From: Aureispira sp. CCB-E
GTDB lineage: Bacteria; Bacteroidota; Bacteroidia; Chitinophagales; Saprospiraceae
DNA: 64,000 nt
Assembly (NCBI RefSeq): GCF_031326345.1
Contig: NZ_CP133671.1
Location: forward strand, 4,836,001 to 4,900,000
Direction: 5' to 3'
A program made the position numbers and the translations under genes. The notes under the pieces are model-generated. The model searched no databases and was not told where the DNA came from. It was given only the letters and a program-made list of their open reading frames with translations. Of this stretch, positions 1 through 64,000 are shown piece after piece. Each line of letters begins with the position of its first letter. Positions within the stretch are counted from its first letter, which is position 1.

Positions 1-1446
1 GAGCAAGTCACTGTAGAACCAATTCAAAAAACTGTTACATACTTAAAAACAGAAATTCAGCGTTTTAGAACCAGAGTAACCTCTATTCGTTTTTATGATG
101 CCATGATTATTCATGCGATGAAAGAGGCTCTTATTCGTTCCTTTACTTTAGGAATTACAGGTTTTGATACACCTGCTTCTGATAATGCTATTGAGGATTT
201 CAAACAAGTCAATCAAGGTATTTTGAACACCTTACTCTCTTATAAAGAACGTTTTTCTCCCCAATTAATTTCAACTATAGAACAACAGTTTAATGCGATT
301 AATTATGATTCTTTTGATGATTTTGATCGTTATGCTTATTTGGTTGGGCAGCTTATTCCTATATTAGAAAATCTAGAGGCGATTAGGGTCAGTGCTAATT
401 TAGAAACCAAAGAAGAGTTAAATCGTTATCAACTGCCTCTAAATAGCAGTTTTACCAATCCCTTTCAAGCTGACTTTTTAAATGCCTCTTATTATACGAA
501 TATTCCTAATCAGCAAATACAATCGGCTCAAATTGAACTTGGCAAACAGCTTTTTAACGATCCTATTCTTTCAGACAACCTCAAAACATCTTGTGCCACT
601 TGTCACAACGAAAAACTAGCCTTTACCGACCAATTAGAGCGCAGTATGAATGGAGATAAAACGCAGACAACTAGCCGCAATTCTCCTTCTCTAAATTACA
701 GTATTTATGCCAGTGCTTATTTTTTTGATTTGCGAGCCCATGATTTGAAAAATCAATTTGATCATGTCATCCACAATGAAAAAGAATTTAACAGCGATTA
801 TACATCTATTATTAAGAAATTGCATCAAAATAAAGATTATCAACAGAAATTTGCAACAAGCTATGCTCAACACCCCAACCCAATCAGCACAGCAAGCATC
901 AATCATGCTCTCAAAAGTTATTTGATGAGTTTGCCTCGCTTTGATTCGCCTTTTGATCAATTGGTTCAAACCAAAACGGAAACAATACCAGAAGAATTGA
1001 GACAGGGTTTTAATTTATTTATGGGCAAAGCTCAATGCGCTACTTGTCATTTTCCACCTACTTTTAGTGGCTTAGTCCCTCCTAGATATGTTGATTCTGA
1101 ATCTGAAGTCTTGGGAGTCTTGGACGATGAGAATTTTGACCACCCCAAACTAGACAAAGACTTGGGACGAATCAACAACGGCATTACCAAAGATAACTAT
1201 GATTTTTTTGCCAATTCATTTAAAACCGTTAGCATTCGGAATGTAGCTTTAACAGCACCTTATATGCATAATGGCTCTATCAAAACATTAGAAAAGGTAA
1301 TTGAGTTTTATGACTTAGGTGGCGGTGTAGGAATGGGATTAGATTTACCACATCAAACTCTACCCGAAGATCAACTTAATCTAACCGATGCAGAAAAAGC
1401 TGCTTTGGTTGTTTTTTTAGAAAGTTTAACGGACTCAAACTATTAA
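1..1446 (+). CDS. Di-heme cytochrome c peroxidase / MauG-like protein (5' end outside window)
   Basis: The reading frame is open from base 1, so the gene begins before the window; an internal ATG at 103 is not the real start. The first ~150 visible residues form an acidic, helix-rich region of unknown role. The rest is a cytochrome c peroxidase domain with two c-type heme motifs, both CATCH (codons at about 592-606 and 1036-1050). The first is followed by the family-typical CHNEKLAFTD, and the C-terminal part holds NVALTAPYMHNGS, also typical. These enzymes reduce H2O2, or act as MauG-like oxidases, in the periplasm using two hemes. The extended N-terminal helical domain is common in Bacteroidota homologues. 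hemL follows after 247 bp on the same strand; the heme link is suggestive only. Confidence 0.85.
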   Translation, partial: EQVTVEPIQKTVTYLKTEIQRFRTRVTSIRFYDAMIIHAMKEALIRSFTLGITGFDTPASDNAIEDFKQVNQGILNTLLSYKERFSPQLISTIEQQFNAINYDSFDDFDRYAYLVGQLIPILENLEAIRVSANLETKEELNRYQLPLNSSFTNPFQADFLNASYYTNIPNQQIQSAQIELGKQLFNDPILSDNLKTSCATCHNEKLAFTDQLERSMNGDKTQTTSRNSPSLNYSIYASAYFFDLRAHDLKNQFDHVIHNEKEFNSDYTSIIKKLHQNKDYQQKFATSYAQHPNPISTASINHALKSYLMSLPRFDSPFDQLVQTKTETIPEELRQGFNLFMGKAQCATCHFPPTFSGLVPPRYVDSESEVLGVLDDENFDHPKLDKDLGRINNGITKDNYDFFANSFKTVSIRNVALTAPYMHNGSIKTLEKVIEFYDLGGGVGMGLDLPHQTLPEDQLNLTDAEKAALVVFLESLTDSNY

Positions 1447-1693
1447 TGCCTTAGCCGAATAAGAAGCTACTGAATTTTGCACAACATTATCAGCACTTGT
1501 CGTCAATTTGGTCACCTTTTTACCATTTCTTGATAACAATCTATTGTCTTTTTTACATCTTTGTGCTCTAATAAGAATATTAATAATTAGTAATACTCTA
1601 TTGAAAAATCAACGGGGTAATGTGATTAGCACAAGAACGAAACTTAAATGGCTTGAAGTAATATTTTGTGCTTACTAAAAAATAAAGTTAAAA

Positions 1694-2983
1694 ATGCAAA
1701 GAAAGATTTCAGAAGAATTGTATGCAGAAGCAAAAAATTATTTTCCAGGAGGAGTGAGCTCTCCTGTACGTGCTTTTAAATCTGTAAAAGGGGCTCCTTT
1801 GTTTATCAAAAAAGGGAATGGCTCACAAATTTGGGATGAGGACGACAATCAGTTTACAGACTTTTGTTGTTCTTGGGGACCACTTATTTTAGGACACAAT
1901 AATGATGCTATCCGAGAGGTTATCGTTGCTACAGTAGCAAATGGGACATCTTTTGGCACTCCAACTCGTTGGGAAAACAAACTGGGAAAGTTGATTCTTA
2001 ACAACAACCGATTTATTGAAAAAATACGTTTCGTAAGTTCTGGAACAGAAGCTGTCATGTCTGCCATCCGTTTGGCCAGAGGCGTTACAGGCAAAGATAA
2101 AATTCTTAAATTTGATGGTTGTTACCACGGTCATGTCGATTCTCTATTGGTTAACGCAGGGTCGGGCTTGGTTACTTTTGGAGTAAGTAGCTCCGCAGGT
2201 ATTCCTGAAGCGTTTGCGAAAGAAACTTTAGTTGCCCCACTAAATGATTTGGACGCAGTAGAAGCAACATTTAAAGAACATGGCAATCAAATTGCTTGTG
2301 TAATTATTGAACCAGTTCCTGCCAACAATGGTCTATTGCTGCAACATCGTTCTTATTTAGAAGGTTTGCGCAAGCTGTGTACACAATACAATGTGTTGTT
2401 GATTTTTGACGAGGTAATTTCTGGTTTCCGTGTAGGATTTGAGGGGGCTGCTGGTTACTACGATATTCAGCCAGATATTATTACTTATGGAAAAATTATT
2501 GGTGGCGGTATGCCTGTTGGTGCTTATGGAGCAAATGCCGAAATCATGGGTAATGTCGCTCCCGATGGTGGTGTTTACCAAGCAGGAACATTGTCTGGTA
2601 ATCCTGTAGCTATGGCAGCTGGTTTTACAGCTGCTTCTCAATTACTAGAAGAAGGTTTTTATGCGAATTTAGAGCAAACAACACAAGATTTTGTAGCCAA
2701 AATTCAATCTTATTGTGATAATAAAGGTTATGAAGTTCATATCAATACCATTGGTTCAATCTTCTGGATTGCATTCTCCAAAGACGATATTCGCCGTGCC
2801 GACCAAATCAATCCTGATAGTATGGAGAAATTTAAAATCTTGCATGCTTATTTGCTTGACAATGGCATTTACTTAGGTCCTTCTGGCTACGAGGTAGGCT
2901 TTATTTCTTCGGCTCATACTACTGAAGAACTAGCTAATGCTGTTGACAAAATTTGTCAAGGTATGGATTTGGTGCATCAATAA
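1694..2983 (+). CDS. hemL: Glutamate-1-semialdehyde 2,1-aminomutase
   Basis: PLP enzyme of the C5 tetrapyrrole pathway that converts glutamate-1-semialdehyde to 5-aminolevulinate in the cytoplasm. The 429-residue length is normal. Family signatures are visible: FPGGVSSPVRAF near the N-terminus, the SSGTEAVMSAIRLARG phosphate-binding stretch, FDGCYHGHVDSLL, FDEVISGFR, and the Schiff-base lysine K267 in TYGKIIGGGMPVGAYG. Product and start are clear (MQRKISEEL). It is monocistronic: the preceding gene ends 247 bp upstream and a strong hairpin terminator follows at 3031. Confidence 0.97.
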   Translation: MQRKISEELYAEAKNYFPGGVSSPVRAFKSVKGAPLFIKKGNGSQIWDEDDNQFTDFCCSWGPLILGHNNDAIREVIVATVANGTSFGTPTRWENKLGKLILNNNRFIEKIRFVSSGTEAVMSAIRLARGVTGKDKILKFDGCYHGHVDSLLVNAGSGLVTFGVSSSAGIPEAFAKETLVAPLNDLDAVEATFKEHGNQIACVIIEPVPANNGLLLQHRSYLEGLRKLCTQYNVLLIFDEVISGFRVGFEGAAGYYDIQPDIITYGKIIGGGMPVGAYGANAEIMGNVAPDGGVYQAGTLSGNPVAMAAGFTAASQLLEEGFYANLEQTTQDFVAKIQSYCDNKGYEVHINTIGSIFWIAFSKDDIRRADQINPDSMEKFKILHAYLLDNGIYLGPSGYEVGFISSAHTTEELANAVDKICQGMDLVHQ

Positions 2984-3030
2984 GGCTCCTTTATTCTAAT
3001 CAACTATTCCTTATAATATTTGATTATGCA

Positions 3031-3067
3031 ATGCAGTAAATAAGCTACTTATTTACTGCATTTTTTA
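3031..3067 (+). terminator. Rho-independent terminator of hemL
   Basis: A 14-bp perfect stem (ATGCAGTAAATAAG, 3031-3044, with its complement 3048-3061), a 3-nt loop, and a run of T. It lies 47 bp after the hemL stop. The minus-strand gene beyond ends at 3144, so the hairpin may serve both directions. Confidence 0.85.
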
Positions 3068-3143
3068 TTAGGTATCTCTTCTCTTGGTAACAAAATCCTA
3101 TCACTACTAGTGACAATCCCACATAAACTCACCTCAAAATGTC

Positions 3144-4724
3144 CTATTTTTTCTTAAATTTTAGTAGATAAGTAATGGGGTCTTCTTCCATATAAGCAAT
3201 CACTTCAAATCGTTCAGGATTATTTTTGATGGTAGGGTATAAATATTTTGCTGTAGACGAATAGCCCAATTGATCCAAAACAACATAATCAACACCTTTT
3301 TTTTCTAAATCTTCTATAAATTCCTGCTGGTTCAATGTATTCTTATACGGTACGGAGTATTTATTGGAGTACAAACTGAATAAGATGGGCTTTCGACAGC
3401 AAGTTAACGAACCTCGTGGGGTATTTTCATTAACCCAATTGGCTAATTTAAAGTAGTTTGCATAGCTAATAGGATAAGGCTGTTTGCTTGCCCTTTCCAA
3501 CGCCTTTAATGGCTCTAAATAACTGGGCACCAAAAATAATGCCCCCAGAAGCAGCGCAATGGGAATGTAAGGCACTTGTTTTTGGAAACGAACCTTTTGC
3601 GCCAAACTAGTAACAAGCTGCTCTATTCCATATACAAAAGCAAACAATAATAATGGAACAATTGGTAGAATAAATCGTATTCCATACCATACTTCGGGCC
3701 ATAGAACTAGTATTCCTAAAAAGAAAAATAAATAGCTGCCGATTAATGACCTATATATTTTCATTTTATAAAGCCCTAACAACATGACTGATACTATACT
3801 CGCTCCTACTAAAAATTCGCCCCAAGATAGTGCTTCGCTATAACTAGTTATATTGACATAATTAAACGTACTCGAAGGAATTTCTCTCGCAATGTAACGC
3901 CCTATATTAGACACCACTCGCTCTATAAAATCTGCTATTCCTATCGCCCCTAATTCTGGTTCATAAGGATTTTTCAGCAATAAGCTTTTCATATGTGAAT
4001 TTCCACCCAAGCTTCTTGATCTCAAATACCAAGGCAGCGAACACACTATAAATCCTAATCCAAATGCCAACAAATACTTTTTTTCCTTATTGATTAACAA
4101 ATAGGTAGCTATTGCTAAAAACAAAGCCAGTCCCGTCATTTTAATATGAAAAACAAATACAACGCACAAGATTAACATAAAAAACAGCCCATTTTTGACA
4201 ATAGGCTTATCGAAGTTAACCTTAGTAGCCATCCATAACGCTAAGATAGAGAAAAATAAAAATGATATTTCGCTCATCATTATATATGAGTAATTCAACA
4301 AATTGGAATTAAGAATACAAAATAAAGCAACAACAAATGAAATATGGTTATTTTGAGTAATTGATTTTAGCAACAAAAACAAGATAACCACAGCACTTAT
4401 CAATAAAAAGCCATTGACTCTTTTAATAAATATGATTTCGCTTGAATAAGCTTTTGAAGCAGCAGCAACAACCAATGGATAACCTACAGGAAAATGCCTG
4501 TGCGGTTGCTTTGCTCTACTTGTTGTATTCACGTATCCTTGCCCCGTTGCTAAGGCTTGACCTAACAAATAGTAACTAATATTGTCGCCATTTAGGTTTA
4601 TTTTTCCATCAAAAATACGGTTGTATACATAAAAAAAAGAAACTATAATTATTCCTAGATAAATAAGAGTTACTGCTAGAGAAGCCCGTTTATTGGGATG
4701 GGAAATTTGATTATCGTCGTTCAT
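3144..4724 (-). CDS. Multi-span GT-C type glycosyltransferase (ArnT/PMT/RgtA-like)
   Basis: A 526-residue integral membrane protein with about ten to twelve hydrophobic segments. The topology is GT-C-like: an N-terminal TM (residues ~15-35), a first extracytoplasmic loop with the expected acidic site (GKINLNGDNISYYLLGQALA), then RHFPVGYPLVVAAA, and a C-terminal soluble domain with CCRKPILFSLYSNKYSVPY and VDYVVLDQLGYSSTAKYLYP. Such enzymes move a sugar from a polyprenyl-phosphate donor to lipid, glycan or protein at the outer face of the inner membrane. Donor and acceptor cannot be told from sequence. It stands alone, convergent with hemL; the bta operon ends 248 bp upstream of its start. Confidence 0.7.
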   Translation of the reverse strand: MNDDNQISHPNKRASLAVTLIYLGIIIVSFFYVYNRIFDGKINLNGDNISYYLLGQALATGQGYVNTTSRAKQPHRHFPVGYPLVVAAASKAYSSEIIFIKRVNGFLLISAVVILFLLLKSITQNNHISFVVALFCILNSNLLNYSYIMMSEISFLFFSILALWMATKVNFDKPIVKNGLFFMLILCVVFVFHIKMTGLALFLAIATYLLINKEKKYLLAFGLGFIVCSLPWYLRSRSLGGNSHMKSLLLKNPYEPELGAIGIADFIERVVSNIGRYIAREIPSSTFNYVNITSYSEALSWGEFLVGASIVSVMLLGLYKMKIYRSLIGSYLFFFLGILVLWPEVWYGIRFILPIVPLLLFAFVYGIEQLVTSLAQKVRFQKQVPYIPIALLLGALFLVPSYLEPLKALERASKQPYPISYANYFKLANWVNENTPRGSLTCCRKPILFSLYSNKYSVPYKNTLNQQEFIEDLEKKGVDYVVLDQLGYSSTAKYLYPTIKNNPERFEVIAYMEEDPITYLLKFKKK

Positions 4725-4904
4725 AAACTTAGGTTAGATATAAAATGGTGCAACTAATTTTACAAACTAACTAAAAAAATATAAAAATAAAAAATACAAA
4801 AGAACACAAAAGTTTCAAAAAAGGCTACCCACGCAAACATAACCACATAATAAACAAACCAATACAAACAAAACCTCTATCCCAATTTCTTAACTATTAT
4901 TAAT

Positions 4905-4939
4905 ACAAAAAACCCCTAAGGCAACATACCCCAGAGGTT
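4905..4939 (-). terminator. Terminator of the btaA-btaB-plcP operon
   Basis: On the minus strand an 11-pair stem with some G-T pairs (arms 4929-4939 and 4911-4921, 7-nt loop) is followed by six T residues. It lies 34 bp after the plcP stop, which fits the end of the three-gene operon. Confidence 0.75.
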
Positions 4940-4972
4940 CTCTAACCCGTAAATACTAACCTGATAAACTTC

Positions 4973-5833
4973 TTATTGTAAAATAAGCTCTTTAAATATT
5001 TGTTGAACTTTTCCCTCCGTTACAGAAGCATAGACCATTTCATAATTAATCTCTTGTAATTCCTCCATTGGAATTGTCGTATCAAAATCAGCTTCATCAT
5101 ATTGATAAATAGACCAGTTTCCTTCTGTATATTCTAGTGCTGTTAAGTTTTCAATCCAGTCACCTGAATTAAGGTACATAGTGCTACCTTTCGACGTTGT
5201 AATGGTACGCATTTGTGGCTGATGAATATGTCCTAATACTACGTAATCATAGTTTTTTTCGATTGCCAACTCTGATGCAACTGTTTCAAAGTCTTGAACA
5301 TATTTTACAGCCCGCTTGACACTATCTTTAACCTTTTTGGACAACGACATTCTTGGCTTACCCATTGATTTTAAGATATGATTGACCCATAAATTAATGG
5401 CTACCAAAGCATCGTAGCCCACCCCTCCTAATTTTGCCAACCACTTGGCGCAAGTAACAGAAGTATCAAATACATCTCCGTGAAAGAACCAAGCGACTTT
5501 GCCATCTAGTTCTAACAGTAATTTATTGTCCATATAAAAATTTCCCATTTGCAAAGGAGCAAATTTTCGCAACATCTCATCGTGATTACCTGTGAGGTAA
5601 TACACCTTAGTCCCTTTAGAAGCCATTTTGATAATCTGACTAACGACTGCCAAATGAGATTTTGGAAAGTAGCTTTTTTTAAATTGCCAAATATCTATAA
5701 TATCTCCATTTAGAACCAATATTTTAGGTTTTACAGACTTCAAATAAGTCAGCAACTCCTTTGCGTGACAACCATAGGTTCCCAAATGTATATCCGATAA
5801 AACTAGAAGGTCTAATTTTCTTCTTTTTGCCAT
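4973..5833 (-). CDS. plcP: PlcP-like metallophosphoesterase (phospholipase C of lipid remodelling; LpxH-related fold)
   Basis: Calcineurin-like phosphoesterase of 286 residues with all five metal-binding motifs: SDIHLGTYG, NGDIIDIW, GNHDEM, HGDVFD and GHIHQPQ. The spacing and sequence between them (KSYFPKSHLAVVSQII, CAKWLAKLGGVGYDAL) resemble the PlcP group of alphaproteobacteria rather than true LpxH. PlcP cleaves the head group of phosphatidyl lipids to release diacylglycerol during phosphate starvation. It starts 2 bp after the btaB stop, the third gene of a btaA-btaB-plcP operon, so diacylglycerol made here could feed BtaA directly. Family assignment to the UDP-2,3-diacylglucosamine hydrolase superfamily is firm; the PlcP role is inferred from motif spacing and context. 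Confidence 0.8.
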   Translation of the reverse strand: MAKRRKLDLLVLSDIHLGTYGCHAKELLTYLKSVKPKILVLNGDIIDIWQFKKSYFPKSHLAVVSQIIKMASKGTKVYYLTGNHDEMLRKFAPLQMGNFYMDNKLLLELDGKVAWFFHGDVFDTSVTCAKWLAKLGGVGYDALVAINLWVNHILKSMGKPRMSLSKKVKDSVKRAVKYVQDFETVASELAIEKNYDYVVLGHIHQPQMRTITTSKGSTMYLNSGDWIENLTALEYTEGNWSIYQYDEADFDTTIPMEELQEINYEMVYASVTEGKVQQIFKELILQ

Positions 5834-5835
5834 TT

Positions 5836-6483
5836 TTATTGATACGATTTAATACCTACAAATGAAAAATATTCCCACATTCCTAAATAAGCTCGTTGTA
5901 CATCGGATGATAAAGTAGAAAATTTATTTTCTAAAACAGGTAACAAGTGAGCGTCCATCCGAACATGATTGTTTTTCATGTGTAACTTAAAAATAGGGTT
6001 ACTCGTTTGATGAAAATCAACCACTGCTATGATTCCACCTGGTTTTATATCTTTGTAAGCTTGATCGATTAATTCCTTCCATTGTGGGTTAATCATTGTC
6101 AACGCATAGGAAAATACCACCACGTCAAAGCTATTCTGGGTAGAGAAAGCAGTGTCTCCATAAGCCCTAGACAACAAATCAATTCGATTGGAGTAGGGAG
6201 CTAGTTTTTTCTTTGACAACTCTATCATGTCTTCCGAAACATCCATTCCTACCAATTGAGCATTAACATAATACGCTGCAAATTTTTCTAAATTATAACC
6301 TGTTCCACACCCCACCTCTAGTATTCGAATGGCAGCATCTCTAGCTATAGGCAACTGATGCACCAAATTCGTTCGCCCAAATAGGAACATCCATCGAGTG
6401 CTATCATAGATTTTAGATTGAAATTTGTAATACTTCTTCATCGCATGTTTTTGCGAACTAGTATCTTGAAATGCTGGAATCAT
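5836..6483 (-). CDS. btaB: BtaB-like SAM-dependent N-methyltransferase (betaine lipid synthesis)
   Basis: Class I methyltransferase of 215 residues, the usual BtaB size. Motif I is ILEVGCGTGYNL (residues ~54-65), followed by LVGMDVSEDMIELS and the post-I acidic residues; a typical VVDFHQTSNP strand-5 motif follows PGGI. BtaB adds three methyl groups to diacylglyceryl-homoserine to give the betaine lipid DGTS. Alone it could be mistaken for a UbiE-like enzyme, but it sits 122 bp downstream of a clear btaA and 2 bp before plcP. The long N-terminal lead-in (YYKFQSKIYDSTRWMFLFGR) matches BtaB-type enzymes. Confidence 0.85.
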   Translation of the reverse strand: MIPAFQDTSSQKHAMKKYYKFQSKIYDSTRWMFLFGRTNLVHQLPIARDAAIRILEVGCGTGYNLEKFAAYYVNAQLVGMDVSEDMIELSKKKLAPYSNRIDLLSRAYGDTAFSTQNSFDVVVFSYALTMINPQWKELIDQAYKDIKPGGIIAVVDFHQTSNPIFKLHMKNNHVRMDAHLLPVLENKFSTLSSDVQRAYLGMWEYFSFVGIKSYQ

Positions 6484-6605
6484 AGTTTAATGTAGCTTAA
6501 TCAATAAGTAGCTGTCAAAAAGGAACATTGCTTTATGTTATACTTTTCGCCCCACTTACTGGTGTGAAAATTATTTTTTATTAGGACAAAAGGAGGTATT
6601 TTTTT

Positions 6606-7772
6606 TTATCGAACAATCCCACAATAAACACTGCCATAAGTACCTACGCGATCTTTTAAATGTTCTGTAGCTGTTTGAGTATGCTCAAAATTTACTTTTT
6701 CTTGTACAAAATCAGGGAAGAAGTTGATTTCACTTGCCCCAGAACGCAACAAAATTTTGGTTCCTGGACGACTATTTTTAAGAATCAACCGCCATTCTTC
6801 TTTTAATGCTTTGGTATCATTGGCAGCCAACCAGTCTTGGTGGTCCAACAACACGTAATGGCTATATGCTTTGGGGTTTTGTTTTAAAAAATTAGAGATG
6901 GTCGTCGTGTGGGTTTGAATCTTGGTATGTGTTTCTTGCAAGCGTTCAAAATTTGCTTTCTTGAGGTAGTTCGGGCAACAATCTTCGGTGTAACGCCCAT
7001 TAATATAAAGTTGCCAAAAATAGTTGTCTCGTATTGGTAACTGTGTAAAAATATAGCGCAAAGAGTCTTGTATAAATTGAATGACGCCCCCCATATATTC
7101 TGTTTCTACCAGTTTAGATTGGGTACGTGGAATCCCTAACAAACTCAAAGTAACAGGCTGTTTCATTGCCCACTGAATAAAATTCCCAATGATTTTCTGC
7201 TCTACTATATTGTACCAATAGGCTTGTATCTCTAAAGTAGGGGCATGTAGCAACTGTTGGACATTATCATACAAAGAGCGACGCAGACGCATATAACAAC
7301 CAAACAACCAAGCAAAGGTACCTGCGGTACCATAAAAATAGAAACTTGGGCGAAAGCGATAAGCTCCAAAATAAGGTTCAATCTTTTTATCCCAAAAACG
7401 TTGCGCATAAGTAGGCAGATAATCTCTCAAATAGTTTTGATAACAATACTCTGGCGTTTCGTGGCTACCTTCTCCAAAAAAACGAAACAGTGTTTTGTAA
7501 GTACCTGCTTGATAAAATGCTTTTTTAAGTTCTAACAAGGCATTTTGGCGATAATTCACATCGACACAATGAATGGCAGTAGGGTCATCTAAGGAATAAT
7601 CTAAAGCGTTGCATCCTGCACTAGTAATCATTACAACTTCACTCTCTTGATTAAGTTCCAACAGCCTTCTATCACACTCTGGATCTTCCCAACAAGTATT
7701 GTAGATTAAGTTATTGCCATGTATCTTACCAAACATCCAGTCTTTTGCTTTATTGGTTGCTAATTGAAGCAT
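6606..7772 (-). CDS. btaA: BtaA: SAM:diacylglycerol 3-amino-3-carboxypropyltransferase (DUF3419)
   Basis: A 388-residue DUF3419 protein. BtaA transfers the 3-amino-3-carboxypropyl group of S-adenosylmethionine to diacylglycerol, the first step to the phosphorus-free betaine lipid DGTS. Visible family signatures are IYNTCWEDPECDRRLL near the N-terminus, the SAM-binding stretch ITSAGCNALDYSL with CVDVNYRQNALLELK, and the C-terminal LLDHQDWL and ILLRSGA. It is first of three genes (btaA, btaB, plcP). The 263-bp upstream region is AT-rich and divergent to an unknown plus-strand gene; a possible -7 element is at 7956-7963. Confidence 0.9.
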   Translation of the reverse strand: MLQLATNKAKDWMFGKIHGNNLIYNTCWEDPECDRRLLELNQESEVVMITSAGCNALDYSLDDPTAIHCVDVNYRQNALLELKKAFYQAGTYKTLFRFFGEGSHETPEYCYQNYLRDYLPTYAQRFWDKKIEPYFGAYRFRPSFYFYGTAGTFAWLFGCYMRLRRSLYDNVQQLLHAPTLEIQAYWYNIVEQKIIGNFIQWAMKQPVTLSLLGIPRTQSKLVETEYMGGVIQFIQDSLRYIFTQLPIRDNYFWQLYINGRYTEDCCPNYLKKANFERLQETHTKIQTHTTTISNFLKQNPKAYSHYVLLDHQDWLAANDTKALKEEWRLILKNSRPGTKILLRSGASEINFFPDFVQEKVNFEHTQTATEHLKDRVGTYGSVYCGIVR

Positions 7773-7955
7773 TGTTGTTCTATTTGTAGGTGGTTAGTTC
7801 ATACACCATGCAATTCTTAACTCCTTCAATATTTTGAATTGCACTATGTACTTCATTTTGTCCTTACAAAAGAACAGCATTTCGACAATAACTGTACTAA
7901 TATTTAGTTTAAGCTTATAAGAAATGTGTTTAATTATTAATTTACAAAAAGCACT

Positions 7956-7963
7956 CAAAATTA
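7956..7963 (-). promoter_or_regulatory. Possible -7 element for btaA operon
   Basis: Reads TAATTTTG on the minus strand, matching the Bacteroidota -7 consensus TAnnTTTG. No clear TTTG lies 19-21 nt upstream, and it is ~185 nt from the btaA start, so support is weak. I did not recognise a Pho box. Confidence 0.3.
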
Positions 7964-8035
7964 AGCTTTTGTAAAATTGTTTTTTTTCCACAGGTTACCT
8001 TTAAAGTTTATTTTCATCTAAAAAGAAAAGTAAAA

Positions 8036-8794
8036 ATGAAACTAAAGATCTACATCTACATAGGCCTAACATTTATACTTCACTATCCTGTTTTTAGTCA
8101 AAACAAAGCTACGATGAAATCTAGTGGTGATACAATAAATTTAAAGTTAGCTAAGGAACATATCAAAAAAGGAACGCTTTATAAAGTACTATGGGATGAT
8201 CTTTATGAACATATTGCTTTTTGTGAAAATAAAGTTGGGGCGAAATATGGTTTAAAAATTGAAGACCAAAGATTCTTTATGTGCGGGGGATATGTTCCTC
8301 CTCCTATAGGAGTTATTGACTACATTAATGAAATTAAAAAACACCTAGATAGTTTATATAGTCCCATTTGGAAAATATATTATGAAAAAGAGTTTGAATA
8401 TTGTATGAATAGAGAATATAATAAAGAAGCTGTAATTTTTGGCAATGAATATTACAAAACTTATAAATTTCCTAATTATGCAGGGGTCTATTTTTTGAAA
8501 GGTTCTACTAGGCTCAAAAAGAGAGAAAAACCTTTAATAAAAACTCTCATTCAATGTTATACTAATAATACAAAGGAATATGAAATATTTATCTACTCCA
8601 GTGGGACAAAGGGAAAAAAACGGAAGATGCTCCAAGCAATATCCAAAATAAAAGCATATTTATTAAAACGTGGAGTAAAAGAAGAAGATATAAAAATAGA
8701 AAATAGCGAAATAATCAAAAAGTGCAATAAGTGCCCCCAAATTAATATTAGCATTTTAAATACTATTTACCTTCATATTATTAGAAAAAATTAA
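8036..8794 (+). CDS. Exported protein of unknown function
   Basis: 252 residues with a clear signal peptide (MKLKIYIYIGLTFILHYPVFSQ, cleavage near residue 22). The mature part is basic and rich in Lys and Tyr. No domain is recognised with confidence. The C-terminal stretch KRKMLQAISKIKAYLLKRG followed by VKEEDIKIEN faintly resembles the helix-turn of OmpA-like peptidoglycan-binding domains, but the rest of that fold is not evident. Four cysteines in pairs (CGGYVPPP region, CNKC) may form disulfides. It is divergent from btaA and stands alone. Confidence 0.6.
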   Translation: MKLKIYIYIGLTFILHYPVFSQNKATMKSSGDTINLKLAKEHIKKGTLYKVLWDDLYEHIAFCENKVGAKYGLKIEDQRFFMCGGYVPPPIGVIDYINEIKKHLDSLYSPIWKIYYEKEFEYCMNREYNKEAVIFGNEYYKTYKFPNYAGVYFLKGSTRLKKREKPLIKTLIQCYTNNTKEYEIFIYSSGTKGKKRKMLQAISKIKAYLLKRGVKEEDIKIENSEIIKKCNKCPQINISILNTIYLHIIRKN

Positions 8795-8938
8795 AATAGC
8801 AAGCAGTAAATTATAACATATGCCTCCTAAAACCCACAATAGATACTTTCTATTAAAGGCTTTGATTGTTAGTCTTTTACTTGTTATAAAGCTTGTATCT
8901 ATCAACATAAGTCAAATTAACATTTAATTGACTTTCGC

Positions 8939-9208
8939 CTAACTCGCTTTTTTATGCAAAAAAACAAAAACCACGCCTCCTACTAGATTAGTTCCCAATA
9001 AATACTTCCAAAAATTATTCATAAATGCTGTTATTGGCGGAGTACATGGTTCATTAGGACAAGTTGTTATAAACGCCCCTGAAGCATCCAATTGATAGCG
9101 CAACAACAGTATACAGTTTGTTCCTATCAAAATTACTATTCCAATATACTGCATCCGTTGAAACAAAGGCGTTTTGTTCCTACCTTTTTCTGTAGCATCT
9201 AAAATCAT
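8939..9208 (-). CDS. Small two-TM membrane protein, unknown
   Basis: 89 residues with two hydrophobic segments (about 21-39 and 70-85) separated by a loop holding TCPNEPCTPP, whose two cysteines could form a disulfide outside the membrane. No function recognised. A repeat shared with the region upstream of the flavin oxidoreductase gene at 49622 starts 15 bp before this start codon, so the two genes may share an upstream control region. Confidence 0.55.
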   Translation of the reverse strand: MILDATEKGRNKTPLFQRMQYIGIVILIGTNCILLLRYQLDASGAFITTCPNEPCTPPITAFMNNFWKYLLGTNLVGGVVFVFLHKKAS

Positions 9209-9223
9209 TGTTTTCCTATTTTT

Positions 9224-9407
9224 AAGTAAGTGGGCAGAAAAAAATATAGCTAAAAAATAGGCTTATTTTTAGTGCTAATCGAAGAGGAACAGTGCAGCTT
9301 TACCTGCGGTGCTACTGCGTGGTAGCGGGCTAAAGCAAGATGTTTCGATGAAGAGTAGCGCAAAAAGAAGGTTGTTTTTTATATAGTTTTTTCTGAACGA
9401 TTACTTA
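9224..9407. repeat. Dispersed repeat copy split by a 110-bp insertion
   Basis: Bases 9224-9270 and 9381-9407 match, almost base for base, the contiguous sequence 49641-49713. Between them, 9271-9380 is extra sequence absent from the other copy. Both copies begin 15-18 bp upstream of a minus-strand start codon (9208 and 49622). Confidence 0.75.
9271..9380. repeat. 110-bp REP-like insertion
   Basis: This segment interrupts the repeat 9224-9407. It contains nested inverted repeats (GCTTTA...TAAAGC around GCTAC...GTAGC) and shares the 12-mer GCTACTGCGTGG, inverted, with the REP-like element at 16405-16432. Confidence 0.55.
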
Positions 9408-9424
9408 CCAGCCTCTATGCTCGC

Positions 9425-10477
9425 CTAAAACAACTCCAACACCGTCTCACAAACCGAACGAGGATCCTCAGCATTCGTAATCAGACCAGACACCGCAATG
9501 CCATACACCCCCGTTTTTAACACTCCAACAATATCCTCTTGTCGAATCCCACCAATCGCATAAACAGGCAAATCAATCAAAGCCGCTTTCATTTTACTTA
9601 AAACATCTTGATACCCCTGAACACCTAGAATTGGACTCAACTTCTCTTTTGTAGTCGTGTATCGTAGTGGTCCCAGACCAATATAATCAATAGGCTCTTT
9701 AGACAATCGCACCACATCTTCCCACGTATTTGCCGTTCCTCCTATCAGTATATTTCCTACTATTTTTCGGGCTTCTGTTGGAGACATATCTTCCTTTCCC
9801 AAATGCAAACCATCTGCCCCTGACGCGGCTGCTACCTGTGGATTATCATTAATAGTTAACAAAGCATCATACTTTCGACAAAGATCTTTAGCCGCTAAAG
9901 CTGTCTCCAAATACGTTTCATAAGACACGTTTTTCATCCTCAACTGTACCCATTTGCAGCCCGCCTTACAAGCCTTTTCTATCGCCTCCAAATGTGTCAA
10001 ATCTTTTTGCTCTTGTGAAACATAATGTAATTGAGGCAAGTCCTTTTTTGCCATGTTTATCTCTTCTTTTAGTGTTTTAAAATAATCTACTACAAAAGTA
10101 TATTCTTTGCTTTTTAATCGTTTTCGAATTGCAGAAATTGGAAACGCAATAATGCCAGAAGCAGCATGTTGTACAGCAACATCTTTCCCATATGTATCTT
10201 GATAAACAATCCATTCAAAATTCAATTCATCAACCAATGTTTGCCCCAAGCCATATCCTAATCCCGTCACAATAGCAAATTTACGAGGACGCTGCCACCA
10301 AGATTCTTGCATAACACCTTTCAACACAACATCCAAAGCGGCTGCCTTATCGGTTATAAAATCCATTTGAGGAACGTATTTTTCAAAAAAAGCAGCAGCT
10401 AAATCCAGCGCGTCTTTCTTCCATTCCAATTCCTTTTTATTTAAAGCTCGTACTTCATATGCTTCTTTCATAATCAT
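9425..10477 (-). CDS. thiE: DUF3806-ThiE fusion: thiamine phosphate synthase with N-terminal extra domain
   Basis: 350 residues. The C-terminal ~210 (from DLPQLHYVSQEQKDL on) are a ThiE TIM barrel that joins HMP-PP and THZ-P to thiamine phosphate: VQLRMKN, TINDNPQVAAASGADGLHLG, GTANT, IGLGPLRYTTTKEK and YAIGGI are the expected substrate and diphosphate motifs. The first ~135 residues are a separate DUF3806-like domain (VTGLGYGLGQTLVDELNFEW, VYQDTYGKDVAV, IIAFPISAIRKRL), usually a stand-alone protein. I chose the ATG at 10475-10477, whose A overlaps the thiD TGA stop (TGATG), rather than the TTG one codon upstream. Last gene of a thiE-like/thiD/thiE operon. Confidence 0.88.
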   Translation of the reverse strand: MIMKEAYEVRALNKKELEWKKDALDLAAAFFEKYVPQMDFITDKAAALDVVLKGVMQESWWQRPRKFAIVTGLGYGLGQTLVDELNFEWIVYQDTYGKDVAVQHAASGIIAFPISAIRKRLKSKEYTFVVDYFKTLKEEINMAKKDLPQLHYVSQEQKDLTHLEAIEKACKAGCKWVQLRMKNVSYETYLETALAAKDLCRKYDALLTINDNPQVAAASGADGLHLGKEDMSPTEARKIVGNILIGGTANTWEDVVRLSKEPIDYIGLGPLRYTTTKEKLSPILGVQGYQDVLSKMKAALIDLPVYAIGGIRQEDIVGVLKTGVYGIAVSGLITNAEDPRSVCETVLELF

Positions 10478-11235
10478 CAAAAATGGTGGTACCCCAACAA
10501 CGTTTCATTTGAATTCAAAAAACGAGTAATATAATCTTTTGCCTGTTTGCAAGCTACTGGCAAAGTCTTTCCCAAAGCTAAATTAGCAACAATCGCCGCA
10601 GAAAGAACACAGCCTGAACCATGTTTTTCATAAGTAGTAATTGTTTTAGGTCGGTACTCGTACAACTCGCCCTTTGTCAATAAAAAATCGGTTCCTTTTT
10701 GCATGGGATTATGACCGCCTTTATACAATATATTGCAGTACTCCGACAAGCGTTTTGCTACTGTCATTAAGTTTGTTGCCTGCGCATCAATTTTTGCTAA
10801 TTCCTGCGCATTAGGAGTTAATAAATAAATGTTGGGCAGCCACTTTTCTAAGTATTGCACACTGACTTGTTGGTGAAAATCAAACCCCGCACTAGCTCTA
10901 AAAATAGGATCAACAATAATTTTTATTTGTGGATTTAAGTCTAATAGCAAGGTTGTTATTTCTAATAACACCTCCCAATTTTCTATCAATCCAATTTTAC
11001 AGCAATCAATCTGATATTGTTGGAAAAGTAAATTTATTTGCTGTTTGATTAAATCTATTTTTACCCATTCTACCCTCTGAAAAACAGACTCATGTTGAAC
11101 GGTTATTGCAGTGGCGACTGTCAAACCTTGAACTTTATGAGCTTCCATCGTTTTAGCATCTGAGACCAAACCAGCCCCCCCACTAGGATCAAACCCCGCA
11201 ATACTTAAAGCGTAAGGTCGTTTATTTTTTTGCAT
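10477..11235 (-). CDS. thiD: Hydroxymethylpyrimidine/phosphomethylpyrimidine kinase
   Basis: Ribokinase-fold kinase, 252 residues, that phosphorylates HMP and HMP-P to HMP-PP for thiamine synthesis. Seen: AGFDPSGGAGLVSDAKTMEAH at the N-terminus, TAITVQ, VDPIFRASAG, LLTPNAQELA, ILYKGGH, and the anion-hole motif HGSGCVLSAAI (the family usually has GTGC; here GSGC). Its start overlaps the end of the upstream TenI/ThiE gene by 31 bp and its stop overlaps the following thiE start by one base, so the three are translationally coupled. Confidence 0.95.
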   Translation of the reverse strand: MQKNKRPYALSIAGFDPSGGAGLVSDAKTMEAHKVQGLTVATAITVQHESVFQRVEWVKIDLIKQQINLLFQQYQIDCCKIGLIENWEVLLEITTLLLDLNPQIKIIVDPIFRASAGFDFHQQVSVQYLEKWLPNIYLLTPNAQELAKIDAQATNLMTVAKRLSEYCNILYKGGHNPMQKGTDFLLTKGELYEYRPKTITTYEKHGSGCVLSAAIVANLALGKTLPVACKQAKDYITRFLNSNETLLGYHHF

Positions 11236-11822
11236 AATAACTGATAATTTTGAAGGACACTAGACAAGTCATTCCATACCGCCCCTAAAAAAGCAACTTC
11301 TCGAAAGCCCCATTCATAAGCAACCTCTAAGGTTTCCATTCCCATCCCTCCTAGCCCTACTAAGGCAAAAGAAAATTCCAATTCGGTTATTTGCCAATGC
11401 TCTGTAGGTTGGTAATTCTTTTTGGAAATACTAGGAAAAATAGGGCTAACCGTGCTATAATCTAAATTTGAGGGTAGACTAAACAATGCTTTTTTTTGAT
11501 GCACAGAAGTTCCTACCAAGCATCCATTTTGGTGTTGTTCTGAGATCAATGCCTGTAATTCTTCGTTGTTCAAATGCTGTCGAGCAGCTTCTGTCAAATG
11601 CAAGCCCAACAAACCAAATTTTGATACTAATTCAGGATATTGGTGTACAATAATTCTTGAATAATATGAAGCATCTATTTGCTCTAACAAACAAGTATAA
11701 GCGTCTAGTGTCTGTTGTGGTTTGCGAAGATGCAAGCAAGGCAAGCCAACTTTAAATAAGCTATTTAATAAACTTGCTTCCCCCTCAAAAAAACTAGGTA
11801 AAGAATATAAGCGATGTTTCAT
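11205..11822 (-). CDS. TenI/ThiE-family thiamine phosphate synthase paralogue
   Basis: 205-residue TIM-barrel protein of the ThiE/TenI family (LPCLHLRKPQQTLDAY, GLLGLHLTEAARQ, GTSVHQKKA, DYSTVSPIFPSISKKNY, FALVGLGGMGMETL). It has lost parts of the ThiE diphosphate-binding set (the GGTAN-type motif reads LVGLGGM in the wrong place and the N/D metal residues are poorly kept), so it may be a TenI-like thiazole tautomerase or a regulatory paralogue rather than the synthase. The true synthase is the fusion at 9425. It overlaps thiD by 31 bp. Confidence 0.8.
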   Translation of the reverse strand: MKHRLYSLPSFFEGEASLLNSLFKVGLPCLHLRKPQQTLDAYTCLLEQIDASYYSRIIVHQYPELVSKFGLLGLHLTEAARQHLNNEELQALISEQHQNGCLVGTSVHQKKALFSLPSNLDYSTVSPIFPSISKKNYQPTEHWQITELEFSFALVGLGGMGMETLEVAYEWGFREVAFLGAVWNDLSSVLQNYQLLCKKINDLTL

Positions 11823-11871
11823 GGCATTGTATTCAGCAAATTCTTATCGGAGTTTTAATAAAAATAGTATT

Positions 11872-12684
11872 TCAAATAACCCCCAAGTCTTTTAACACCG
11901 CTCCAACAATACTTTTTCGGCACATCATAAAGGTTTTGTCATCAATCTCGTTAATGCCAGCTTGTACATTATTAACAAATACAAAACGCTCTCCATCTGG
12001 TCGTTCTACATAACCTACAAACCAACCAATATTTTGTTCATCTACAATTCCCCAACCGGTTTTCCCTCTCATTTCCATTCCAGAAGAATCCGAAGCAATC
12101 AGCATAATATCTCGCATCTTATGTGCGGTAGATGGTTTTATTGGCAACTTATTTTCGACCAATCGCTCCATAAAATCCAACTGCTGATATGGTGTAATTT
12201 CAGATTTGCCTTTCAACCAAAATTCATCCAAATTTTCCTTCTGAATATCCATTCGTCCAAACTGCAATTTACCAACCCATTCTTGCATTTTCATAGGTCC
12301 TATCCGACGTGCTATTTCTTGATAATAGGGCACACAAGAAACCTGATAAGCTGATTTTAAAGTATGCCCTTGATTCCATGCAGATATTTTTCGAACAACA
12401 GAATCCCATTCAATGTATAAATTTTCATCCATTGCTACCCCTGTCTCCAATGCGATAATAGAGTTAGGAATTTTAAAAGTAGAAGCGGGAATAAAGCCTC
12501 GTTCACAGCGGTTCGAGTTATACACATACAACTGATCACTATTCAAAGATTTTAACAAAAAACATCCTTCTACTTGATTGTTTTTGTACAATTCATCCAA
12601 GTTCATGGTTGCATGTTCTTCTTTGGGAGAAGTGCAAGCCGCTATTCCAAACACAAGCAATACCCCCATGTACAATAGTTTCAT
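11872..12684 (-). CDS. Class D (OXA-type) beta-lactamase lipoprotein
   Basis: 270 residues with a lipobox (FGIAAC, Cys17), so anchored in a membrane. All class D motifs are present: active-site S68-T-F-K71, SxV as S116-C-V118, FWL near 155-157 with YQQLDFMERL, and K208-T-G210. Class D serine enzymes open beta-lactams using a carboxylated lysine, which would be K71. No integron, IS or other resistance gene is near, so this looks like an intrinsic chromosomal gene. It ends 49 bp before the thiamine genes and starts 85 bp after allB, all on one strand, so it may be co-transcribed with either. Confidence 0.92.
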   Translation of the reverse strand: MKLLYMGVLLVFGIAACTSPKEEHATMNLDELYKNNQVEGCFLLKSLNSDQLYVYNSNRCERGFIPASTFKIPNSIIALETGVAMDENLYIEWDSVVRKISAWNQGHTLKSAYQVSCVPYYQEIARRIGPMKMQEWVGKLQFGRMDIQKENLDEFWLKGKSEITPYQQLDFMERLVENKLPIKPSTAHKMRDIMLIASDSSGMEMRGKTGWGIVDEQNIGWFVGYVERPDGERFVFVNNVQAGINEIDDKTFMMCRKSIVGAVLKDLGVI

Positions 12685-12769
12685 AACCTTTTTTTGTTTT
12701 TGATTGGTATAAAATCAATAGTCGTTCAGCAAACTAAGCACAAAGTTATTCTAATACTCTATGGCTTGC

Positions 12770-14113
12770 TTATTTTAATAATAAAGCTCCTTTGTTTTTA
12801 CTTGTTAAGCCCTCTTTAGTCCAAACAAAATTCCCATTTACAATGGTAGCCTCTACCACTCCTGTCAATTTTTGTCCCTCATAAGGGGAAACTTTATGTT
12901 TTGTTTGAAGCGTATCTAGACTGACCAAAAAAGAAGCTTCTGGGCTCCAAATTACAAAATCAGCATCATACCCTACCGCTATTTTACCTTTTTTATCTTC
13001 AAAACCTATAAATTGAGCGGGTGCTTGACATAACAGCATACTAAGACGTTCCAAACTCAAACCATAAGCTTGTCCTTTTGTCCACAAGGCAGATAATGTC
13101 AATTGAATGCCAGATATCCCCCCCCAAGCTTTTTGAAGGTTGCCTGTATCCAATGCCTTGATTGCAGGAGGTGCAGGAGAATGATCTGAACCAATAAAAT
13201 CCAATGTTCCATCTAACAAAGCATCCCAAAGCAATTCATTATTGGCACGTTCTCGAATGGGTGGCGCACATTTAAAACGGGTATCTGCATTGGGTATATC
13301 CTCTGCACAAAAGTAAAGATAATGCGGACAAGTTTCTACGGTAATCGGTACTCCTCGCTTTTTGGCAGCTCGAATAGTATCTAGCGAATCCGCCGAAGCC
13401 AAATGCACGATGTGCGTCGGATGTTGGTATTTTTCTGCTAATTTTAACATCAAAGCAACCGCATTATTTTCCCAATGTTTGGGTCTAGATTTTAAATAAG
13501 CAGCATAGCTCATAGGATCCTGTTGCAAATCCTGATCATAACTTCCTGTTGTCAATTCACAATGTGCAAGAATCGGCAGATTAGTTCCTTTCAAAACTTC
13601 ATAGGCAGCACACAATGTTTGTTCATCAACATTGGGGAATTCATCAATTCCACTGTACGTCAAAAATGCCTTGAACCCCAATACACCAGCTTTGGCTAAG
13701 GGCACCAAATCAGCCGTATTACTGGGAACTATACCGCCCCAAAATCCACTATTAATATGTAATTTTCCTTCCGTAGCAGCCAATTTATTATGCAGTTCTT
13801 GGGTATTAATTGTTACGGGGGAAGCATTCAAAGGCATATCTACTAGTGTCGTTACTCCTCCCGCTGCTGCTGCTGTTGTTCCTGTATCAAAACCTTCCCA
13901 TTCGGTTCTTCCTGGTTCGTTGATATGAACATGAGGATCAATAATGCCCGGCATGATTACCAATTTGGTATAATCATAAAAAGGCAAGTTTTCAAGGTTT
14001 TGACGACCTTTTTTGATGGCTGTTATTTTTCCTTTTGTAATGGTGATGGAGAAGGCTCCAATCGCTTCTGGCAAAACAACACGTTCACTATAAATAACAA
14101 AACTTTCTTCCAT
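12770..14113 (-). CDS. allB: Allantoinase
   Basis: Amidohydrolase of 447 residues that opens the allantoin ring to allantoate in the cytoplasm. Motifs: PGIIDPHVHINEPGRTEWEG (metal HxH), GFKAFLTYSG with the lysine to be carboxylated, LAHCE, THIVHLASADS, and DFIGSDHSPAPP. These distinguish it from dihydroorotase (TEWEGF, KAFL). It is third in a tight puuD-LRR-allB group: the LRR gene stops 4 bp upstream. With puuD and xdhAB it covers xanthine to allantoate, lacking only the HIU and OHCU steps, which must be elsewhere or spontaneous. Confidence 0.95.
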   Translation of the reverse strand: MEESFVIYSERVVLPEAIGAFSITITKGKITAIKKGRQNLENLPFYDYTKLVIMPGIIDPHVHINEPGRTEWEGFDTGTTAAAAGGVTTLVDMPLNASPVTINTQELHNKLAATEGKLHINSGFWGGIVPSNTADLVPLAKAGVLGFKAFLTYSGIDEFPNVDEQTLCAAYEVLKGTNLPILAHCELTTGSYDQDLQQDPMSYAAYLKSRPKHWENNAVALMLKLAEKYQHPTHIVHLASADSLDTIRAAKKRGVPITVETCPHYLYFCAEDIPNADTRFKCAPPIRERANNELLWDALLDGTLDFIGSDHSPAPPAIKALDTGNLQKAWGGISGIQLTLSALWTKGQAYGLSLERLSMLLCQAPAQFIGFEDKKGKIAVGYDADFVIWSPEASFLVSLDTLQTKHKVSPYEGQKLTGVVEATIVNGNFVWTKEGLTSKNKGALLLK

Positions 14114-14117
14114 ATTC

Positions 14118-14897
14118 TTAAAAATAAATTGTGCAGTTAGGTAATAAGGACTGAATTCGCTCTTTCTCTTGATCTGAAAATTTATTTCGACTCAGATTCA
14201 ACTGTTGCAAGCAATCCAAATACTTCAATTCTTCTGGCAGCGTTTGCAGATGATTGTCCTCTAATGACAAGTACGTTAATGGTGTATCAACCAAGCATTC
14301 AATCGTAGCTACAAAAGACCAAAGGGTGGTCTTTCCCAAATTTAAACGTTCTAATTTTTTGAGACGGTGCATTTCTGTAGGCAAGCAACTAATTGGGTTG
14401 AAATACAAATTTAAAGTAGTTAGCTGTTCCAAGTTCGCCAACGAATCAGGCAGCTCGTTAATTTGATTCCTCGTCACGTCTATTGTTTCCAATTCTTGCA
14501 ATTCTCCAATTTCATTGGGCAATGAGAACAGGTTATTCCCAATCAAATACAATTGTTTCAAATTCTTTAAAAAACCTATTTCACAAGGCAACTCGTCAAC
14601 ACCGCAAGAACTTAACTCCAATCTTTCTAAACCAGACAAATAGCCAATATTGTTGGGTATGCGCCACAAATTCCCATTATAATAAGAAATCTCTTGAATC
14701 TTAAAAAGATCTGGTAATTGATGTTTTTTTCCTTTTACGATGTCTAAAAAGTCTAACAAAACATCCCAATCTTTCATCACGACATCAGCCGCAATTCCTT
14801 GCCCTGCTGCCAATTGGAGGGCTAAATCTATATTGGATGGAGCACCAGTTTTAATCAAATTCTGAATGTGCTCCCAAAAGCGTCCTTGCTCTTTCAT
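14118..14897 (-). CDS. Leucine-rich repeat protein in the urate/allantoin operon
   Basis: 259 residues, no signal peptide, hence probably cytoplasmic. An N-terminal helical part (1-65) is followed by about seven 23-residue LRRs of the bacterial LPxEIGxLxxLxxLxLxxN type (IPNNIGYLSGLERLELSSC, LPNEIGELQELETIDVTRN, LPDSLANLEQLTTLNLYFN and others). LRRs bind proteins; no catalytic domain is attached. It begins 3 bp after the puuD stop and ends 4 bp before allB, so it is firmly in the same transcript. Its link to purine breakdown is unknown. Confidence 0.85.
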   Translation of the reverse strand: MKEQGRFWEHIQNLIKTGAPSNIDLALQLAAGQGIAADVVMKDWDVLLDFLDIVKGKKHQLPDLFKIQEISYYNGNLWRIPNNIGYLSGLERLELSSCGVDELPCEIGFLKNLKQLYLIGNNLFSLPNEIGELQELETIDVTRNQINELPDSLANLEQLTTLNLYFNPISCLPTEMHRLKKLERLNLGKTTLWSFVATIECLVDTPLTYLSLEDNHLQTLPEELKYLDCLQQLNLSRNKFSDQEKERIQSLLPNCTIYF

Positions 14898-14900
14898 AAA

Positions 14901-16319
14901 CTATTCTAATCCAGCCCCCTGCATAATCCAAGTCTCTATTTTGGTTCGTTCGTCCATTGTCATTCTTGTTTTATTCCCTTGCGGCATTGTTTTGGTGATA
15001 ACAGCCCGATTCATAATTTTATCCTTGGCTGCAATAATTTGTTCAGGCGTGTCAAACATCATTCCTCCTTGTGCCACAATAAACACATCATCTGTTGGAT
15101 TTTTGGAATGACAGGGACGGCAACGCTGCCCTATAATCATTTCCACCTCCGAGAAGGGCACTTTAGCTGCATTTGCCAAGTCCTCTCTAGACTTTGGAGC
15201 CGTCCAGTAAATCGTTATTACTAGCAATAGCAAACTAACAGGAACAATCCAACGATTTAATTCGCCTCGCTCCCACTGATTGTGAAAATGCTTGATTCCT
15301 GCTCCTGCCAAGGATATTAGTAATAAGACTAAAACACTATGCTCATTTCCAAAGGTACTTGGGAAATGGTTGCTAATCATAATGAACAAGACAGGTAATG
15401 TAAAATAATTATTATGATAAGAACGCCAACCTGCCCGCTTGCCAACTTCTCCATTGGGTTCCCGCCCTTCTTTGGCTGCAAACACCATTTCTTTTTGAGC
15501 TGGAATAATCACAAAAAAGACATTGCCTGCCATCATCGTTCCCATAATCGCCCCCATATGAATATATGCTGCTCTTGGATTAAAAACAATAGATAAAACA
15601 TAGGCAACAAGCAAGAGATAAATGACCATTATTAAGAAAAAAACAGGTCGTTTATTGGGCGCTAACAAAGAAGTTTGGGACAAGAGTTCGTAAAATATCC
15701 AAGAAAATAGAATAGACGAAATGCCAATCATAACTCCCAATACAGGTGTTAGTTCGGTAATTTCTGGGTTCAATAGAAAGGACTCGGCATTAAAATAATA
15801 GACAATTGTCAACAAACAAGTTCCTGTTAACCAAGTAAAATAAGCCTCGTATTTAAACCAATGTAAGTGGGGTGGAATTTTTTTGGGAGCTACTTTGTAT
15901 TTTTCTAAAAAATAAAAGCCTCCTCCGTGAATTGCCCATAGGTTTCCAGCCAATTCATCTCGAATACCATGTTCTCTATTCAATGAATTTTCTAAGAACA
16001 CAAAATAAAAAGAAGCACCTACCCACGAGATACCAAAGATGATGTGCAACCAACGGAAAATCAAATCTAACCACTCATGCAAGTGCGCTTGCCAAGGAGT
16101 TCCTGCTACTTGATTATAAATCAAATAAGCTGCTCCAAAAAAGAAGGCTATAAAAAAAAGCCACTTTCGAAAAAAGCTCATATTAGCAGCAAAATCCTTA
16201 TCCTTTTCATTCTGACGTTTAGGATCTGCTTCATATTGTGCCACCATTTTTTTAATGATAACTGTTCCAAACAAACAGATGCTCACAACAATCCCTATCA
16301 TTGTTTCTACTATGCCCAT
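14901..16319 (-). CDS. puuD: Membrane urate hydroxylase (urate oxidase) PuuD with C-terminal cytochrome c
   Basis: 472 residues. About eight to nine TM helices form the PuuD/DUF989 domain (RWLHIIFGISWVGASFYFVFLENSLN, GNLWAIHGGGFYF, YFTWLTGTCLL, AAYIHMGAIMGTMMAGNVFFV), followed by a periplasmic cytochrome c domain with one heme motif CRPCH (residues ~396-400). PuuD oxidises urate to 5-hydroxyisourate and passes electrons to the respiratory chain instead of making H2O2. It is first of puuD-LRR-allB, and downstream in transcription of xdhB. Confidence 0.93.
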   Translation of the reverse strand: MGIVETMIGIVVSICLFGTVIIKKMVAQYEADPKRQNEKDKDFAANMSFFRKWLFFIAFFFGAAYLIYNQVAGTPWQAHLHEWLDLIFRWLHIIFGISWVGASFYFVFLENSLNREHGIRDELAGNLWAIHGGGFYFLEKYKVAPKKIPPHLHWFKYEAYFTWLTGTCLLTIVYYFNAESFLLNPEITELTPVLGVMIGISSILFSWIFYELLSQTSLLAPNKRPVFFLIMVIYLLLVAYVLSIVFNPRAAYIHMGAIMGTMMAGNVFFVIIPAQKEMVFAAKEGREPNGEVGKRAGWRSYHNNYFTLPVLFIMISNHFPSTFGNEHSVLVLLLISLAGAGIKHFHNQWERGELNRWIVPVSLLLLVITIYWTAPKSREDLANAAKVPFSEVEMIIGQRCRPCHSKNPTDDVFIVAQGGMMFDTPEQIIAAKDKIMNRAVITKTMPQGNKTRMTMDERTKIETWIMQGAGLE

Positions 16320-16404
16320 ATATTGTTATTCTTATTGTTTATCATTTCCGAACAATTTGCATGACTTTGTTAGTTTTGCTATCTACTTAACAATAGTTCG
16401 TTGA

Positions 16405-16432
16405 AACCACGCAGTAGCAGCGCAGCTAACTA
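16405..16432. repeat. REP-like palindromic repeat (inverted relative to 42636 and 48521)
   Basis: Contains AGTAGCAGCGCAGCTAACTA (16413-16432), the reverse complement of the cores at 42638-42659 and 48524-48546. The inner GTAGC/GC-TAAC arms can fold as a small stem with one bulge. The surrounding 16388-16520 also has inverted repeats (CGATTT...AAATCG) and fills the 220-bp gap between xdhB and puuD. Confidence 0.65.
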
Positions 16433-16541
16433 AAAGCACAGCACTCACGATTTCTATAAAAATCGCTACTACTGAATCGCTTTGTTTGCGAACTACTTGG
16501 TTACTTCATTCAACCCAAAACTGAGCAGCACTATTCAGCGA

Positions 16542-18797
16542 TTATTTACGATACAAAGCCATCAAAACCCGTTCGTGTGTCATGGGAGCTTCAAACAATC
16601 CTATAGCCTTAGGATTGAAGGCTTTTATAGCATCTGTAATCGCAAAATGTGCCCCTATACCATACATTAATGGCGGTTCACCTACTGCTTTCGACTTCAT
16701 AATTGCTAAATTAGAATGATTGGTATCTAAGAATTTGATATTAATTTCTTTGGGGACAGAAAAAACATCTGGTACTTTATAAGTAGACAAAGCAGCCGAC
16801 AACAAACGTCCTTCTTTATTATAACGCAAGTCTTCCATTATCAACCACCCCATACCTTGTACCAAACCACCTTCCACTTGACCTTTGTCGATTATTTTGT
16901 TCATACTCTGTCCAAAATCGTGTACAATATGAACCGCATCAAATTCGTAGGTACCTCGAATGCAATCTACGGTGACTTCTGTAATCGCTGTTCCATAAAC
17001 ATGATATGCAAAGGGATGTCCCTTTTCTGTCGTTTTATCAAATTTCACCCTAGGCGTAGCATAATGCCCTTTCTCTGACAATTGGATTCTTGCTCCAAAA
17101 GCATTTAAGATCAAATTTTCCCAAGTCCAGTCCGTTTTTTCACCATCTACATACACCCACTCATCCTGTAAATTGACCGCATCAATAGATTCTAAATTAA
17201 ATTCTTTTTGTACAAAGGCTTTTAACCTTAATCGTATAGCCTTGCAAGCAATTTGTAAAGCTCGCCCATTCAAATCTGCCCCTGCACTTGCTGCGGTTGG
17301 TGACGTATTGGCAACCCGCGTCGTATTGGTAGTTTCTAATTTTATTCGATCAGGATTTATTCCAAATGTTTGAGCAGCTACTTGTACCATTTTAGTATTG
17401 ACCCCCTGCCCCATTTCTACGGCTCCTGTACTAACTCCAACACTACCATCTTGATAGATATGAACAAGTGCACGAGCATGATTCATAGGAGTATTGGTAA
17501 AGGAAATTCCGAAACAAATAGGCATTAACGCTACTCCTTTTTTCAAGTATTGATTCGTAGCATTGAATGCTGCCACACGCTCCCTAATTTGCTCTATTTT
17601 ATAATCTTGTTCCGCTTGATTCCAAGTCTTTTCAGCTTCACAGTTTTCAACAATTTGCCCATAAGAAAATTCATCGCCATCTTTCAGTAAGTTCGCTTTT
17701 TGAATAATGGCACGATCAATATTTAAGGCTTCTGCTGCCATTGTAATGGCTGACTCGATGATAAATTTTCCTTGAGGTCCACCAAAGCCTCGAAAAGCAG
17801 TATTAGGCGGTAAGTTGGTGCGGCAACTTGTTGCCGATAAGCGTGTATTCGGCACAAAATAAGCATTGGTAGCATGAAACAATGTTCGTTCTAATACTGC
17901 TGGAGACAAGTCTGCCGCAGCACCTGCATTTTGATAATAATCTGCCTCATAGGCCATAATTTTGAAATTGCGATCCAACCCAATCTTAAAATCTGCGGAA
18001 TATGGATGTCTTTTTCCTGTCATGCGCATATCTTCTTCCCTATCTAAGACCAATTTAACAGGTTTTTTGCTCAAATATGCTCCCAAAGCAGCCAAGACAG
18101 CAAAAGGCGTGGCTTGATCTTCTTTGCCACCAAAACCTCCTCCCAAACGACGTACATCGACTTCGATCTTGTGCATGGGTACTCCTAAGACTCGTGCAAT
18201 TCCTCGCTGTACTTGAGTTGGCCCTTGAGTAGATGATACGATACGAATGCAATCATTTTCAACAGGAAAAGCATACGCTCCTTGACCTTCTATATACAAA
18301 TGTTCTTGACCATTGCAGTCGGCACGCCCTTCATAGATATGCACACAGTCTTTCCACGCTTGCTCAACATCTCCCAATCGAAATGTTCGAACCGAACCAA
18401 TAATTTCCCCTTTGGCAGCCGCCTCTCTAGGATCAACAATAATTGGTAATTCCTCTACTTCAAAGACAATTGCCTTTAATGCTTTGTGTGCCGCTTCTTT
18501 GGTCGTTGCCAAAATCAAAGCAATTGGTTGCCCTCTAAAATGTACTTCTCCATCAGCCAAGGCAGGTTCGTCAGGAAAAATGCCTCCAATTTGATTCTCT
18601 CCAGGAATATCTCGATGGGTAATAATGTATTTTACCCCTGCTAATTGCTTTGCCTTCGTTACATCCAGTTTTGTGATTTTTCCATGTGCTATTGGAGCGT
18701 CAAAAATAGCAGCAAACAAAGTTCCGCCTAAAATTGGCAAATCATCTACATAAATGGATTCGCCTCGTGTATGTGTATATGAATCTATATTTTTCAT
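16542..18797 (-). CDS. xdhB: Xanthine dehydrogenase, molybdenum-binding subunit
   Basis: 751 residues of the xanthine oxidase family large subunit, which oxidises hypoxanthine and xanthine to urate at a molybdopterin centre. Seen: GESIYVDDLP at the start, the GGGFGGKE molybdopterin motif, RGFGGPQGKF with the substrate Arg, GVEMGQGVNTK-like VEMGQGVNTKM, and the catalytic Glu in AVGEPPLMYG. Its partner, the FeS/FAD subunit, is at 24640-26034, about 5.8 kb upstream in transcription, with three surface-protein genes in between, so the pair is not adjacent as usual. XdhC for cofactor insertion is not in the window. Confidence 0.95.
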   Translation of the reverse strand: MKNIDSYTHTRGESIYVDDLPILGGTLFAAIFDAPIAHGKITKLDVTKAKQLAGVKYIITHRDIPGENQIGGIFPDEPALADGEVHFRGQPIALILATTKEAAHKALKAIVFEVEELPIIVDPREAAAKGEIIGSVRTFRLGDVEQAWKDCVHIYEGRADCNGQEHLYIEGQGAYAFPVENDCIRIVSSTQGPTQVQRGIARVLGVPMHKIEVDVRRLGGGFGGKEDQATPFAVLAALGAYLSKKPVKLVLDREEDMRMTGKRHPYSADFKIGLDRNFKIMAYEADYYQNAGAAADLSPAVLERTLFHATNAYFVPNTRLSATSCRTNLPPNTAFRGFGGPQGKFIIESAITMAAEALNIDRAIIQKANLLKDGDEFSYGQIVENCEAEKTWNQAEQDYKIEQIRERVAAFNATNQYLKKGVALMPICFGISFTNTPMNHARALVHIYQDGSVGVSTGAVEMGQGVNTKMVQVAAQTFGINPDRIKLETTNTTRVANTSPTAASAGADLNGRALQIACKAIRLRLKAFVQKEFNLESIDAVNLQDEWVYVDGEKTDWTWENLILNAFGARIQLSEKGHYATPRVKFDKTTEKGHPFAYHVYGTAITEVTVDCIRGTYEFDAVHIVHDFGQSMNKIIDKGQVEGGLVQGMGWLIMEDLRYNKEGRLLSAALSTYKVPDVFSVPKEINIKFLDTNHSNLAIMKSKAVGEPPLMYGIGAHFAITDAIKAFNPKAIGLFEAPMTHERVLMALYRK

Positions 18798-18982
18798 CGT
18801 ATCTTTTTCTTGGCCAATAACAACTTTTTTGTTGTTCGTTCAAATTCATTCGACATTCAATATACTTACATTTTTTTTGCTATAAAATAAAAAATGATTT
18901 TATTTTACAGCTGTTGAACCTTATAGGTCGTGTTCTATCTCTTTGATTATTCACCAACTCAAGCAAGTTGATTCTATTTCGC

Positions 18983-19019
18983 AAAAAAAATCCTACTGAG
19001 TCATGGTCTCAATAGGATT
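18983..19019 (-). terminator. Terminator after the T9SS LRR gene
   Basis: 12-bp stem with one mismatched pair (arms 18989-19000 and 19008-19019) followed on the minus strand by an eight-T run. It lies 69 bp downstream of the stop at 19088 and separates that gene from xdhB. Confidence 0.8.
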
Positions 19020-19087
19020 GGTTATTTATACTACAAACGCACCATTTCATTAATTAGAAATTAGCTGCTTGGTATGGTTGGTTCTTG

Positions 19088-20923
19088 CTATTCTTTAATT
19101 ACCTTAAGCACACTTGTTTTGTTGACTGTTTTGGTAGTAATAAAATAGATTCCTGATGGCTTGGGCAATTCTACGACAGTAGTTGCAGCATTTTTAGTTA
19201 TCTTTTCCCTTACAACTTGTCCTGTCATATCTGTTATTTGAATTTGAACATTCTCATATAGCTCCCCAAACTCTAGTCTAATATCTTTTGAAGTAGGATT
19301 GGGATAAAACTTAACATCAATCTCATTACTAATTGCTGTTGTACTACTGTATAGACTACAATCTGTACTGAAGGTGGCGATAGCGTCAACATTTAACCAA
19401 TTGTTTGCCGAATAAGTAGCATCGTCCACTTGAATGCAATACAAATTTGGATTGTTAATAATCGAAAGGTCCGACGTACTTATATTTAAATTATTGCCAT
19501 TTTTCATATCCAAACTACTCAATTGGTTATTCGAACAATTGAGTACCCTTAAGTTGGCGTTACTACTCACATCCAAATTACTCAATTGGTTATTATAACA
19601 ATTTAATACAGTTAAAATGGTATTATTACTTACATTCAAGCTGTTCAACTGGTTATCATAACAATCTAACTCTCTTAAGTTATTGCTACTTACATCCAAA
19701 TTGCTTAACTGGTTATTATGACAATACAAATAAGCTAAGTCTACATTATTACTTACGTCCAAATTACTTAGTTGTGTATTAAAGCATCCTAACGCCCTTA
19801 GATTAACATTACTACTCACATCCAAGCTACTTAACTGGTTATTACCACAATATAAATAAGCCAAGTCTGCATTACTACTCACATCCAAGCTACTTAACTG
19901 ATTGTTAAAACAATACAAACGAATCAAGTCGTTATTACTACTTACATCTAAACTGCTCAGTTGATTATCAGCACAATTTAATTCCCTCAAGATGGTGTTG
20001 CTACTCACATCCAAGCTGTTCAGTTGATTATCAGCACAATTTAATTCCCCTAAGATGGTATTGCTACTCACATCCAAGCTACTTAACTGCGTATAAGCAC
20101 AATTCAATTCCTTTAAGATGGCATTGTTACTCACATCCAAGCTACCTAGTTGATTATTAAAACAATATAAACGATCCAAACTCGCATTATTACTTACATC
20201 CAAACCGTTTAATTGATTAGTAGAACAATATAAATAAGCCAAATTTGTGTTACTGCTCACATCCAAATTGCTCAATTGGTTATTAGAACCATTTAAATAA
20301 ACTAAATTGACATTATTACTCACGTCCAAGCTTCCTAGTTGGTTATAAGAACAATCTAATTCAGTTAAGTTGACATTAGTACTCACATCTAAGTTGCTTA
20401 ATTGATTATTAGAACCATTTAATATCGTTAAGTTAACATTACTGCTTACATCCAAACTACTTAGTTGGTTATTGTAATAACTTAATCCCGTTAAATTCGC
20501 ATTATTACTTACATTCAAACTGCTTAACTGGTTATCAGAACAATATAAATAAGCCAAATTTGTGTTACTGCTCACGTCCAAACTGCTTAATCGGTTGTTA
20601 TAACAATACAAATGAGTCAAATTGACATTACTACTCACATCCAAATTGCTCAATTGGTTATAAGAACACTTTAATTCTGTTAAGTTGGTAAAACTCTCAA
20701 TTCCTGTCATATCAGTAATCCCTAGACCAGAACAATCGATACTTCCTGTATGCGCTACCGCCTCCGAAACTTGAATTTCATTATCTCCATTTGTATTAAT
20801 AGTTGGTTCTCCCACCAAATATGCTTTAAAATTAGCGTTGGGAATGCTTACATTTTGAGCACTCGTTATTTTTCCTGTACACAACAGACATCCAACGATA
20901 GCTATTGTTATTATTATTTTCAT
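19088..20923 (-). CDS. Secreted T9SS protein with ~19 tandem 21-residue leucine-rich repeats
   Basis: 611 residues. Signal peptide 1-22 (MKIIITIAIVGCLLCTGKITSA); an entry region with NxxGDNEIQVSEA; then about 19 repeats of the form NLxxLxCxxNQLSSLDVSS (residues ~80-490), one shortened by a residue; then a type A T9SS sorting domain (YPNPTSKDIRLEFGE, IQITDMTGQVVREK, PSGIYFITTKT, VLKVIKE). The product is exported, carried across the outer membrane by the type IX system and attached to the surface. Repeats of this class appear in adhesins and internalin-like proteins; the ligand is unknown. Repeats are so alike at DNA level (63-bp unit) that copy number probably changes by recombination. Confidence 0.9.
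   Translation of the reverse strand: MKIIITIAIVGCLLCTGKITSAQNVSIPNANFKAYLVGEPTINTNGDNEIQVSEAVAHTGSIDCSGLGITDMTGIESFTNLTELKCSYNQLSNLDVSSNVNLTHLYCYNNRLSSLDVSSNTNLAYLYCSDNQLSSLNVSNNANLTGLSYYNNQLSSLDVSSNVNLTILNGSNNQLSNLDVSTNVNLTELDCSYNQLGSLDVSNNVNLVYLNGSNNQLSNLDVSSNTNLAYLYCSTNQLNGLDVSNNASLDRLYCFNNQLGSLDVSNNAILKELNCAYTQLSSLDVSSNTILGELNCADNQLNSLDVSSNTILRELNCADNQLSSLDVSSNNDLIRLYCFNNQLSSLDVSSNADLAYLYCGNNQLSSLDVSSNVNLRALGCFNTQLSNLDVSNNVDLAYLYCHNNQLSNLDVSSNNLRELDCYDNQLNSLNVSNNTILTVLNCYNNQLSNLDVSSNANLRVLNCSNNQLSSLDMKNGNNLNISTSDLSIINNPNLYCIQVDDATYSANNWLNVDAIATFSTDCSLYSSTTAISNEIDVKFYPNPTSKDIRLEFGELYENVQIQITDMTGQVVREKITKNAATTVVELPKPSGIYFITTKTVNKTSVLKVIKE
19453..20686 (-). repeat. 63-bp tandem coding repeats (~19 copies)
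   Basis: DNA encoding the 21-residue LRR units of the gene 19088-20923. Units share runs such as the complement of CTCACATCCAAGCTACT. Period is 63 bp; one unit lacks a codon. Confidence 0.85.
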
Positions 20924-21142
20924 TAAAAAAATCTTTTATGAGGTTATAAAATCAATAAAGGGTACATGCTTAATCTCAACAAGTTTTCTAGTTAAATCCG
21001 AAGATATTTAGCACAAAGCTTAGAAAGCAGTGTCAAGTTGAATGCAATTGAATAAAAAGCTCTGTAAACGTACACTTTGTAAATGAGTAGAAATTTTCTA
21101 AAAGTCAATTTTAAAAGTGTACGTTCTTATAAAAATATAATA

Positions 21143-22612
21143 TTACTTAGTCAGAACCATTTTTTTACTAGCTACTATCTTATTATCAACAATCAGCGTA
21201 TAGAGATAGATTCCAGCCTCTAAAGAACTGCCATCTAATGTCATGGTTGCCTCACCTCTATCTTGAATCTCCTTTATCAACAACTGTTTGCCATCAATCG
21301 TGCCTACTTGCAACAATGCCTGTTCTGTTTCTTTAGGAAGAAATACCTTAATTTGCGTTGCTTTTGAAAATGGATTGGGCGTATTTTGATACAATTTTGC
21401 TTTTGATACAGTCGATAACATTTCAGAATCTAACGTTACTGGTGTATTGGCTTTCAACAAAGCATCAATTTGAGCTTGTTGCTTCTGTATCAATGCTTTT
21501 AATTCATCATTTTGAGCACTTAATTCTTGCACAGATTTGACCAATGGCACGACAAATTCTGCGTACCGCAACCCATAGTGATCGTTTTCATTTTTAGGAG
21601 CATCGACTCCTCCAAAATATTCAAAGCCCAACTCTTTGGCTGTTGCTTCTACTTCTTGGGCAATAAATCCTGTTTGGTATTGCTTTGTATTGTTAATAGC
21701 AGCCTCCTCTAATTCAACACCCAAAAATTGATTAACAGCCTCATTATTGACATAATAACTTACAGGGCGCAAAGCTTTGATAAAGTCTAGACCAACAACA
21801 TTTTCCTTTACATCTTCTTTGAAGCGCCCATCTGATAAATTCGTCCAATTTTGAGCGCCACCTATGCTAGTAATACCAAAATGCCCTACTCTAACTTGAT
21901 AAGAAGCGGTCGGTACAGCATAAGCCCCCAAACCTGAAGAATACAAATAAGCACTCCCTGCCGATGTAGGTCCTGCTTTATAGCCTATAGCTGTATTTCC
22001 TGTACCAGTTGTATTGTATCTCAAAGCATCATAACCTATTGCTGTCAAGTTTTTGCCTGTTGTGTTAGCTCGTGCAGCGTTATTTCCCATAGCTGTATTT
22101 TTATCTCCTATTGTATTACTAGATAAGGAAAAGGCACCATGAGAAGTATTATAAGCACCATTAAGATTGTCATACATTGCTTGATAACCAGTACTTGTAT
22201 TATAATTTCCTGTTTCATTTTTTTCTAAAGCAGAGCCTCCTAATGCTGTATTATATGCTCCTGTTGTATTCTTGTTAAGAGCAGAATTTCCGATAGCTGT
22301 ATTTCGGCTACCTGTTGTATTAGAACGTAATGAAAATGTACCTAATCCTACATTTTCATCTCCTATAGTATTGTCATGCAAAGACAAACTGCCTATTCCT
22401 ATGTTGCTATAACCAGAAGTATTACTATATAAGGAGTAAAAGCCAACACCGACATTATTGGTTCCAATAGTAGTGCTTTTACCTGAATAGTATCCTAAAA
22501 AAGTACTACCTGTACCTCCCGTTCCTGCACCTGTTCCATAACTAGTATTTGTTTGACCATTAACCAATCCAACTGAGCAACAAAGCCCAATTAACCATCC
22601 TAATTTTTTCAT
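21143..22612 (-). CDS. YadA-head / S74 intramolecular chaperone / T9SS surface fibre protein
   Basis: 489 residues: signal peptide (1-19); about 10 degenerate 22-residue head repeats of the YadA type (NTTGSRNTAIGNSALNKN and similar, residues ~25-215); a Peptidase_S74 tail-fibre chaperone domain with the self-cleaving Ser/Lys motif LSDGRFKED and TGFIAQEVEATAKELGFEY; a short coiled coil (VQELSAQNDELKALIQKQQA); and a type A T9SS sorting domain (LYQNTPNPFSK, GIYLYTLIVDNK). The head and S74 parts usually trimerise. Likely a surface-attached trimeric adhesin. Its C-terminal half is nearly identical to that of the gene at 22853. Upstream is a good promoter (22646-22676). Confidence 0.88.
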   Translation of the reverse strand: MKKLGWLIGLCCSVGLVNGQTNTSYGTGAGTGGTGSTFLGYYSGKSTTIGTNNVGVGFYSLYSNTSGYSNIGIGSLSLHDNTIGDENVGLGTFSLRSNTTGSRNTAIGNSALNKNTTGAYNTALGGSALEKNETGNYNTSTGYQAMYDNLNGAYNTSHGAFSLSSNTIGDKNTAMGNNAARANTTGKNLTAIGYDALRYNTTGTGNTAIGYKAGPTSAGSAYLYSSGLGAYAVPTASYQVRVGHFGITSIGGAQNWTNLSDGRFKEDVKENVVGLDFIKALRPVSYYVNNEAVNQFLGVELEEAAINNTKQYQTGFIAQEVEATAKELGFEYFGGVDAPKNENDHYGLRYAEFVVPLVKSVQELSAQNDELKALIQKQQAQIDALLKANTPVTLDSEMLSTVSKAKLYQNTPNPFSKATQIKVFLPKETEQALLQVGTIDGKQLLIKEIQDRGEATMTLDGSSLEAGIYLYTLIVDNKIVASKKMVLTK

Positions 22613-22645
22613 TTTTATTTAAGTTTTAAGTGTGATTGAATGATT

Positions 22646-22676
22646 CAAAGCTATGACTATCTGCCTATTGGGTCAA
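22646..22676 (-). promoter_or_regulatory. Promoter for the 21143-22612 gene
   Basis: Minus strand: TTG at 22676-22674, 20-nt spacer, then TAGCTTTG at 22653-22646, matching the Bacteroidota sigma consensus TTTG/N19-21/TAnnTTTG. It lies 34 nt before the start codon. Confidence 0.6.
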
Positions 22677-22795
22677 CATGAAATTTTTCATTTGTGATAA
22701 AAACCAATATTTCAATTTCACCTAAACAAATAAAAATCAACAATTTATTATACGAACATTCAATTAATTTTAACATTTATGCCACCTACAGAAAA

Positions 22796-22826
22796 ATCCC
22801 ATCAAGAAAAGCGATCTTGATGGGAT
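22796..22826 (-). terminator. Terminator of the 22853-24427 gene
   Basis: 12-bp perfect stem (ATCCCATCAAGA 22796-22807 with 22815-22826), 7-nt loop, T-rich tail on the minus strand, 26 bp after the stop codon. Confidence 0.85.
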
Positions 22827-22852
22827 GATAAAAAAGTAACTATCTAATTTTT

Positions 22853-24427
22853 TTATTCTGTTACAACCATTTTTTTCGTAGTAACAATCTCATTATCAAC
22901 AATCAATGTGTACAGATAAATTCCTGCTGATAGATTATTAGTTTCAATGGTCACCAACATTTCATTGCGGTCAGACACCTCTTTCAAAAACAATTGTTTT
23001 CCATCTATCGTACAAACTTGAATTATTGCCTGCTGTACTTCTTCAGGGACAAATAGTTTAATTTGCGTTTCTTTTGAAAATGGATTGGGCGTATTTTGGT
23101 ATAATTTTGCTTTAGACAAAGTAGGTAGCGTTTTAGAATCTAAAGTTATTGGTGCATTGGCTTTCAACAAAGCATCAATTTGAGCTTGTTGCTCCTGTAT
23201 CAATGCTTTTAATTCATCATTTTGAGCACTTAATTCTTGTACAGATTTTACCAATGGCACGACAAATTCTGCATATCGCAATCCATAATAATCATTTCCA
23301 TTTTTAGGAGCATCGACTCCTCCAAAATATTCAAAGCCCAACTCTTTGGCTGTTGCTTCTACTTCTTGAGCAATAAATCCTGTTTGATATTGCTTTGTAT
23401 TGTTAATAGCAGCCTCTTCTAACTCTACGTCTAAAAATTGATTGACAGCCTCTTTGTTAACATAATAACTAACAGGGCGCAAAGCTTTGATAAAGTCCAG
23501 ACCAACAACATTTTCCTTTACATCTTCTTTGAAACGCCCATCTGATAAATTCGTCCAATTTTGGGCACCGCCTATGCTAGTAATTCCAGTATGTCCTACC
23601 CTTACTTGATACGAAGCAGTAGGGATAGCATAAGCTCCTAAACCAGAAGAATAGAAATAACCACTACCTGCTGATCCTGGACCAGCGTTATATCCTATAG
23701 CAGTATTGCCTATCCCCGTTGTGTTATAGCCTAAAGCAGTATTACCTATGGCCACATTTCGATATCCTCCTGCGTTATTTTTCAAAGCATCAGCTCCAAC
23801 ACCAACATTATTATAACCTAAAGTATTATCTTCTAGAGCCCTAGTACCGATAGCTGTATTTTTATAACCTGTCGTATTATAAAACATAGCACGATATCCC
23901 GTTGCTACATTTTCGCTGCCCGTTGTATTTTCTTGTAACGAATGACTTCCTGTAGCCACATTCGAATTTCCTGTTGTATTATAAAACAAAGCGTTGCTTC
24001 CCGTTGCTACGTTGTCAATCCCTTCAGTATTACTATACAAGGTATAATATCCAATCCCTACATTATGAATTCCATTGCTATTTTTGTTTAAGGTATAATA
24101 ACCTACCGCTACATTATAATTTCCTATGGTGTTATTGTATAAGGAACTCATACCAACCCCAATATTGTAACTTCCTGTTGTATTCTTTCTCAAAGAACTG
24201 TAGCCCATGGCAACATTTCTCTGCCCCGTGGTATTGGTATACAAACTAAAAGCTCCAACAGCTGAATTATAACTAGCTGTAGTAGCAGTACCAGCACGTT
24301 GACCAAAAAATGAATTATAAGAACCTGCCGTTCCTGCTCCAGAACCATAATACGTTGGGGTTTGCCCATAAAGACTAATTGCAGCGCACAGCAACATTGA
24401 GCCTAAGCATAATTTTAAACTTTTCAT
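22853..24427 (-). CDS. YadA-head / S74 / T9SS surface fibre protein, paralogue
   Basis: 524 residues with the same architecture as its neighbour at 21143: signal peptide, ~11-12 head repeats (NTTGYKNTAIGTRALEDN type), S74 domain with LSDGRFKED, coiled coil and type A T9SS sorting domain (LYQNTPNPFSKETQ, GIYLYTLIVDNE, KKMVVTE). The head repeats differ in number and order, whereas from PTASYQVRVGH through the coiled coil the two proteins are almost identical, suggesting recent duplication or gene conversion of the 3' half. Surface adhesion is the likely role. A -7 match TACTTTTG is at 24469-24462. Confidence 0.88.
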   Translation of the reverse strand: MKSLKLCLGSMLLCAAISLYGQTPTYYGSGAGTAGSYNSFFGQRAGTATTASYNSAVGAFSLYTNTTGQRNVAMGYSSLRKNTTGSYNIGVGMSSLYNNTIGNYNVAVGYYTLNKNSNGIHNVGIGYYTLYSNTEGIDNVATGSNALFYNTTGNSNVATGSHSLQENTTGSENVATGYRAMFYNTTGYKNTAIGTRALEDNTLGYNNVGVGADALKNNAGGYRNVAIGNTALGYNTTGIGNTAIGYNAGPGSAGSGYFYSSGLGAYAIPTASYQVRVGHTGITSIGGAQNWTNLSDGRFKEDVKENVVGLDFIKALRPVSYYVNKEAVNQFLDVELEEAAINNTKQYQTGFIAQEVEATAKELGFEYFGGVDAPKNGNDYYGLRYAEFVVPLVKSVQELSAQNDELKALIQEQQAQIDALLKANAPITLDSKTLPTLSKAKLYQNTPNPFSKETQIKLFVPEEVQQAIIQVCTIDGKQLFLKEVSDRNEMLVTIETNNLSAGIYLYTLIVDNEIVTTKKMVVTE

Positions 24428-24461
24428 TTATATTTAAGTTTTAAAAGTGATTGAATACTTT

Positions 24462-24469
24462 CAAAAGTA
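24462..24469 (-). promoter_or_regulatory. Possible -7 promoter element
   Basis: TACTTTTG on the minus strand matches TAnnTTTG, 35 nt before the start codon of the S74 gene at 24427. No convincing TTTG is seen at -33. Confidence 0.45.
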
Positions 24470-24639
24470 GATGAAAAATTTAGTGCTTACCATCCGTAAA
24501 ATTACATATATTAAGTATACGTATTTTTAATAACCTAAGGCTATTCTTCCTCAAAAACAAGGATAAAAAAAGTCCCATCAAGATGTATATCCCCATAGAA
24601 CTCAAATATTGATACAACTAAAAAAGCAACAAAATATCA

Positions 24640-26034
24640 TTACACTACTAATTCAGGAAATAAGACTTGATAATGTGCTTTCATCAATTGACGCAACAAC
24701 AAACGCTTGTATTCTTCAGAACCTCTAACATCGGAAATTGGGCTGATCTCTTCTTGTGCTATGTCCAAAGAATTTTTAAAAAGAGCTTCCGAAACTGTTT
24801 GTCCTGTTAAGTAAGCACTTGTCTTGGTTAAGTACTTAGGAACAGGTGCAACACCTCCTGCTGCTAGGCTTGCTTTTGTAATTTCACCGTGCAAATTGCA
24901 CTCTATGTTTATCGCAGTATTAACAGAAGCAATATCCAAATAAGTACGCTTACAAACTTTTTCAAAATTAAAATAATGCTTCTCTGTTGGCAGATCAAAA
25001 TTGATTTCTTGAACAAACTCTGTTTCTTTTTTATCCAGTGTTTTATAGCCCTTAAAAAAGTTCTTTAGTGGAATTTCTCTCAATGCCCCATTGTCATTTA
25101 ATATGATATTACTATTCAACGCTAACAAGAACACCGCCAAATCACCAATTGGCGAAGCATTAACAAGGTTTCCTGCTACGGTTGCCATATTCCGAATTTG
25201 CAATGAAGATATTAAATTAAAAAAATGATCACTATTAGGGCTTAAACTTTGTATAAGTGGCGACTGCTTGAGTGCTTCGGTAGAGGTAGAGGCACCAATA
25301 TGACATCGCCCATTTGCCTTCCAAATCCCCTTTAAATCTTGTCGTTGCGTTGTATGAACTATCTCTGCGGGCAACATTTCGGTGGGGCGCTGTACATACA
25401 AATCTGTCCCTCCCCCTACGAAAATTTTTTGTGCATCATGCCCCAAATCAGTTTCTTGAAGCACACATTCCTTGAGTTTCGTCTCAATATTGACAAAATA
25501 ATTGGGCAAAAAACCATTTTCAACCAACCAATTTATCCTATTGTTGGTATCTAGTTCTTGCAATTCTTGCACAATCTGTTTAAGCGCTCGCTCAATTGAT
25601 TTGTAGCCCGTGCATCGGCAGATATTACCAGCTATCGCCAAAATTCCTTTTTCTTGATTTTTAGGCTCTTTGGACAAGGCAAAACCGCATAAAGACATGA
25701 TAAAACCAGGGGTACAGAAACCACATTGAGTTCCTCCTTCATCCGCTATTGCTGCTTGTATTTTATTTAATCTTATAATATTAACACCTTCTACGGTAAC
25801 AATATGCTTGCTTTGCGCATTACCTAATGGCATCAAGCAAGAAGTAACCGATTCGTAAATTACCTCTGATCCAACTCTTGTTCCAACTAAAACGGTACAA
25901 GCGCCACAATCACCTTCACGACATCCGAGCTTGGTTCCTGTTAGACATTCTTTATATCGTATATAATCTGCCAATACCATCCCTGATGGTAAGTCAGTTT
26001 CTATTAATTCATTATTAAGAATAAATTTTATCAT
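24640..26034 (-). CDS. xdhA: Xanthine dehydrogenase small subunit (2x [2Fe-2S] + FAD)
   Basis: 464 residues. N-terminal plant-type [2Fe-2S] domain (GCREGDCGACTVL plus a later Cys), a second four-Cys [2Fe-2S] domain (QCGFCTPGF and ICRCTGYKSIERAL), then an FAD domain (FVGGGTDLYVQRP, NMATVAGNLVNASPIGDLAVFL) and the CO-dehydrogenase flavoprotein C-terminal domain. It passes electrons from the molybdenum site of XdhB to FAD/NAD+. First gene of the purine-degradation block in transcription order. It diverges from terpene synthase 1 across an 890-bp gap. Confidence 0.95.
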   Translation of the reverse strand: MIKFILNNELIETDLPSGMVLADYIRYKECLTGTKLGCREGDCGACTVLVGTRVGSEVIYESVTSCLMPLGNAQSKHIVTVEGVNIIRLNKIQAAIADEGGTQCGFCTPGFIMSLCGFALSKEPKNQEKGILAIAGNICRCTGYKSIERALKQIVQELQELDTNNRINWLVENGFLPNYFVNIETKLKECVLQETDLGHDAQKIFVGGGTDLYVQRPTEMLPAEIVHTTQRQDLKGIWKANGRCHIGASTSTEALKQSPLIQSLSPNSDHFFNLISSLQIRNMATVAGNLVNASPIGDLAVFLLALNSNIILNDNGALREIPLKNFFKGYKTLDKKETEFVQEINFDLPTEKHYFNFEKVCKRTYLDIASVNTAINIECNLHGEITKASLAAGGVAPVPKYLTKTSAYLTGQTVSEALFKNSLDIAQEEISPISDVRGSEEYKRLLLRQLMKAHYQVLFPELVV

Positions 26035-26128
26035 TTTATTAAACTTTTTTTTAAATCATTTATTTTTTCACTTTAAAAAAGTTAAAATACTAACTTTCAT
26101 AAAGTTACAAAAAACATATCCATTAACA

Positions 26129-26136
26129 CAAAACTA
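26129..26136 (-). promoter_or_regulatory. Possible -7 element of xdhA
   Basis: Minus strand reads TAGTTTTG (TAnnTTTG match), about 95 nt before the xdhA start. The -33 box is poor. Confidence 0.4.
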
Positions 26137-26213
26137 ACACACAGTTAATAATTTGCTAAATTAACTTTTTTCCGTTACATAATTTGTAATATTCATTTTT
26201 TTTACGTATATTA

Positions 26214-26230
26214 GTATTACTAAGTAATAC
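26214..26230. promoter_or_regulatory. 17-bp perfect palindrome (possible operator)
   Basis: GTATTACT-A-AGTAATAC in the divergent gap between xdhA and terpene synthase 1. It adjoins a TATATTAG stretch that resembles a -7 element on the plus strand. A dimeric repressor site is possible; no regulator gene is adjacent. Confidence 0.4.
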
Positions 26231-26346
26231 AGACAATACACGCACAACAAAACTATTATTTATTTAACTTTTAACACAATCAATTTTTAATTCCCTAACT
26301 TCACCAACAACCATAACTCAAAGTTTCCTATTTCAACAACCTCTCT

Positions 26347-26502
26347 ATACCGTACCGCTTATATTATCACTCGCTCCACTTAGGGAGCAATCCGTACCAA
26401 TTGACTTTCTTACAAAATTAGAAACAACCCATTTTTAATATCGCAAGAGTGAGATACCTCCTATTTTACAATTTTAATTTTAAAGTTTGTACTGTCCCTC
26501 CT
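26347..26502 (+). promoter_or_regulatory. Conserved structured upstream element, copy A (terpene synthase 1)
   Basis: This 156-nt stretch aligns over its whole length with 31721-31879 upstream of terpene synthase 2. Shared blocks include CGTACCA-TTGAC, TTTCTTACAAAATT, TTAATATC and CTGT-CCTCCT. A hairpin, GCTCC (26373-26377) with GGAGC (26384-26388), is kept in copy B as ACTCT/GGAGT, with one compensatory G-C to A-T change. It ends 421 bp before the start codon. The remaining gap shows no gene. Confidence 0.6.
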
Positions 26503-26923
26503 ATTCAACGCTGCTAAGGCTGTTGTCTAGTTAGGTGATTTATGTGCTTAATGTTTGTTGATGATTGAACCACCACAATCATTGGGACATCTTATGCCTT
26601 CATTTAACTTTTCTTCATTTAACTTTTTTTATTGATAAGTTATATCAAGCGAGATCCTTCTGTTTTAAAACAAAAATCACAACATATAGCCCGAGATATT
26701 CACCTTATCCAGTATAGATTTTTATCTATTGAAAGTACGAATTACTTTCCATTACTCCAGTTAATTATCACAATGTTTTTAGATAGTTAAAACGGCTTTT
26801 GTATGTCCTAACCAAAAAGCAACACTTAGTGTTAGTGATGATCGTAATAGTCTTATATCTAATGGATAAAAACAGGGAAAATGTACAATCTTATTTTTCA
26901 ACCCCTTATAAAGAAATTGTACC

Positions 26924-28054
26924 ATGAAAGAAAGAAATCAAGAAGCAAACGAAGGTAACAAACCCAACGTATCACAAATCGCTAACGATTTTCAAGACAA
27001 TTTATCCGCATGCCCTGTTAGCCCCTTCAACTCTAAGCAGCTAACCATTTCTACACTAGAAATACACTATCACGAAGCTATTCAAGATATTTTGAAAGCT
27101 ACCTCTAAATTGACCAAAGAGCTGGATATCCAACTAGAAGAGGTCTATTCTGCTCATACAAGTATGACTGCATTTTTATACCCCAACTCAGGTAGGTATA
27201 GATTGGTCATTGCCAATGTTCTCTACGATTTTCTATATTACATCGATGATCTTTTTGGAGAGGACATAGAAATTGGAGAAGACGACGAGCGTCCTTCATT
27301 GATGGCAATGATGCAAATTTGGAAAACTGGAAAAATCCAAGATGGCTTTTTAGATGCTATTAAAAACCCAAAAATTAAGAACATCTATAACGCTTTACTT
27401 TGGATTAGAACTAAGTTATTTCAGAGCTCTGAGCCTGCATTTTTCAAAAAACTATCTGGTCTGCTTTTTGAGCATTTGAAAGATCAGTTGGAGCCTAAAG
27501 ACTTTAGCACTGTAGACGAATATATTTTGCTAAGAAGACGTTTTGGTGGAATGTACCCTGTTGCGTTTCTTGTAGAATACTGCAACAATAGATACCTTGC
27601 CGCAGGTACTTTAGAAAAAGTACCTAGTCTACAAAAAGCAATTGATGCATGTGCTGATATTGGAGGTTTATCAAACGATATTTTCTCCTATCCCAAAGAA
27701 AGTCACAGCAAGTTTAATTTGGTCAACAGTTATTTAGTTGCTCATCCAGAAATGACATTAAAAGAAGCTGTTCAAAATTCTATCGACCTAGTTAACGACT
27801 GTCACTTTGAATTTGACCAAGCCATAGAGCAACTTCAAACAGAGGTTAAGGTTTTATCTGAAGAGCAACAAATTACTGTGTTAAAATTTGCAGAGGGTCT
27901 AAAAGATATTTTATCAGCAAGCTACCACTGGCAATTTGTTACTCAGCGTTTCAGACATGACAACCACATTTTGGAAGACTTGAAACACGAATCTACTTAT
28001 ACATTCAATTCGAAAGTTAAGAATTTGATTCCTCTAATCAAGAAACATGCATAA
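26924..28054 (+). CDS. Class I terpene synthase (terpene cyclase) 1
   Basis: 376 residues, all-helical terpene cyclase fold. The metal-binding aspartate-rich motif is D108-D-L-F-G-E113 and the NSE triad is N251-D-I-F-S255-Y-P-K-E259, both intact, with the C-terminal W-x5-R-[YF] pattern (WQFVTQRF). Such enzymes ionise an isoprenyl diphosphate (FPP or GGPP) and cyclise it. Product cannot be predicted from sequence. A ~50-residue low-complexity N-terminal tail precedes the core. It starts MKERN, as does terpene synthase 2 at 32084, with which it is similar throughout. A terminator follows and then a P450 gene on the same strand. No prenyl diphosphate synthase is in the window. Confidence 0.9.
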   Translation: MKERNQEANEGNKPNVSQIANDFQDNLSACPVSPFNSKQLTISTLEIHYHEAIQDILKATSKLTKELDIQLEEVYSAHTSMTAFLYPNSGRYRLVIANVLYDFLYYIDDLFGEDIEIGEDDERPSLMAMMQIWKTGKIQDGFLDAIKNPKIKNIYNALLWIRTKLFQSSEPAFFKKLSGLLFEHLKDQLEPKDFSTVDEYILLRRRFGGMYPVAFLVEYCNNRYLAAGTLEKVPSLQKAIDACADIGGLSNDIFSYPKESHSKFNLVNSYLVAHPEMTLKEAVQNSIDLVNDCHFEFDQAIEQLQTEVKVLSEEQQITVLKFAEGLKDILSASYHWQFVTQRFRHDNHILEDLKHESTYTFNSKVKNLIPLIKKHA

Positions 28055-28109
28055 AGTAAATGGAATTATCGACTGAATGATAATGAAATTTATTATCTTA
28101 ATACAAAGT

Positions 28110-28147
28110 ATGACCTTAGTCTTTTAGTAGACTAAGGTCATTTAATT
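28110..28147 (+). terminator. Terminator of terpene synthase 1
   Basis: 13-bp perfect stem (ATGACCTTAGTCT 28110-28122 with 28129-28141), 6-nt loop, T-rich tail. It implies that the P450 gene downstream has its own promoter or relies on read-through. Confidence 0.8.
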
Positions 28148-28279
28148 CTATTGTTATTTCCTCATTTTTTTATTGGTCTGACTATCAATGTCTATACCTA
28201 AACAGTCACTAATTTTTTAGTATTACGCAACTATAAGGTTAGTGGATTATTGATTCAAAACACTTAATATATTTTCATA

Positions 28280-29641
28280 ATGGAGAACCCTGAAGTTAAT
28301 GTTCCTAAAATGGGATTGCTTGCTTTTTTACGCAAGCTTCCTAGTATGAATCGCAACTTGATCCTTTTTTTTAAAGAAATATTAGACCAGAATGATGGTC
28401 TTATCAAACTTCCTAACAAACTTACCCTAACCGATGACGCTGAATTGATTCAGTATTTTTTACAAAAGAATAATTCTAACTATATCAAAACCTCTTTAGT
28501 TAGAACTTTTGTAAGAGATCAAATTGGAGATGGTCTTTTTACATCTGACGGAAAATATTGGTTGAAACAACGCAGAGCTATCCAAGCTGGTTTTCACAAA
28601 AAAAAATTAGTTGGCATTTCTAAAATTATGCTTGATGAAATCAATCAATATATGGATAATATCTTGGACGTGTATGCAGAAACAAACCAAGAAATTGATC
28701 TCGAAAAAGAAATGACTTACTTGGCATCAAAAGTAGTTTCCAAAAGCTTGTTCGGGCAAGAGTTTGACAATGAAAAAATTGATGTTATTGATGATAGCAT
28801 TGCCAAAGCAAATGAATACATTGTCGCTGTTGCCAAACAGCCATTTCTAAAACCTTGGTATCATCTCAATGGCGCTTATAAGCATATTGTCAAACAAAAA
28901 AATATTCGAGATAAATTTATCTTAGATTTCATCGAAGAACGAAAAAAATCTGGCGAATCAAAAGATGATTTGCTAGGTATGTTGTTGGATACCGAGTATG
29001 AAGATGGTTCTAAGATGACGAATAAACAGTTGCTAGATGAATCTATTATTTTGATTGTTGCAGGCAACAAAACATCTGCTGTTACAATGGCTTGGCTCTT
29101 CTATTTGCTAGCCAAACACCCTGGAATTGAAGAAAAAGTGCTGCAATCAGTCACAGAAATATTGGGAGATGAAGAACCTTCCATCGAAAGTATTCGCTCA
29201 TTGACTTATCCACTACAAGTCCTAGAAGAAACAATGCGAATGTATCCCGTTGTCTGGCTTATTGACCGAGAACCCGTAGAAGATGACGAGTTTTCGGGCA
29301 TCAAAATCAAAAAAGGAGAAGACATTGCAGCATTTGTATATGGTCTACATCATAATCCTAAGTACTGGAAAGATCCTGAATGTTTTGACCCTGAGCGTTT
29401 CACTCCAGAAAATAAAAAAGAACAGGTTCCTTTTTCTTATTTACCTTTTGGAGGAGGACCAAGAATTTGTATTGGGAAAAATTTTGCTATTATGGAAATG
29501 CAATTCATTTTAGCCATGTTTATTCGGAGGTACAAATTTGTCTTATCGCCAGGACAAAACATAGGTTTTAAACCTTTGCTTACTCTAAGTCCAACGAATG
29601 GTATTAAAGTTCGAGTTCAAAAAAGAAATCCAGCTAGCTAA
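28280..29641 (+). CDS. Cytochrome P450
   Basis: 453 residues, no TM anchor, so soluble. Heme-binding loop PFGGGPRICIGK with the thiolate C397; K-helix ExxR as E317-T-M-R320; PERF motif (DPERFTPE). The I-helix reads A261-G-N-K264-T265-S, where most P450s have AGx[DE]T[TS], so the conserved acid is replaced by lysine. Lying 225 bp after terpene synthase 1, it is the likely tailoring enzyme that oxidises the terpene. No ferredoxin or reductase is next to it. Bidirectional terminator follows at 29655. Confidence 0.93.
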   Translation: MENPEVNVPKMGLLAFLRKLPSMNRNLILFFKEILDQNDGLIKLPNKLTLTDDAELIQYFLQKNNSNYIKTSLVRTFVRDQIGDGLFTSDGKYWLKQRRAIQAGFHKKKLVGISKIMLDEINQYMDNILDVYAETNQEIDLEKEMTYLASKVVSKSLFGQEFDNEKIDVIDDSIAKANEYIVAVAKQPFLKPWYHLNGAYKHIVKQKNIRDKFILDFIEERKKSGESKDDLLGMLLDTEYEDGSKMTNKQLLDESIILIVAGNKTSAVTMAWLFYLLAKHPGIEEKVLQSVTEILGDEEPSIESIRSLTYPLQVLEETMRMYPVVWLIDREPVEDDEFSGIKIKKGEDIAAFVYGLHHNPKYWKDPECFDPERFTPENKKEQVPFSYLPFGGGPRICIGKNFAIMEMQFILAMFIRRYKFVLSPGQNIGFKPLLTLSPTNGIKVRVQKRNPAS

Positions 29642-29654
29642 TAGAATAGGCATA

Positions 29655-29692
29655 AAAAAACTATCTACTGAAATTCAATAGATAGTTTTTTT
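29655..29692. terminator. Bidirectional terminator between P450 and STAS-like gene a
   Basis: Stem AACTATCTA (29659-29667) with TAGATAGTT, flanked by A-run and T-run, so it works in both directions between two convergent genes. Confidence 0.85.
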
Positions 29693-29711
29693 ATTTCTCT
29701 GATGTAATATT

Positions 29712-30134
29712 TTATCCATTTTTCTTTTTTTCGATACATTCTAGCAACCATTTGATTGCCTCGTCTCGTTTTTTTTCATCAAATATTTTGACAGGAGCTT
29801 GTCCTCTTTTGCCATCTGTCAACTTGGATTTACCAGTTATTTTCAAAAAAAGGTTTCCGACAATCTTTGAACCAAAAGAAGTGGTTAACATTGCTGTTGC
29901 GACTTCTCCTATTTCTGCTTCAGAATAACATTTTAGAACTTCTTTACTAAGATAAGTATTTGCCGTATTACTTAACAATCCCCTCACTTTGCCATCTACC
30001 GCTTTTCTCATAGCAGCCACATTTTCTTGTGCAATTTCTAATGTATCAGGCTCTGTCCATTCTTTGTTAGGCAATATTTCAACAATATCGTCGGGTCGAA
30101 CCTTGATGATTAGTGCTCTAGTCCTGTATTCCAT
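29712..30134 (-). CDS. STAS/SpoIIAA-like small protein, paralogue a
   Basis: 140 residues, soluble, no signal peptide. It belongs to a seven-member local family with a shared pattern: RPD[DG]I at ~12-17, a W near 26, DT[LI]E[IT]A.EN, KAV..K.R, Y.[SG]KEV, E[VI]A[TS]A[LM]L, S[FY]G[SA]K.VGN..LK.TGK, and a C-terminal P[VI].IF with WLL. The alternating strands and helices, and the GxN-LK turn, resemble the SpoIIAA/STAS-like (DUF7793-type) proteins of Bacteroidota, often annotated as hypothetical. No enzyme residues are apparent. This copy has the insertion KLTDGKRGQ before the PVKIF strand. Function unknown. Confidence 0.75.
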   Translation of the reverse strand: MEYRTRALIIKVRPDDIVEILPNKEWTEPDTLEIAQENVAAMRKAVDGKVRGLLSNTANTYLSKEVLKCYSEAEIGEVATAMLTTSFGSKIVGNLFLKITGKSKLTDGKRGQAPVKIFDEKKRDEAIKWLLECIEKKKNG

Positions 30135-30248
30135 AGTTTCTATATTTAAAGTTTGTTACAATCACATATTAAGCCTAATAAATATAACATTATTATAACA
30201 ATTAAACATAAAATATATAGGGGTATTTTTATATTTTTCTTAATTTTA

Positions 30249-30656
30249 TCATTTTCGTTTTTTGGCTTTGGCAATTTCATCTAACAAGAACTCAATTGCT
30301 GCTTTTCGATCGCTCATTGCAAAAATACGAACAGGTGCATCTCCTCTACTTTTGCCTGTTAACTTCAAAAATAGATTGCCTACTATTTTTGACCCAAAAG
30401 AAGTGCTTAACATTGCTGTAGCCACTTCTCCTACATACGCCTCATTGTAGTAGTTCATAACTTCTCTACTAAGATAAGTATTGGGGTTTTCGCTCAACAG
30501 CCCTCTGGGTTTTCCATCTACTGCTTTTCTTATTGCTGCCACGTTCTCTTTGGCAATTTCTAAGGTATCAGGTTCTACCCAGTTCTTATCAGGGATAATC
30601 TCAACAATATCATCTGGTCTAACCTTGATAATTAGTGCTTTAGTTCTGTATTCCAT
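30249..30656 (-). CDS. STAS/SpoIIAA-like small protein, paralogue b
   Basis: 135 residues. Very close to paralogues a and c (MEYRTKALIIKVRPDDIVEI, TSFGSKIVGNLFLKLTGKSR). It has the short SRGDAP linker like c, and its C-terminal end reads AIEFLLDEI where the others have WLL. Lies 114 bp upstream of paralogue a on the same strand. The gap is AT-rich with no clear terminator, so a and b may be separate or joint transcripts. Confidence 0.75.
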   Translation of the reverse strand: MEYRTKALIIKVRPDDIVEIIPDKNWVEPDTLEIAKENVAAIRKAVDGKPRGLLSENPNTYLSREVMNYYNEAYVGEVATAMLSTSFGSKIVGNLFLKLTGKSRGDAPVRIFAMSDRKAAIEFLLDEIAKAKKRK

Positions 30657-30784
30657 AATCTTTATGTTTAAGGTTCTTTATTATACTTTTATGTTGTTTT
30701 ATAATTCTAAGTAAACTCAACAGTATATCTAAATATATGAAAACATAAATTCATAAAAAAGAAATATAACTAAAAACTATTATT

Positions 30785-31201
30785 TTAGCCCCTTTTAGCC
30801 TGTTTTTTAGCTTTATTAATATGCTCTAATAACCAAGCAATCCCTTCTTCTTTGTTGCTTGCCGAAAAAATACGTATGGGAGCATCTCCTCTGCTTTTTC
30901 CTGTTAGTTTTAAGAAAAGGTTTCCGACTACTTTTGATCCAAACGAATTGGTCAATATAACAGTAGCCACTTCTCCTACTTCTGCTTCACTATAATAGTT
31001 CATTACCTCTTTGCTTAGATACGTACTTGGTGTGCGACTAAGCAACCCCCTAGGTTTTCCATCTACTGCTTTTTTCATGGCAGCGACATTTTCTTTGGCG
31101 ATTTCCATCGTATCGGGCTCCACCCAATCTTCATTTGGCACAATGTCTACAATGTCATCTGGTCGAACTGTAATCGTCAAGGCTCTTGTTTTGAACTCCA
31201 T
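30785..31201 (-). CDS. STAS/SpoIIAA-like small protein, paralogue c
   Basis: 138 residues. Closest to b (SRGDAPIRIF). It begins MEFKTRALTITVRPDDIVDI. First in transcription of the a-b-c group, divergent from terpene synthase 2 across 880 bp. Its long Lys-rich tail (NKAKKQAKRG) is basic. Confidence 0.75.
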   Translation of the reverse strand: MEFKTRALTITVRPDDIVDIVPNEDWVEPDTMEIAKENVAAMKKAVDGKPRGLLSRTPSTYLSKEVMNYYSEAEVGEVATVILTNSFGSKVVGNLFLKLTGKSRGDAPIRIFSASNKEEGIAWLLEHINKAKKQAKRG

Positions 31202-31647
31202 TTTTTTTTGTAATTAATAATTATCTATTGAATATAATGCCAAGGGGAAATCCTCCAATAACATCAATTATTAAGTATGTTATAAAATATAAGTACAAGA
31301 GAGATTTGAGAATCTTTTTTTCACTCCAAAAATAAATTAATTTTTTAACTGTACAATAAATATATGTAAACTACACCTTAACAAGACCATATAGGGTTCT
31401 TTATTTATATGTATTTACTTATTTTGGTCAAAAATTCCAATATCCTCTCGTATAATTCAATTCTAATACTTATTTATAATAAATATCAAGAATTAAAGTA
31501 CAATATATTTTTAAGAAACCAATCTAGATACTAATAAAAAAAAGAAATTAATTTATATTAGCAGCTCATTAAAAGCCGTTACAAATTGACACATATAATT
31601 TATTAAAATTAATTTTATATTAATTAAAACATTTGATTATTTTGTTT

Positions 31648-31655
31648 ATATTTGT
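31648..31655 (+). promoter_or_regulatory. Possible -7 element for terpene synthase 2
   Basis: TATATTTG matches TAnnTTTG and lies 66 bp before the conserved element copy B, which would put that element inside a ~420-nt 5' leader. No proper TTTG at -33. Confidence 0.35.
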
Positions 31656-31720
31656 AAACAACATAGTAAAACGACATACTTACTTTTAAAAGTAGTTTCG
31701 CCCACAAATTATTCCCTTCA

Positions 31721-31879
31721 ATACTGTATAGCGAATATACCACTCACTCTATTAAGGAGTACACGTACCAGTTGACACTTTCTTACAAAATTTATTAACA
31801 CAATCTAATCTTAATATCTAAGGGTAAGAAGCCTCTATTTTTTGCAATTTCATTTTTAAAAGCTTGTGCTGTTCCTCCT
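31721..31879 (+). promoter_or_regulatory. Conserved structured upstream element, copy B (terpene synthase 2)
   Basis: 159 nt that align with 26347-26502. The hairpin is ACTCT (31746-31750) with GGAGT (31756-31760), where copy A has GCTCC/GGAGC. It ends 205 bp before the start of terpene synthase 2. The rest of the 880-bp gap between 31202 and 32083 shows no gene. Confidence 0.6.
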
Positions 31880-32083
31880 TTGTAATACTCTTATTGACGT
31901 TTTGCGAAGACTGGCGAAGCCTTGCATTGACTGAACAAAACTGTTAACTGCATAAAATAATTCAGAACCAACAATAAACCAAAACTATGCAGCATCTAAC
32001 AAAGAATTAGGCTTCTATAAATAAGCAAATTAGGGAACCTCACAATGCCATTTATTTATCCCTTTTAAAAGAAACCACACACT

Positions 32084-33154
32084 ATGAAAGAAAGAAATAC
32101 AACCACTAAAAATTTCGACTTTTTTTCAAATCATTTCACACTACGAACCACAACCACTTTTAACTCTCAACAGCTCAGTATTTCAGAACTAAGACCCCAA
32201 CATCATGAAGCAATGGAGAGCATTTTATTGGCAACTTCACGTTTATCCAAAGAACTAAATATCCAAATTGACCAATCCTATGCAGCCCATACAACAATGA
32301 CCTCGTTTTTATATCCAAAATCTGGAAAATACAGAATCGTTATTGTTAATATTCTATACGATTTGCTGTATTACATTGATGATTTATTTGGAGAAGATAT
32401 AGAAAAGAACCAACAGGAAGACAAACCTGCTTTGTCTGAGTTGATGTATATCTGGCAAACAGGAAAAATAAACAGCATTTATTATAACCAACTAACTAGC
32501 AATGAGATAAAAACAGTTTGCACTGCATTACAATGGGTTCGAAACAAAATATTTCAAAGTTGCGAACCTACTTTTTTCAAAAAATTATCTTGGCTTTTGT
32601 TTGAACATTTGAGAGATCAATTAAAACCAGATGCCTACGAATCGACAGAAGAATATATTCTATTAAGAAGAAACTTTTCGGGGATGTATGTTGCCATTTA
32701 TTTAATTGAATATTGCACGGGCAGGTATTTAAATCACGATCTTCTAGAGAAAGTACCTAGCTTGCAAACCGCTATTGACTTATGTGCAGATATTGGAGGA
32801 TTATCAAATGATATATTTTCTTATCCTAAGGAAAGCCATAGCCAGTTCAATTTAGTAAATAGTTTTGGGGTGCTTAAACAAACAAAAACCTTAGATAAAG
32901 CAATTCAAAAATCCATTGATTTGGTTAATAATTGCCACGCCGAATTTAAGAAGATGATCAAACAAATTCGTACCGATATTAAGGGCTTAACAGTAGAAGA
33001 AAAGGTAACCGTTTTGCAATTTGCCGATGGGCTTAATTCTATTCTATCCGCTACTTATCATTGGCAATTTGTAACCAATAGATATCGCCACCACCAGCAT
33101 ATTTTAGAAGACATGAAGTATTCGTCTGAACAAATTAACCAAAGAGCATCATAA
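32084..33154 (+). CDS. Class I terpene synthase (terpene cyclase) 2
   Basis: 356 residues, a paralogue of the synthase at 26924. Aspartate-rich motif D99-D100-L-F-G-E, NSE triad N242-D-I-F-S246-Y-P-K-E250 and C-terminal HWQFVTNRY are all kept, so it should be active. It shares the exact start ATGAAAGAAAGAAAT and the conserved upstream element. Differences cluster in the N-terminal tail and the region 130-150. Two diverged paralogues with intact catalytic motifs suggest two terpene products or a substrate split. No P450 of its own; a strong terminator follows. Confidence 0.9.
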   Translation: MKERNTTTKNFDFFSNHFTLRTTTTFNSQQLSISELRPQHHEAMESILLATSRLSKELNIQIDQSYAAHTTMTSFLYPKSGKYRIVIVNILYDLLYYIDDLFGEDIEKNQQEDKPALSELMYIWQTGKINSIYYNQLTSNEIKTVCTALQWVRNKIFQSCEPTFFKKLSWLLFEHLRDQLKPDAYESTEEYILLRRNFSGMYVAIYLIEYCTGRYLNHDLLEKVPSLQTAIDLCADIGGLSNDIFSYPKESHSQFNLVNSFGVLKQTKTLDKAIQKSIDLVNNCHAEFKKMIKQIRTDIKGLTVEEKVTVLQFADGLNSILSATYHWQFVTNRYRHHQHILEDMKYSSEQINQRAS

Positions 33155-33172
33155 TCGAATCTTTTTCATACA

Positions 33173-33213
33173 AAAAGCCATTTCCAAAGATTGGAAATGG
33201 CTTTTGTTTTTTA
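33173..33213 (+). terminator. Terminator of terpene synthase 2
   Basis: 15-bp perfect stem (AAAAGCCATTTCCAA 33173-33187 with 33191-33205), 3-nt loop and T-rich tail, 18 bp after the stop. The A-run at the other side could also stop the convergent paralogue d. Confidence 0.9.
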
Positions 33214-33227
33214 TCGTCAAAGTAAAA

Positions 33228-33638
33228 TTACTTGCGTTTAGCAATTTCATTGAGTAACCATTTTTCAGCAGCTTCTTTTTCAGTGAAAATATCTACTAAA
33301 AATGTCGCTTGCTTATCATTAGACTCAGAATATTTTTTTATCAGTTTTAAATACAGATTACCGACTACTTTTGATCCATACGATGTAATCAATAGTGCTG
33401 TAGCCACTTCATCTATCTCTCCATTGATATAACATTCCAAGACCTCTTTTCCTATATAATGATCAGGCAGATGTCTTAATATGCCTCTTTGCTTCTTGTC
33501 CACAGCTTTTTTCAAAGCTTTAGCATTTTCAGTAGCCGTTTCAATTGTATCAGGCTTGTCCCAATATTCATTATTGATTACTTCTACAATGTCATCTGGT
33601 CGGACTACAATAGTCATTGATTTAGTTTTAAATTCCAT
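33228..33638 (-). CDS. STAS/SpoIIAA-like small protein, paralogue d
   Basis: 136 residues. Pairs with e by DTIETATENAK and YIGKEVLECY. It is the most diverged: the conserved LTGK becomes LIKKYSESND and the penultimate strand reads FLVDIF instead of PVKIF. Convergent with terpene synthase 2. Confidence 0.72.
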   Translation of the reverse strand: MEFKTKSMTIVVRPDDIVEVINNEYWDKPDTIETATENAKALKKAVDKKQRGILRHLPDHYIGKEVLECYINGEIDEVATALLITSYGSKVVGNLYLKLIKKYSESNDKQATFLVDIFTEKEAAEKWLLNEIAKRK

Positions 33639-33778
33639 ATCGCTCTGTTTTTGGGGTTAAACATTGACAATTAAAATAAGCTTTTTTTTCGACAAAAAAG
33701 CTCAAATAATAAAATTGTGATTTAATAAAAAGTATTCCTATATCAATTTTTCAAAGATAAGGCTTACTCTTCAACCCT

Positions 33779-34192
33779 TTATTTTGAATAGAGAGCGATT
33801 TGCTCCAATAACCATGCTTCCGCTAGTTCTCGTTTGGTAAATATTTTGACAGGAGGTTTGTCACTTTCCTGTTCTGCATTTTTCTTTTTTCCTGTTAATT
33901 TCAAATAAATGTTTCCAACTACTTTAGAAGCAAAAGACCGAGTCATTAAAGCAGTTGCGACTTCTCCTATTTCTGCCTTGATATAACATTCCAGCACTTC
34001 TTTTCCAACATACGTATCTGGCATATGACTCAAGATACCTCTCTTTTTTCCATTTACTGCTTTTTTTAGCACCTTGGCATTTTCAGTAGCGGTCTCAATT
34101 GTATCTATATTTTCCCACTCTTCGTTATTGGTCACTTCTACAATATCATCTGGCCGAACCTTAATTGTGATAGATTTTGTTTTGTATTCCAT
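33779..34192 (-). CDS. STAS/SpoIIAA-like small protein, paralogue e
   Basis: 137 residues. Closest to d (ETATENAKVLKKAV, GILSHMPDTYVGKEVLECY) but keeps KLTGK and PPVKIF. Residues RSFASKVVGN replace the usual TSFGSKVVGN. 140 bp separate it from d. Confidence 0.75.
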   Translation of the reverse strand: MEYKTKSITIKVRPDDIVEVTNNEEWENIDTIETATENAKVLKKAVNGKKRGILSHMPDTYVGKEVLECYIKAEIGEVATALMTRSFASKVVGNIYLKLTGKKKNAEQESDKPPVKIFTKRELAEAWLLEQIALYSK

Positions 34193-34330
34193 TTTTCTTC
34201 TTTTAGCTAAATTGACAATTAAAATAAGCTTATTTCTTATAAATCAAATGCCAAATCAGTGAAACAGAACTACGATCTATCAACCATACACCTTGCTGCT
34301 ATCCTTCAACTTCTATCGTTTTGAATTACA

Positions 34331-34741
34331 TCAATTTGTATGGTTTGCTATTTGTTCTAGCAACCATGCTTCAGCATCCTCTTTTTTTGTAAATATCTTT
34401 ACTGGAGCCTTGCCTTCTACGCTTTTCGTAGCAGCTTTACCTGTCAATTTTAAAAACAAATTTCCGACTACTTTTGATCCAAAGGAAGTTGTTAACAAAG
34501 CGCTAGCTATTTCTCCTATCTCAGCATTTTCGTAACACTCCAATACCTCTTTTGACATGTATGTACTTGGCATGTGACTCAACATAGCTCTTGGTTGTCC
34601 ATCTACTGCTTTTTTTAACATTGCAATATTTTCTTGAGCAATTTCTATTGTGTCTGCGTCATTCCAGTTTTCATTGTTTAAAATCTCTACAATTCCATCA
34701 GGGCGAACAATAATTGTCAATGCTCGTGTTGTTAATTTCAT
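34331..34741 (-). CDS. STAS/SpoIIAA-like small protein, paralogue f
   Basis: 136 residues, starting MKLTTRALTIIVRPDGIVEI. It groups with g by RPDGI and SHMPSTYMSKEVLECY/SYMPSTYMSKEVLDCY and by KEDAxxWLLxQIA. Followed downstream by e after 138 bp. Confidence 0.75.
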   Translation of the reverse strand: MKLTTRALTIIVRPDGIVEILNNENWNDADTIEIAQENIAMLKKAVDGQPRAMLSHMPSTYMSKEVLECYENAEIGEIASALLTTSFGSKVVGNLFLKLTGKAATKSVEGKAPVKIFTKKEDAEAWLLEQIANHTN

Positions 34742-34942
34742 GGTTATCTAATCTTAATAAATGTAAATTAATTTCGTATTAGAAGGCTTTTGATTGAGGG
34801 GGGTTGAATTAAAGAGTGCGAAATTAATATATTTTTTAATTTTAGACATACGAAATCCATATTATTTATTGGAGCAAGGTATTTAATTTATTAATTAACC
34901 ACCTGCACCAAAAATAAGCAAGACAATTTGTCGCCAAAAAAT

Positions 34943-35356
34943 CTATTGATGCTTGGCTATTTGGCTCAAAAGCCAAACGACAGCATCTTCTTTTTTGCTA
35001 AAAATTCTAACAGGAGCTTGATTTTTAATTTGACTTGATTTAGCCGCTTTTCCTGTCAATTTCAAATAAGCATTACCCATAACCTTGGCACCAAAAGAAG
35101 TCGTTAACATAGCACTTGCCACTTCACCAATTTCTGCTTTGTCATAGCAATCCAATACTTCTTTGCTCATATAAGTACTTGGCATATAGCTCAGCAAAGC
35201 TCTCGGCTTATTATCTACTGCTTTAATTAACATTTCGATATTCTCTTTGGCAATCTCAACCGTATCGGGTTGATCCCAACCCTCATTGGTATGCATTTCG
35301 ATAATTCCATCAGGTCGAACTTTGATTGTCAACGCTCTTGTTTTGTATTCCTTCAT
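34943..35356 (-). CDS. STAS/SpoIIAA-like small protein, paralogue g
   Basis: 137 residues from the ATG at 35354-35356 (MKEYKTRALTIKVRPDGIIEM). A longer frame runs 20 codons upstream but that stretch is hydrophobic, AT-rich and not shared by the other six, so I chose the internal start. Groups with f. First of the d-e-f-g run in transcription order; divergent from the 35584 gene. Confidence 0.75.
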   Translation of the reverse strand: MKEYKTRALTIKVRPDGIIEMHTNEGWDQPDTVEIAKENIEMLIKAVDNKPRALLSYMPSTYMSKEVLDCYDKAEIGEVASAMLTTSFGAKVMGNAYLKLTGKAAKSSQIKNQAPVRIFSKKEDAVVWLLSQIAKHQ

Positions 35357-35583
35357 ATCCCTTTCATTTTTCAATAATAATAATATCAAAATATAAATTA
35401 TATTAGATATAATCAATTAAAATATCAAATATTTAAAATATTAAATACAACCTTAACACTTAACTTTGCTAAAAAAATTATATCGGAGTAAAATTTAGAA
35501 ACAAATAAGAAGCAAAACTTGACATTTGTGTAAAAAAAAATTAGTTTTACTTAACTAAAAATGTTAACAGATTATTTATAAAT

Positions 35584-36300
35584 ATGAAAAAACAGAGTAT
35601 CAATAGAGAATATAATTTCCCTGATGCAGATTTGTATGCCCAATGCAAAGAACGCATCCAATATATCAAACGAGATCAGAAAGAATTTGAAAGTTATGCT
35701 TATGCTGATAGTAAAATCAAGCACTTTGAGCAATTGTGTAAAAGATTCTCTGATTTGCCAGATGATGACGAGTTGATTGGCAATCAAATGGAAGCTACTA
35801 GCAAGAAAAATGATGCCAAAGAAAAACTAAAAACAGCCATTCGATCCGTTATGACTCGCGTTGCTAGCAAATACAATACGCGTTCGGGACATTACCGAAA
35901 GTTTGGTACTATCAAAATGAATGATATGAGTGATCCTAAGTTGCTACTTTGTGGGCGTCGTGTTGTACGTGTTTCTAATAAACTGTTGGACTTTTTGGCG
36001 GAAACAGGCTTGAGGCAGCCTCACATAGATGCTGTTCAAAGAGCAGCAGCAGCATTTGAAAATACCATTCATATCCAACAAGATAAAGTTTCTGATAGAG
36101 ACATTTCTGTAGAAAAACGCATTGAATTGGGCAACGAACTTTATCGTGAATTGGTTTTAGTTTGTAATATAGGAAAGGATATTTGGGCAGAAAACAATAA
36201 GGCCAAATATGAAAACTACACCATTTACGAAAGCAACAATGATCAGAAAAAAGCTCGAAAAGAACGCCTAAAGCAAGAGGCTAAAACAACAAAAAAATAG
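35584..36300 (+). CDS. Helical cytoplasmic protein of unknown function
   Basis: 238 residues, charged and predicted mostly helical, with no signal peptide or TM. An N-terminal helix pair (1-70) is followed by a basic central patch (SVMTRVASKYNTRSGHYRKFG), a long helix region, and a Lys-rich tail (KKARKERLKQEAKTTKK). The two helical halves could be a four-helix bundle. No family recognised. It is divergent from STAS-like g (227 bp) and convergent with hisIE. Confidence 0.7.
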   Translation: MKKQSINREYNFPDADLYAQCKERIQYIKRDQKEFESYAYADSKIKHFEQLCKRFSDLPDDDELIGNQMEATSKKNDAKEKLKTAIRSVMTRVASKYNTRSGHYRKFGTIKMNDMSDPKLLLCGRRVVRVSNKLLDFLAETGLRQPHIDAVQRAAAAFENTIHIQQDKVSDRDISVEKRIELGNELYRELVLVCNIGKDIWAENNKAKYENYTIYESNNDQKKARKERLKQEAKTTKK

Positions 36301-36307
36301 CTTTTCG

Positions 36308-36350
36308 TTAGACAGTGCCCAAGACTTACAAAGGCACTGTCTAATCATTT
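36308..36350. terminator. Bidirectional terminator between the 35584 gene and his operon
   Basis: 12-bp perfect stem (TTAGACAGTGCC 36308-36319 with 36333-36344), 13-nt loop, T-rich on the plus side. It lies between two convergent stops. Confidence 0.75.
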
Positions 36351-36378
36351 TAAACAATAAAAAAGCCATACAAAACTG

Positions 36379-36972
36379 TTATTGATGGCGCTTTTCTAAA
36401 ACAGCTAATACCTCGCTCAAAGTATAGTTTTTAGCCGCCAGTAGCACCAAATAATGATACATTAAATCCGCAGCCTCTCCCAAGAACAATTCCTTGTTAT
36501 CATCCTTGGCTTCTATCACCAACTCTATGGCTTCTTCTCCCAACTTTTGAGCTACTTTGTTGATCCCCTTTTCTAATAATTGAGCAGTGTACGAACTATT
36601 TTTCAAATTATTTTTCCTCGACTGAATGACAGTCTCTAAGTATTTCAAATCAAAATTGGACTTATTCTCTGTATTAAAACAGGTTCCTGTCCCTTTATGA
36701 CAAGCGGGTCCTTTAGGCTGCACTTGTATTAACAAAGTATCTTTATCACAATCCTCTTGGATAGCAAGTACTTTCAAATAGTTACCCGAAGTTTCTCCTT
36801 TTGTCCACAAACGCTTCTTCGTTCTGCTATAAAATGTTACTAGTTTTGTAGCTTTTGTCTGCTCAAAAGCAGCTTGATTCATGTACCCCAACATTAAGAC
36901 ATTTTTTGTCTTGGCATCTTGTATAATCGCAGGTACTAAGCCTCCTGTTTTTTCGTAATTCAATTCTATCAT
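36379..36972 (-). CDS. hisI: Bifunctional phosphoribosyl-AMP cyclohydrolase / phosphoribosyl-ATP pyrophosphatase
   Basis: 197 residues, HisIE fusion. HisI part (1-105) has MLGYMNQAAFEQT, the zinc ligands in QEDCDKDTLLIQV and GPACHKGTGTCF; HisE part (110-197) has GEEAIELVIEA and EAADLMYHYLVLL. It performs steps 2 and 3 of histidine synthesis. Last gene of the operon; its start overlaps the hisF stop by one base. Confidence 0.96.
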   Translation of the reverse strand: MIELNYEKTGGLVPAIIQDAKTKNVLMLGYMNQAAFEQTKATKLVTFYSRTKKRLWTKGETSGNYLKVLAIQEDCDKDTLLIQVQPKGPACHKGTGTCFNTENKSNFDLKYLETVIQSRKNNLKNSSYTAQLLEKGINKVAQKLGEEAIELVIEAKDDNKELFLGEAADLMYHYLVLLAAKNYTLSEVLAVLEKRHQ

Positions 36973-37727
36973 TATAATCGTACAGCTATCTTATGTTGAT
37001 TTAAATAATTTTTTAACTCAGGGATGCTAATTTCTTCAAAATGAAAAATACTAGCGGCCAAAGCCGCATCGGCTAATCCTACCTCAAAAGCATCTTTAAA
37101 ATGCCCTAAATTTCCAGCTCCTCCAGAAGCAATAATAGGAATGGTCAGCTCTTTTGACAACAAAGCCAATAGCTCATTGGCAAAGCCTTTTTTAGTCCCA
37201 TCGTGGTCCATAGAGGTAAATAAAATTTCACCCGCTCCCAGTTGCTCTGCTTCTTTTGCCCAAGCCAGTAATTCCCAGTCACTCTTTTGACGACCTCCTC
37301 CTGTATAAACACGCCAGTGACCGTTTTCTAACTTAGCATCTATTGCCACCACGACACATTGGCTTCCAAAGCAATTTGCTAGCTCTTGAATCAAATTAGG
37401 TTGGCGAACCGCAGCAGAATTAATTGTAATTTTATCCGCTCCCGCTTGCAATAGACGTGCTACATCTTCAACCGTGCTAATTCCACCGCCAACCGTAAAA
37501 GGAATTGAAATAGCTTGTGCTACTTTTTCCACCAAATCCACTAATGTTTTTCGTTTTTCATGACTAGCCGTTATATCCAAAAACACCAGTTCATCTGCCC
37601 CTGCTTCTGTGTATTTTTTTGCCAATTCAATGGGGTCACCAGCATCTCTTAAACCTACAAAATTAACCCCTTTTACCGTTCGCCCATCTTTTATATCTAA
37701 ACAGGGAATAATTCGTTTTGTCAACAT
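36972..37727 (-). CDS. hisF: Imidazole glycerol phosphate synthase cyclase subunit
   Basis: 251 residues, TIM barrel with [26 protein letters not shown], and the catalytic aspartates in CLDIKDG and [12 protein letters not shown]. It joins HisH to close the imidazole ring. Overlaps the hisA stop by 7 bp. Confidence 0.97.
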
Positions 37728-38449
37728 GATACTATGAATTTTTCGAGTTCTTTTAATTTAATTTTTCCTTCATAAATCGCCTTACCTATAATCACTCCAT
37801 GACAGCCTAACTCCTCTAAACGCTCAATCTCCTGAATCGAATTGACGCCTCCACTAGCAATCAATTTTACCTTAGGAAAACGCTTGATAATAGTCTCATA
37901 TAAGCCAACAGATGTTCCTTGTAACAAACCATCTTTGGCCACATCCGTACAAATACAGTATTCTATTCCCTTTTTTAAATAGTTCTCTAAAAAAGGAAAC
38001 AACTCTTCTGAACTTTCTTTTTGCCAACCATGAACAGCTATTTTCCCTCCTTTGACATCGGCTCCCAATATAATCTTATCGGCTCCATAAACTTCTATCC
38101 AGCGACTTACTAACTCAGGATTGGAGACCGCAATGCTTCCCGCTGTAATTTGACTTGCTCCTGCATAAAAGGCAACATTAAGGTCTTTATCCGATTTAAT
38201 TCCTCCCCCAAAGTCAATCCTCAAATTGGTTTCTTTGACGATATTTTCTAAAACACTAGCATTAACAATATGCTTCGCTTTGGCTCCATCCAAATCTACC
38301 AAGTGCAACTGCTGAATGCCAGCATCTTCAAACGATTTGGCGACCTCTACAGGATTGGTATTGTATACTTTTTTTTGTTCATAATCTCCTTGTGTCAAGC
38401 GCACACATTGACCATTAATAATATCTATTGCAGGTATAATTTTTATCAT
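37721..38449 (-). CDS. hisA: ProFAR isomerase
   Basis: 242 residues, TIM barrel: [60 protein letters not shown]. Catalytic Asp in AIDI and TDVAKDG are kept. Follows hisH by 5 bp. Confidence 0.97.
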
Positions 38450-38454
38450 AATTT

Positions 38455-39042
38455 TTATAAGTCTATAAAGTTTTTTAAAATTTTTGCGCCAACACTTCCC
38501 GACTTTTCAGGATGAAATTGTGTCGCATAAAAATTATCTTTGTGTAACGCTGCGCTAAATGCTCCTCCATAATTACAACGGGCGATTGTATGGACACTTA
38601 CCTCTACATAGTAGCCGTGTACAAAGTATACATAGCTCCCCGAAGCAACTCCCTCTAACAAGGCTGTAGGCTCACAAGACAGTTGATTCCATCCCATGTG
38701 TGGCACTTTCATTCCTTTTTGAGGCATAAAACGTTTCACCTGTTGTGGAAAAATTCCTAAACCTTTGACATTTCCTTCTTCCGAAAAATCGCAAAGCAAT
38801 TGCATCCCTAAACAGATTCCCAATACAGGCTTTTTCAAATTTTTAATCACCACATCCAAACCTGTTTGCTCTAAATAAGCCATAGTTGAATTGGCGGCAC
38901 CAACTCCAGGAAAAATTACTTTGTCTGCCTCAGAAAGAACAGCAGCTTCTTTTGTCAAAATGGGTACTACCCCCAAACGTTCCAACGCAAATTGTACCGA
39001 ACGGGTATTTCCTGCATTATAATCTATAATTGCTACTTTCAT
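38455..39042 (-). CDS. hisH: Imidazole glycerol phosphate synthase glutaminase subunit
   Basis: 195 residues, class I glutamine amidotransferase: IIDYNAGNTRSV, FPGVGAA, nucleophile Cys in LGICLGMQLL, and the His/Glu pair in TQFHPEKSG. It supplies ammonia to HisF. 60 bp after hisB. Confidence 0.97.
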   Translation of the reverse strand: MKVAIIDYNAGNTRSVQFALERLGVVPILTKEAAVLSEADKVIFPGVGAANSTMAYLEQTGLDVVIKNLKKPVLGICLGMQLLCDFSEEGNVKGLGIFPQQVKRFMPQKGMKVPHMGWNQLSCEPTALLEGVASGSYVYFVHGYYVEVSVHTIARCNYGGAFSAALHKDNFYATQFHPEKSGSVGAKILKNFIDL

Positions 39043-39102
39043 TTTATTGTTTCAATAGTTCGTTAATTTTGTAATTTTTAAATCCCCCATACCGACCCAA
39101 GC

Positions 39103-40245
39103 TTACAATACTCCTTTCGTTGAAGGCAAACGCTGGTTGTAAACATCTCGCTTGATAGCCATCTTGATAGCCTTTGCCCAAGCCTTAAAAATGGCTTCTA
39201 TCTTGTGGTGCTCATTCGTTCCATTAGCTTGAATATTCAAATTGCAACGTGCCGCATCAGAAAAAGACTTAAAAAAGTGAAAAAACATTTCTGTAGGCAT
39301 TTTCCCAACCATTTCTCGCTTAAACTCTGCTTCCCAGACGATCCAATTTCGTCCTCCAAAATCCAATGCCACTTGCGCTAGACAATCATCCATTGGCAAG
39401 CAAAAACCATAACGTTCTATTCCCTTTTTATTACCCAAAGCCTTTCTAAATGCTTCGCCCAAAGCTATGGCTGTATCTTCAATCGTGTGATGTTCATCCA
39501 CATCCAAATCTCCCTCAACCAATACCTCTAAATCAATTCCCGCATGACGTGCCAGTTGATCTAACATATGGTCGAAAAAGCGAATTCCTGTCTGATTATT
39601 GGCCTTAGCGGTTCCATCTAAATTCAACTGGATTTTAATTTGAGTCTCTTTGGTATTTCGCTCTATTTGCACCATCCTAGATGGTAATTTTAAACACTCA
39701 TAAACCTCTTGCCAATCCTTGGTGGTTAGTTGAATCGTCTGTTTTAATTGCTCCACTCTTGCCGCACACTCTTCTTTTCCCAACTCCGAAGGATTTAACC
39801 AAATTCCTTTTGCGCCTAGATTCTTAGCCAACTTCATATCGGTCAAGCGATCTCCTATTACAAAGGAATTTTCCAAATCATAATCCCCTTCTAGGTATTG
39901 GGTCAACAAGCCCGTTCTAGGCTTTCTAGTTGGCGCATTATCAGCAGGAAAAGAACGATCAATCAAAACCTCACCAAACACAATTCCCTCATTTTTAAAA
40001 GCTTGAATGATTTTATTCTGAGCAGGCCAAAATGTTGCTTCTGGAAAAGAATCTGTTCCCAAACCATCTTGATTGGTTACCATAACTAACTCATAATCTA
40101 ATTCCACTGCTATTTTAGAAAGGTATTGAAATACTTTAGGGTAATACTCTAGTTTCTCCAAACTATCCAACTGATAATCAATAGGTGGCTCAATTACTAT
40201 AGTGCCATCTCTGTCTATAAATAATACTTTTTTGCTCATTGTCAT
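39103..40245 (-). CDS. hisB: Bifunctional histidinol-phosphatase / imidazoleglycerol-phosphate dehydratase
   Basis: 380 residues. N-terminal HAD phosphatase ([39 protein letters not shown]) and C-terminal IGPD ([34 protein letters not shown]-like [13 protein letters not shown]). The E. coli-type fusion. Start overlaps the hisC stop by ATGA; an alternative ATG lies two codons on. Confidence 0.96.
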
Positions 40246-41291
40246 TTTATTTTTAAAGTGGAATAACTACTTAAAACCGCTAGCAGCTTCTCATTTTCTA
40301 CTTTTGTTCCTATCGTTATTCTCAAACAATTATCACACAAAATCACCTTGCTTCGGTTTCTGATGATAATCCCTTGTTCTATTAAATATTGATAAATTGT
40401 ATCAGCTTCCGTGACTTTTACTAATAAGAAATTCGATGCAGATGGGTAGATTTCTTCTACAAACACTAGCTTAGACAAGGCTTTTGCTAGCAATGCTCGT
40501 TCGGATAAAATCGTAGCAATGTCTTCTTTCAAAGTACTCCAATCTTGTAGTTGACTCAAGGCGTATTTTTGCGTTAATACATTAACATTATAAGGCGGCT
40601 TAACTTTGTTGAACAAGGCAATGATTTCTGGGCTTGCCAATGCCATCCCCAATCGAATGCCAGCCATTCCCCAAGCTTTAGAAAAAGTTTGCAACACCAC
40701 CAAATTAGGATATTTTTGAATCCATCGTGTGCAAGAAGCCTGCGTTGAGAAGTGTATGTAGGCCTCGTCTACAACTACGATTCCCTCAAATTTTTCGATC
40801 AGCTGCTGTAGTTTTCCTACATCAAAATCATTCCCTGTTGGATTGTTGGGGCTGCACAGAAAGAGTATCTTTGTTCGTTCGCTTTGTGCCGCTAAGATGC
40901 CTTCTACGTTAGGTTGATAATCTAATTCTAAGGGTACTTCTATGACCTGAATATTATTCAAACAAGCAGATACTTCGTACATCCCATAAGTTGGTGGCAA
41001 TGTAATAATGGCATCTTTTCCAGAGTTGCAAAAAATACGCAACAATAAATCAATAGCCTCATCACTTCCGTTTCCCAAAAAAATTTGCGTGGCATCTAAT
41101 TCCACCAAAGGCTCAATGGCTTTTTTCAAATCGTTTTGCAATGGATCAGGATAACGATTGTAATTGGTTCGAATGGTATTCTCATTGGCGTCTAAAAATA
41201 CGTTAGCATTCCCCTTAAACTCTGAACGTGCCGAGGCATAAGGAGTCATACTTAAAATATGGGGGCAAACCAGTTCCTTTATTTTTTTCAT
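40242..41291 (-). CDS. hisC: Histidinol-phosphate aminotransferase
   Basis: 349 residues, PLP fold type [58 protein letters not shown], and Schiff-base Lys in [14 protein letters not shown]. hisD ends 4 bp upstream. Confidence 0.97.
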
Positions 41292-41295
41292 ACTT

Positions 41296-42591
41296 CTAAT
41301 TTTTAATGTCTGTAGATTTTAGTGTTCTTAATCGAATACTGACAGCATTTTTGTGCGCCTCCAACTCTTCGGCAGCAGCCATTAATTCAACTGCCCATCC
41401 AATGTTTTTTAAGCCTTTGATACTCGCTTTTTGAAATGTTATTTTTTTGACAAAGGAGTCTAGTGAAACACCGCTATAATTGCAAGCAAAGCCATTGGTT
41501 GGTAAGGTGTGATTGGTTCCTGAAGCGTAGTCTCCCAACGATTCAGGCGTGAAGTTTCCTAAAAAGACCGATCCTGCATTGGTTATTTTTTCAGCCATTT
41601 TATCTGCCTCAACTAGATTTAGAATTAAGTGCTCGGGTGCATATGCGTTGATAAATCGAATCATTTCTTCTGAGTTCTGCAATACAACGGCTCGACTATT
41701 TTGAAGGGCTACTTTTGCGATGTCTTTTCTTGGCAACCGTTCAATTTGCTGGCTTATAGCACTTTGAACTTCTTCAACGACCTTCATATTATCACTAACC
41801 AACATAACTTGGCTATCCACTCCATGTTCTGCTTGAGAAAGTAAGTCAGCCGCAACAAAAGCAGGATTGGCTTGTTCATCTGCCCAAACTAACAACTCAG
41901 AAGGTCCTGCAGGCATATCTATCGCAACACCTTGTTGACTGACCAGTTGCTTGGCACAAGTAACATATTGATTCCCTGGTCCAAAAATTTTGTATACCTT
42001 AGGAATGCTTTCTGTTCCAGAAGCCATCGCTCCAATAGCCTGTACCCCACCTACTTTAAAAATTTGGGTGCACCCAACCAAACTGGCAGTGTATAAAATA
42101 ACGGGATTGATTTTACCCTCTTGAGTCGGTGGTGAACATAGAATAATTTCTTGGCAACCCGCTAATTTTGCAGGAACCCCCAACATTAAAACCGTAGAAA
42201 ACAAAGGCGCTGTTCCTGCTGGGATATACAAGCCCACTTTGTCAATCGCCACACTTTTTCTCCAACAATTGATTCCTGAAGTGGTTTCAACCACTTTCAC
42301 GCTATCTCTTTGACTCTCGTGAAAGGTTTCTATATTTTTTTTGGCAGCTTGAATGGCTGCTTTTAAGTCTTCAGGCACTAATTGGATGGCTGCTTTAATT
42401 TCATCCTCCGAAACACTCAAGTTATCTATGACGACTTGATCAAACTTTTGGGTGTATTCTTTTACTGCTGCATCTCCCCTTTCCTTTACCCTAGAGAGAA
42501 TATTTTTCACAAGCCCTTCTAGGTTTTCTGTCTCGATAACAGGACGTTGCAACAAAGCTTCCCAGTTTTTAGGATACTCAATAATTTTCAT
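41296..42591 (-). CDS. hisD: Histidinol dehydrogenase
   Basis: 431 residues from ATG 42589-42591 (MKIIEYPKNWEALL). A longer frame adds 15 residues without homology look, so I chose the internal Met. Motifs: VGLYIPAGTAPLFSTVLML, CSPPTQEGKINP, KIFGPGNQYVTCAKQLV, DMPAGPSELLV, DLLSQAEHG with Zn ligands, and NHTLPTNGFA. Oxidises histidinol to histidine, the last two steps. Preceded by a 76-bp gap holding a REP-like repeat. Confidence 0.96.
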   Translation of the reverse strand: MKIIEYPKNWEALLQRPVIETENLEGLVKNILSRVKERGDAAVKEYTQKFDQVVIDNLSVSEDEIKAAIQLVPEDLKAAIQAAKKNIETFHESQRDSVKVVETTSGINCWRKSVAIDKVGLYIPAGTAPLFSTVLMLGVPAKLAGCQEIILCSPPTQEGKINPVILYTASLVGCTQIFKVGGVQAIGAMASGTESIPKVYKIFGPGNQYVTCAKQLVSQQGVAIDMPAGPSELLVWADEQANPAFVAADLLSQAEHGVDSQVMLVSDNMKVVEEVQSAISQQIERLPRKDIAKVALQNSRAVVLQNSEEMIRFINAYAPEHLILNLVEADKMAEKITNAGSVFLGNFTPESLGDYASGTNHTLPTNGFACNYSGVSLDSFVKKITFQKASIKGLKNIGWAVELMAAAEELEAHKNAVSIRLRTLKSTDIKN

Positions 42592-42635
42592 AACGTTTTT
42601 TTCTGTTTTAATTTTAGACAAATAGATTGATTCCA

Positions 42636-42664
42636 ATAGTTAGCTGCGCTGCTACTATAATTCA
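42636..42664. repeat. REP-like repeat between hisG and hisD
   Basis: ATAGTTAGCTGCGCTGCTACTATAATTC-type sequence; core matches 48524-48546 and the reverse complement of 16413-16432. It lies inside the his operon and could fold in the mRNA between hisG and hisD. Confidence 0.7.
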
Positions 42665-42667
42665 TAA

Positions 42668-43531
42668 CTATACAATCATTTTTTCAATGGGAATGACCAA
42701 AATACCTTCGGCCCCTGCGGCTTTGAGCTTATCAATCACCTCCCAAAAAGCCTGTTCCTGAACTACAGAGTGTAAAGAGCTCCAATTTTTATCTTTCAAG
42801 GGCAAAATGCTAGGGCTTTTCATACCTGGCAGCAAAGCACAAATTGCTTCTATTCTGTCATTTGGGGCATTCAGTAGAATGTATTTGTTATGAGCAGCGG
42901 CTTGTTTTGCTCGAATTCTAAAGAGTAGTTGTTCGAGAATCTGTTGCTTGCCAAGGGATAAGTTTTGATTGGCAATGAGTACCGCTTGCGATTTTAGTAT
43001 AACTTCTACCTCTTTCAAGCCATTGCTCAATAAAGTAGAGCCCGAACTAACCAAATCACAAATCCCTTCGGCCAATCCAATGCTAGGTGCTATTTCAACA
43101 GAGCCACTAATAGAGTGTATGTCTGCCTCGATGTGTTTTTCTTTTAGATATTGTCGTAAGATGTTGGAATAAGTGGTAGCAATTTTTTTTCCTTGCCAAT
43201 AATCCAATCCAGTATAAACTTCATTTTTAGGAATGGCCAAAGACAAGCGACATTGTGCAAAGCCCAAGTCCAATATCTTGTCTACTTTAGCTTGTTCTTC
43301 CAATAAAACATTTTCTCCTAAAATACCGATATCAGCAACGCCATCTTCTACATATTGAGGGATATCATCATCTCTCAAATAATAAATTTCTAAAGGGAAA
43401 TTAGTTGCGGGTGACAATAACTTTCGTTTTCCATTTTGCAATTGAATACCACAATCGCTTAACAATTGCATTGATTTTTCAGTTAGCCGACCTGACTTTT
43501 GGATGGCAATACGAAGAATTTCGTTGTTCAT
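42668..43531 (-). CDS. hisG: ATP phosphoribosyltransferase (long form)
   Basis: 287 residues from ATG 43529-43531 (MNNEILRIAIQKSGRL). A longer frame upstream encodes a hydrophobic, AT-rich stretch that overlaps the attenuator region, so it is not taken. Long-form HisG with the C-terminal regulatory (ACT-like) domain (LLNAPNDRIEAICALLPGMKSP, AAGAEGILVIPIEKMIV), so histidine feedback is expected. DDIPQYVEDGVADIGILG and SGSVEIAPSIGLAEGICDLVSSG are family motifs. First enzyme gene of the operon, preceded by a leader peptide and attenuator. Confidence 0.97.
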   Translation of the reverse strand: MNNEILRIAIQKSGRLTEKSMQLLSDCGIQLQNGKRKLLSPATNFPLEIYYLRDDDIPQYVEDGVADIGILGENVLLEEQAKVDKILDLGFAQCRLSLAIPKNEVYTGLDYWQGKKIATTYSNILRQYLKEKHIEADIHSISGSVEIAPSIGLAEGICDLVSSGSTLLSNGLKEVEVILKSQAVLIANQNLSLGKQQILEQLLFRIRAKQAAAHNKYILLNAPNDRIEAICALLPGMKSPSILPLKDKNWSSLHSVVQEQAFWEVIDKLKAAGAEGILVIPIEKMIV

Positions 43532-43570
43532 GACCTTGTTTGTTGTAATTAAAAAGAGAAATATAAGATG

Positions 43571-43613
43571 GGCAAAAAACAAAAAAGGCTTATCACCAAG
43601 TGATAAGCCTTTT
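43571..43613 (-). terminator. his attenuator terminator hairpin
   Basis: On the minus strand, a 14-bp perfect stem AAAAGGCTTATCAC / GTGATAAGCCTTTT (43613-43600 with 43596-43583), 3-nt loop, then T6-G-T6. It lies between the His-rich leader peptide (stop at 43643) and hisG (start 43531), so it would end transcription when charged tRNA-His is plentiful. I could not identify the competing antiterminator arm by eye. Confidence 0.85.
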
Positions 43614-43642
43614 CGTATTTTGTCTTCTACCTAATTGATTCG

Positions 43643-43753
43643 CTAGGAATGGAAATTATGATGAGTAGAATGATGGACACATACAGTAGCCTCACTTGAC
43701 TGACAATGCAGCAAATGATGGATATGATGTGTATGTGCGTTACTCAAAAACAT
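43643..43753 (-). CDS. hisL: His operon leader peptide (36 aa, 11 His)
   Basis: ATG at 43753-43751, TAG at 43645-43643. Translation begins MFLSNAHTHHIHHLLHC and later has VHHSTHH; 11 of 36 residues are histidine. The stop lies 30 nt before a strong intrinsic terminator and the start is ~32 nt after the predicted transcription start. This is the classical layout of attenuation by ribosome stalling at His codons when histidyl-tRNA is scarce. The peptide itself probably has no other role. Confidence 0.9.
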   Translation of the reverse strand: MFLSNAHTHHIHHLLHCQSSEATVCVHHSTHHNFHS

Positions 43754-43790
43754 AATTATTATTAGAAGTGTTTTTTCTGATTTGTTACTA

Positions 43791-43823
43791 CAAACCTAGT
43801 ATTTTTTTTCTGAAACTTCCAAA
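43791..43823 (-). promoter_or_regulatory. his operon promoter (Bacteroidota consensus)
   Basis: Minus strand: TTTG (43823-43820), 21-nt spacer, TAGGTTTG (43798-43791). Full match to the -33 TTTG / -7 TAnnTTTG consensus with a spacer in the allowed range. The expected start of transcription, near 43785, is ~32 nt before the leader peptide ATG. The 400 bp beyond, to 44218, hold no gene. Confidence 0.75.
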
Positions 43824-44218
43824 TTTTCTTTACTTTTTTTGTTTTACAACAATTACTCTACCTACCTAAACACTTTCTAATCATTCTACTTACCCACTTG
43901 CTTTTTAAGCTAAAATACATTATAATTGTCTTAATACCATATCATTCCCTTTCTTAAAAAAGCTTTACAAAGGTTTCATCCACACCACCTCAACTATCCA
44001 ATTCGATTGTTATTCGCAGTCGTGAATTTTAACTAATATTTAGCAATTCTAGGAGTAATAAAACCAACTTTTTAATCCAATTATTTGTTTTATCAATACA
44101 AGTTTTAATCCTTAATAATTAAAAATTTTAATCAAAATATGTTGCAAGAGAATACATCCGATACAGGATAATAATCAATGACAACGTACTATTATCTCAC
44201 CTTCAAAAAATAGTAATT

Positions 44219-44629
44219 ATGAAGCATATAATTTTTACTTTAATTTTAAATATAGTACTCCTCCCTATATCTTTTTCACAAGGACAAAAAGCTTTAATCA
44301 AATCTTTTGACACCGATTCAAAAGAACTAGTCGTTGATATGGTTGGTCGTGTTTTGGTCAACGAATGGGATGAAGATTATGTACGTGTCATGAGCAACAT
44401 AGAAGTCAATAATTTTAGTGATCAGGTTCTGATGCGTTTGGTAAGCCTAGGGCGCTATGCTATTTCTTCTGAAACTATTGATGGTGTCATGAAAATTCAA
44501 ATGCCTAGAATAGCACACCAAGTAAGCATCAAAGGAGAAGTGTTAGAAGAAGTGTTAGAATATCAAATTTTTGTTCCTAAAGGCATGAAAGTAACTGTCC
44601 TAGGGGCTCACAACTACATTAACTTTTAG
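44219..44629 (+). CDS. Small exported protein, unknown
   Basis: 136 residues with a signal peptide (MKHIIFTLILNIVLLPISFS, cut near residue 20). The mature part alternates beta strands (VVDMVGRVLVNEWDEDYVRV, YQIFVPKGMKVTVLGAHNYI), a pattern like the start of DUF4097-type beta-helix proteins, in which a strand-rich SIKGEV...VPKGMKV repeat is common. Too short for the full fold. Function unknown. A terminator follows at 44712. Confidence 0.65.
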   Translation: MKHIIFTLILNIVLLPISFSQGQKALIKSFDTDSKELVVDMVGRVLVNEWDEDYVRVMSNIEVNNFSDQVLMRLVSLGRYAISSETIDGVMKIQMPRIAHQVSIKGEVLEEVLEYQIFVPKGMKVTVLGAHNYINF

Positions 44630-44711
44630 AATCTATTAATACTCTAACAGTCGATACTTCAATATATTTTTATACCAAAATATAAAACTTCAATAATCAA
44701 TTAATACCTTA

Positions 44712-44741
44712 GCCTCTAGCAATTGCTAGAGGTTATTTTTT
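44712..44741 (+). terminator. Terminator after the 44219 gene
   Basis: Perfect palindrome CCTCTAGCAATTGCTAGAGG (44713-44732) followed by TTATTTTTT. Confidence 0.8.
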
Positions 44742-44857
44742 AGGCTATAAGAAATGACAATTGGTAATTCGCTATAAAAACCATTCTCATTTCGAAACCA
44801 AACATTATTAATCTAGTACTGTGCGCTACCTTAGTTAAAAGTACTCAAAATGATTTT

Positions 44858-45436
44858 ATGCATAAAAAAGTATTTATCTTTCTCTTTGACGGATTTTCAG
44901 ACTGGGAAATTGCTTTTCTTTCTCCTGAAATCAAAAAAAGTCCGTCGATTGAACTTATTTATTTCTCAAGTACAGGACAAGCTGTCTCATCTATGGGAGG
45001 ATTACAGGTGATGCCTAATATTTCATTGGAACAAATTGATCCACAAGAAGTTGATTTATTGGTACTTCCTGGCGGGAGTGCATGGGAGCGCAATAAAAAT
45101 AATGAAATAGAAACGCTGGTCAAATCCTTAGTCGAAAACAAAAAAAGTATTGCTGCTATCTGTGCTGCAACAACCTACTTAGGCAAACTCGGTCTTCTCA
45201 ATCAAATCAAACACACTAGCAATGCCCTTCATTATTTGCAAAGTATTGCTCCTCAATATACTGGTGCTGTCAATTATACTGATGCGCTAGCTACTTCTAG
45301 TCGCCATATTATAACTGCTAATGGGATTGCTCCAATCGAATTTGCCAAAGAAATATTCTTGCAATTAGAATTATATGACCTTGCTACAATTGAAAAATGG
45401 TTTCAGCTGTTTAAGAATGGGATTTGGAAGGTATAA
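44858..45436 (+). CDS. DJ-1/PfpI family protein (type 1 glutamine amidotransferase-like)
   Basis: 192 residues. Family motifs: VFIFLFDGFSDWEIAF with the conserved acidic residue, LLVLPGGSAWE, and the nucleophile elbow AAICAATTYLG with Cys. Members act as proteases, deglycases, isocyanide hydratases or regulators; this one looks like the YdeA/YoaZ branch. Substrate unknown. Stands alone. Confidence 0.85.
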   Translation: MHKKVFIFLFDGFSDWEIAFLSPEIKKSPSIELIYFSSTGQAVSSMGGLQVMPNISLEQIDPQEVDLLVLPGGSAWERNKNNEIETLVKSLVENKKSIAAICAATTYLGKLGLLNQIKHTSNALHYLQSIAPQYTGAVNYTDALATSSRHIITANGIAPIEFAKEIFLQLELYDLATIEKWFQLFKNGIWKV

Positions 45437-45545
45437 TGGCTTATGAAAAACTCGTACAGACGATTCAAGATAGTAAGCATGCTACTCATTCTAACATTCC
45501 TTTTTAGAACCTGTTTGTTCAAAATGATGTTTTCTTATTCTGCAA

Positions 45546-45806
45546 TTGATCTATGCTGCTTTGTTTAACTCTATTGTCAATTTCATTTTTCAAGATCAAC
45601 AACTTCAAGCAAAGTATAAAGCTCAACATCTTGTTGGAAAAATAGATTTTTTGGGGATGGATTTACATAGATTTTTTAGTAGTTCCTTTTTTAAAAATCA
45701 CGACTATAATGTTATCATTGATTTACAGACAAATAAGGCTATATATATTGATCCTGTTATTAGCGACTATTTTTACATTCACCAAATTTCTGCCACTAAA
45801 CAGTAA
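45546..45806 (+). CDS. Short ORF of unknown function, start unclear
   Basis: The frame is open from 45528 to the stop at 45806; possible starts are TTG 45546 or ATG 45657. It encodes NSIVNFIFQDQQLQAKYKAQ and DYNVIIDLQTNKAIYIDP, which look like real protein (mixed strands and helices) but match nothing I know. Could be the 3' remnant of a decayed gene: several other short frames (e.g. from ATG 45436, 23 codons) lie just upstream. Followed 20 bp later by a membrane protein gene. Confidence 0.4.
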   Translation: MIYAALFNSIVNFIFQDQQLQAKYKAQHLVGKIDFLGMDLHRFFSSSFFKNHDYNVIIDLQTNKAIYIDPVISDYFYIHQISATKQ

Positions 45807-45826
45807 AACATTCTAAAATTACATCC

Positions 45827-46237
45827 ATGAAAGTTATTGACGATCAAAGAGAAATCCCTTCCTTTTTTTCCAAAGCATCTATTTTATTTTTATCCACATT
45901 CTTCGGTTCTTTATTTGGAGCTTTTGTATATATATCCAATTTACAGGTAGTCAACAAAAAGCACCTGATTTTTCCTACCATTTTATCCATCGCAATCGTC
46001 AATGGGTTTGTCATTTCTAAAATTTACCCAATACTATCTTCAATCCCTTTTCCTATTCTATATCCTCTGCTTAACGCCTTTAGCAGTCTATTGTTAATTG
46101 GTCCTTTTTGGAATTATCATTTAAAAGAGCACAAAGTTTATGATACCAATAGCATTTGGGGACCACTAGCAGCAGGAGTATTAATTTTTGGCGGTTTTAT
46201 TGCGATTGGTTTTTACCTAAAGTCTGTTAATGGCTAA
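45827..46237 (+). CDS. Four-TM membrane protein, unknown
   Basis: 136 residues with four hydrophobic segments (about 19-38, 48-66, 76-95, 111-130). No motif recognised. It follows the short ORF at 45546 by 20 bp and may be its partner. Convergent with the 46288 gene. Confidence 0.6.
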   Translation: MKVIDDQREIPSFFSKASILFLSTFFGSLFGAFVYISNLQVVNKKHLIFPTILSIAIVNGFVISKIYPILSSIPFPILYPLLNAFSSLLLIGPFWNYHLKEHKVYDTNSIWGPLAAGVLIFGGFIAIGFYLKSVNG

Positions 46238-46287
46238 AATATAGCTGTTCCTCCTCTTACACTACTTCTGGAAGTATAGAAGTATAC

Positions 46288-48300
46288 TTACTCAGGCAAA
46301 TTTACATTCAACAGACGCGCTTGTTTTAGGTACAATCGAAATTTATTTTCTTCTTTCATAATTTTAAATTCTACATCCACTCCATAATGTACAGGGTGTT
46401 CAAGCTCTTTTTTCAGCAAGGTATCCAATGTTGCACAAGCACTTTGCAATTGACGAACAAGGGGTGTCAGTGCCGCATTTTCAACAAAAATATTGTGTAT
46501 AGACGACTTGGACTCTGTGACATACCATTTGCTATTCAACTGCCGAAAATAAATTACCTCTGGCACGGCTTTACCTTCAGGATTTGTAACAGATTGTTCA
46601 CCATATTGTGTGTTAATATGAATACTTGGCGTTCCTGTAGGGTTGGGCAATGTCAATGCCACTCCATTGGCATATTCATCAGGAAAAGCTTCGTTGATCA
46701 AGATTCCCATTGCGGCTTTACTATGATCAATTCCAAAAAAATCACGTTCTTCAAACGCACGAACCAACCACAAAGACGCATAGACTTCCAATATTTTTTG
46801 CTGTATAACAGTTCGTTCGCTCCCCTCCCAAAAACCTTTGGAAACATACAATCCAGCCCCATTAAATTCTGGCAAATCTTCACAATTGGTCGAACTACGC
46901 AAGCGGATTTTTTTGCCTTTGTAATATTGCTTACAGATAATCTCTAGTTCCTTAAAAACTTGCTCCTTCAAAGTAGCTCCCATTATTGCATTTCTAATAG
47001 TTTCCAACTGCTTGTGCAAACGTTCTTTTGTCCATTGGTGTTTCTGTTTTAGCAGTGTTTGAATCAGTTGATCTGCCCCACAAGCTTGTATCGTTTGAAA
47101 ATAAAAGTAAAAAGGAATTGCAAAACCAGGTCGAGTATAGTTGGGTAATTCATGATACAACAAAGCATAATTACTTGCTTTTGCCCCTATACAAGTAACC
47201 GTTTGCACCGATCTATCTCCTGTCGTAAAATGTGAAAAAGCACGAACAGATACATCTGGTTTTGGTAAATCAATCTTCAATTTTCGTTGACTCGACCAAT
47301 GCAACTGAGCCGCTTGTTCAGAAATAGGTTCTATTGTTAGAATGTTTTTTCCTTTCTCTTTCTTGCAAATAATTTTCACCAACTTATTCTCATATTTTGC
47401 TCGAAAATCACTTGGTAACTGTTGCGTTAAATAAGCATTTGCTGTTCCTCGGTTTTTGGCTAAAAGGTTGATGTGCGAAAAAGGTGTTTGAGGCGCCAAA
47501 GTAAGTATTCCATTTGCAATCGGTACTCGATAAGGAATTTGCTGATAAAGCAAAATATTTTTAAAATCGCTTTGGACTTGTGTTTCCTCTCCTTCCTTTA
47601 CAAACCGTAAATAACCAACTGCCACCCCCTCATTTAAGACATTAGCCGACCAATATCCATCTTGTTTAGGAGCAATTTTTGTCTTTTCTTTAGCTTCTTT
47701 TTTAGAGGCTCTTTTAATCAATTCACCCAATGTCATGGTAACATATCCCGCCTTTTCGATCCCTTCTCGAATTGTTAAATTAGGTAAGGAAGCACTTGGG
47801 CTTGCTAAAATAGCAATTCCCTTTCCTACTTCAGGAACTTGCTGTTTGATATATCGTTCTACCACTTCCATCAACTCTACAAAAGTACGTTCCATAGACC
47901 AACGACTATCGGTATAACTATAATCCTCTAACCGCACCGCCCAAGTATATACTTGCCCATCTTTTTGAATGGGCATTGTCCGTAAATCGTACAAAAAAAT
48001 AGGCAAATAAACTCTCTTGTCAGGATGACGTACCAATTCTTTAAACTGATTAAATCGAAGTCCTGTTTTCAAACCATAACAAACAAAATTACCATGCCCT
48101 TTGTACTGTTCTACATCAAATAAATACACTTTTTTTAAAGATTCATTCCAATTAGTAGCAACTCCTTTCCAAGTCGGAATCTTATCATAAGCAATAAATT
48201 GATATTGCTTACTTGAAAATTCATTTTGCGCTTGCAACAAACATCCCAAACACAGTAATAAAGCAGTTAATCCTATTCTCATATTAAATAATGATTTCAA
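46288..48300 (-). CDS. Predicted exported PEP/pyruvate dikinase-like protein with phosphohistidine domain
   Basis: 670 residues. A signal peptide (1-25, GLTALLLCLGCLLQAQ) is followed by an unknown domain (26-200); a swivelling phosphohistidine-like domain with TPFSHINLLAKNRG (His276 the likely phospho-acceptor); and a C-terminal PPDK N-type ATP-grasp domain (RLRSSTNCEDLPEFNGAG, residues 466-483; AMGILINEAFPDEYANGVAL; QYGEQSVTNP). This His-then-ATP-grasp order is as in glucan water dikinases, not PpdK or PpsA. An ATP-using dikinase in the periplasm would be odd because ATP is absent there. No acceptor substrate can be named. Monocistronic. Confidence 0.78.
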   Translation of the reverse strand: MKSLFNMRIGLTALLLCLGCLLQAQNEFSSKQYQFIAYDKIPTWKGVATNWNESLKKVYLFDVEQYKGHGNFVCYGLKTGLRFNQFKELVRHPDKRVYLPIFLYDLRTMPIQKDGQVYTWAVRLEDYSYTDSRWSMERTFVELMEVVERYIKQQVPEVGKGIAILASPSASLPNLTIREGIEKAGYVTMTLGELIKRASKKEAKEKTKIAPKQDGYWSANVLNEGVAVGYLRFVKEGEETQVQSDFKNILLYQQIPYRVPIANGILTLAPQTPFSHINLLAKNRGTANAYLTQQLPSDFRAKYENKLVKIICKKEKGKNILTIEPISEQAAQLHWSSQRKLKIDLPKPDVSVRAFSHFTTGDRSVQTVTCIGAKASNYALLYHELPNYTRPGFAIPFYFYFQTIQACGADQLIQTLLKQKHQWTKERLHKQLETIRNAIMGATLKEQVFKELEIICKQYYKGKKIRLRSSTNCEDLPEFNGAGLYVSKGFWEGSERTVIQQKILEVYASLWLVRAFEERDFFGIDHSKAAMGILINEAFPDEYANGVALTLPNPTGTPSIHINTQYGEQSVTNPEGKAVPEVIYFRQLNSKWYVTESKSSIHNIFVENAALTPLVRQLQSACATLDTLLKKELEHPVHYGVDVEFKIMKEENKFRLYLKQARLLNVNLPE

Positions 48301-48404
48301 TTTAAAAAAGGGGTCTTATTAACACTCATACGGTACTTGCTATTAAGTTAATACATTTTCTTAGTAAACTATTCTCATTCTAAAAATGATCCTTTGGCAT
48401 CAAC

Positions 48405-48446
48405 CTAAAAGTCGCCAATTGATTTTCAATTGACGACTCCTTTTTT
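48405..48446. terminator. Hairpin between OYE and the 46288 gene
   Basis: 12-bp stem with one mismatch (48411-48422 with 48426-48437), 3-nt loop, A-run on one side and T-run on the other. It probably ends transcription of the minus-strand OYE gene. Confidence 0.6.
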
Positions 48447-48520
48447 ATAACACAATACTAATTTATGCTAGATTATCCTTTTAGTTTTCAGCATCTTAAA
48501 CTTTTTCGGACGTTTCTTTT

Positions 48521-48550
48521 ATAGTAGTTAGCTACGCTGCTACTATTGTT
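48521..48550. repeat. REP-like repeat overlapping the OYE stop codon
   Basis: AGTTAGCTACGCTGCTACTA, one base different from the core at 42638-42659 and inverted relative to 16413-16432. It overlaps the last codons of the OYE gene (stop 48543). Confidence 0.65.
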
Positions 48551-49622
48551 TTACAAACCCCGACCATCGAGTCATGTATTCGATAAAATCTTCTCCCAAT
48601 CCTTCTTTTCGAAGATAATCTTTGGAGACAGGAGTTGGTGTAGGTTCAAAATTATCATTTTCCATCACTTTTTTCGGAAAATCATGATGCAATATTGCAG
48701 AATGTCCAATCGTCACAAAATCGACTCCTGCATCTAAAACCTCTCTAACATCCTGAGCACTTTTTATTCCTCCTGCAACAGTCAGCAAAACATTTTTACG
48801 GTCAAGTTCTGTAAAATAAGTCAATAAAGATTTTCCTTTGTATTGCTCCTCCTCTGGCTCTTTGAAGGAATCCCACAAAGAAACATCTAAAAAGTCAATC
48901 TTTCCACCATCAATCAACTGCTGACAAATGGTTGTAACCTCTCTTAAGTCCATTCCAAATCGTTCGGGCGATAAGCGCACTCCCAATAAAAAATCAGAAC
49001 CACAAGTCGTTCGAACACCATCAACTATTTCCAACAAAATGCGCGCTCTATTTTCCAAACTTCCTCCATACTCATCTGTCCGATGATTGATTGCAGCACT
49101 CAAAAATTGGGTTAAAATATATCCATGTGCTCCATGAATTTCCACACCATCATATCCGCTTTCTTTTGCTCGAATTGCTGCTTGAATAAAATCATCTCGA
49201 AGTTGTTTCACCTCTTCTAAAGAAAGCTCACGTGCATTGTGTTTCTCATTATCAGAGGGGCAAACGGGCTTATCTTGAAGCAAATCCATTGGAGAACGCA
49301 TTCCCGCATGATGTAATTGACTAACAATCAAGCTGCCATTTTCCTTAATCGCACGCGTTAATTTTTTATGCCCCTCTATATGCTCATCAGAAAAGAGTCC
49401 TAATTGCCCAGGGAACCCTTTTCCTATTTCTTGAACATGGGTAGCACAGGTCATTACCAAACCAAATTGTCCCTCTGCTCTCATTTTTAGCCAATTTAAT
49501 TCTTCTTTAGAAAGTTGCCCATCTTCATGGCTCTGTGTGTTGGTCATTGGAGCCAACATAAATCTGTTCTTCATACTGGCACCACAAGTAAACTTAATGG
49601 GGTTTGCTGCTTTGTTTTTCAT
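48543..49622 (-). CDS. Old Yellow Enzyme family NADH:flavin oxidoreductase
   Basis: 359 residues from ATG 49620-49622 (MKNKAANPIKFTCG); a longer frame adds 8 residues with no support. FMN TIM barrel: NRFMLAPMTNTQS, SQLHHAGMRSP (the His/His pair binds substrate), GVEIHGAHGYILTQFLSAAIN, RTDEYGGS, RLSPERFGM, and the phosphate-binding VAGGIKSAQ with TIGHSAI. It reduces activated C=C bonds with NAD(P)H. The repeat 49641-49713 lies just upstream of the start. Confidence 0.92.
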   Translation of the reverse strand: MKNKAANPIKFTCGASMKNRFMLAPMTNTQSHEDGQLSKEELNWLKMRAEGQFGLVMTCATHVQEIGKGFPGQLGLFSDEHIEGHKKLTRAIKENGSLIVSQLHHAGMRSPMDLLQDKPVCPSDNEKHNARELSLEEVKQLRDDFIQAAIRAKESGYDGVEIHGAHGYILTQFLSAAINHRTDEYGGSLENRARILLEIVDGVRTTCGSDFLLGVRLSPERFGMDLREVTTICQQLIDGGKIDFLDVSLWDSFKEPEEEQYKGKSLLTYFTELDRKNVLLTVAGGIKSAQDVREVLDAGVDFVTIGHSAILHHDFPKKVMENDNFEPTPTPVSKDYLRKEGLGEDFIEYMTRWSGFVKQ

Positions 49623-49640
49623 TCCTATTTTTTTCTTGAT

Positions 49641-49713
49641 AAGCAAGTGGGCAGAAAAAATATAGCTAAAAAATAGACTTATTTTTATATAATTTTTTCT
49701 GAACGATTACTTA
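49641..49713. repeat. Dispersed repeat, uninterrupted copy
   Basis: 73 bp; its two halves equal 9224-9270 and 9381-9407. It starts 18 bp upstream of the OYE start codon, as the other copy does before the 9208 gene. The 421-bp gap to the pirin gene otherwise shows only AT-rich sequence. Confidence 0.75.
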
Positions 49714-49995
49714 ATTTATTGCGAATCTATTTCTATTTCCATCTATAAACTAGAATACTGTCGCAATTGTTGAGGCTATAATTAATAAAAAGTAGCCTAT
49801 CACCACAAACACCTTAGTATCAATGGCATTTTTTTGGGGGGATAATTTTATTTCGTCAATCCAAGATCTCAAAAAAGCAAGCAAAGTCACATTCTAATAA
49901 TAAGACCTCCCTAAAAAGTATCATTTTGGTATAAGCCTCTCTAAAGTAAAGTCAAAACCAGAGAATTATCTTCCTACTAAAAACGTAAAATTATT

Positions 49996-50003
49996 TATAT
50001 TTG
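49996..50003 (+). promoter_or_regulatory. Possible -7 element of the pirin gene
   Basis: TATATTTG (TAnnTTTG match) 40 nt before the ATG at 50044; -33 box unclear. Confidence 0.45.
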
Positions 50004-50043
50004 TAGATAGTACAAACAATGGACTTTTCATAAAATAACGAAT

Positions 50044-50925
50044 ATGGCTAATAACAAATTACTAGTAAACGAAAGACAGACTGATTTAGGAAACTTTATG
50101 GTCGGAAGGTTATTGCCTTTTCGCAAAAAAAGACAAGTGGGTCCATTCACATTCATAGATCACATAGGACCAGCAGAATTAGGAAATGGTCAGTACTTAG
50201 ATGTAGATCAACATCCGCACATTGGGTTAAGTACCCTAACCTATCTTTTTGAGGGAGAAATAGAGCATCGAGATAGCATCGGCAGTATTCAGATTATCAC
50301 TCCAGGCGATGTTGGTTTTATGACAGCGGGATGTGGGGTTACCCACACAGAACGGACACCTCAACACAAACGACAAGAAGAAACATTTACCATGCACGGC
50401 TATCAAATTTGGCTAGCACTTCCCAAGGAAAAGGAAGAAATGGAACCAAGATTTGATTATTATCCAAGTTCAGAAATTCCAACTTGGACAGAGAATGGTG
50501 TTCGATTCAAACTAGTAGCGGGAAATGCCTTCGGTAAATCAGCTCCCTTACAAGGTTATTCGCCCCTATTTATGGTTGACATCTACGCTGAAAAAGCGAC
50601 AACCATTTCGCTGAAAAATCAATTAAAAGGGGAAGTTGCTTTTGTTATTGTCAAAGGCTCTATTAGCGATCAAGAAGAACGAGTTGAAGCAGGGCAAATG
50701 CTCATTAGCAAAACCAATGAAGCTTGCGAAATTTGCTTGGACGCTCAAACGCAACTTTTGCTGTTTGGCGGGGCTCCGTTGCCTGAGGAACATTATCTGC
50801 TTTGGAATTTTGTTTCTCATAGCAAAACTCGCTTAAAAGAGGCTCAAAAAGATTGGGAAAACAAAGAGTTTCCAATGGTTCCTGACGACAATACGTATAT
50901 TCCAATGCCTGCTCTAAAAAGATAA
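50044..50925 (+). CDS. Pirin family protein (bicupin)
   Basis: 293 residues. N-terminal pirin cupin with the metal ligands in HPHIGLSTLTYLFEGEIEHRDS (two His, one His/Glu) and GCGVTHTERT; C-terminal pirin domain from ~170. FGPFxFIDHxGPAE-type VGPFTFIDHIGPAEL is diagnostic. Pirins act as quercetinases or redox regulators; the role here is unknown. Confidence 0.92.
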   Translation: MANNKLLVNERQTDLGNFMVGRLLPFRKKRQVGPFTFIDHIGPAELGNGQYLDVDQHPHIGLSTLTYLFEGEIEHRDSIGSIQIITPGDVGFMTAGCGVTHTERTPQHKRQEETFTMHGYQIWLALPKEKEEMEPRFDYYPSSEIPTWTENGVRFKLVAGNAFGKSAPLQGYSPLFMVDIYAEKATTISLKNQLKGEVAFVIVKGSISDQEERVEAGQMLISKTNEACEICLDAQTQLLLFGGAPLPEEHYLLWNFVSHSKTRLKEAQKDWENKEFPMVPDDNTYIPMPALKR

Positions 50926-51000
50926 CTTTCTTTGAACGATTGCTTAGCACTAATAAATCGTTATTTTACAACTCTTTTTATAAAAAAAATCAACATACTT

Positions 51001-51957
51001 ATGCATTGCTCACCCCAGTACATCTGCCTTTTTCTTTTGGGAATATTCTATCTAACCTCTTGCCAAGAAGAGAAACCTACTGGCACTCAAATTGCCTCTT
51101 TTTCAGTTACAAAATCAAACAATGATCTTGTATTTAATTTTTCGGCTACAGGTCAAGATGTTCAATACTATGAAATAACGTATAGCAATTCTAATGCTAG
51201 TTCAAGCCATTTTGGAGACTTTACAACAACAGAAACCAGCACCATTACCAAAACAATAAGTGAGTTGTCTATTCGATCAGGTGGTATCTATACATTTAAT
51301 GTTTCTGCTACACTCAATGACTTATCTGTTATATACTGGTCTAATCCTGTTTTAATCAACTTTGGGGATTTTTGTGAAGCTCCACATGGTCTAACTTTTG
51401 TTGGCAACTCTGGGTTTGTTTGGAATAATTATAATAATAATACAAGTTCTTCTTATTACGAAGTGAGTTATGGAATTGCAGGAACGTCCGCAAGTGCAGG
51501 AGAAAAAATTACAACCAATAATATGAATTGTAGAGACATGGTATTAGAGCAAGGAAAAGTCTATGATTTTTATGTCCGAGGTTATTGTAACAATACATTA
51601 GGTTGGAGCGATTGGGCTGGACCATTCACACATTATGCCTCTGAAAATTTCAATATTTGCATGCCACCATCCAATTTATCATTTTCGATTGTTAGAGATA
51701 GCCTTTCCCGACCATTTGGGGCAGAATGTACTTGGGAAGATAATGGAGGCAATACCGATTACGAACTTAATTTAGTTAGTAATGGATATGCTCCTACTTC
51801 TGGAAATATAGAAACCGTGACAAGCACAGCAAGAAGTGTGACTGTGTTTTATGGTCCGCTAACTCGAAACAAAGATTACGATTTTTATGTTCGAACAATT
51901 TGCAAGGATGGAACTCCCACAAACTGGGTTGGTCCATTAAATGTGAATATTAACTAG
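51001..51957 (+). CDS. FN3-like surface lipoprotein
   Basis: 318 residues from ATG 51001; a longer frame begins at 50932 but only from 51001 is there a good lipoprotein signal (CLFLLGIFYLTSCQEE, lipid-Cys near residue 21). Three beta-sandwich modules follow with the recurring KVYDFYVRGYC / DYDFYVRTICKDG ends and W-x-GPF, typical of FN3-like domains in Bacteroidota surface proteins. Probably anchored in the outer membrane. Followed by a terminator and then the giant adhesin gene, with which it may work. Confidence 0.78.
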   Translation: MHCSPQYICLFLLGIFYLTSCQEEKPTGTQIASFSVTKSNNDLVFNFSATGQDVQYYEITYSNSNASSSHFGDFTTTETSTITKTISELSIRSGGIYTFNVSATLNDLSVIYWSNPVLINFGDFCEAPHGLTFVGNSGFVWNNYNNNTSSSYYEVSYGIAGTSASAGEKITTNNMNCRDMVLEQGKVYDFYVRGYCNNTLGWSDWAGPFTHYASENFNICMPPSNLSFSIVRDSLSRPFGAECTWEDNGGNTDYELNLVSNGYAPTSGNIETVTSTARSVTVFYGPLTRNKDYDFYVRTICKDGTPTNWVGPLNVNIN

Positions 51958-52010
51958 TCGCTACCATAACGATTCTTTTATAAAAATAAAAGCAACTCTA
52001 TTGCTGTTTT

Positions 52011-52042
52011 AGAGCAGATGCATTTTTTGCATCTGCTCTTTT
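52011..52042 (+). terminator. Terminator after the FN3 lipoprotein gene
   Basis: 12-bp perfect stem (AGAGCAGATGCA 52011-52022 with 52028-52039), 5-nt loop, TTTT tail. It separates the lipoprotein from the giant gene; a further small hairpin (ACTCATTT/AAATGAGT, 52213-52232) lies in the leader of the latter. The 339-bp gap has no gene. Confidence 0.85.
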
Positions 52043-52296
52043 CAATTCCAACACCCATCATCATCATTCCTCTCCTCTTGTTCTTCTTCTCTATAAAACC
52101 AACCAGACAGTTAAATTAATGTCCCTCTAAGCTTTACACTGCAATGAATCCTAAAATATTTCGTTTTATTTTAGTATATTCGCTAGTTCCTAAATCCGAA
52201 AAAAATAAGAGCACTCATTTCAAAAAATGAGTATCTCGTATCAATCAATTTCCACCTTCAACATTGCATTGCTGCAATTTTGTTAGAACATTTGTT

Positions 52297-55200
52297 ATGA
52301 AAGTACTATTGACCTTCCTTCTATGTCCTTTATTATTGTGTTTTAGCACAACTTTATGTTCACAAGTCACTCTGACGGTGAGAATCAACAGTGGAAATTC
52401 CACCACGACCTGTACTGATGGCTTTTTTGGAGGGGCTCCAGAACCACATTGGCGCGTAGAGGTTGCAGGTCAAGGCTATACCACTTATCCTAGAAGAGGA
52501 ATTTGTTTTACCAATCCACCCAATACGCAATACAACGAAACATTCAATTGCCCGAATAACTATCCTGCCAATTTGCAAGTTTGCCTTCGAGCATTTGAAG
52601 ATGATGGCGCAGCCTGTGTGGTTAGTCAAAGTTGTTTGGAACAAATTTGCCAAAATTTTGCTACCCCAACTCCAGGAAATGCCATTACTTATAGCCTTGC
52701 GGTAGGAGGATCAAGTACAGCAAATGTCAATTTTACCATTACAGCAACAGGAAGTTTTAATCTGCCTGGTAGTGCTTACAATACTGTCTGTAATGCCATT
52801 AATTTAGGAACACTTAATTCTAACACAACACTTGGTAATAGCGGTTTGAGTAATTATGGAAATTACTGTGCAGATAATATAGGCGAACCCAATCCTTGGG
52901 GTGGAGACAACGATCAAGGGGTTTGGTTTCAATTCACAACTGGTGCCTTCCCCTCTGCTGTAATTGATATTCAAGCCGAAAGTGATCCACAAAACTTTGG
53001 AGACGATATTGATTTGCAATTAGCACTTTATGAGTCTAGCAATGGAACCTGTACAGGAACATTAAACTTAATTGATGAAGAATACCAAGGCTTAGGTCTG
53101 TTAAACGATGAAGACATGACTGTCAATTGTCTGTCTCCAAATACAACATACTTTATATTAGTAGATGGAGAACGAACCAACGTTATCAATACAGGAGGTC
53201 AAGAAGGATTCTTTGGGTTGCAAGTGGTAGATGGAGGAATCTTACAGGCAGGAGATGAAATTTGTGACGCCGAATTTCTGGGTGCCGTCCCCAATGGAGG
53301 ATCGGTAGCCACTCCTAATTTAAGTCGCTCCAATGTTTGTGCGACCAATACCAACGACCCCAACCCTGGTGCTTGGGCTTCGGACCAAACTGTATGGTTT
53401 CGTTTTCAAGCCCCCCCCTCTGGGCATGTGATTATAGATGCAGATAGTGACCCCTTACTCCCTCTGTCCAACGACCCTATCGACTTACAATTAGCAGTCT
53501 ATGGAACTAGTACAGGAACGTGTACAGGGGTACTAGATTTTATTGCCTCTGATTATACCCCAGGTTTGTTTGGCGAATCGATGGATGTCAAGTGCTTAAC
53601 ACCTGGTGAAAACTATTGGGTAATGGTCGATGGTTCCCCTCTTAATGTAGATGGAATCTTTGATTTGACGATAACAGATGGAGGAATATTTCCAGCTCCC
53701 AATGATTTAATTTGTGACGCCATTCCTCTGGGGCAGCCTGCTCCAGGAGGTACAGTAGGCTTGATCGATCAAAACAACTACTGTGCAGATAATATCTTTG
53801 AACCCATTCCTGCCAACTGGGGAAATGACCAAGGGGTTTGGTATACGTTTATTGCTCCGCCCTCTGGCAAAGTAGAAATTCGTTTGGATAATGGAGGTCC
53901 TTTTAGCAGCGATAATATTGACCTACAAGTAGCGGTCTATGATTTAACAGGTGCGGTTTGTACAGGAGTTCCAACTGAAATAAAGTCAGAACACGAAGGA
54001 ATTGGAATTCTCTGGGACGAAGACATGGAAGTTGAATGTCTAATTCCTGGTCGAGAATACTGGATATTAGTAGACGGGGAAGGGTCTTTAATTGACCCTG
54101 ATTTGCAAGTAGGTATCTTTGACATTGAGGTTTATGGAGATCCTAGGGATTTGGCATCACCATACGATGATCCTTGTAATGCTTTGGCATTAGGAGACCC
54201 AACAGGAGGCTCTGTTGGTACTAGCCCTATCACTAACCATGGTTCTCAAAACAACTTCTGCGCTACAGCCACAGGCGAACCTCAACCATCTGGTTTTACT
54301 GCTGACCAAACTGTCTGGTACACCTTTGTCGCTCCTTCCACAGGAAACGTTAATATTAACATGAATTCTGACCCTATTATTGGAGGAACAGATCCTATCA
54401 ATTTGCAGATTGCTGTTTGGGAAACGCCAGGCTGTACAGGTCCTTGGAGAGAATTTGTGAGTGGCGATGATTTATTATACGACGTTGATTTAGATGTTTA
54501 CTGCTTAAAACCTGGTGAAATATATTACATCCAAGTTGATGGTTCTCCACCTGTTTTACTAGAAGGTCACGAAGGCTACTTTGACATTACCATTACTGAA
54601 ATCCCTTCTATTCCTGTTGCGCCCAATGATTCTATCTGTAATGCTATTGCACTAGGCAATCCTTTTGCAGGAACTGTTGGCATTACCAATCAACACAACC
54701 TTTGTGCCGACGATTTGGGCGACCCAACACCTTCTGCTTTTGGAACAGATCAAACCGTCTGGTACTCATTTACAACTCCTGCAACAGGAGGTCCTTATGC
54801 GGTTGATATTAATACGACTTCTAGTTTGCCTTGGCCGTTTGGCAATCAGGATGCCATTGATTTGCAGTTAGCTGTTTTTGAATCTAGTAATAACCTTTGT
54901 ACAGGTACTCTAACAGAGGTTGAAAGTGGTTATTCGCTCTTAGATTTATTCAACGAGAGCTTGAATGTCCCCTGTTTGGAAGCAGGAAAAACCTATTATG
55001 TCATGGTTGATGGCTCTTTCTTGGATGTTCAAGGATACTTTGACATTAGTATTTCTGCGGCAACAGCCGTTCCTATTCCTACCAACGATTTAATTTGCCA
55101 ACATGAAAACTTAGGTGTCGTGCCTATTGGTGGTTCAATTAACAATGGTAATAATTATTATAACTTCTGTGCAGACGTAGAATCAGGCGAACCCAATCCA

Positions 55201-58200
55201 TTTAGTATTGAACAGACGGTTTGGTTTTCTTTTGTCGCCCCCAATCATCCCGGCGCTAACACAACTGCCAATGTTACCATTTCTGTAGAATCTGATCCTG
55301 CTGGTGTTGGTAATACCGTTGATTTACAATTAGCTGTTTATGAGTCTAGCAATGGTACTTGTACCGGAAATATGACGTTATTAGAAAATGGCGATGCAGA
55401 CCCACTATTCAGTTTTGATGCTGATGTGAGTGTCACCTGCCTATATCCAGGACGACGATATTGGGTACAAGTAGACGGTTCTGCACTGAACTTGGAAGGC
55501 TATTTTCAAATAGAAGTACAAGACGATGGAGCTGGTTATCGCCCTCCTTATAATATTATTTGTAATGCTGAACCTCTAGGCGTTGTTCCCAATGGAGGTT
55601 CTATTAATAACAATATTGATTATACCAATCTTTGTTCAAATACCGAACCTGGCGAACCTACCCCTTCTGCATTTAGTGTTGATAAAACCGTCTGGTTTAC
55701 CTTTACAGCTCCCGCTTCTGGTAATGTAACCATTGATGCCCAAAACGACCCAAACAACATAGGGGACGAAATTGATTTACAATTGGCATTGTACTATTCT
55801 CCTAACAACACTTGCTCTGGTCCATTTTTAGAAGTAGACAGTGATTACGATATTTTTAACAAAGATGAATCATTGAGCGTAGATTGTTTAGAACCTGGCC
55901 GTTTGTATTTCTTACAAGTAGACGGCTCCAATGGTGCTTTTGGCGATGAAGACGGTTGGTTCACCCTTGAGATTCGAGATGACGGAGGTACAAGCAATTT
56001 CCCTTATAATAATGACATTTGTAATGCCTATAATTTTGGAATTCCCAATACAACACAAACACTCAATAGTGAATCCAATGTTTGCGCCAACATAGAACTA
56101 GGCGAACCTGGTGTTGGTAGCTATGCCACTCATACCGTTTGGTATCAATTTACAGCACCACCTTCTGGGCGTGTTGAAATTGATGTTACCTCAACCAACC
56201 TATTTCTTGGAATGGATCCAGAAGTCAGACTATTTTCTTCGTCTAACAATAGTTGTACGGGGGCATTATCACAAATAGAAAGTTCTACTTGGCCAACAGC
56301 TCTGATTACGGAAAACATAGAGGCAACTTGCTTGGTTCCTGGAAATGTTTACTTCATCCAAGTCGATGGCTCTGGGTTGGTCATCGAGGGTACGTTCAAC
56401 ATATCTATTGAAGATATGCACCCAAGTTATGGCACAGGAGTAGCAGGTGATCCTGAACCAGCTAATAATGCCTGCGATAGCGCTATTACACTAACCGTGC
56501 AATCTGAATCTTGCTTAAATGCCAATGGAACGTTCTCCCAATTAAACTATGGTTTACCAACCATTACTTATAACCCTGCTTTCGCACAAGGATGCGGAGG
56601 AAACTGCGGTGACACTTGGTATCAATTTACCATGCCAGCCTCTGGCAATGCAGTCATTGAAGGCAATGACGATAATGTTGGTGGTGGTATTTTAGGCGAT
56701 TTTTCTGAATTAACCGTTGTAGCTTATACGGGCACCTGTGGCAACCTGACGCCTATTGATTGCGATCAAGGAGGTTTGAGTAGCGATGTATCCTTTCAGG
56801 TTGCAGCTACTCCAGGCTCTACCGTTTGGCTCCAAGTATTCAATGAAGACGGAGACGATGATGAAGAAGACTATGAATTGTGTATTTCGGAAGGTTGTGG
56901 GTTTGATGACTGTTTGGATGCCTTGGCAATACCGATGCTGCCCAATGTTCCTTATTGCTTTAATACAGCTGGTGCAAATGGGGAAAATGTTTCGGGTGGT
57001 GCCCCTGGATATTTTGAATGTTCAGAAGGTGACAATCCCGAAAATTCAGTGTATTATTACTTTGTTTCGGATTGTAATGGCAGCGACGTAACGCTCAGTA
57101 TCATCAATGCTGTTTCTAATGGGAATTGTATTTTGGGTATTACACCAACCGATGGATTTAATATCTCTCTATTCCAAGATGCGACCCCCTGCGACAATAA
57201 CCCCGATACGCTTGTCGATTGCCAAACCTTTACAAGTTGTGACGTTCAACCTTTTAACTGGTCTCAAACCTATACTGGGTTATCTCCTAATACGCCTTAT
57301 GTCATTCAATTAGATGGTGGATTTGGTAGTTTGGGAGGTGATAATGTGGGAGAAATTATGATTACCACTACCACGGACCCTGTCCTAAATCCAGTATCAA
57401 CGCCTCTAAGTTGTTCTGGACTTAATGATGGTACCGCATCAGCAGTTACTTTAGGCGGCGTTGCTCCATATACCTTTAACTGGAGCAATGGTCGTACCGA
57501 TTCTACAATTACAGGGTTGGCAGCGGGAACTTATTTTGTTACGGTTACAGGTGTAAACGGCTGTTTTGATACTGCTAGTGTTGTTGTTGATAACGGCTTA
57601 TTACTAACTGCTTCTATTGCTAATACAATTGATGTAAGTTGTAGTGGCGATTGCAATGGACAAGCCTCTGTTGTGGCTATTGGAGGAAGTGTTGCCACTT
57701 CCTATACTTATTTATGGGATGCCGCCGCAGGAAATCAAACAACAGCAACAGCAACTGGTTTATGTGTTGGAAATTATACCGTTACGGTTTATGATGACAA
57801 CCTTTGTTTTGATACAGCAAATGTAACTATCAGCACACCAAATCCGATGACCATACAAGTAGATTCGATGACAACAGCATCCTGCAATGGAGTCTGTGAT
57901 GGTGCTGCTTTTGTTTCTACTACTGGTGGCTCTGTGGTAGGCAATTATAGTTACCTATGGTCCAATGGGCAAACAACCGCCCAAGCTACTGGACTGTGTG
58001 CAGGTGCTTACCGAGTAACGGTGACAGATGATAATAGCTGTTCGGATACCTTAAGCATCCTCATTACACAACCAACAAGCGTAACAGCATCTATTGCCAA
58101 TCAAACCAACATCAATTGTAACGGTGATTCGACTGGTTCTGTTCAAGTACTAGCAACCAACGGCACGCCAATTTACACATACAGTTTATATGATAATGTC

Positions 58201-61200
58201 GGCTTATTAATAAGCAGTTCTAGCAACACATTTAATAATTTACCAGCAGGAGATTACGGTATTTTGGTAGAAGATGCCAATAATTGCCAAGACTCTATAA
58301 CTATTGTGATTACTGAACCAAGCGCATTAACGGGAACGTTAATTGCCTCTTCTAACGTTAGTTGTTTTGGTAATAATGATGGTGAAATTATTGTTCAAGC
58401 GACAGCAGGTTCTGGCTTGGCTCCTTATCGTTACTCTCTTGATGGTATTAACTTTAGTAATAATGGAACATTCTTAAATCTTACGGCAAATAATTATACC
58501 GTTGTAATTCGAGATAGTAATAATTGTACCATTACAATTCCTGTTACCATTAGCGAACCAGCAGGCATTAACGTTGTTCTAAACGCTCAAACCATAGCTA
58601 GTTGTGGGGCTTGCGATGCAACCGCTACCATTACAGCCAGTGGTGGTGGTGGAAACTTTACTTACCTTTGGCCCAATGGAGAAACTACCGCAACTCCAAC
58701 AGCCCTTTGTGCAGGAACCAATACCGTTACGGTGACAGATGCCAACAATTGCTCTGCTACTTTAGCTGTTACGATTGCCAATTCCAACTCATTTGCAGTA
58801 ACACCAACAATAGACCAAATGATTACTTGTAATGGCGATTGTAATGGGGCGATTAGCATTGTTGTTCCGACAACAGGTACACCACACACATTCGCTTGGA
58901 ATACAGGAAATACGACCAATGCCCTTTCTAGCCTATGTGCAGGAAGTTATACCGCCACCGTCACCGATAATAGTGGCTGCTTTGTTGTAGAAACGATTAA
59001 TTTGGCAGAACCTGCTCCCTTAACAACCTTGGCAGCTCCTATTCAACCCGTTAGTTGCACAGGTCTTGCCGATGGTCAAGCAACAGCAACCCCTACTGGA
59101 GGGACGACTCCTTATAGTTATTTATGGGATAATGGAGAAACCAATCAAACAGCAGTACAACTCCTTGCAGGTTCTCATACAGTAACCGTTACCGACAGCA
59201 ACAATTGCACAACAAGTACTTCGGTTGTAATTCTAGAACCTAATCCTTTAGTTATTAGGATACAAAACACAACTGCTTCCAATTGTTCTTCGACAGGTTG
59301 TGATGGGACAGCAACGGTTACAGTAAGCGGCGGGCAAGCCCCTTATACCTACCTATGGTCGAATGGGAATACTAGCCCTACCCCTAACAATCTATGCCCC
59401 AACTTTAACCAAGTTACGGTAACAGATGCTAATGGATGCAGCATTGATACTAGCATACTAATTCCTGCTAATACTTCGTTGAACCTAAGTGTTATCAATC
59501 AAACAAGCCCTAGTTGCTTTGGTCATTGTGATGGTTCTATTGTTGTATCCGCATCGGGCGGGAACAGTAGTAGCCCTTACAACTTCACATGGAATGACCC
59601 GAACAATCAAACTACGGCTTTGGCAACAGGGCTTTGTGCAGGTGTTTATCAAGTAACTGTTGAAGATATAGATGGCTGTTCAGCTGCCATGGCAATTACC
59701 TTGAGCGAAACCGATTCTATTCAAATTGCAAGCTTGGTGAATGATGCCAACTGTTTTGATAGTAACGATGGTAGTATTACGCTTACTGTCAGTGGAGGCA
59801 CAGCCCCTTATTCGTATGCTTGGAGCAATGGCAACCACTCCGTTTCTAATCATAACTTAGGCCAAGGGGTTTATCAAGCCACTGTCACGGATGCCAATGG
59901 ATGTTCCGCTACTATTGAGGATTCCATTCATAGTCCTTCTCCTATTATTACCCATACTACTATTTTTACCCCATACAATGGGCAACAAATTTCTTGTGCC
60001 GATGGAAACGATGGAATTGCCATGATTAGTGCTTCTGGGGGAGTTCCTGGATATAGTTATCAATGGTTTAATGGCGAAACAACCGATACCATCACAGGCT
60101 TACAGGCTAGCACTTACCCCGTAACCGTCACAGATGCACAAGGTTGTACAGCCCTAGACAGTGTTACACTCATGCATCCACCACAAATTGTTATCACAAC
60201 TAACATCACCTCCAACTACAATGGGTATAATGTTAGTTGTCACGATGCCAACGATGGAACAGCGATAGTGAGTGCAACAGGTGGAACTGGTGCCTATAGT
60301 TATGTCTGGTCAGGAGGGCAAACCAGCACTACTGCCGTCGGACTTTCTAGAGGCACTTATGCTGTTACAGTAACAGATATTAATGGTTGTTGGACCATGC
60401 ACACCGATTCATTGACTGCTCCGCCTGCCCTTTCTGACACATTTATCGCCGTTCAAAATGCAAGTTGTTTTGGGGCTTCAGATGGGCAAGCCACGGTCGT
60501 AGTTTCTGGAGGAGTTCCTACTTATAACTTTGTATGGGATAACGGAGCAACTTCTTCCTCTGTCAATAACCTAGACTTTGGTATACATAGTGTTACCATT
60601 ACAGATAACAACGGTTGTACGGTCACAGATGATGTGAATATTTTCCAACCAACCGAACTGCACGCTACCATTACAGCTGTTCCAGCAATTTGTTTTGGAG
60701 ATAGTAGTGGTAGTGCAACTGTTACAGCAACAGGAGGCACTGCTCCTTATACTTATTTGTGGTCTGATGGGCAAAGCAGTTCAGCTGCAACCAACTTGCC
60801 GACTGGAGCTTATACCGTAACGGTAAGTGATGCCAATGCTTGTAGCGTTACAGCAAGTATTACTGTTTCAGAACCTAGTTCTATTGCAGCAACCATAAGT
60901 ATTAGTTCTAACTATAATGGTTCTCCAATTAGTTGCTTTGGAGCAACCGATGCGGAATTAACTGCTAGCACAACGGGAGGAACTAGCCCTTACAGCTATT
61001 TATGGTCTGATGGGCAAACCGATTCAATTGCAACAGGGCTAGGTGTTGGCAATTATGCCGTAACAATTACCGATAACAATGGCTGTATGGATAGTGCTAG
61101 TATAACCATCACTGCTCCTGGTCTATTACAGGCAACTGTAAGTGTTAGTTCTAACTATAATGGTGTTGATATCAGTTGTGTGGGTGCCAATGATGGAATG

Positions 61201-63303
61201 GCAACGGCTCTGCCAATCGGAGGAACAGCTCCATTTTCATACCTTTGGCCTGATGGGCAAACGACTGCTACCGCTACAGGCTTGGGACCACATACCTATT
61301 TTGTGCAGATAACAGATGCCAATGGCTGTTCTGATACTGCTCAAGTAAGTTTAACAGAACCTGCGCCAACCAACGTAGCGATCAACCTAATTAATCATGT
61401 TTCTTGTGCAGGTGGTCAAGATGCAGCCGCTGAAATTATTCCAATTTCGGGCACACCTACGTTTAGCTTTTTATGGGATGATGGAACAAGCACTGCTATT
61501 AATAACAACCTTGCGGTTGGTATGCACACTGCTACCCTAACGGATATGAATGGTTGTCAAGCAAGTGCTTCTATTGTTATAACAGAACCAACAACTATGT
61601 ATCTAATCAATAGCTCTACAACTCCCATTAATTGCCACGGTGGTAATAACGGAACAGCAAGTATTCAAATTGGTGGAGGTACAGCGCCATACACCTATCT
61701 TTGGTCAAATGGTCAAACGACTAGTACAGCTTCTAATCTAATTGCTGGTTTGTATACTGTAACGGTTACCGATAATAGTGGTTGTACGGCTACGTTCCAA
61801 GAAATTGTTACCCAACCTTCTCCACTAGGGTTAACCTTTACGAATATTATAGATATTGATTGCAATGTTAATCAAAATGGTTCTGCTACTCCCCTAGTTT
61901 CTGGAGGTACAACACCTTATTATTTCCAATGGAACAATACCTCTACTTACAATGATAGCATTCCAACCTATTTAACGTATGGGTGGAATACGCTTTTGGT
62001 AACAGATTCCAAAGGTTGTACCATCTTAGATTCTGTGTTCATCAATCATCCCAATCCTATTTTAGTGACTTCTACGAGTACTGATATTAGTTGTTTTGGA
62101 GCCAACGATGGAACGGCTGCTGTTAGTGCTACTGGTGGGACGCCTCCTTTAACCTACACTTGGTCCAATAGCCCCAGTGCTAGTAATTCTATTAGCGGTA
62201 TTGCTGCCAATTTCACGTTTTATTGTACCATAACTGATGCCAATGGATGTACTCATGTTGAATCATTTTTCTTGTATCAACCCGATGAACTACAGGCTAC
62301 TTTCACGCAAATTAGTAATGCAGATTGTAAAAATGGCAACAACGGAATGCTAACCATAGAAGCTCAAAATGGAACTGGTCCTTATATTTTTAGTTGGAGC
62401 AATGGAATACAAATAGTTGATCCTAGCAGTTCTACGGTAGGAAATCTAAGTGCGGGAACCTATGCTGTTACAGTAACAGACCAAAATGGTTGCTCTACTT
62501 CTTTGAATACGTTAATCACTGATCCTGCCCAACTATCTGGCACGGCTAGCGATGACCAATTGGATTGTTTTGGCGACACCGATGGGAAAATTGTGGCAAC
62601 TGCTGCTGGTGGAACGCCTCCTTATTTCTTCTCTTTGAATGGAGGGATTGTTCAAAATTCAGGCACATTTAGTGGTTTAGGAGCTGGCAACTATACTGTT
62701 GAAATCACAGATGCTAGTGGCTGTATCTTTACGACAAGCGCAACGGTTGCTGTTGCTGATTCTGTTGTTTTACGAGTTCCTGCCGATATGAGTATCAAAT
62801 TTGGAGAGACAGTACCACTATTTGTTCAGATGCCTGTTAATTCTCCAACTAATCCTGTTGTAACATGGACGCCCAATACTGGATTGAGTTGCGATACTTG
62901 TTATCAATTAACAGCACAACCATTTACTTCTACCCTATATACTGTCTCCATTACAGGAGATGAGGGCTGTATTAGTACAGCCGATGTATTCATAGAAGTT
63001 GATGAAGATAAAGGCGTCTATGTTCCAAACGCATTCTCTCCGAATGGAGATCGTACCAACGAAGTATTTATGCTCTATAGTTCTGGTTCTGTTGACAAAA
63101 TCGAAGAATTTATGATTTTTGATCGATGGGGGGAACTCCTTTGTCATCATAAAGATGGACGCCCTAATTATCCTGCCTATGGATGGGACGGAACTTTCTT
63201 AGGACAACCGATGAACACAGGCGTGTTTGTCTATTACATTCGAGTCCGTTATGTAGATGGTTCTACGGAGATTTTTAAAGGTGACTTGACTTTAATTCGA
63301 TAG
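52297..63303 (+). CDS. Giant SprB-repeat gliding/adhesion surface protein with T9SS type B sorting domain
   Basis: 3668 residues from ATG 52297 (MKVLLTFLLCPLLLCFSTTL, signal peptide); an upstream in-frame ATG at 52264 is less fitting. Order: N-terminal beta domain (to ~155); eight similar ~140-residue modules (ICNAxxLG..., GEP.P, DQTVWF.F.AP, IDLQLAVYESSNGTCTG, CL.PG..Y...VDGS, G.F.I) plus two diverged ones (to ~1690); about 23 SprB repeats (NVSCFGxNDGxATVxATGG, PYTYLWSNGQTT, G.Y.VTVTD.NGC; ~1700-3490); then the gliding motility-associated CTD (YVPNAFSPNGDRTNEVF, FDRWGELL, GWDGTFLGQPMNTGVFVYYI). SprB of Flavobacterium is a moving adhesin that drives gliding, and this is probably its counterpart. 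Many Cys pairs suggest disulfides. Confidence 0.93.
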   Translation: MKVLLTFLLCPLLLCFSTTLCSQVTLTVRINSGNSTTTCTDGFFGGAPEPHWRVEVAGQGYTTYPRRGICFTNPPNTQYNETFNCPNNYPANLQVCLRAFEDDGAACVVSQSCLEQICQNFATPTPGNAITYSLAVGGSSTANVNFTITATGSFNLPGSAYNTVCNAINLGTLNSNTTLGNSGLSNYGNYCADNIGEPNPWGGDNDQGVWFQFTTGAFPSAVIDIQAESDPQNFGDDIDLQLALYESSNGTCTGTLNLIDEEYQGLGLLNDEDMTVNCLSPNTTYFILVDGERTNVINTGGQEGFFGLQVVDGGILQAGDEICDAEFLGAVPNGGSVATPNLSRSNVCATNTNDPNPGAWASDQTVWFRFQAPPSGHVIIDADSDPLLPLSNDPIDLQLAVYGTSTGTCTGVLDFIASDYTPGLFGESMDVKCLTPGENYWVMVDGSPLNVDGIFDLTITDGGIFPAPNDLICDAIPLGQPAPGGTVGLIDQNNYCADNIFEPIPANWGNDQGVWYTFIAPPSGKVEIRLDNGGPFSSDNIDLQVAVYDLTGAVCTGVPTEIKSEHEGIGILWDEDMEVECLIPGREYWILVDGEGSLIDPDLQVGIFDIEVYGDPRDLASPYDDPCNALALGDPTGGSVGTSPITNHGSQNNFCATATGEPQPSGFTADQTVWYTFVAPSTGNVNINMNSDPIIGGTDPINLQIAVWETPGCTGPWREFVSGDDLLYDVDLDVYCLKPGEIYYIQVDGSPPVLLEGHEGYFDITITEIPSIPVAPNDSICNAIALGNPFAGTVGITNQHNLCADDLGDPTPSAFGTDQTVWYSFTTPATGGPYAVDINTTSSLPWPFGNQDAIDLQLAVFESSNNLCTGTLTEVESGYSLLDLFNESLNVPCLEAGKTYYVMVDGSFLDVQGYFDISISAATAVPIPTNDLICQHENLGVVPIGGSINNGNNYYNFCADVESGEPNPFSIEQTVWFSFVAPNHPGANTTANVTISVESDPAGVGNTVDLQLAVYESSNGTCTGNMTLLENGDADPLFSFDADVSVTCLYPGRRYWVQVDGSALNLEGYFQIEVQDDGAGYRPPYNIICNAEPLGVVPNGGSINNNIDYTNLCSNTEPGEPTPSAFSVDKTVWFTFTAPASGNVTIDAQNDPNNIGDEIDLQLALYYSPNNTCSGPFLEVDSDYDIFNKDESLSVDCLEPGRLYFLQVDGSNGAFGDEDGWFTLEIRDDGGTSNFPYNNDICNAYNFGIPNTTQTLNSESNVCANIELGEPGVGSYATHTVWYQFTAPPSGRVEIDVTSTNLFLGMDPEVRLFSSSNNSCTGALSQIESSTWPTALITENIEATCLVPGNVYFIQVDGSGLVIEGTFNISIEDMHPSYGTGVAGDPEPANNACDSAITLTVQSESCLNANGTFSQLNYGLPTITYNPAFAQGCGGNCGDTWYQFTMPASGNAVIEGNDDNVGGGILGDFSELTVVAYTGTCGNLTPIDCDQGGLSSDVSFQVAATPGSTVWLQVFNEDGDDDEEDYELCISEGCGFDDCLDALAIPMLPNVPYCFNTAGANGENVSGGAPGYFECSEGDNPENSVYYYFVSDCNGSDVTLSIINAVSNGNCILGITPTDGFNISLFQDATPCDNNPDTLVDCQTFTSCDVQPFNWSQTYTGLSPNTPYVIQLDGGFGSLGGDNVGEIMITTTTDPVLNPVSTPLSCSGLNDGTASAVTLGGVAPYTFNWSNGRTDSTITGLAAGTYFVTVTGVNGCFDTASVVVDNGLLLTASIANTIDVSCSGDCNGQASVVAIGGSVATSYTYLWDAAAGNQTTATATGLCVGNYTVTVYDDNLCFDTANVTISTPNPMTIQVDSMTTASCNGVCDGAAFVSTTGGSVVGNYSYLWSNGQTTAQATGLCAGAYRVTVTDDNSCSDTLSILITQPTSVTASIANQTNINCNGDSTGSVQVLATNGTPIYTYSLYDNVGLLISSSSNTFNNLPAGDYGILVEDANNCQDSITIVITEPSALTGTLIASSNVSCFGNNDGEIIVQATAGSGLAPYRYSLDGINFSNNGTFLNLTANNYTVVIRDSNNCTITIPVTISEPAGINVVLNAQTIASCGACDATATITASGGGGNFTYLWPNGETTATPTALCAGTNTVTVTDANNCSATLAVTIANSNSFAVTPTIDQMITCNGDCNGAISIVVPTTGTPHTFAWNTGNTTNALSSLCAGSYTATVTDNSGCFVVETINLAEPAPLTTLAAPIQPVSCTGLADGQATATPTGGTTPYSYLWDNGETNQTAVQLLAGSHTVTVTDSNNCTTSTSVVILEPNPLVIRIQNTTASNCSSTGCDGTATVTVSGGQAPYTYLWSNGNTSPTPNNLCPNFNQVTVTDANGCSIDTSILIPANTSLNLSVINQTSPSCFGHCDGSIVVSASGGNSSSPYNFTWNDPNNQTTALATGLCAGVYQVTVEDIDGCSAAMAITLSETDSIQIASLVNDANCFDSNDGSITLTVSGGTAPYSYAWSNGNHSVSNHNLGQGVYQATVTDANGCSATIEDSIHSPSPIITHTTIFTPYNGQQISCADGNDGIAMISASGGVPGYSYQWFNGETTDTITGLQASTYPVTVTDAQGCTALDSVTLMHPPQIVITTNITSNYNGYNVSCHDANDGTAIVSATGGTGAYSYVWSGGQTSTTAVGLSRGTYAVTVTDINGCWTMHTDSLTAPPALSDTFIAVQNASCFGASDGQATVVVSGGVPTYNFVWDNGATSSSVNNLDFGIHSVTITDNNGCTVTDDVNIFQPTELHATITAVPAICFGDSSGSATVTATGGTAPYTYLWSDGQSSSAATNLPTGAYTVTVSDANACSVTASITVSEPSSIAATISISSNYNGSPISCFGATDAELTASTTGGTSPYSYLWSDGQTDSIATGLGVGNYAVTITDNNGCMDSASITITAPGLLQATVSVSSNYNGVDISCVGANDGMATALPIGGTAPFSYLWPDGQTTATATGLGPHTYFVQITDANGCSDTAQVSLTEPAPTNVAINLINHVSCAGGQDAAAEIIPISGTPTFSFLWDDGTSTAINNNLAVGMHTATLTDMNGCQASASIVITEPTTMYLINSSTTPINCHGGNNGTASIQIGGGTAPYTYLWSNGQTTSTASNLIAGLYTVTVTDNSGCTATFQEIVTQPSPLGLTFTNIIDIDCNVNQNGSATPLVSGGTTPYYFQWNNTSTYNDSIPTYLTYGWNTLLVTDSKGCTILDSVFINHPNPILVTSTSTDISCFGANDGTAAVSATGGTPPLTYTWSNSPSASNSISGIAANFTFYCTITDANGCTHVESFFLYQPDELQATFTQISNADCKNGNNGMLTIEAQNGTGPYIFSWSNGIQIVDPSSSTVGNLSAGTYAVTVTDQNGCSTSLNTLITDPAQLSGTASDDQLDCFGDTDGKIVATAAGGTPPYFFSLNGGIVQNSGTFSGLGAGNYTVEITDASGCIFTTSATVAVADSVVLRVPADMSIKFGETVPLFVQMPVNSPTNPVVTWTPNTGLSCDTCYQLTAQPFTSTLYTVSITGDEGCISTADVFIEVDEDKGVYVPNAFSPNGDRTNEVFMLYSSGSVDKIEEFMIFDRWGELLCHHKDGRPNYPAYGWDGTFLGQPMNTGVFVYYIRVRYVDGSTEIFKGDLTLIR
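52774..56440 (+). repeat. Eight tandem ~140-residue modules within the giant protein
   Basis: Each starts near IC[ND]A..LG and ends VDGS...G.F.I. Pairs of Cys recur at fixed places. The fold may be a PPC/jelly-roll-like beta domain; not identified with certainty. Confidence 0.75.
57394..62760 (+). repeat. ~23 SprB repeats (77-residue mean) in the giant protein
   Basis: Regularly spaced SCFG.NDG / TVTD.NGC units, with variable sequences between them. Several carry the extension ISSNYNGxxISC. Confidence 0.85.
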
Positions 63304-63321
63304 TTTTTTTAATCATTATAC

Positions 63322-63364
63322 AACAGGCAATCTTTGACAAAAGGTTGCCTGTTTTCTTTTTTTA
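63322..63364 (+). terminator. Terminator of the giant gene
   Basis: 9-bp stem AACAGGCAA/TTGCCTGTT (63322-63330 with 63345-63353) followed by a T-rich run. Confidence 0.85.
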
Positions 63365-64000
63365 CAATTATTATTCTCTTCACAAGTATTTTTTTCTTTA
63401 CTTTAAACCGTTAATTCTAATTAAGAATCAATAAAATGGTGGTAAATTTTAGTAAACCACAACGTAGTAACAGAGCTTTTGTAAGGTCAATAAATTAATA
63501 GTTTGTTAACTATTATTCCCTAAAAAAGGTAATAATCTGTTAAAAATACACATAAAGGAATTGATACACCTCCCCAATAAATATCTAAGTAATACGTTAA
63601 TAGTGCGTAGAAGCATACAACTATTTCAAATCCCTTGTCCTTCTACTCCACAAAAACTGAAAATCATCGTATTTCCCCTTAAGCGTTTGTCTAGTTTTAG
63701 ACACTTTTGAACCTAAAAATTAAGAAAACAAATAAGCTTTTAGATATAAAACAATAACTCGTTAAAGCCATGTAGTTGTTTCGTAGCTAGCAAAGCATTA
63801 GCGGATGTTATTCATGTTGTAATGTTTTCTCAAGATTATACGTCTGAATCACTCAGATGCCTAAGTTGTACACAATATTTAATTAGATAACTTAATGAAT
63901 GTTATCGCAATACACCAAACATCAGTCATATCAATATGATTATCAACTATATTGCTAATAATTATTGAATATAATTGTAAGAACGTCCTTTTATTAAACA
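63365..64000. other. Gene-free 3' end of the window
   Basis: About 636 bp of AT-rich sequence with no supported frame. At 63750-63790 there is a weak match to the REP-like region 16388-16432 (TCGTTAAAGCCATGTAG...GTAGCTAGC). It may be the upstream region of a gene just outside. Confidence 0.5.

What the first reader, a model, noticed from the sequence alone, without database searches (positions are those of the whole stretch)
26035..35416. Terpenoid locus built of two terpene synthases, one P450 and seven STAS-like paralogues
Seen: two class I terpene synthases with intact DDxxxE and NSE motifs, a P450, and seven ~137-residue paralogues (29712, 30249, 30785, 33228, 33779, 34331, 34943) interleaved around them on the opposite strand. 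The small proteins resemble the SpoIIAA/STAS-like (DUF7793-type) group but no such tandem family is part of any terpene pathway I know. The paralogues fall into three sub-groups (a-b-c, d-e, f-g), so they expanded locally. Inference: they may act as hydrophobic-ligand carriers, scaffolds or regulators for the terpene products. Mere proximity is the alternative.
Basis: partly seen in the sequence, partly recalled or inferred. Interest (0 to 1): 0.82.

Follow-up and report, generated by a model that had tools for sequence, protein, structure and literature searches.

The report
Terpene island with structured RNA leaders
In the marine bacterium Aureispira, two terpene-making enzyme genes and a row of seven look-alike STAS-type proteins sit in one gene island, and the enzyme genes carry upstream stretches with hairpins kept by compensating mutations; the small proteins themselves belong to a common, many-copy family and are not a terpene-specific invention.

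Summary
Two class I terpene synthases (TS), a P450 and seven 135-140 aa paralogues lie at 26924-35356, in Aureispira. The paralogues are below-cut-off relatives of DUF7793 with a predicted STAS-like fold.
As a family they are not tied to terpenes: DUF7793 is in 182 of 395 class genomes, TS (PF19086) in 2 of 395, and only this genome has both. 41 of 57 Aureispira copies lie beside unrelated genes.
A local link exists. All four Aureispira species found with the subfamily have copies next to a TS, and copies are kept under purifying selection. In a fifth species, lacking both, the two flanking genes are 268 bp apart, as expected if the island is gained or lost as one unit; this rests on one empty site.
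New here: TS genes carry conserved stretches 360-570 nt upstream, with hairpins showing compensatory changes, without Rfam match. In nine genus genomes their model hits only TS leaders at E < 0.01, one of them outside its training set.
Best reading: a terpenoid island with STAS-fold regulators and an undescribed cis-regulatory RNA. Expression and function are untested; passenger status of the small proteins is a serious rival.

The parts
26183..26923 (+). Presumed long 5' leader of TS1. A Bacteroidota-type promoter-like match (TTTG-N20-TAtaTTAG) begins at 26183; the consensus is recalled and the transcript start is not known.
   Evidence: strict pattern within 200 nt upstream of H1 in 2 of 7 leaders only (shuffled mean 0.195, maximum 2), so weak
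26350..26420 (+). Conserved leader element R1 with hairpin H1 (stem 26373-26377 / 26384-26388)
   Evidence: 79.5 bits; a training row of the model; 39 of 39 cells paired over 8 rows, 3 of 5 pairs with changes on both sides
26560..26583 (+). Hairpin H2 of the TS1 leader, followed by GGGA; suggestive only
   Evidence: -6.8 kcal/mol, 1% of shuffles as low; only 2 of 6 leaders fold this stretch below the 5% level of shuffles
26735..26815 (+). Leader element R2 with hairpin H3 (stem 26761-26769 / 26782-26790)
   Evidence: 35 of 36 cells over 4 rows; 44 of 45 over 5 rows on a model-fitted alignment, 4 of 9 pairs with changes on both sides
26924..28054 (+). Class I terpene synthase 1
   Evidence: PF19086 E 3.2e-20; DDLFGE and NDIFSYPKE
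28280..29641 (+). Cytochrome P450
   Evidence: PF00067 E 4e-85; nearest solved sequence is the carotenoid hydroxylase LUT5
29712..30134 (-). STAS-like (DUF7793-like) paralogue a
   Evidence: orthologues in G001 and G006; pN/pS 0.102/0.55 against G001
30249..30656 (-). STAS-like paralogue b
30785..31201 (-). STAS-like paralogue c
   Evidence: Orthologues in G001 and G006; pN/pS 0.091/0.68 against G006
31724..31791 (+). Leader element R1 of TS2, with hairpin H1 (31746-31750 / 31756-31760)
   Evidence: 62.6 bits; a training row. No R2 match in this leader
32084..33154 (+). Class I terpene synthase 2
   Evidence: PF19086 E 7.6e-18
33228..33638 (-). STAS-like paralogue d
33779..34192 (-). STAS-like paralogue e
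34331..34741 (-). STAS-like paralogue f (structure modelled)
   Evidence: AlphaFold2 pLDDT 88.0, pTM 0.83
34943..35356 (-). STAS-like paralogue g
   Evidence: the TTG start at 35416 is less likely
24640..26034 (-). Left border: [2Fe-2S]/FAD molybdopterin-dehydrogenase-type gene, 464 aa
   Evidence: the same border in G001 and G003 by BLAST, in G006 by length and N-terminus on contig C26
35584..36300 (+). Right border: 238-aa ORF with no Pfam match
   Evidence: present in 7 of 9 genus genomes; lies 268 bp from the left border gene in island-free G005

Best explanation
This is a genus-specific terpenoid island of Aureispira. Shown: two class I terpene synthases, a P450 and a set of retained STAS-fold (predicted) small proteins occupy the interval between two border genes; four species have TS and small genes there, and one species without either has the two border genes next to each other; most of the TS genes are preceded by conserved stretches that hold hairpins with compensatory changes. 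Inferred: the island is gained or lost as a unit; the synthases cyclise a prenyl diphosphate (most likely FPP) and the P450 oxidises the product; the small proteins work as cytosolic partner-binding regulators of the SiaC / anti-sigma-antagonist kind, one local branch of a family that also sits beside a chemosensory operon and other genes; the leader is transcribed and controls TS expression in cis as RNA.
For: Island: TS and small copies together in 4 of 4 species with the subfamily; the border genes are 268 bp apart in G005, which has neither. Retention: eight cross-species pairs have pN 0.091-0.209 against pS 0.55-0.78. Fold: bbb-a-b-a-b-a-b-a, pLDDT 88; top Foldseek match SiaC, and an anti-sigma-factor antagonist at TM 0.57/0.65. 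Signalling context: copies beside MCP, CheW and CheA genes in three species (Pfam checked in one of them, L054); in the wider class, a protein of a cluster whose representative is an AraC-type regulator lies in 20 of 30 3.3-kb DUF7793 loci, and one of a response-regulator cluster in 5 of 30. Leader: H1 paired in 39 of 39 cells over 8 rows; H3 in 35 of 36 over 4 rows and 44 of 45 over 5 rows; covariation scores reached by 2, 10 and 1 of 500 shuffles; partners slid by 1-3 columns pair in 27-64% of cells. R1 finds only TS leaders at E < 0.01 in 9 genus genomes, among them one absent from the model, and nothing beyond the own genome in 61 family genomes. No Rfam family over its gathering score in the window stretch.
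Against: No expression or biochemical data. The site next to the cytidylate-kinase-like gene is also occupied in all four species, so a conserved neighbourhood is not special to TS. The small genes run opposite to the TS genes, so they do not share a transcript with them. No partner kinase or anti-sigma gene was seen among the island ORFs. The loop Ser/Thr of STAS switches is not conserved among the seven (S63 of copy f is G in two, T60 is H in one). Foldseek E-values are weak (best 5.8e-3). The leader rows are few and related; three H1 rows are tandem copies from one leader. For H1 the number of pairs with changes on both sides is reached by 121 of 500 shuffles and the number of pair types by 335 of 500 (51 and 402). 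G006 TS2, and the more distant TS of G002, have no R1 or R2 match, and the window's TS2 leader lacks R2. The searches scored at most 150 and 80 first-look candidates per genome, so weak places may be missed. In G002 the right border gene lies in another neighbourhood, and G004 and G007 have no match to it, so the empty site was seen once.
Confidence: 0.5

Rival explanations
1. Passengers: the small genes are one outpost of a family that duplicates in tandem and settles at many sites; their place beside the TS genes was fixed once in an ancestor and says nothing about terpenes.
For: 41 of 57 genus copies lie elsewhere, at 3 to 8 other sites per genome, contigs of draft genomes counted as sites. 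The site near the cytidylate-kinase-like gene is occupied in 4 of 4 species too. DUF7793 is in 182 of 395 class genomes, only one of which has a PF19086 match. The four species share one ancestry.
Against: Three sub-groups kept at the locus across species under purifying selection; absent together with the TS at the same site in G005, although G005 lacks the subfamily altogether.
Confidence: 0.33
2. Hydrophobic-ligand carriers or scaffolds: the small proteins bind terpene products or prenyl precursors in a STAS/CRAL-TRIO-type cavity.
For: The fold is shared with the Shewanella SpoIIAA-like proteins, where a 1743 cubic-angstrom nonpolar cavity was seen and a carrier role proposed (PMC2954212, passages read). 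Two weak SpoIIAA-like profile matches, E 0.043 and 0.11.
Against: The Shewanella structures are not among the 50 rows shown of 822 matches. The family is widespread in genomes without TS.
Confidence: 0.13
3. The leader hairpins are DNA operators or relics of duplicated promoters rather than RNA structures.
For: H1 is a short inverted repeat. G001 has three tandem H1 units before TS1, and G003 has two promoter-like matches before its TS. Few sequences; some covariation measures are not rare in shuffles.
Against: Both arms change together in 3 of 5 pairs of H1 and 3-4 of 9 of H3, unlike a protein operator with a fixed sequence. The block is 73-77% identical while synonymous sites are near saturation.
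Confidence: 0.25

Closest known systems
DUF7793 (PF25056), STAS-like family
   Same: Best Pfam match of all seven proteins; the family is likewise often multi-copy and at times tandem in the class
   Different: Below the curated cut-off; an Aureispira-specific expansion; no paper holding the word DUF7793 in the library
SiaC / anti-sigma-factor antagonist STAS proteins
   Same: STAS-like fold, single-domain size
   Different: No sequence match of weight in the PDB search; loop Ser/Thr not conserved; no partner kinase seen in the island
SpoIIAA-like PF11964 (Shewanella, PDB 2q3l/2ook)
   Same: Same fold class; weak profile match for two of the seven
   Different: Not in the 50 structural matches shown; cavity not tested
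Bacterial sesquiterpene synthase plus P450 clusters (epi-isozizaene synthase with a P450 in Streptomyces, passage of PMC12723471; pentalenene)
   Same: Class I synthase near a P450; NCBIfam equivalog models of these families match below cut-off
   Different: Two synthases, opposing STAS-like array, conserved hairpin leaders; product unknown
Metabolite-responsive leader RNAs (riboswitches and other cis-regulatory RNAs)
   Same: Position upstream of one gene family, compensatory base changes
   Different: No Rfam match over threshold; seen in one genus only; transcription, ligand and switching untested

Membership tests
Class I terpene synthase (PF19086) | Profile match over the curated cut-off | tested here: met
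   73.2 and 65.4 bits against 23.7
Class I terpene synthase (PF19086) | Asp-rich and NSE metal-binding motifs | tested here: met
   DDLFGE and NDIFSYPKE in both
Class I terpene synthase (PF19086) | Catalysis on a prenyl diphosphate | not testable with these tools
   Needs enzyme assay
Cytochrome P450 | Profile match over the curated cut-off | tested here: met
   286.8 bits against 22.8
DUF7793 (PF25056) | Score over the 26-bit curated cut-off | tested here: not met
   16.9-23.4 bits for the seven
DUF7793 (PF25056) | Best Pfam match of each protein | tested here: met
   I call them DUF7793-like, not members
STAS fold | Predicted fold matches solved STAS proteins | tested here: inconclusive
   Order of elements fits; anti-sigma-factor antagonist at TM 0.57/0.65, but no match at E <= 0.001
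STAS partner-switch protein (SpoIIAA type) | Phosphorylatable Ser/Thr conserved at the start of the second helix | tested here: not met
   S63 is G in two of seven; T60 is H in one
SpoIIAA-like / CRAL-TRIO-type carrier | Deep nonpolar cavity | not testable with these tools
   Model coordinates not available; no carrier structure among the 50 matches shown
Known Rfam family | Gathering score | tested here: not met
   Window 26000-36400 only: no match over a gathering score; the nine weak matches do not overlap H1, H2 or H3
Structured cis-regulatory RNA | Compensatory changes on an alignment not fitted to the structure | tested here: met
   H1: MAFFT alignment A10, score reached by 2 of 500 shuffles, though pairs changed on both sides by 121 of 500; H3: A5, 10 of 500 on both measures. 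Stems were picked by eye on these rows
Structured cis-regulatory RNA | Transcribed with, and controlling, the downstream gene | not testable with these tools
   Needs RNA-seq and reporters

The most novel reading that the evidence does not exclude
Aureispira terpene synthases are governed by a new class of structured leader RNA, used only on these genes, and the island's STAS-like array is its dedicated protein partner or product-sensing co-regulator: a two-layer control of terpene biosynthesis for which I saw no description (12 titles and abstract starts listed of 422 papers).
Probability: 0.12. Interest if true: 0.82.

Novelty: new variant of a known kind. Interest (0 to 1): 0.52.

Why it matters
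Terpene synthases of the PF19086 kind are rare in this class (2 of 395 genomes), and these come with an unusual regulatory dress: covarying upstream hairpins seen only before TS genes in the genus, and a retained array of STAS-fold proteins of a family on which the library searched holds no paper by name. Aureispira sp. CCB-QB1 of the same species has been grown and used (PMC8868019, listing only), so the island, its product and the leader can be tested directly. It also gives a way into the function of DUF7793-type proteins, present in 182 of the 395 class genomes examined.

Tried and rejected
Rejected: a terpene-specific protein family. Rejected: chance proximity in one strain. Rejected: a known RNA family, for the window stretch. 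Rejected: a conserved small ORF in the leader as cause of the conservation; ORFs of 18 or more codons in 7 leaders gave no peptide shared by most leaders; the six best pairwise scores were 36-47, no shuffle control was made. Rejected: leader element as a genome-wide repeat; own-genome search with the 241-nt TS1 stretch finds only the two TS leaders below E 0.03.

Led nowhere: the genome-contig scan for the small proteins returned six loci, all Aureispira by title. PHROGs gave nothing useful for the three small proteins tried of seven. PDB sequence search with the small-protein profile gave four weak matches, best E 0.28. No paper on terpene synthases of Aureispira was found; one search listed 30 of 76 papers with the name, and only listings were seen except for passages of PMC4012451, where Aureispira occurs in the reference list. 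PMC12723471: passages only. PMC2954212: passages only; listings only. The promoter-like pattern, near H1 in only 2 of 7 leaders, is not used as strong evidence. H2: a hairpin is drawn in most leaders, but only 2 of 6 fold below the 5% level of shuffles, and the alignment was too poor to count pairs. Alignment A7 placed the TS2 hairpin out of register and was not used further. In A11 MAFFT put the G006 stem out of register; A12, fitted to the model, was used for the five-row H3 count, and this leans towards the structure. An out-of-genus hit, G065, was weak (best E 4.3e-10) and left out of the tree. The 13th own-genome match (E 0.029) was not counted as a copy.
Full report
WHERE. The window is G000:C1:4836001-4900000 of a 7.39-Mb genome. 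The same island lies in Aureispira sp. CCB-QB1 (L099, query copy 100% identical; G100 is listed as the same species). G001 and G006 are uncultured Aureispira assemblies, judged from contig numbers and lengths against the titles.

OBSERVATION. The P450 and both synthases run on the plus strand and all seven small genes on the minus strand, so the small genes do not share transcripts with the enzymes. Hairpins between the convergent ends, P450/a at about 29650-29690 and TS2/d at about 33170-33215, were read by eye as likely terminators.

THE SMALL PROTEINS. They match DUF7793 below its cut-off. A model of copy f from 20 Aureispira sequences has pLDDT 88.0 and pTM 0.83, with a STAS-type order of elements. 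Foldseek against the PDB gives no match at E <= 0.001; the top is SiaC of Pseudomonas (E 5.8e-3), and an anti-sigma-factor antagonist matches at TM 0.57/0.65; unrelated folds such as enoyl-CoA hydratases stand among the top rows too. The own genome has 12 copies: 7 here and 5 elsewhere, one of the latter with an in-frame TAG; a 13th match at E 0.029 is not counted. Of 100 genomes searched as relatives, the own among them, 5 match: four of this genus, and one of the order, weakly.

IS THE FAMILY TIED TO TERPENES? No. In 395 genomes of the class (same draw in both calls, judged by handles), DUF7793 is found in 182 and Terpene_syn_C_2 in 2; the overlap is the own genome alone. In the four Aureispira species with the subfamily I collected 57 copies, of which 16 lie at the TS locus. 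Others lie in a chemosensory operon in three species, by a cytidylate-kinase-like gene in four, by a photolyase-like gene in two, and elsewhere. MCP, CheW and CheA were confirmed by Pfam in one species (L054); the CheY-type, kinase and photolyase names are read from N-terminal sequence only. In 30 DUF7793 loci from the class, each about 3.3 kb, members of a cluster whose representative is an AraC-type regulator lie nearby in 20, a cluster of 169-aa type without Pfam match in 19, and a response-regulator cluster in 5; one representative of each was scanned. These 30 are among the best-scoring matches, not a random sample. This points to signalling rather than chemistry.

IS THIS ARRAY TIED TO THIS ISLAND? 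Yes, within the genus. TS-adjacent copies occur in G000, G001, G003 and G006: 4 of 4 species with the subfamily. G002 has one more distant TS and no small copies; G004, G005 and G007 have neither. In G003 the unit is reduced to one TS and two small genes without P450. In G005 the two border genes are adjacent with 268 bp between them. This empty site was seen once: in G002 the right border gene has other neighbours, and G004 and G007 have no match to it. G005 also lacks the whole subfamily, so joint absence there is not specific to the island. The tree puts the 16 TS-linked copies, with the chemosensory, photolyase and one further copy, in one supported clade of 26 (99/100); the TS-linked copies are not one side of a single branch (3 changes). 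It shows orthologues of a and c in G001 and G006, of f in G001 and G003, and d/e relatives in G001, so the array predates the species. Eight cross-species pairs have pN 0.091-0.209 against pS 0.55-0.78. The four species share descent, so these are not independent events.

THE LEADERS. Reading the DNA, I saw a shared non-coding stretch before both synthases. BLASTN gives 73% over 166 nt between TS1 and TS2 and 75-77% over 110-145 nt to the G001 leaders. Synonymous sites of the same genes are near saturation: pS 0.82 for TS1/TS2 and 0.75 for TS1/G001. The element begins 574 nt before TS1 and 360 nt before TS2. In the own genome the stretch matches nothing else below E 0.03. Two hairpins, picked by eye, were counted on alignments made without structure. 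H1: 34 of 34 cells in 7 rows and, with the later G006 leader, 39 of 39 in 8 rows, 3 of 5 pairs with changes on both sides. The covariation score is reached by 2 of 500 shuffles, but the number of pairs changed on both sides by 121 and the number of pair types by 335 of 500; three H1 rows are tandem copies from one G001 leader. H3: 35 of 36 cells in 4 rows, 3 of 9 pairs with changes on both sides, 10 of 500 shuffles, and 44 of 45 in 5 rows on the model-fitted alignment, 1 of 500. Partners slid by 1-3 columns pair in 27-64% of cells.

OUT-OF-SAMPLE TEST. The H1 model R1 was run over the 9 genus genomes; at most 150 of 1145-2751 first-look candidates were scored per genome. At E < 0.01 it finds 10 places: the TS leaders of G000 (2), G100 (2), G001 (4, three of them tandem copies before TS1), G003 (1), and one on contig C26 of G006, which was not in the model (E 5.8e-5). 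C26 carries a 465-aa ORF with the N-terminus of the left border gene, and its end repeats the start of the contig that opens with TS1 (compare), so this is the missing TS1 leader of G006. The H3 model finds the same leader (E 2.8e-5). Three weak matches at E 0.7-0.9 are taken as chance. In 61 family genomes, only the own genome matches at E <= 0.01, under stricter filters. Of seven non-redundant TS leaders of the island, H1 is found in 6 and H3 in 5; G006 TS2 has neither at threshold (only a weak nhmmer match, E 0.0011), the window's TS2 leader lacks H3, and the distant TS of G002 has no match.

MECHANISM. I take the small proteins as partner-binding regulators, one branch of a signalling family, and the leader as a cis-regulatory RNA. 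Both steps are inferred; that the leader is transcribed is not shown. The passenger rival for the small proteins is close behind, because the cytidylate-kinase site is just as conserved. The carrier idea rests on the Shewanella SpoIIAA-like precedent (PMC2954212, passages), which could not be tested here.

ENZYMES. Nearest solved sequences of TS1 are presilphiperfolan-8-beta-ol synthase and germacradienol/geosmin synthase (TS2 not searched), which suggests a sesquiterpene product; this is inference. The P450 is nearest to LUT5 among solved sequences, with CYP4B1, CYP3A4 and CYP102-type enzymes behind.

CHECK. On checking against the calls, the spacing of the border genes was mended (268 bp), contrary shuffle measures and the candidate limits of the genome searches were added, and the statement on H2 was weakened.

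Noticed in passing
L048:7620-8115 and L047:7490-8075: Tandem H1 units upstream of one TS: three copies in G001; two promoter-like matches before the G003 TS, the first with a stretch only weakly like H1.
   Followed up: partly
L097:1430-4510: Array of six tandem small paralogues in G001 with no terpene synthase on the stretch read; the subfamily seems prone to tandem duplication.
   Followed up: no
L054:5637-15865, L059, L063: DUF7793-like genes lie after CheW in a chemosensory operon in three Aureispira species (four copies in G001); Pfam checked in L054 only.
   Followed up: partly
G000:C1:3888871-3889263: A small paralogue with an in-frame TAG; a G001 copy at C102:16284 also holds stops. 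Likely decayed copies.
   Followed up: no
window 35584-36300: 238-aa ORF with no Pfam match, 77-90% identical in the five other Aureispira species that have it; it forms the right border of the island.
   Followed up: partly
L105:705-1214 (minus) and 18 further loci: A 169-aa type of protein without Pfam match beside DUF7793 genes in 19 of 30 class loci, with an AraC-type cluster in 20 of 30: possibly a conserved signalling unit.
   Followed up: partly
window 52264-63303: A single 3679-aa open frame on the plus strand.
   Followed up: no
window 19088-24427: A 611-aa protein of short leucine-rich-type repeats and two related 489/524-aa repeat proteins with similar C-terminal tails, probably secreted (reading by eye).
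   Followed up: no
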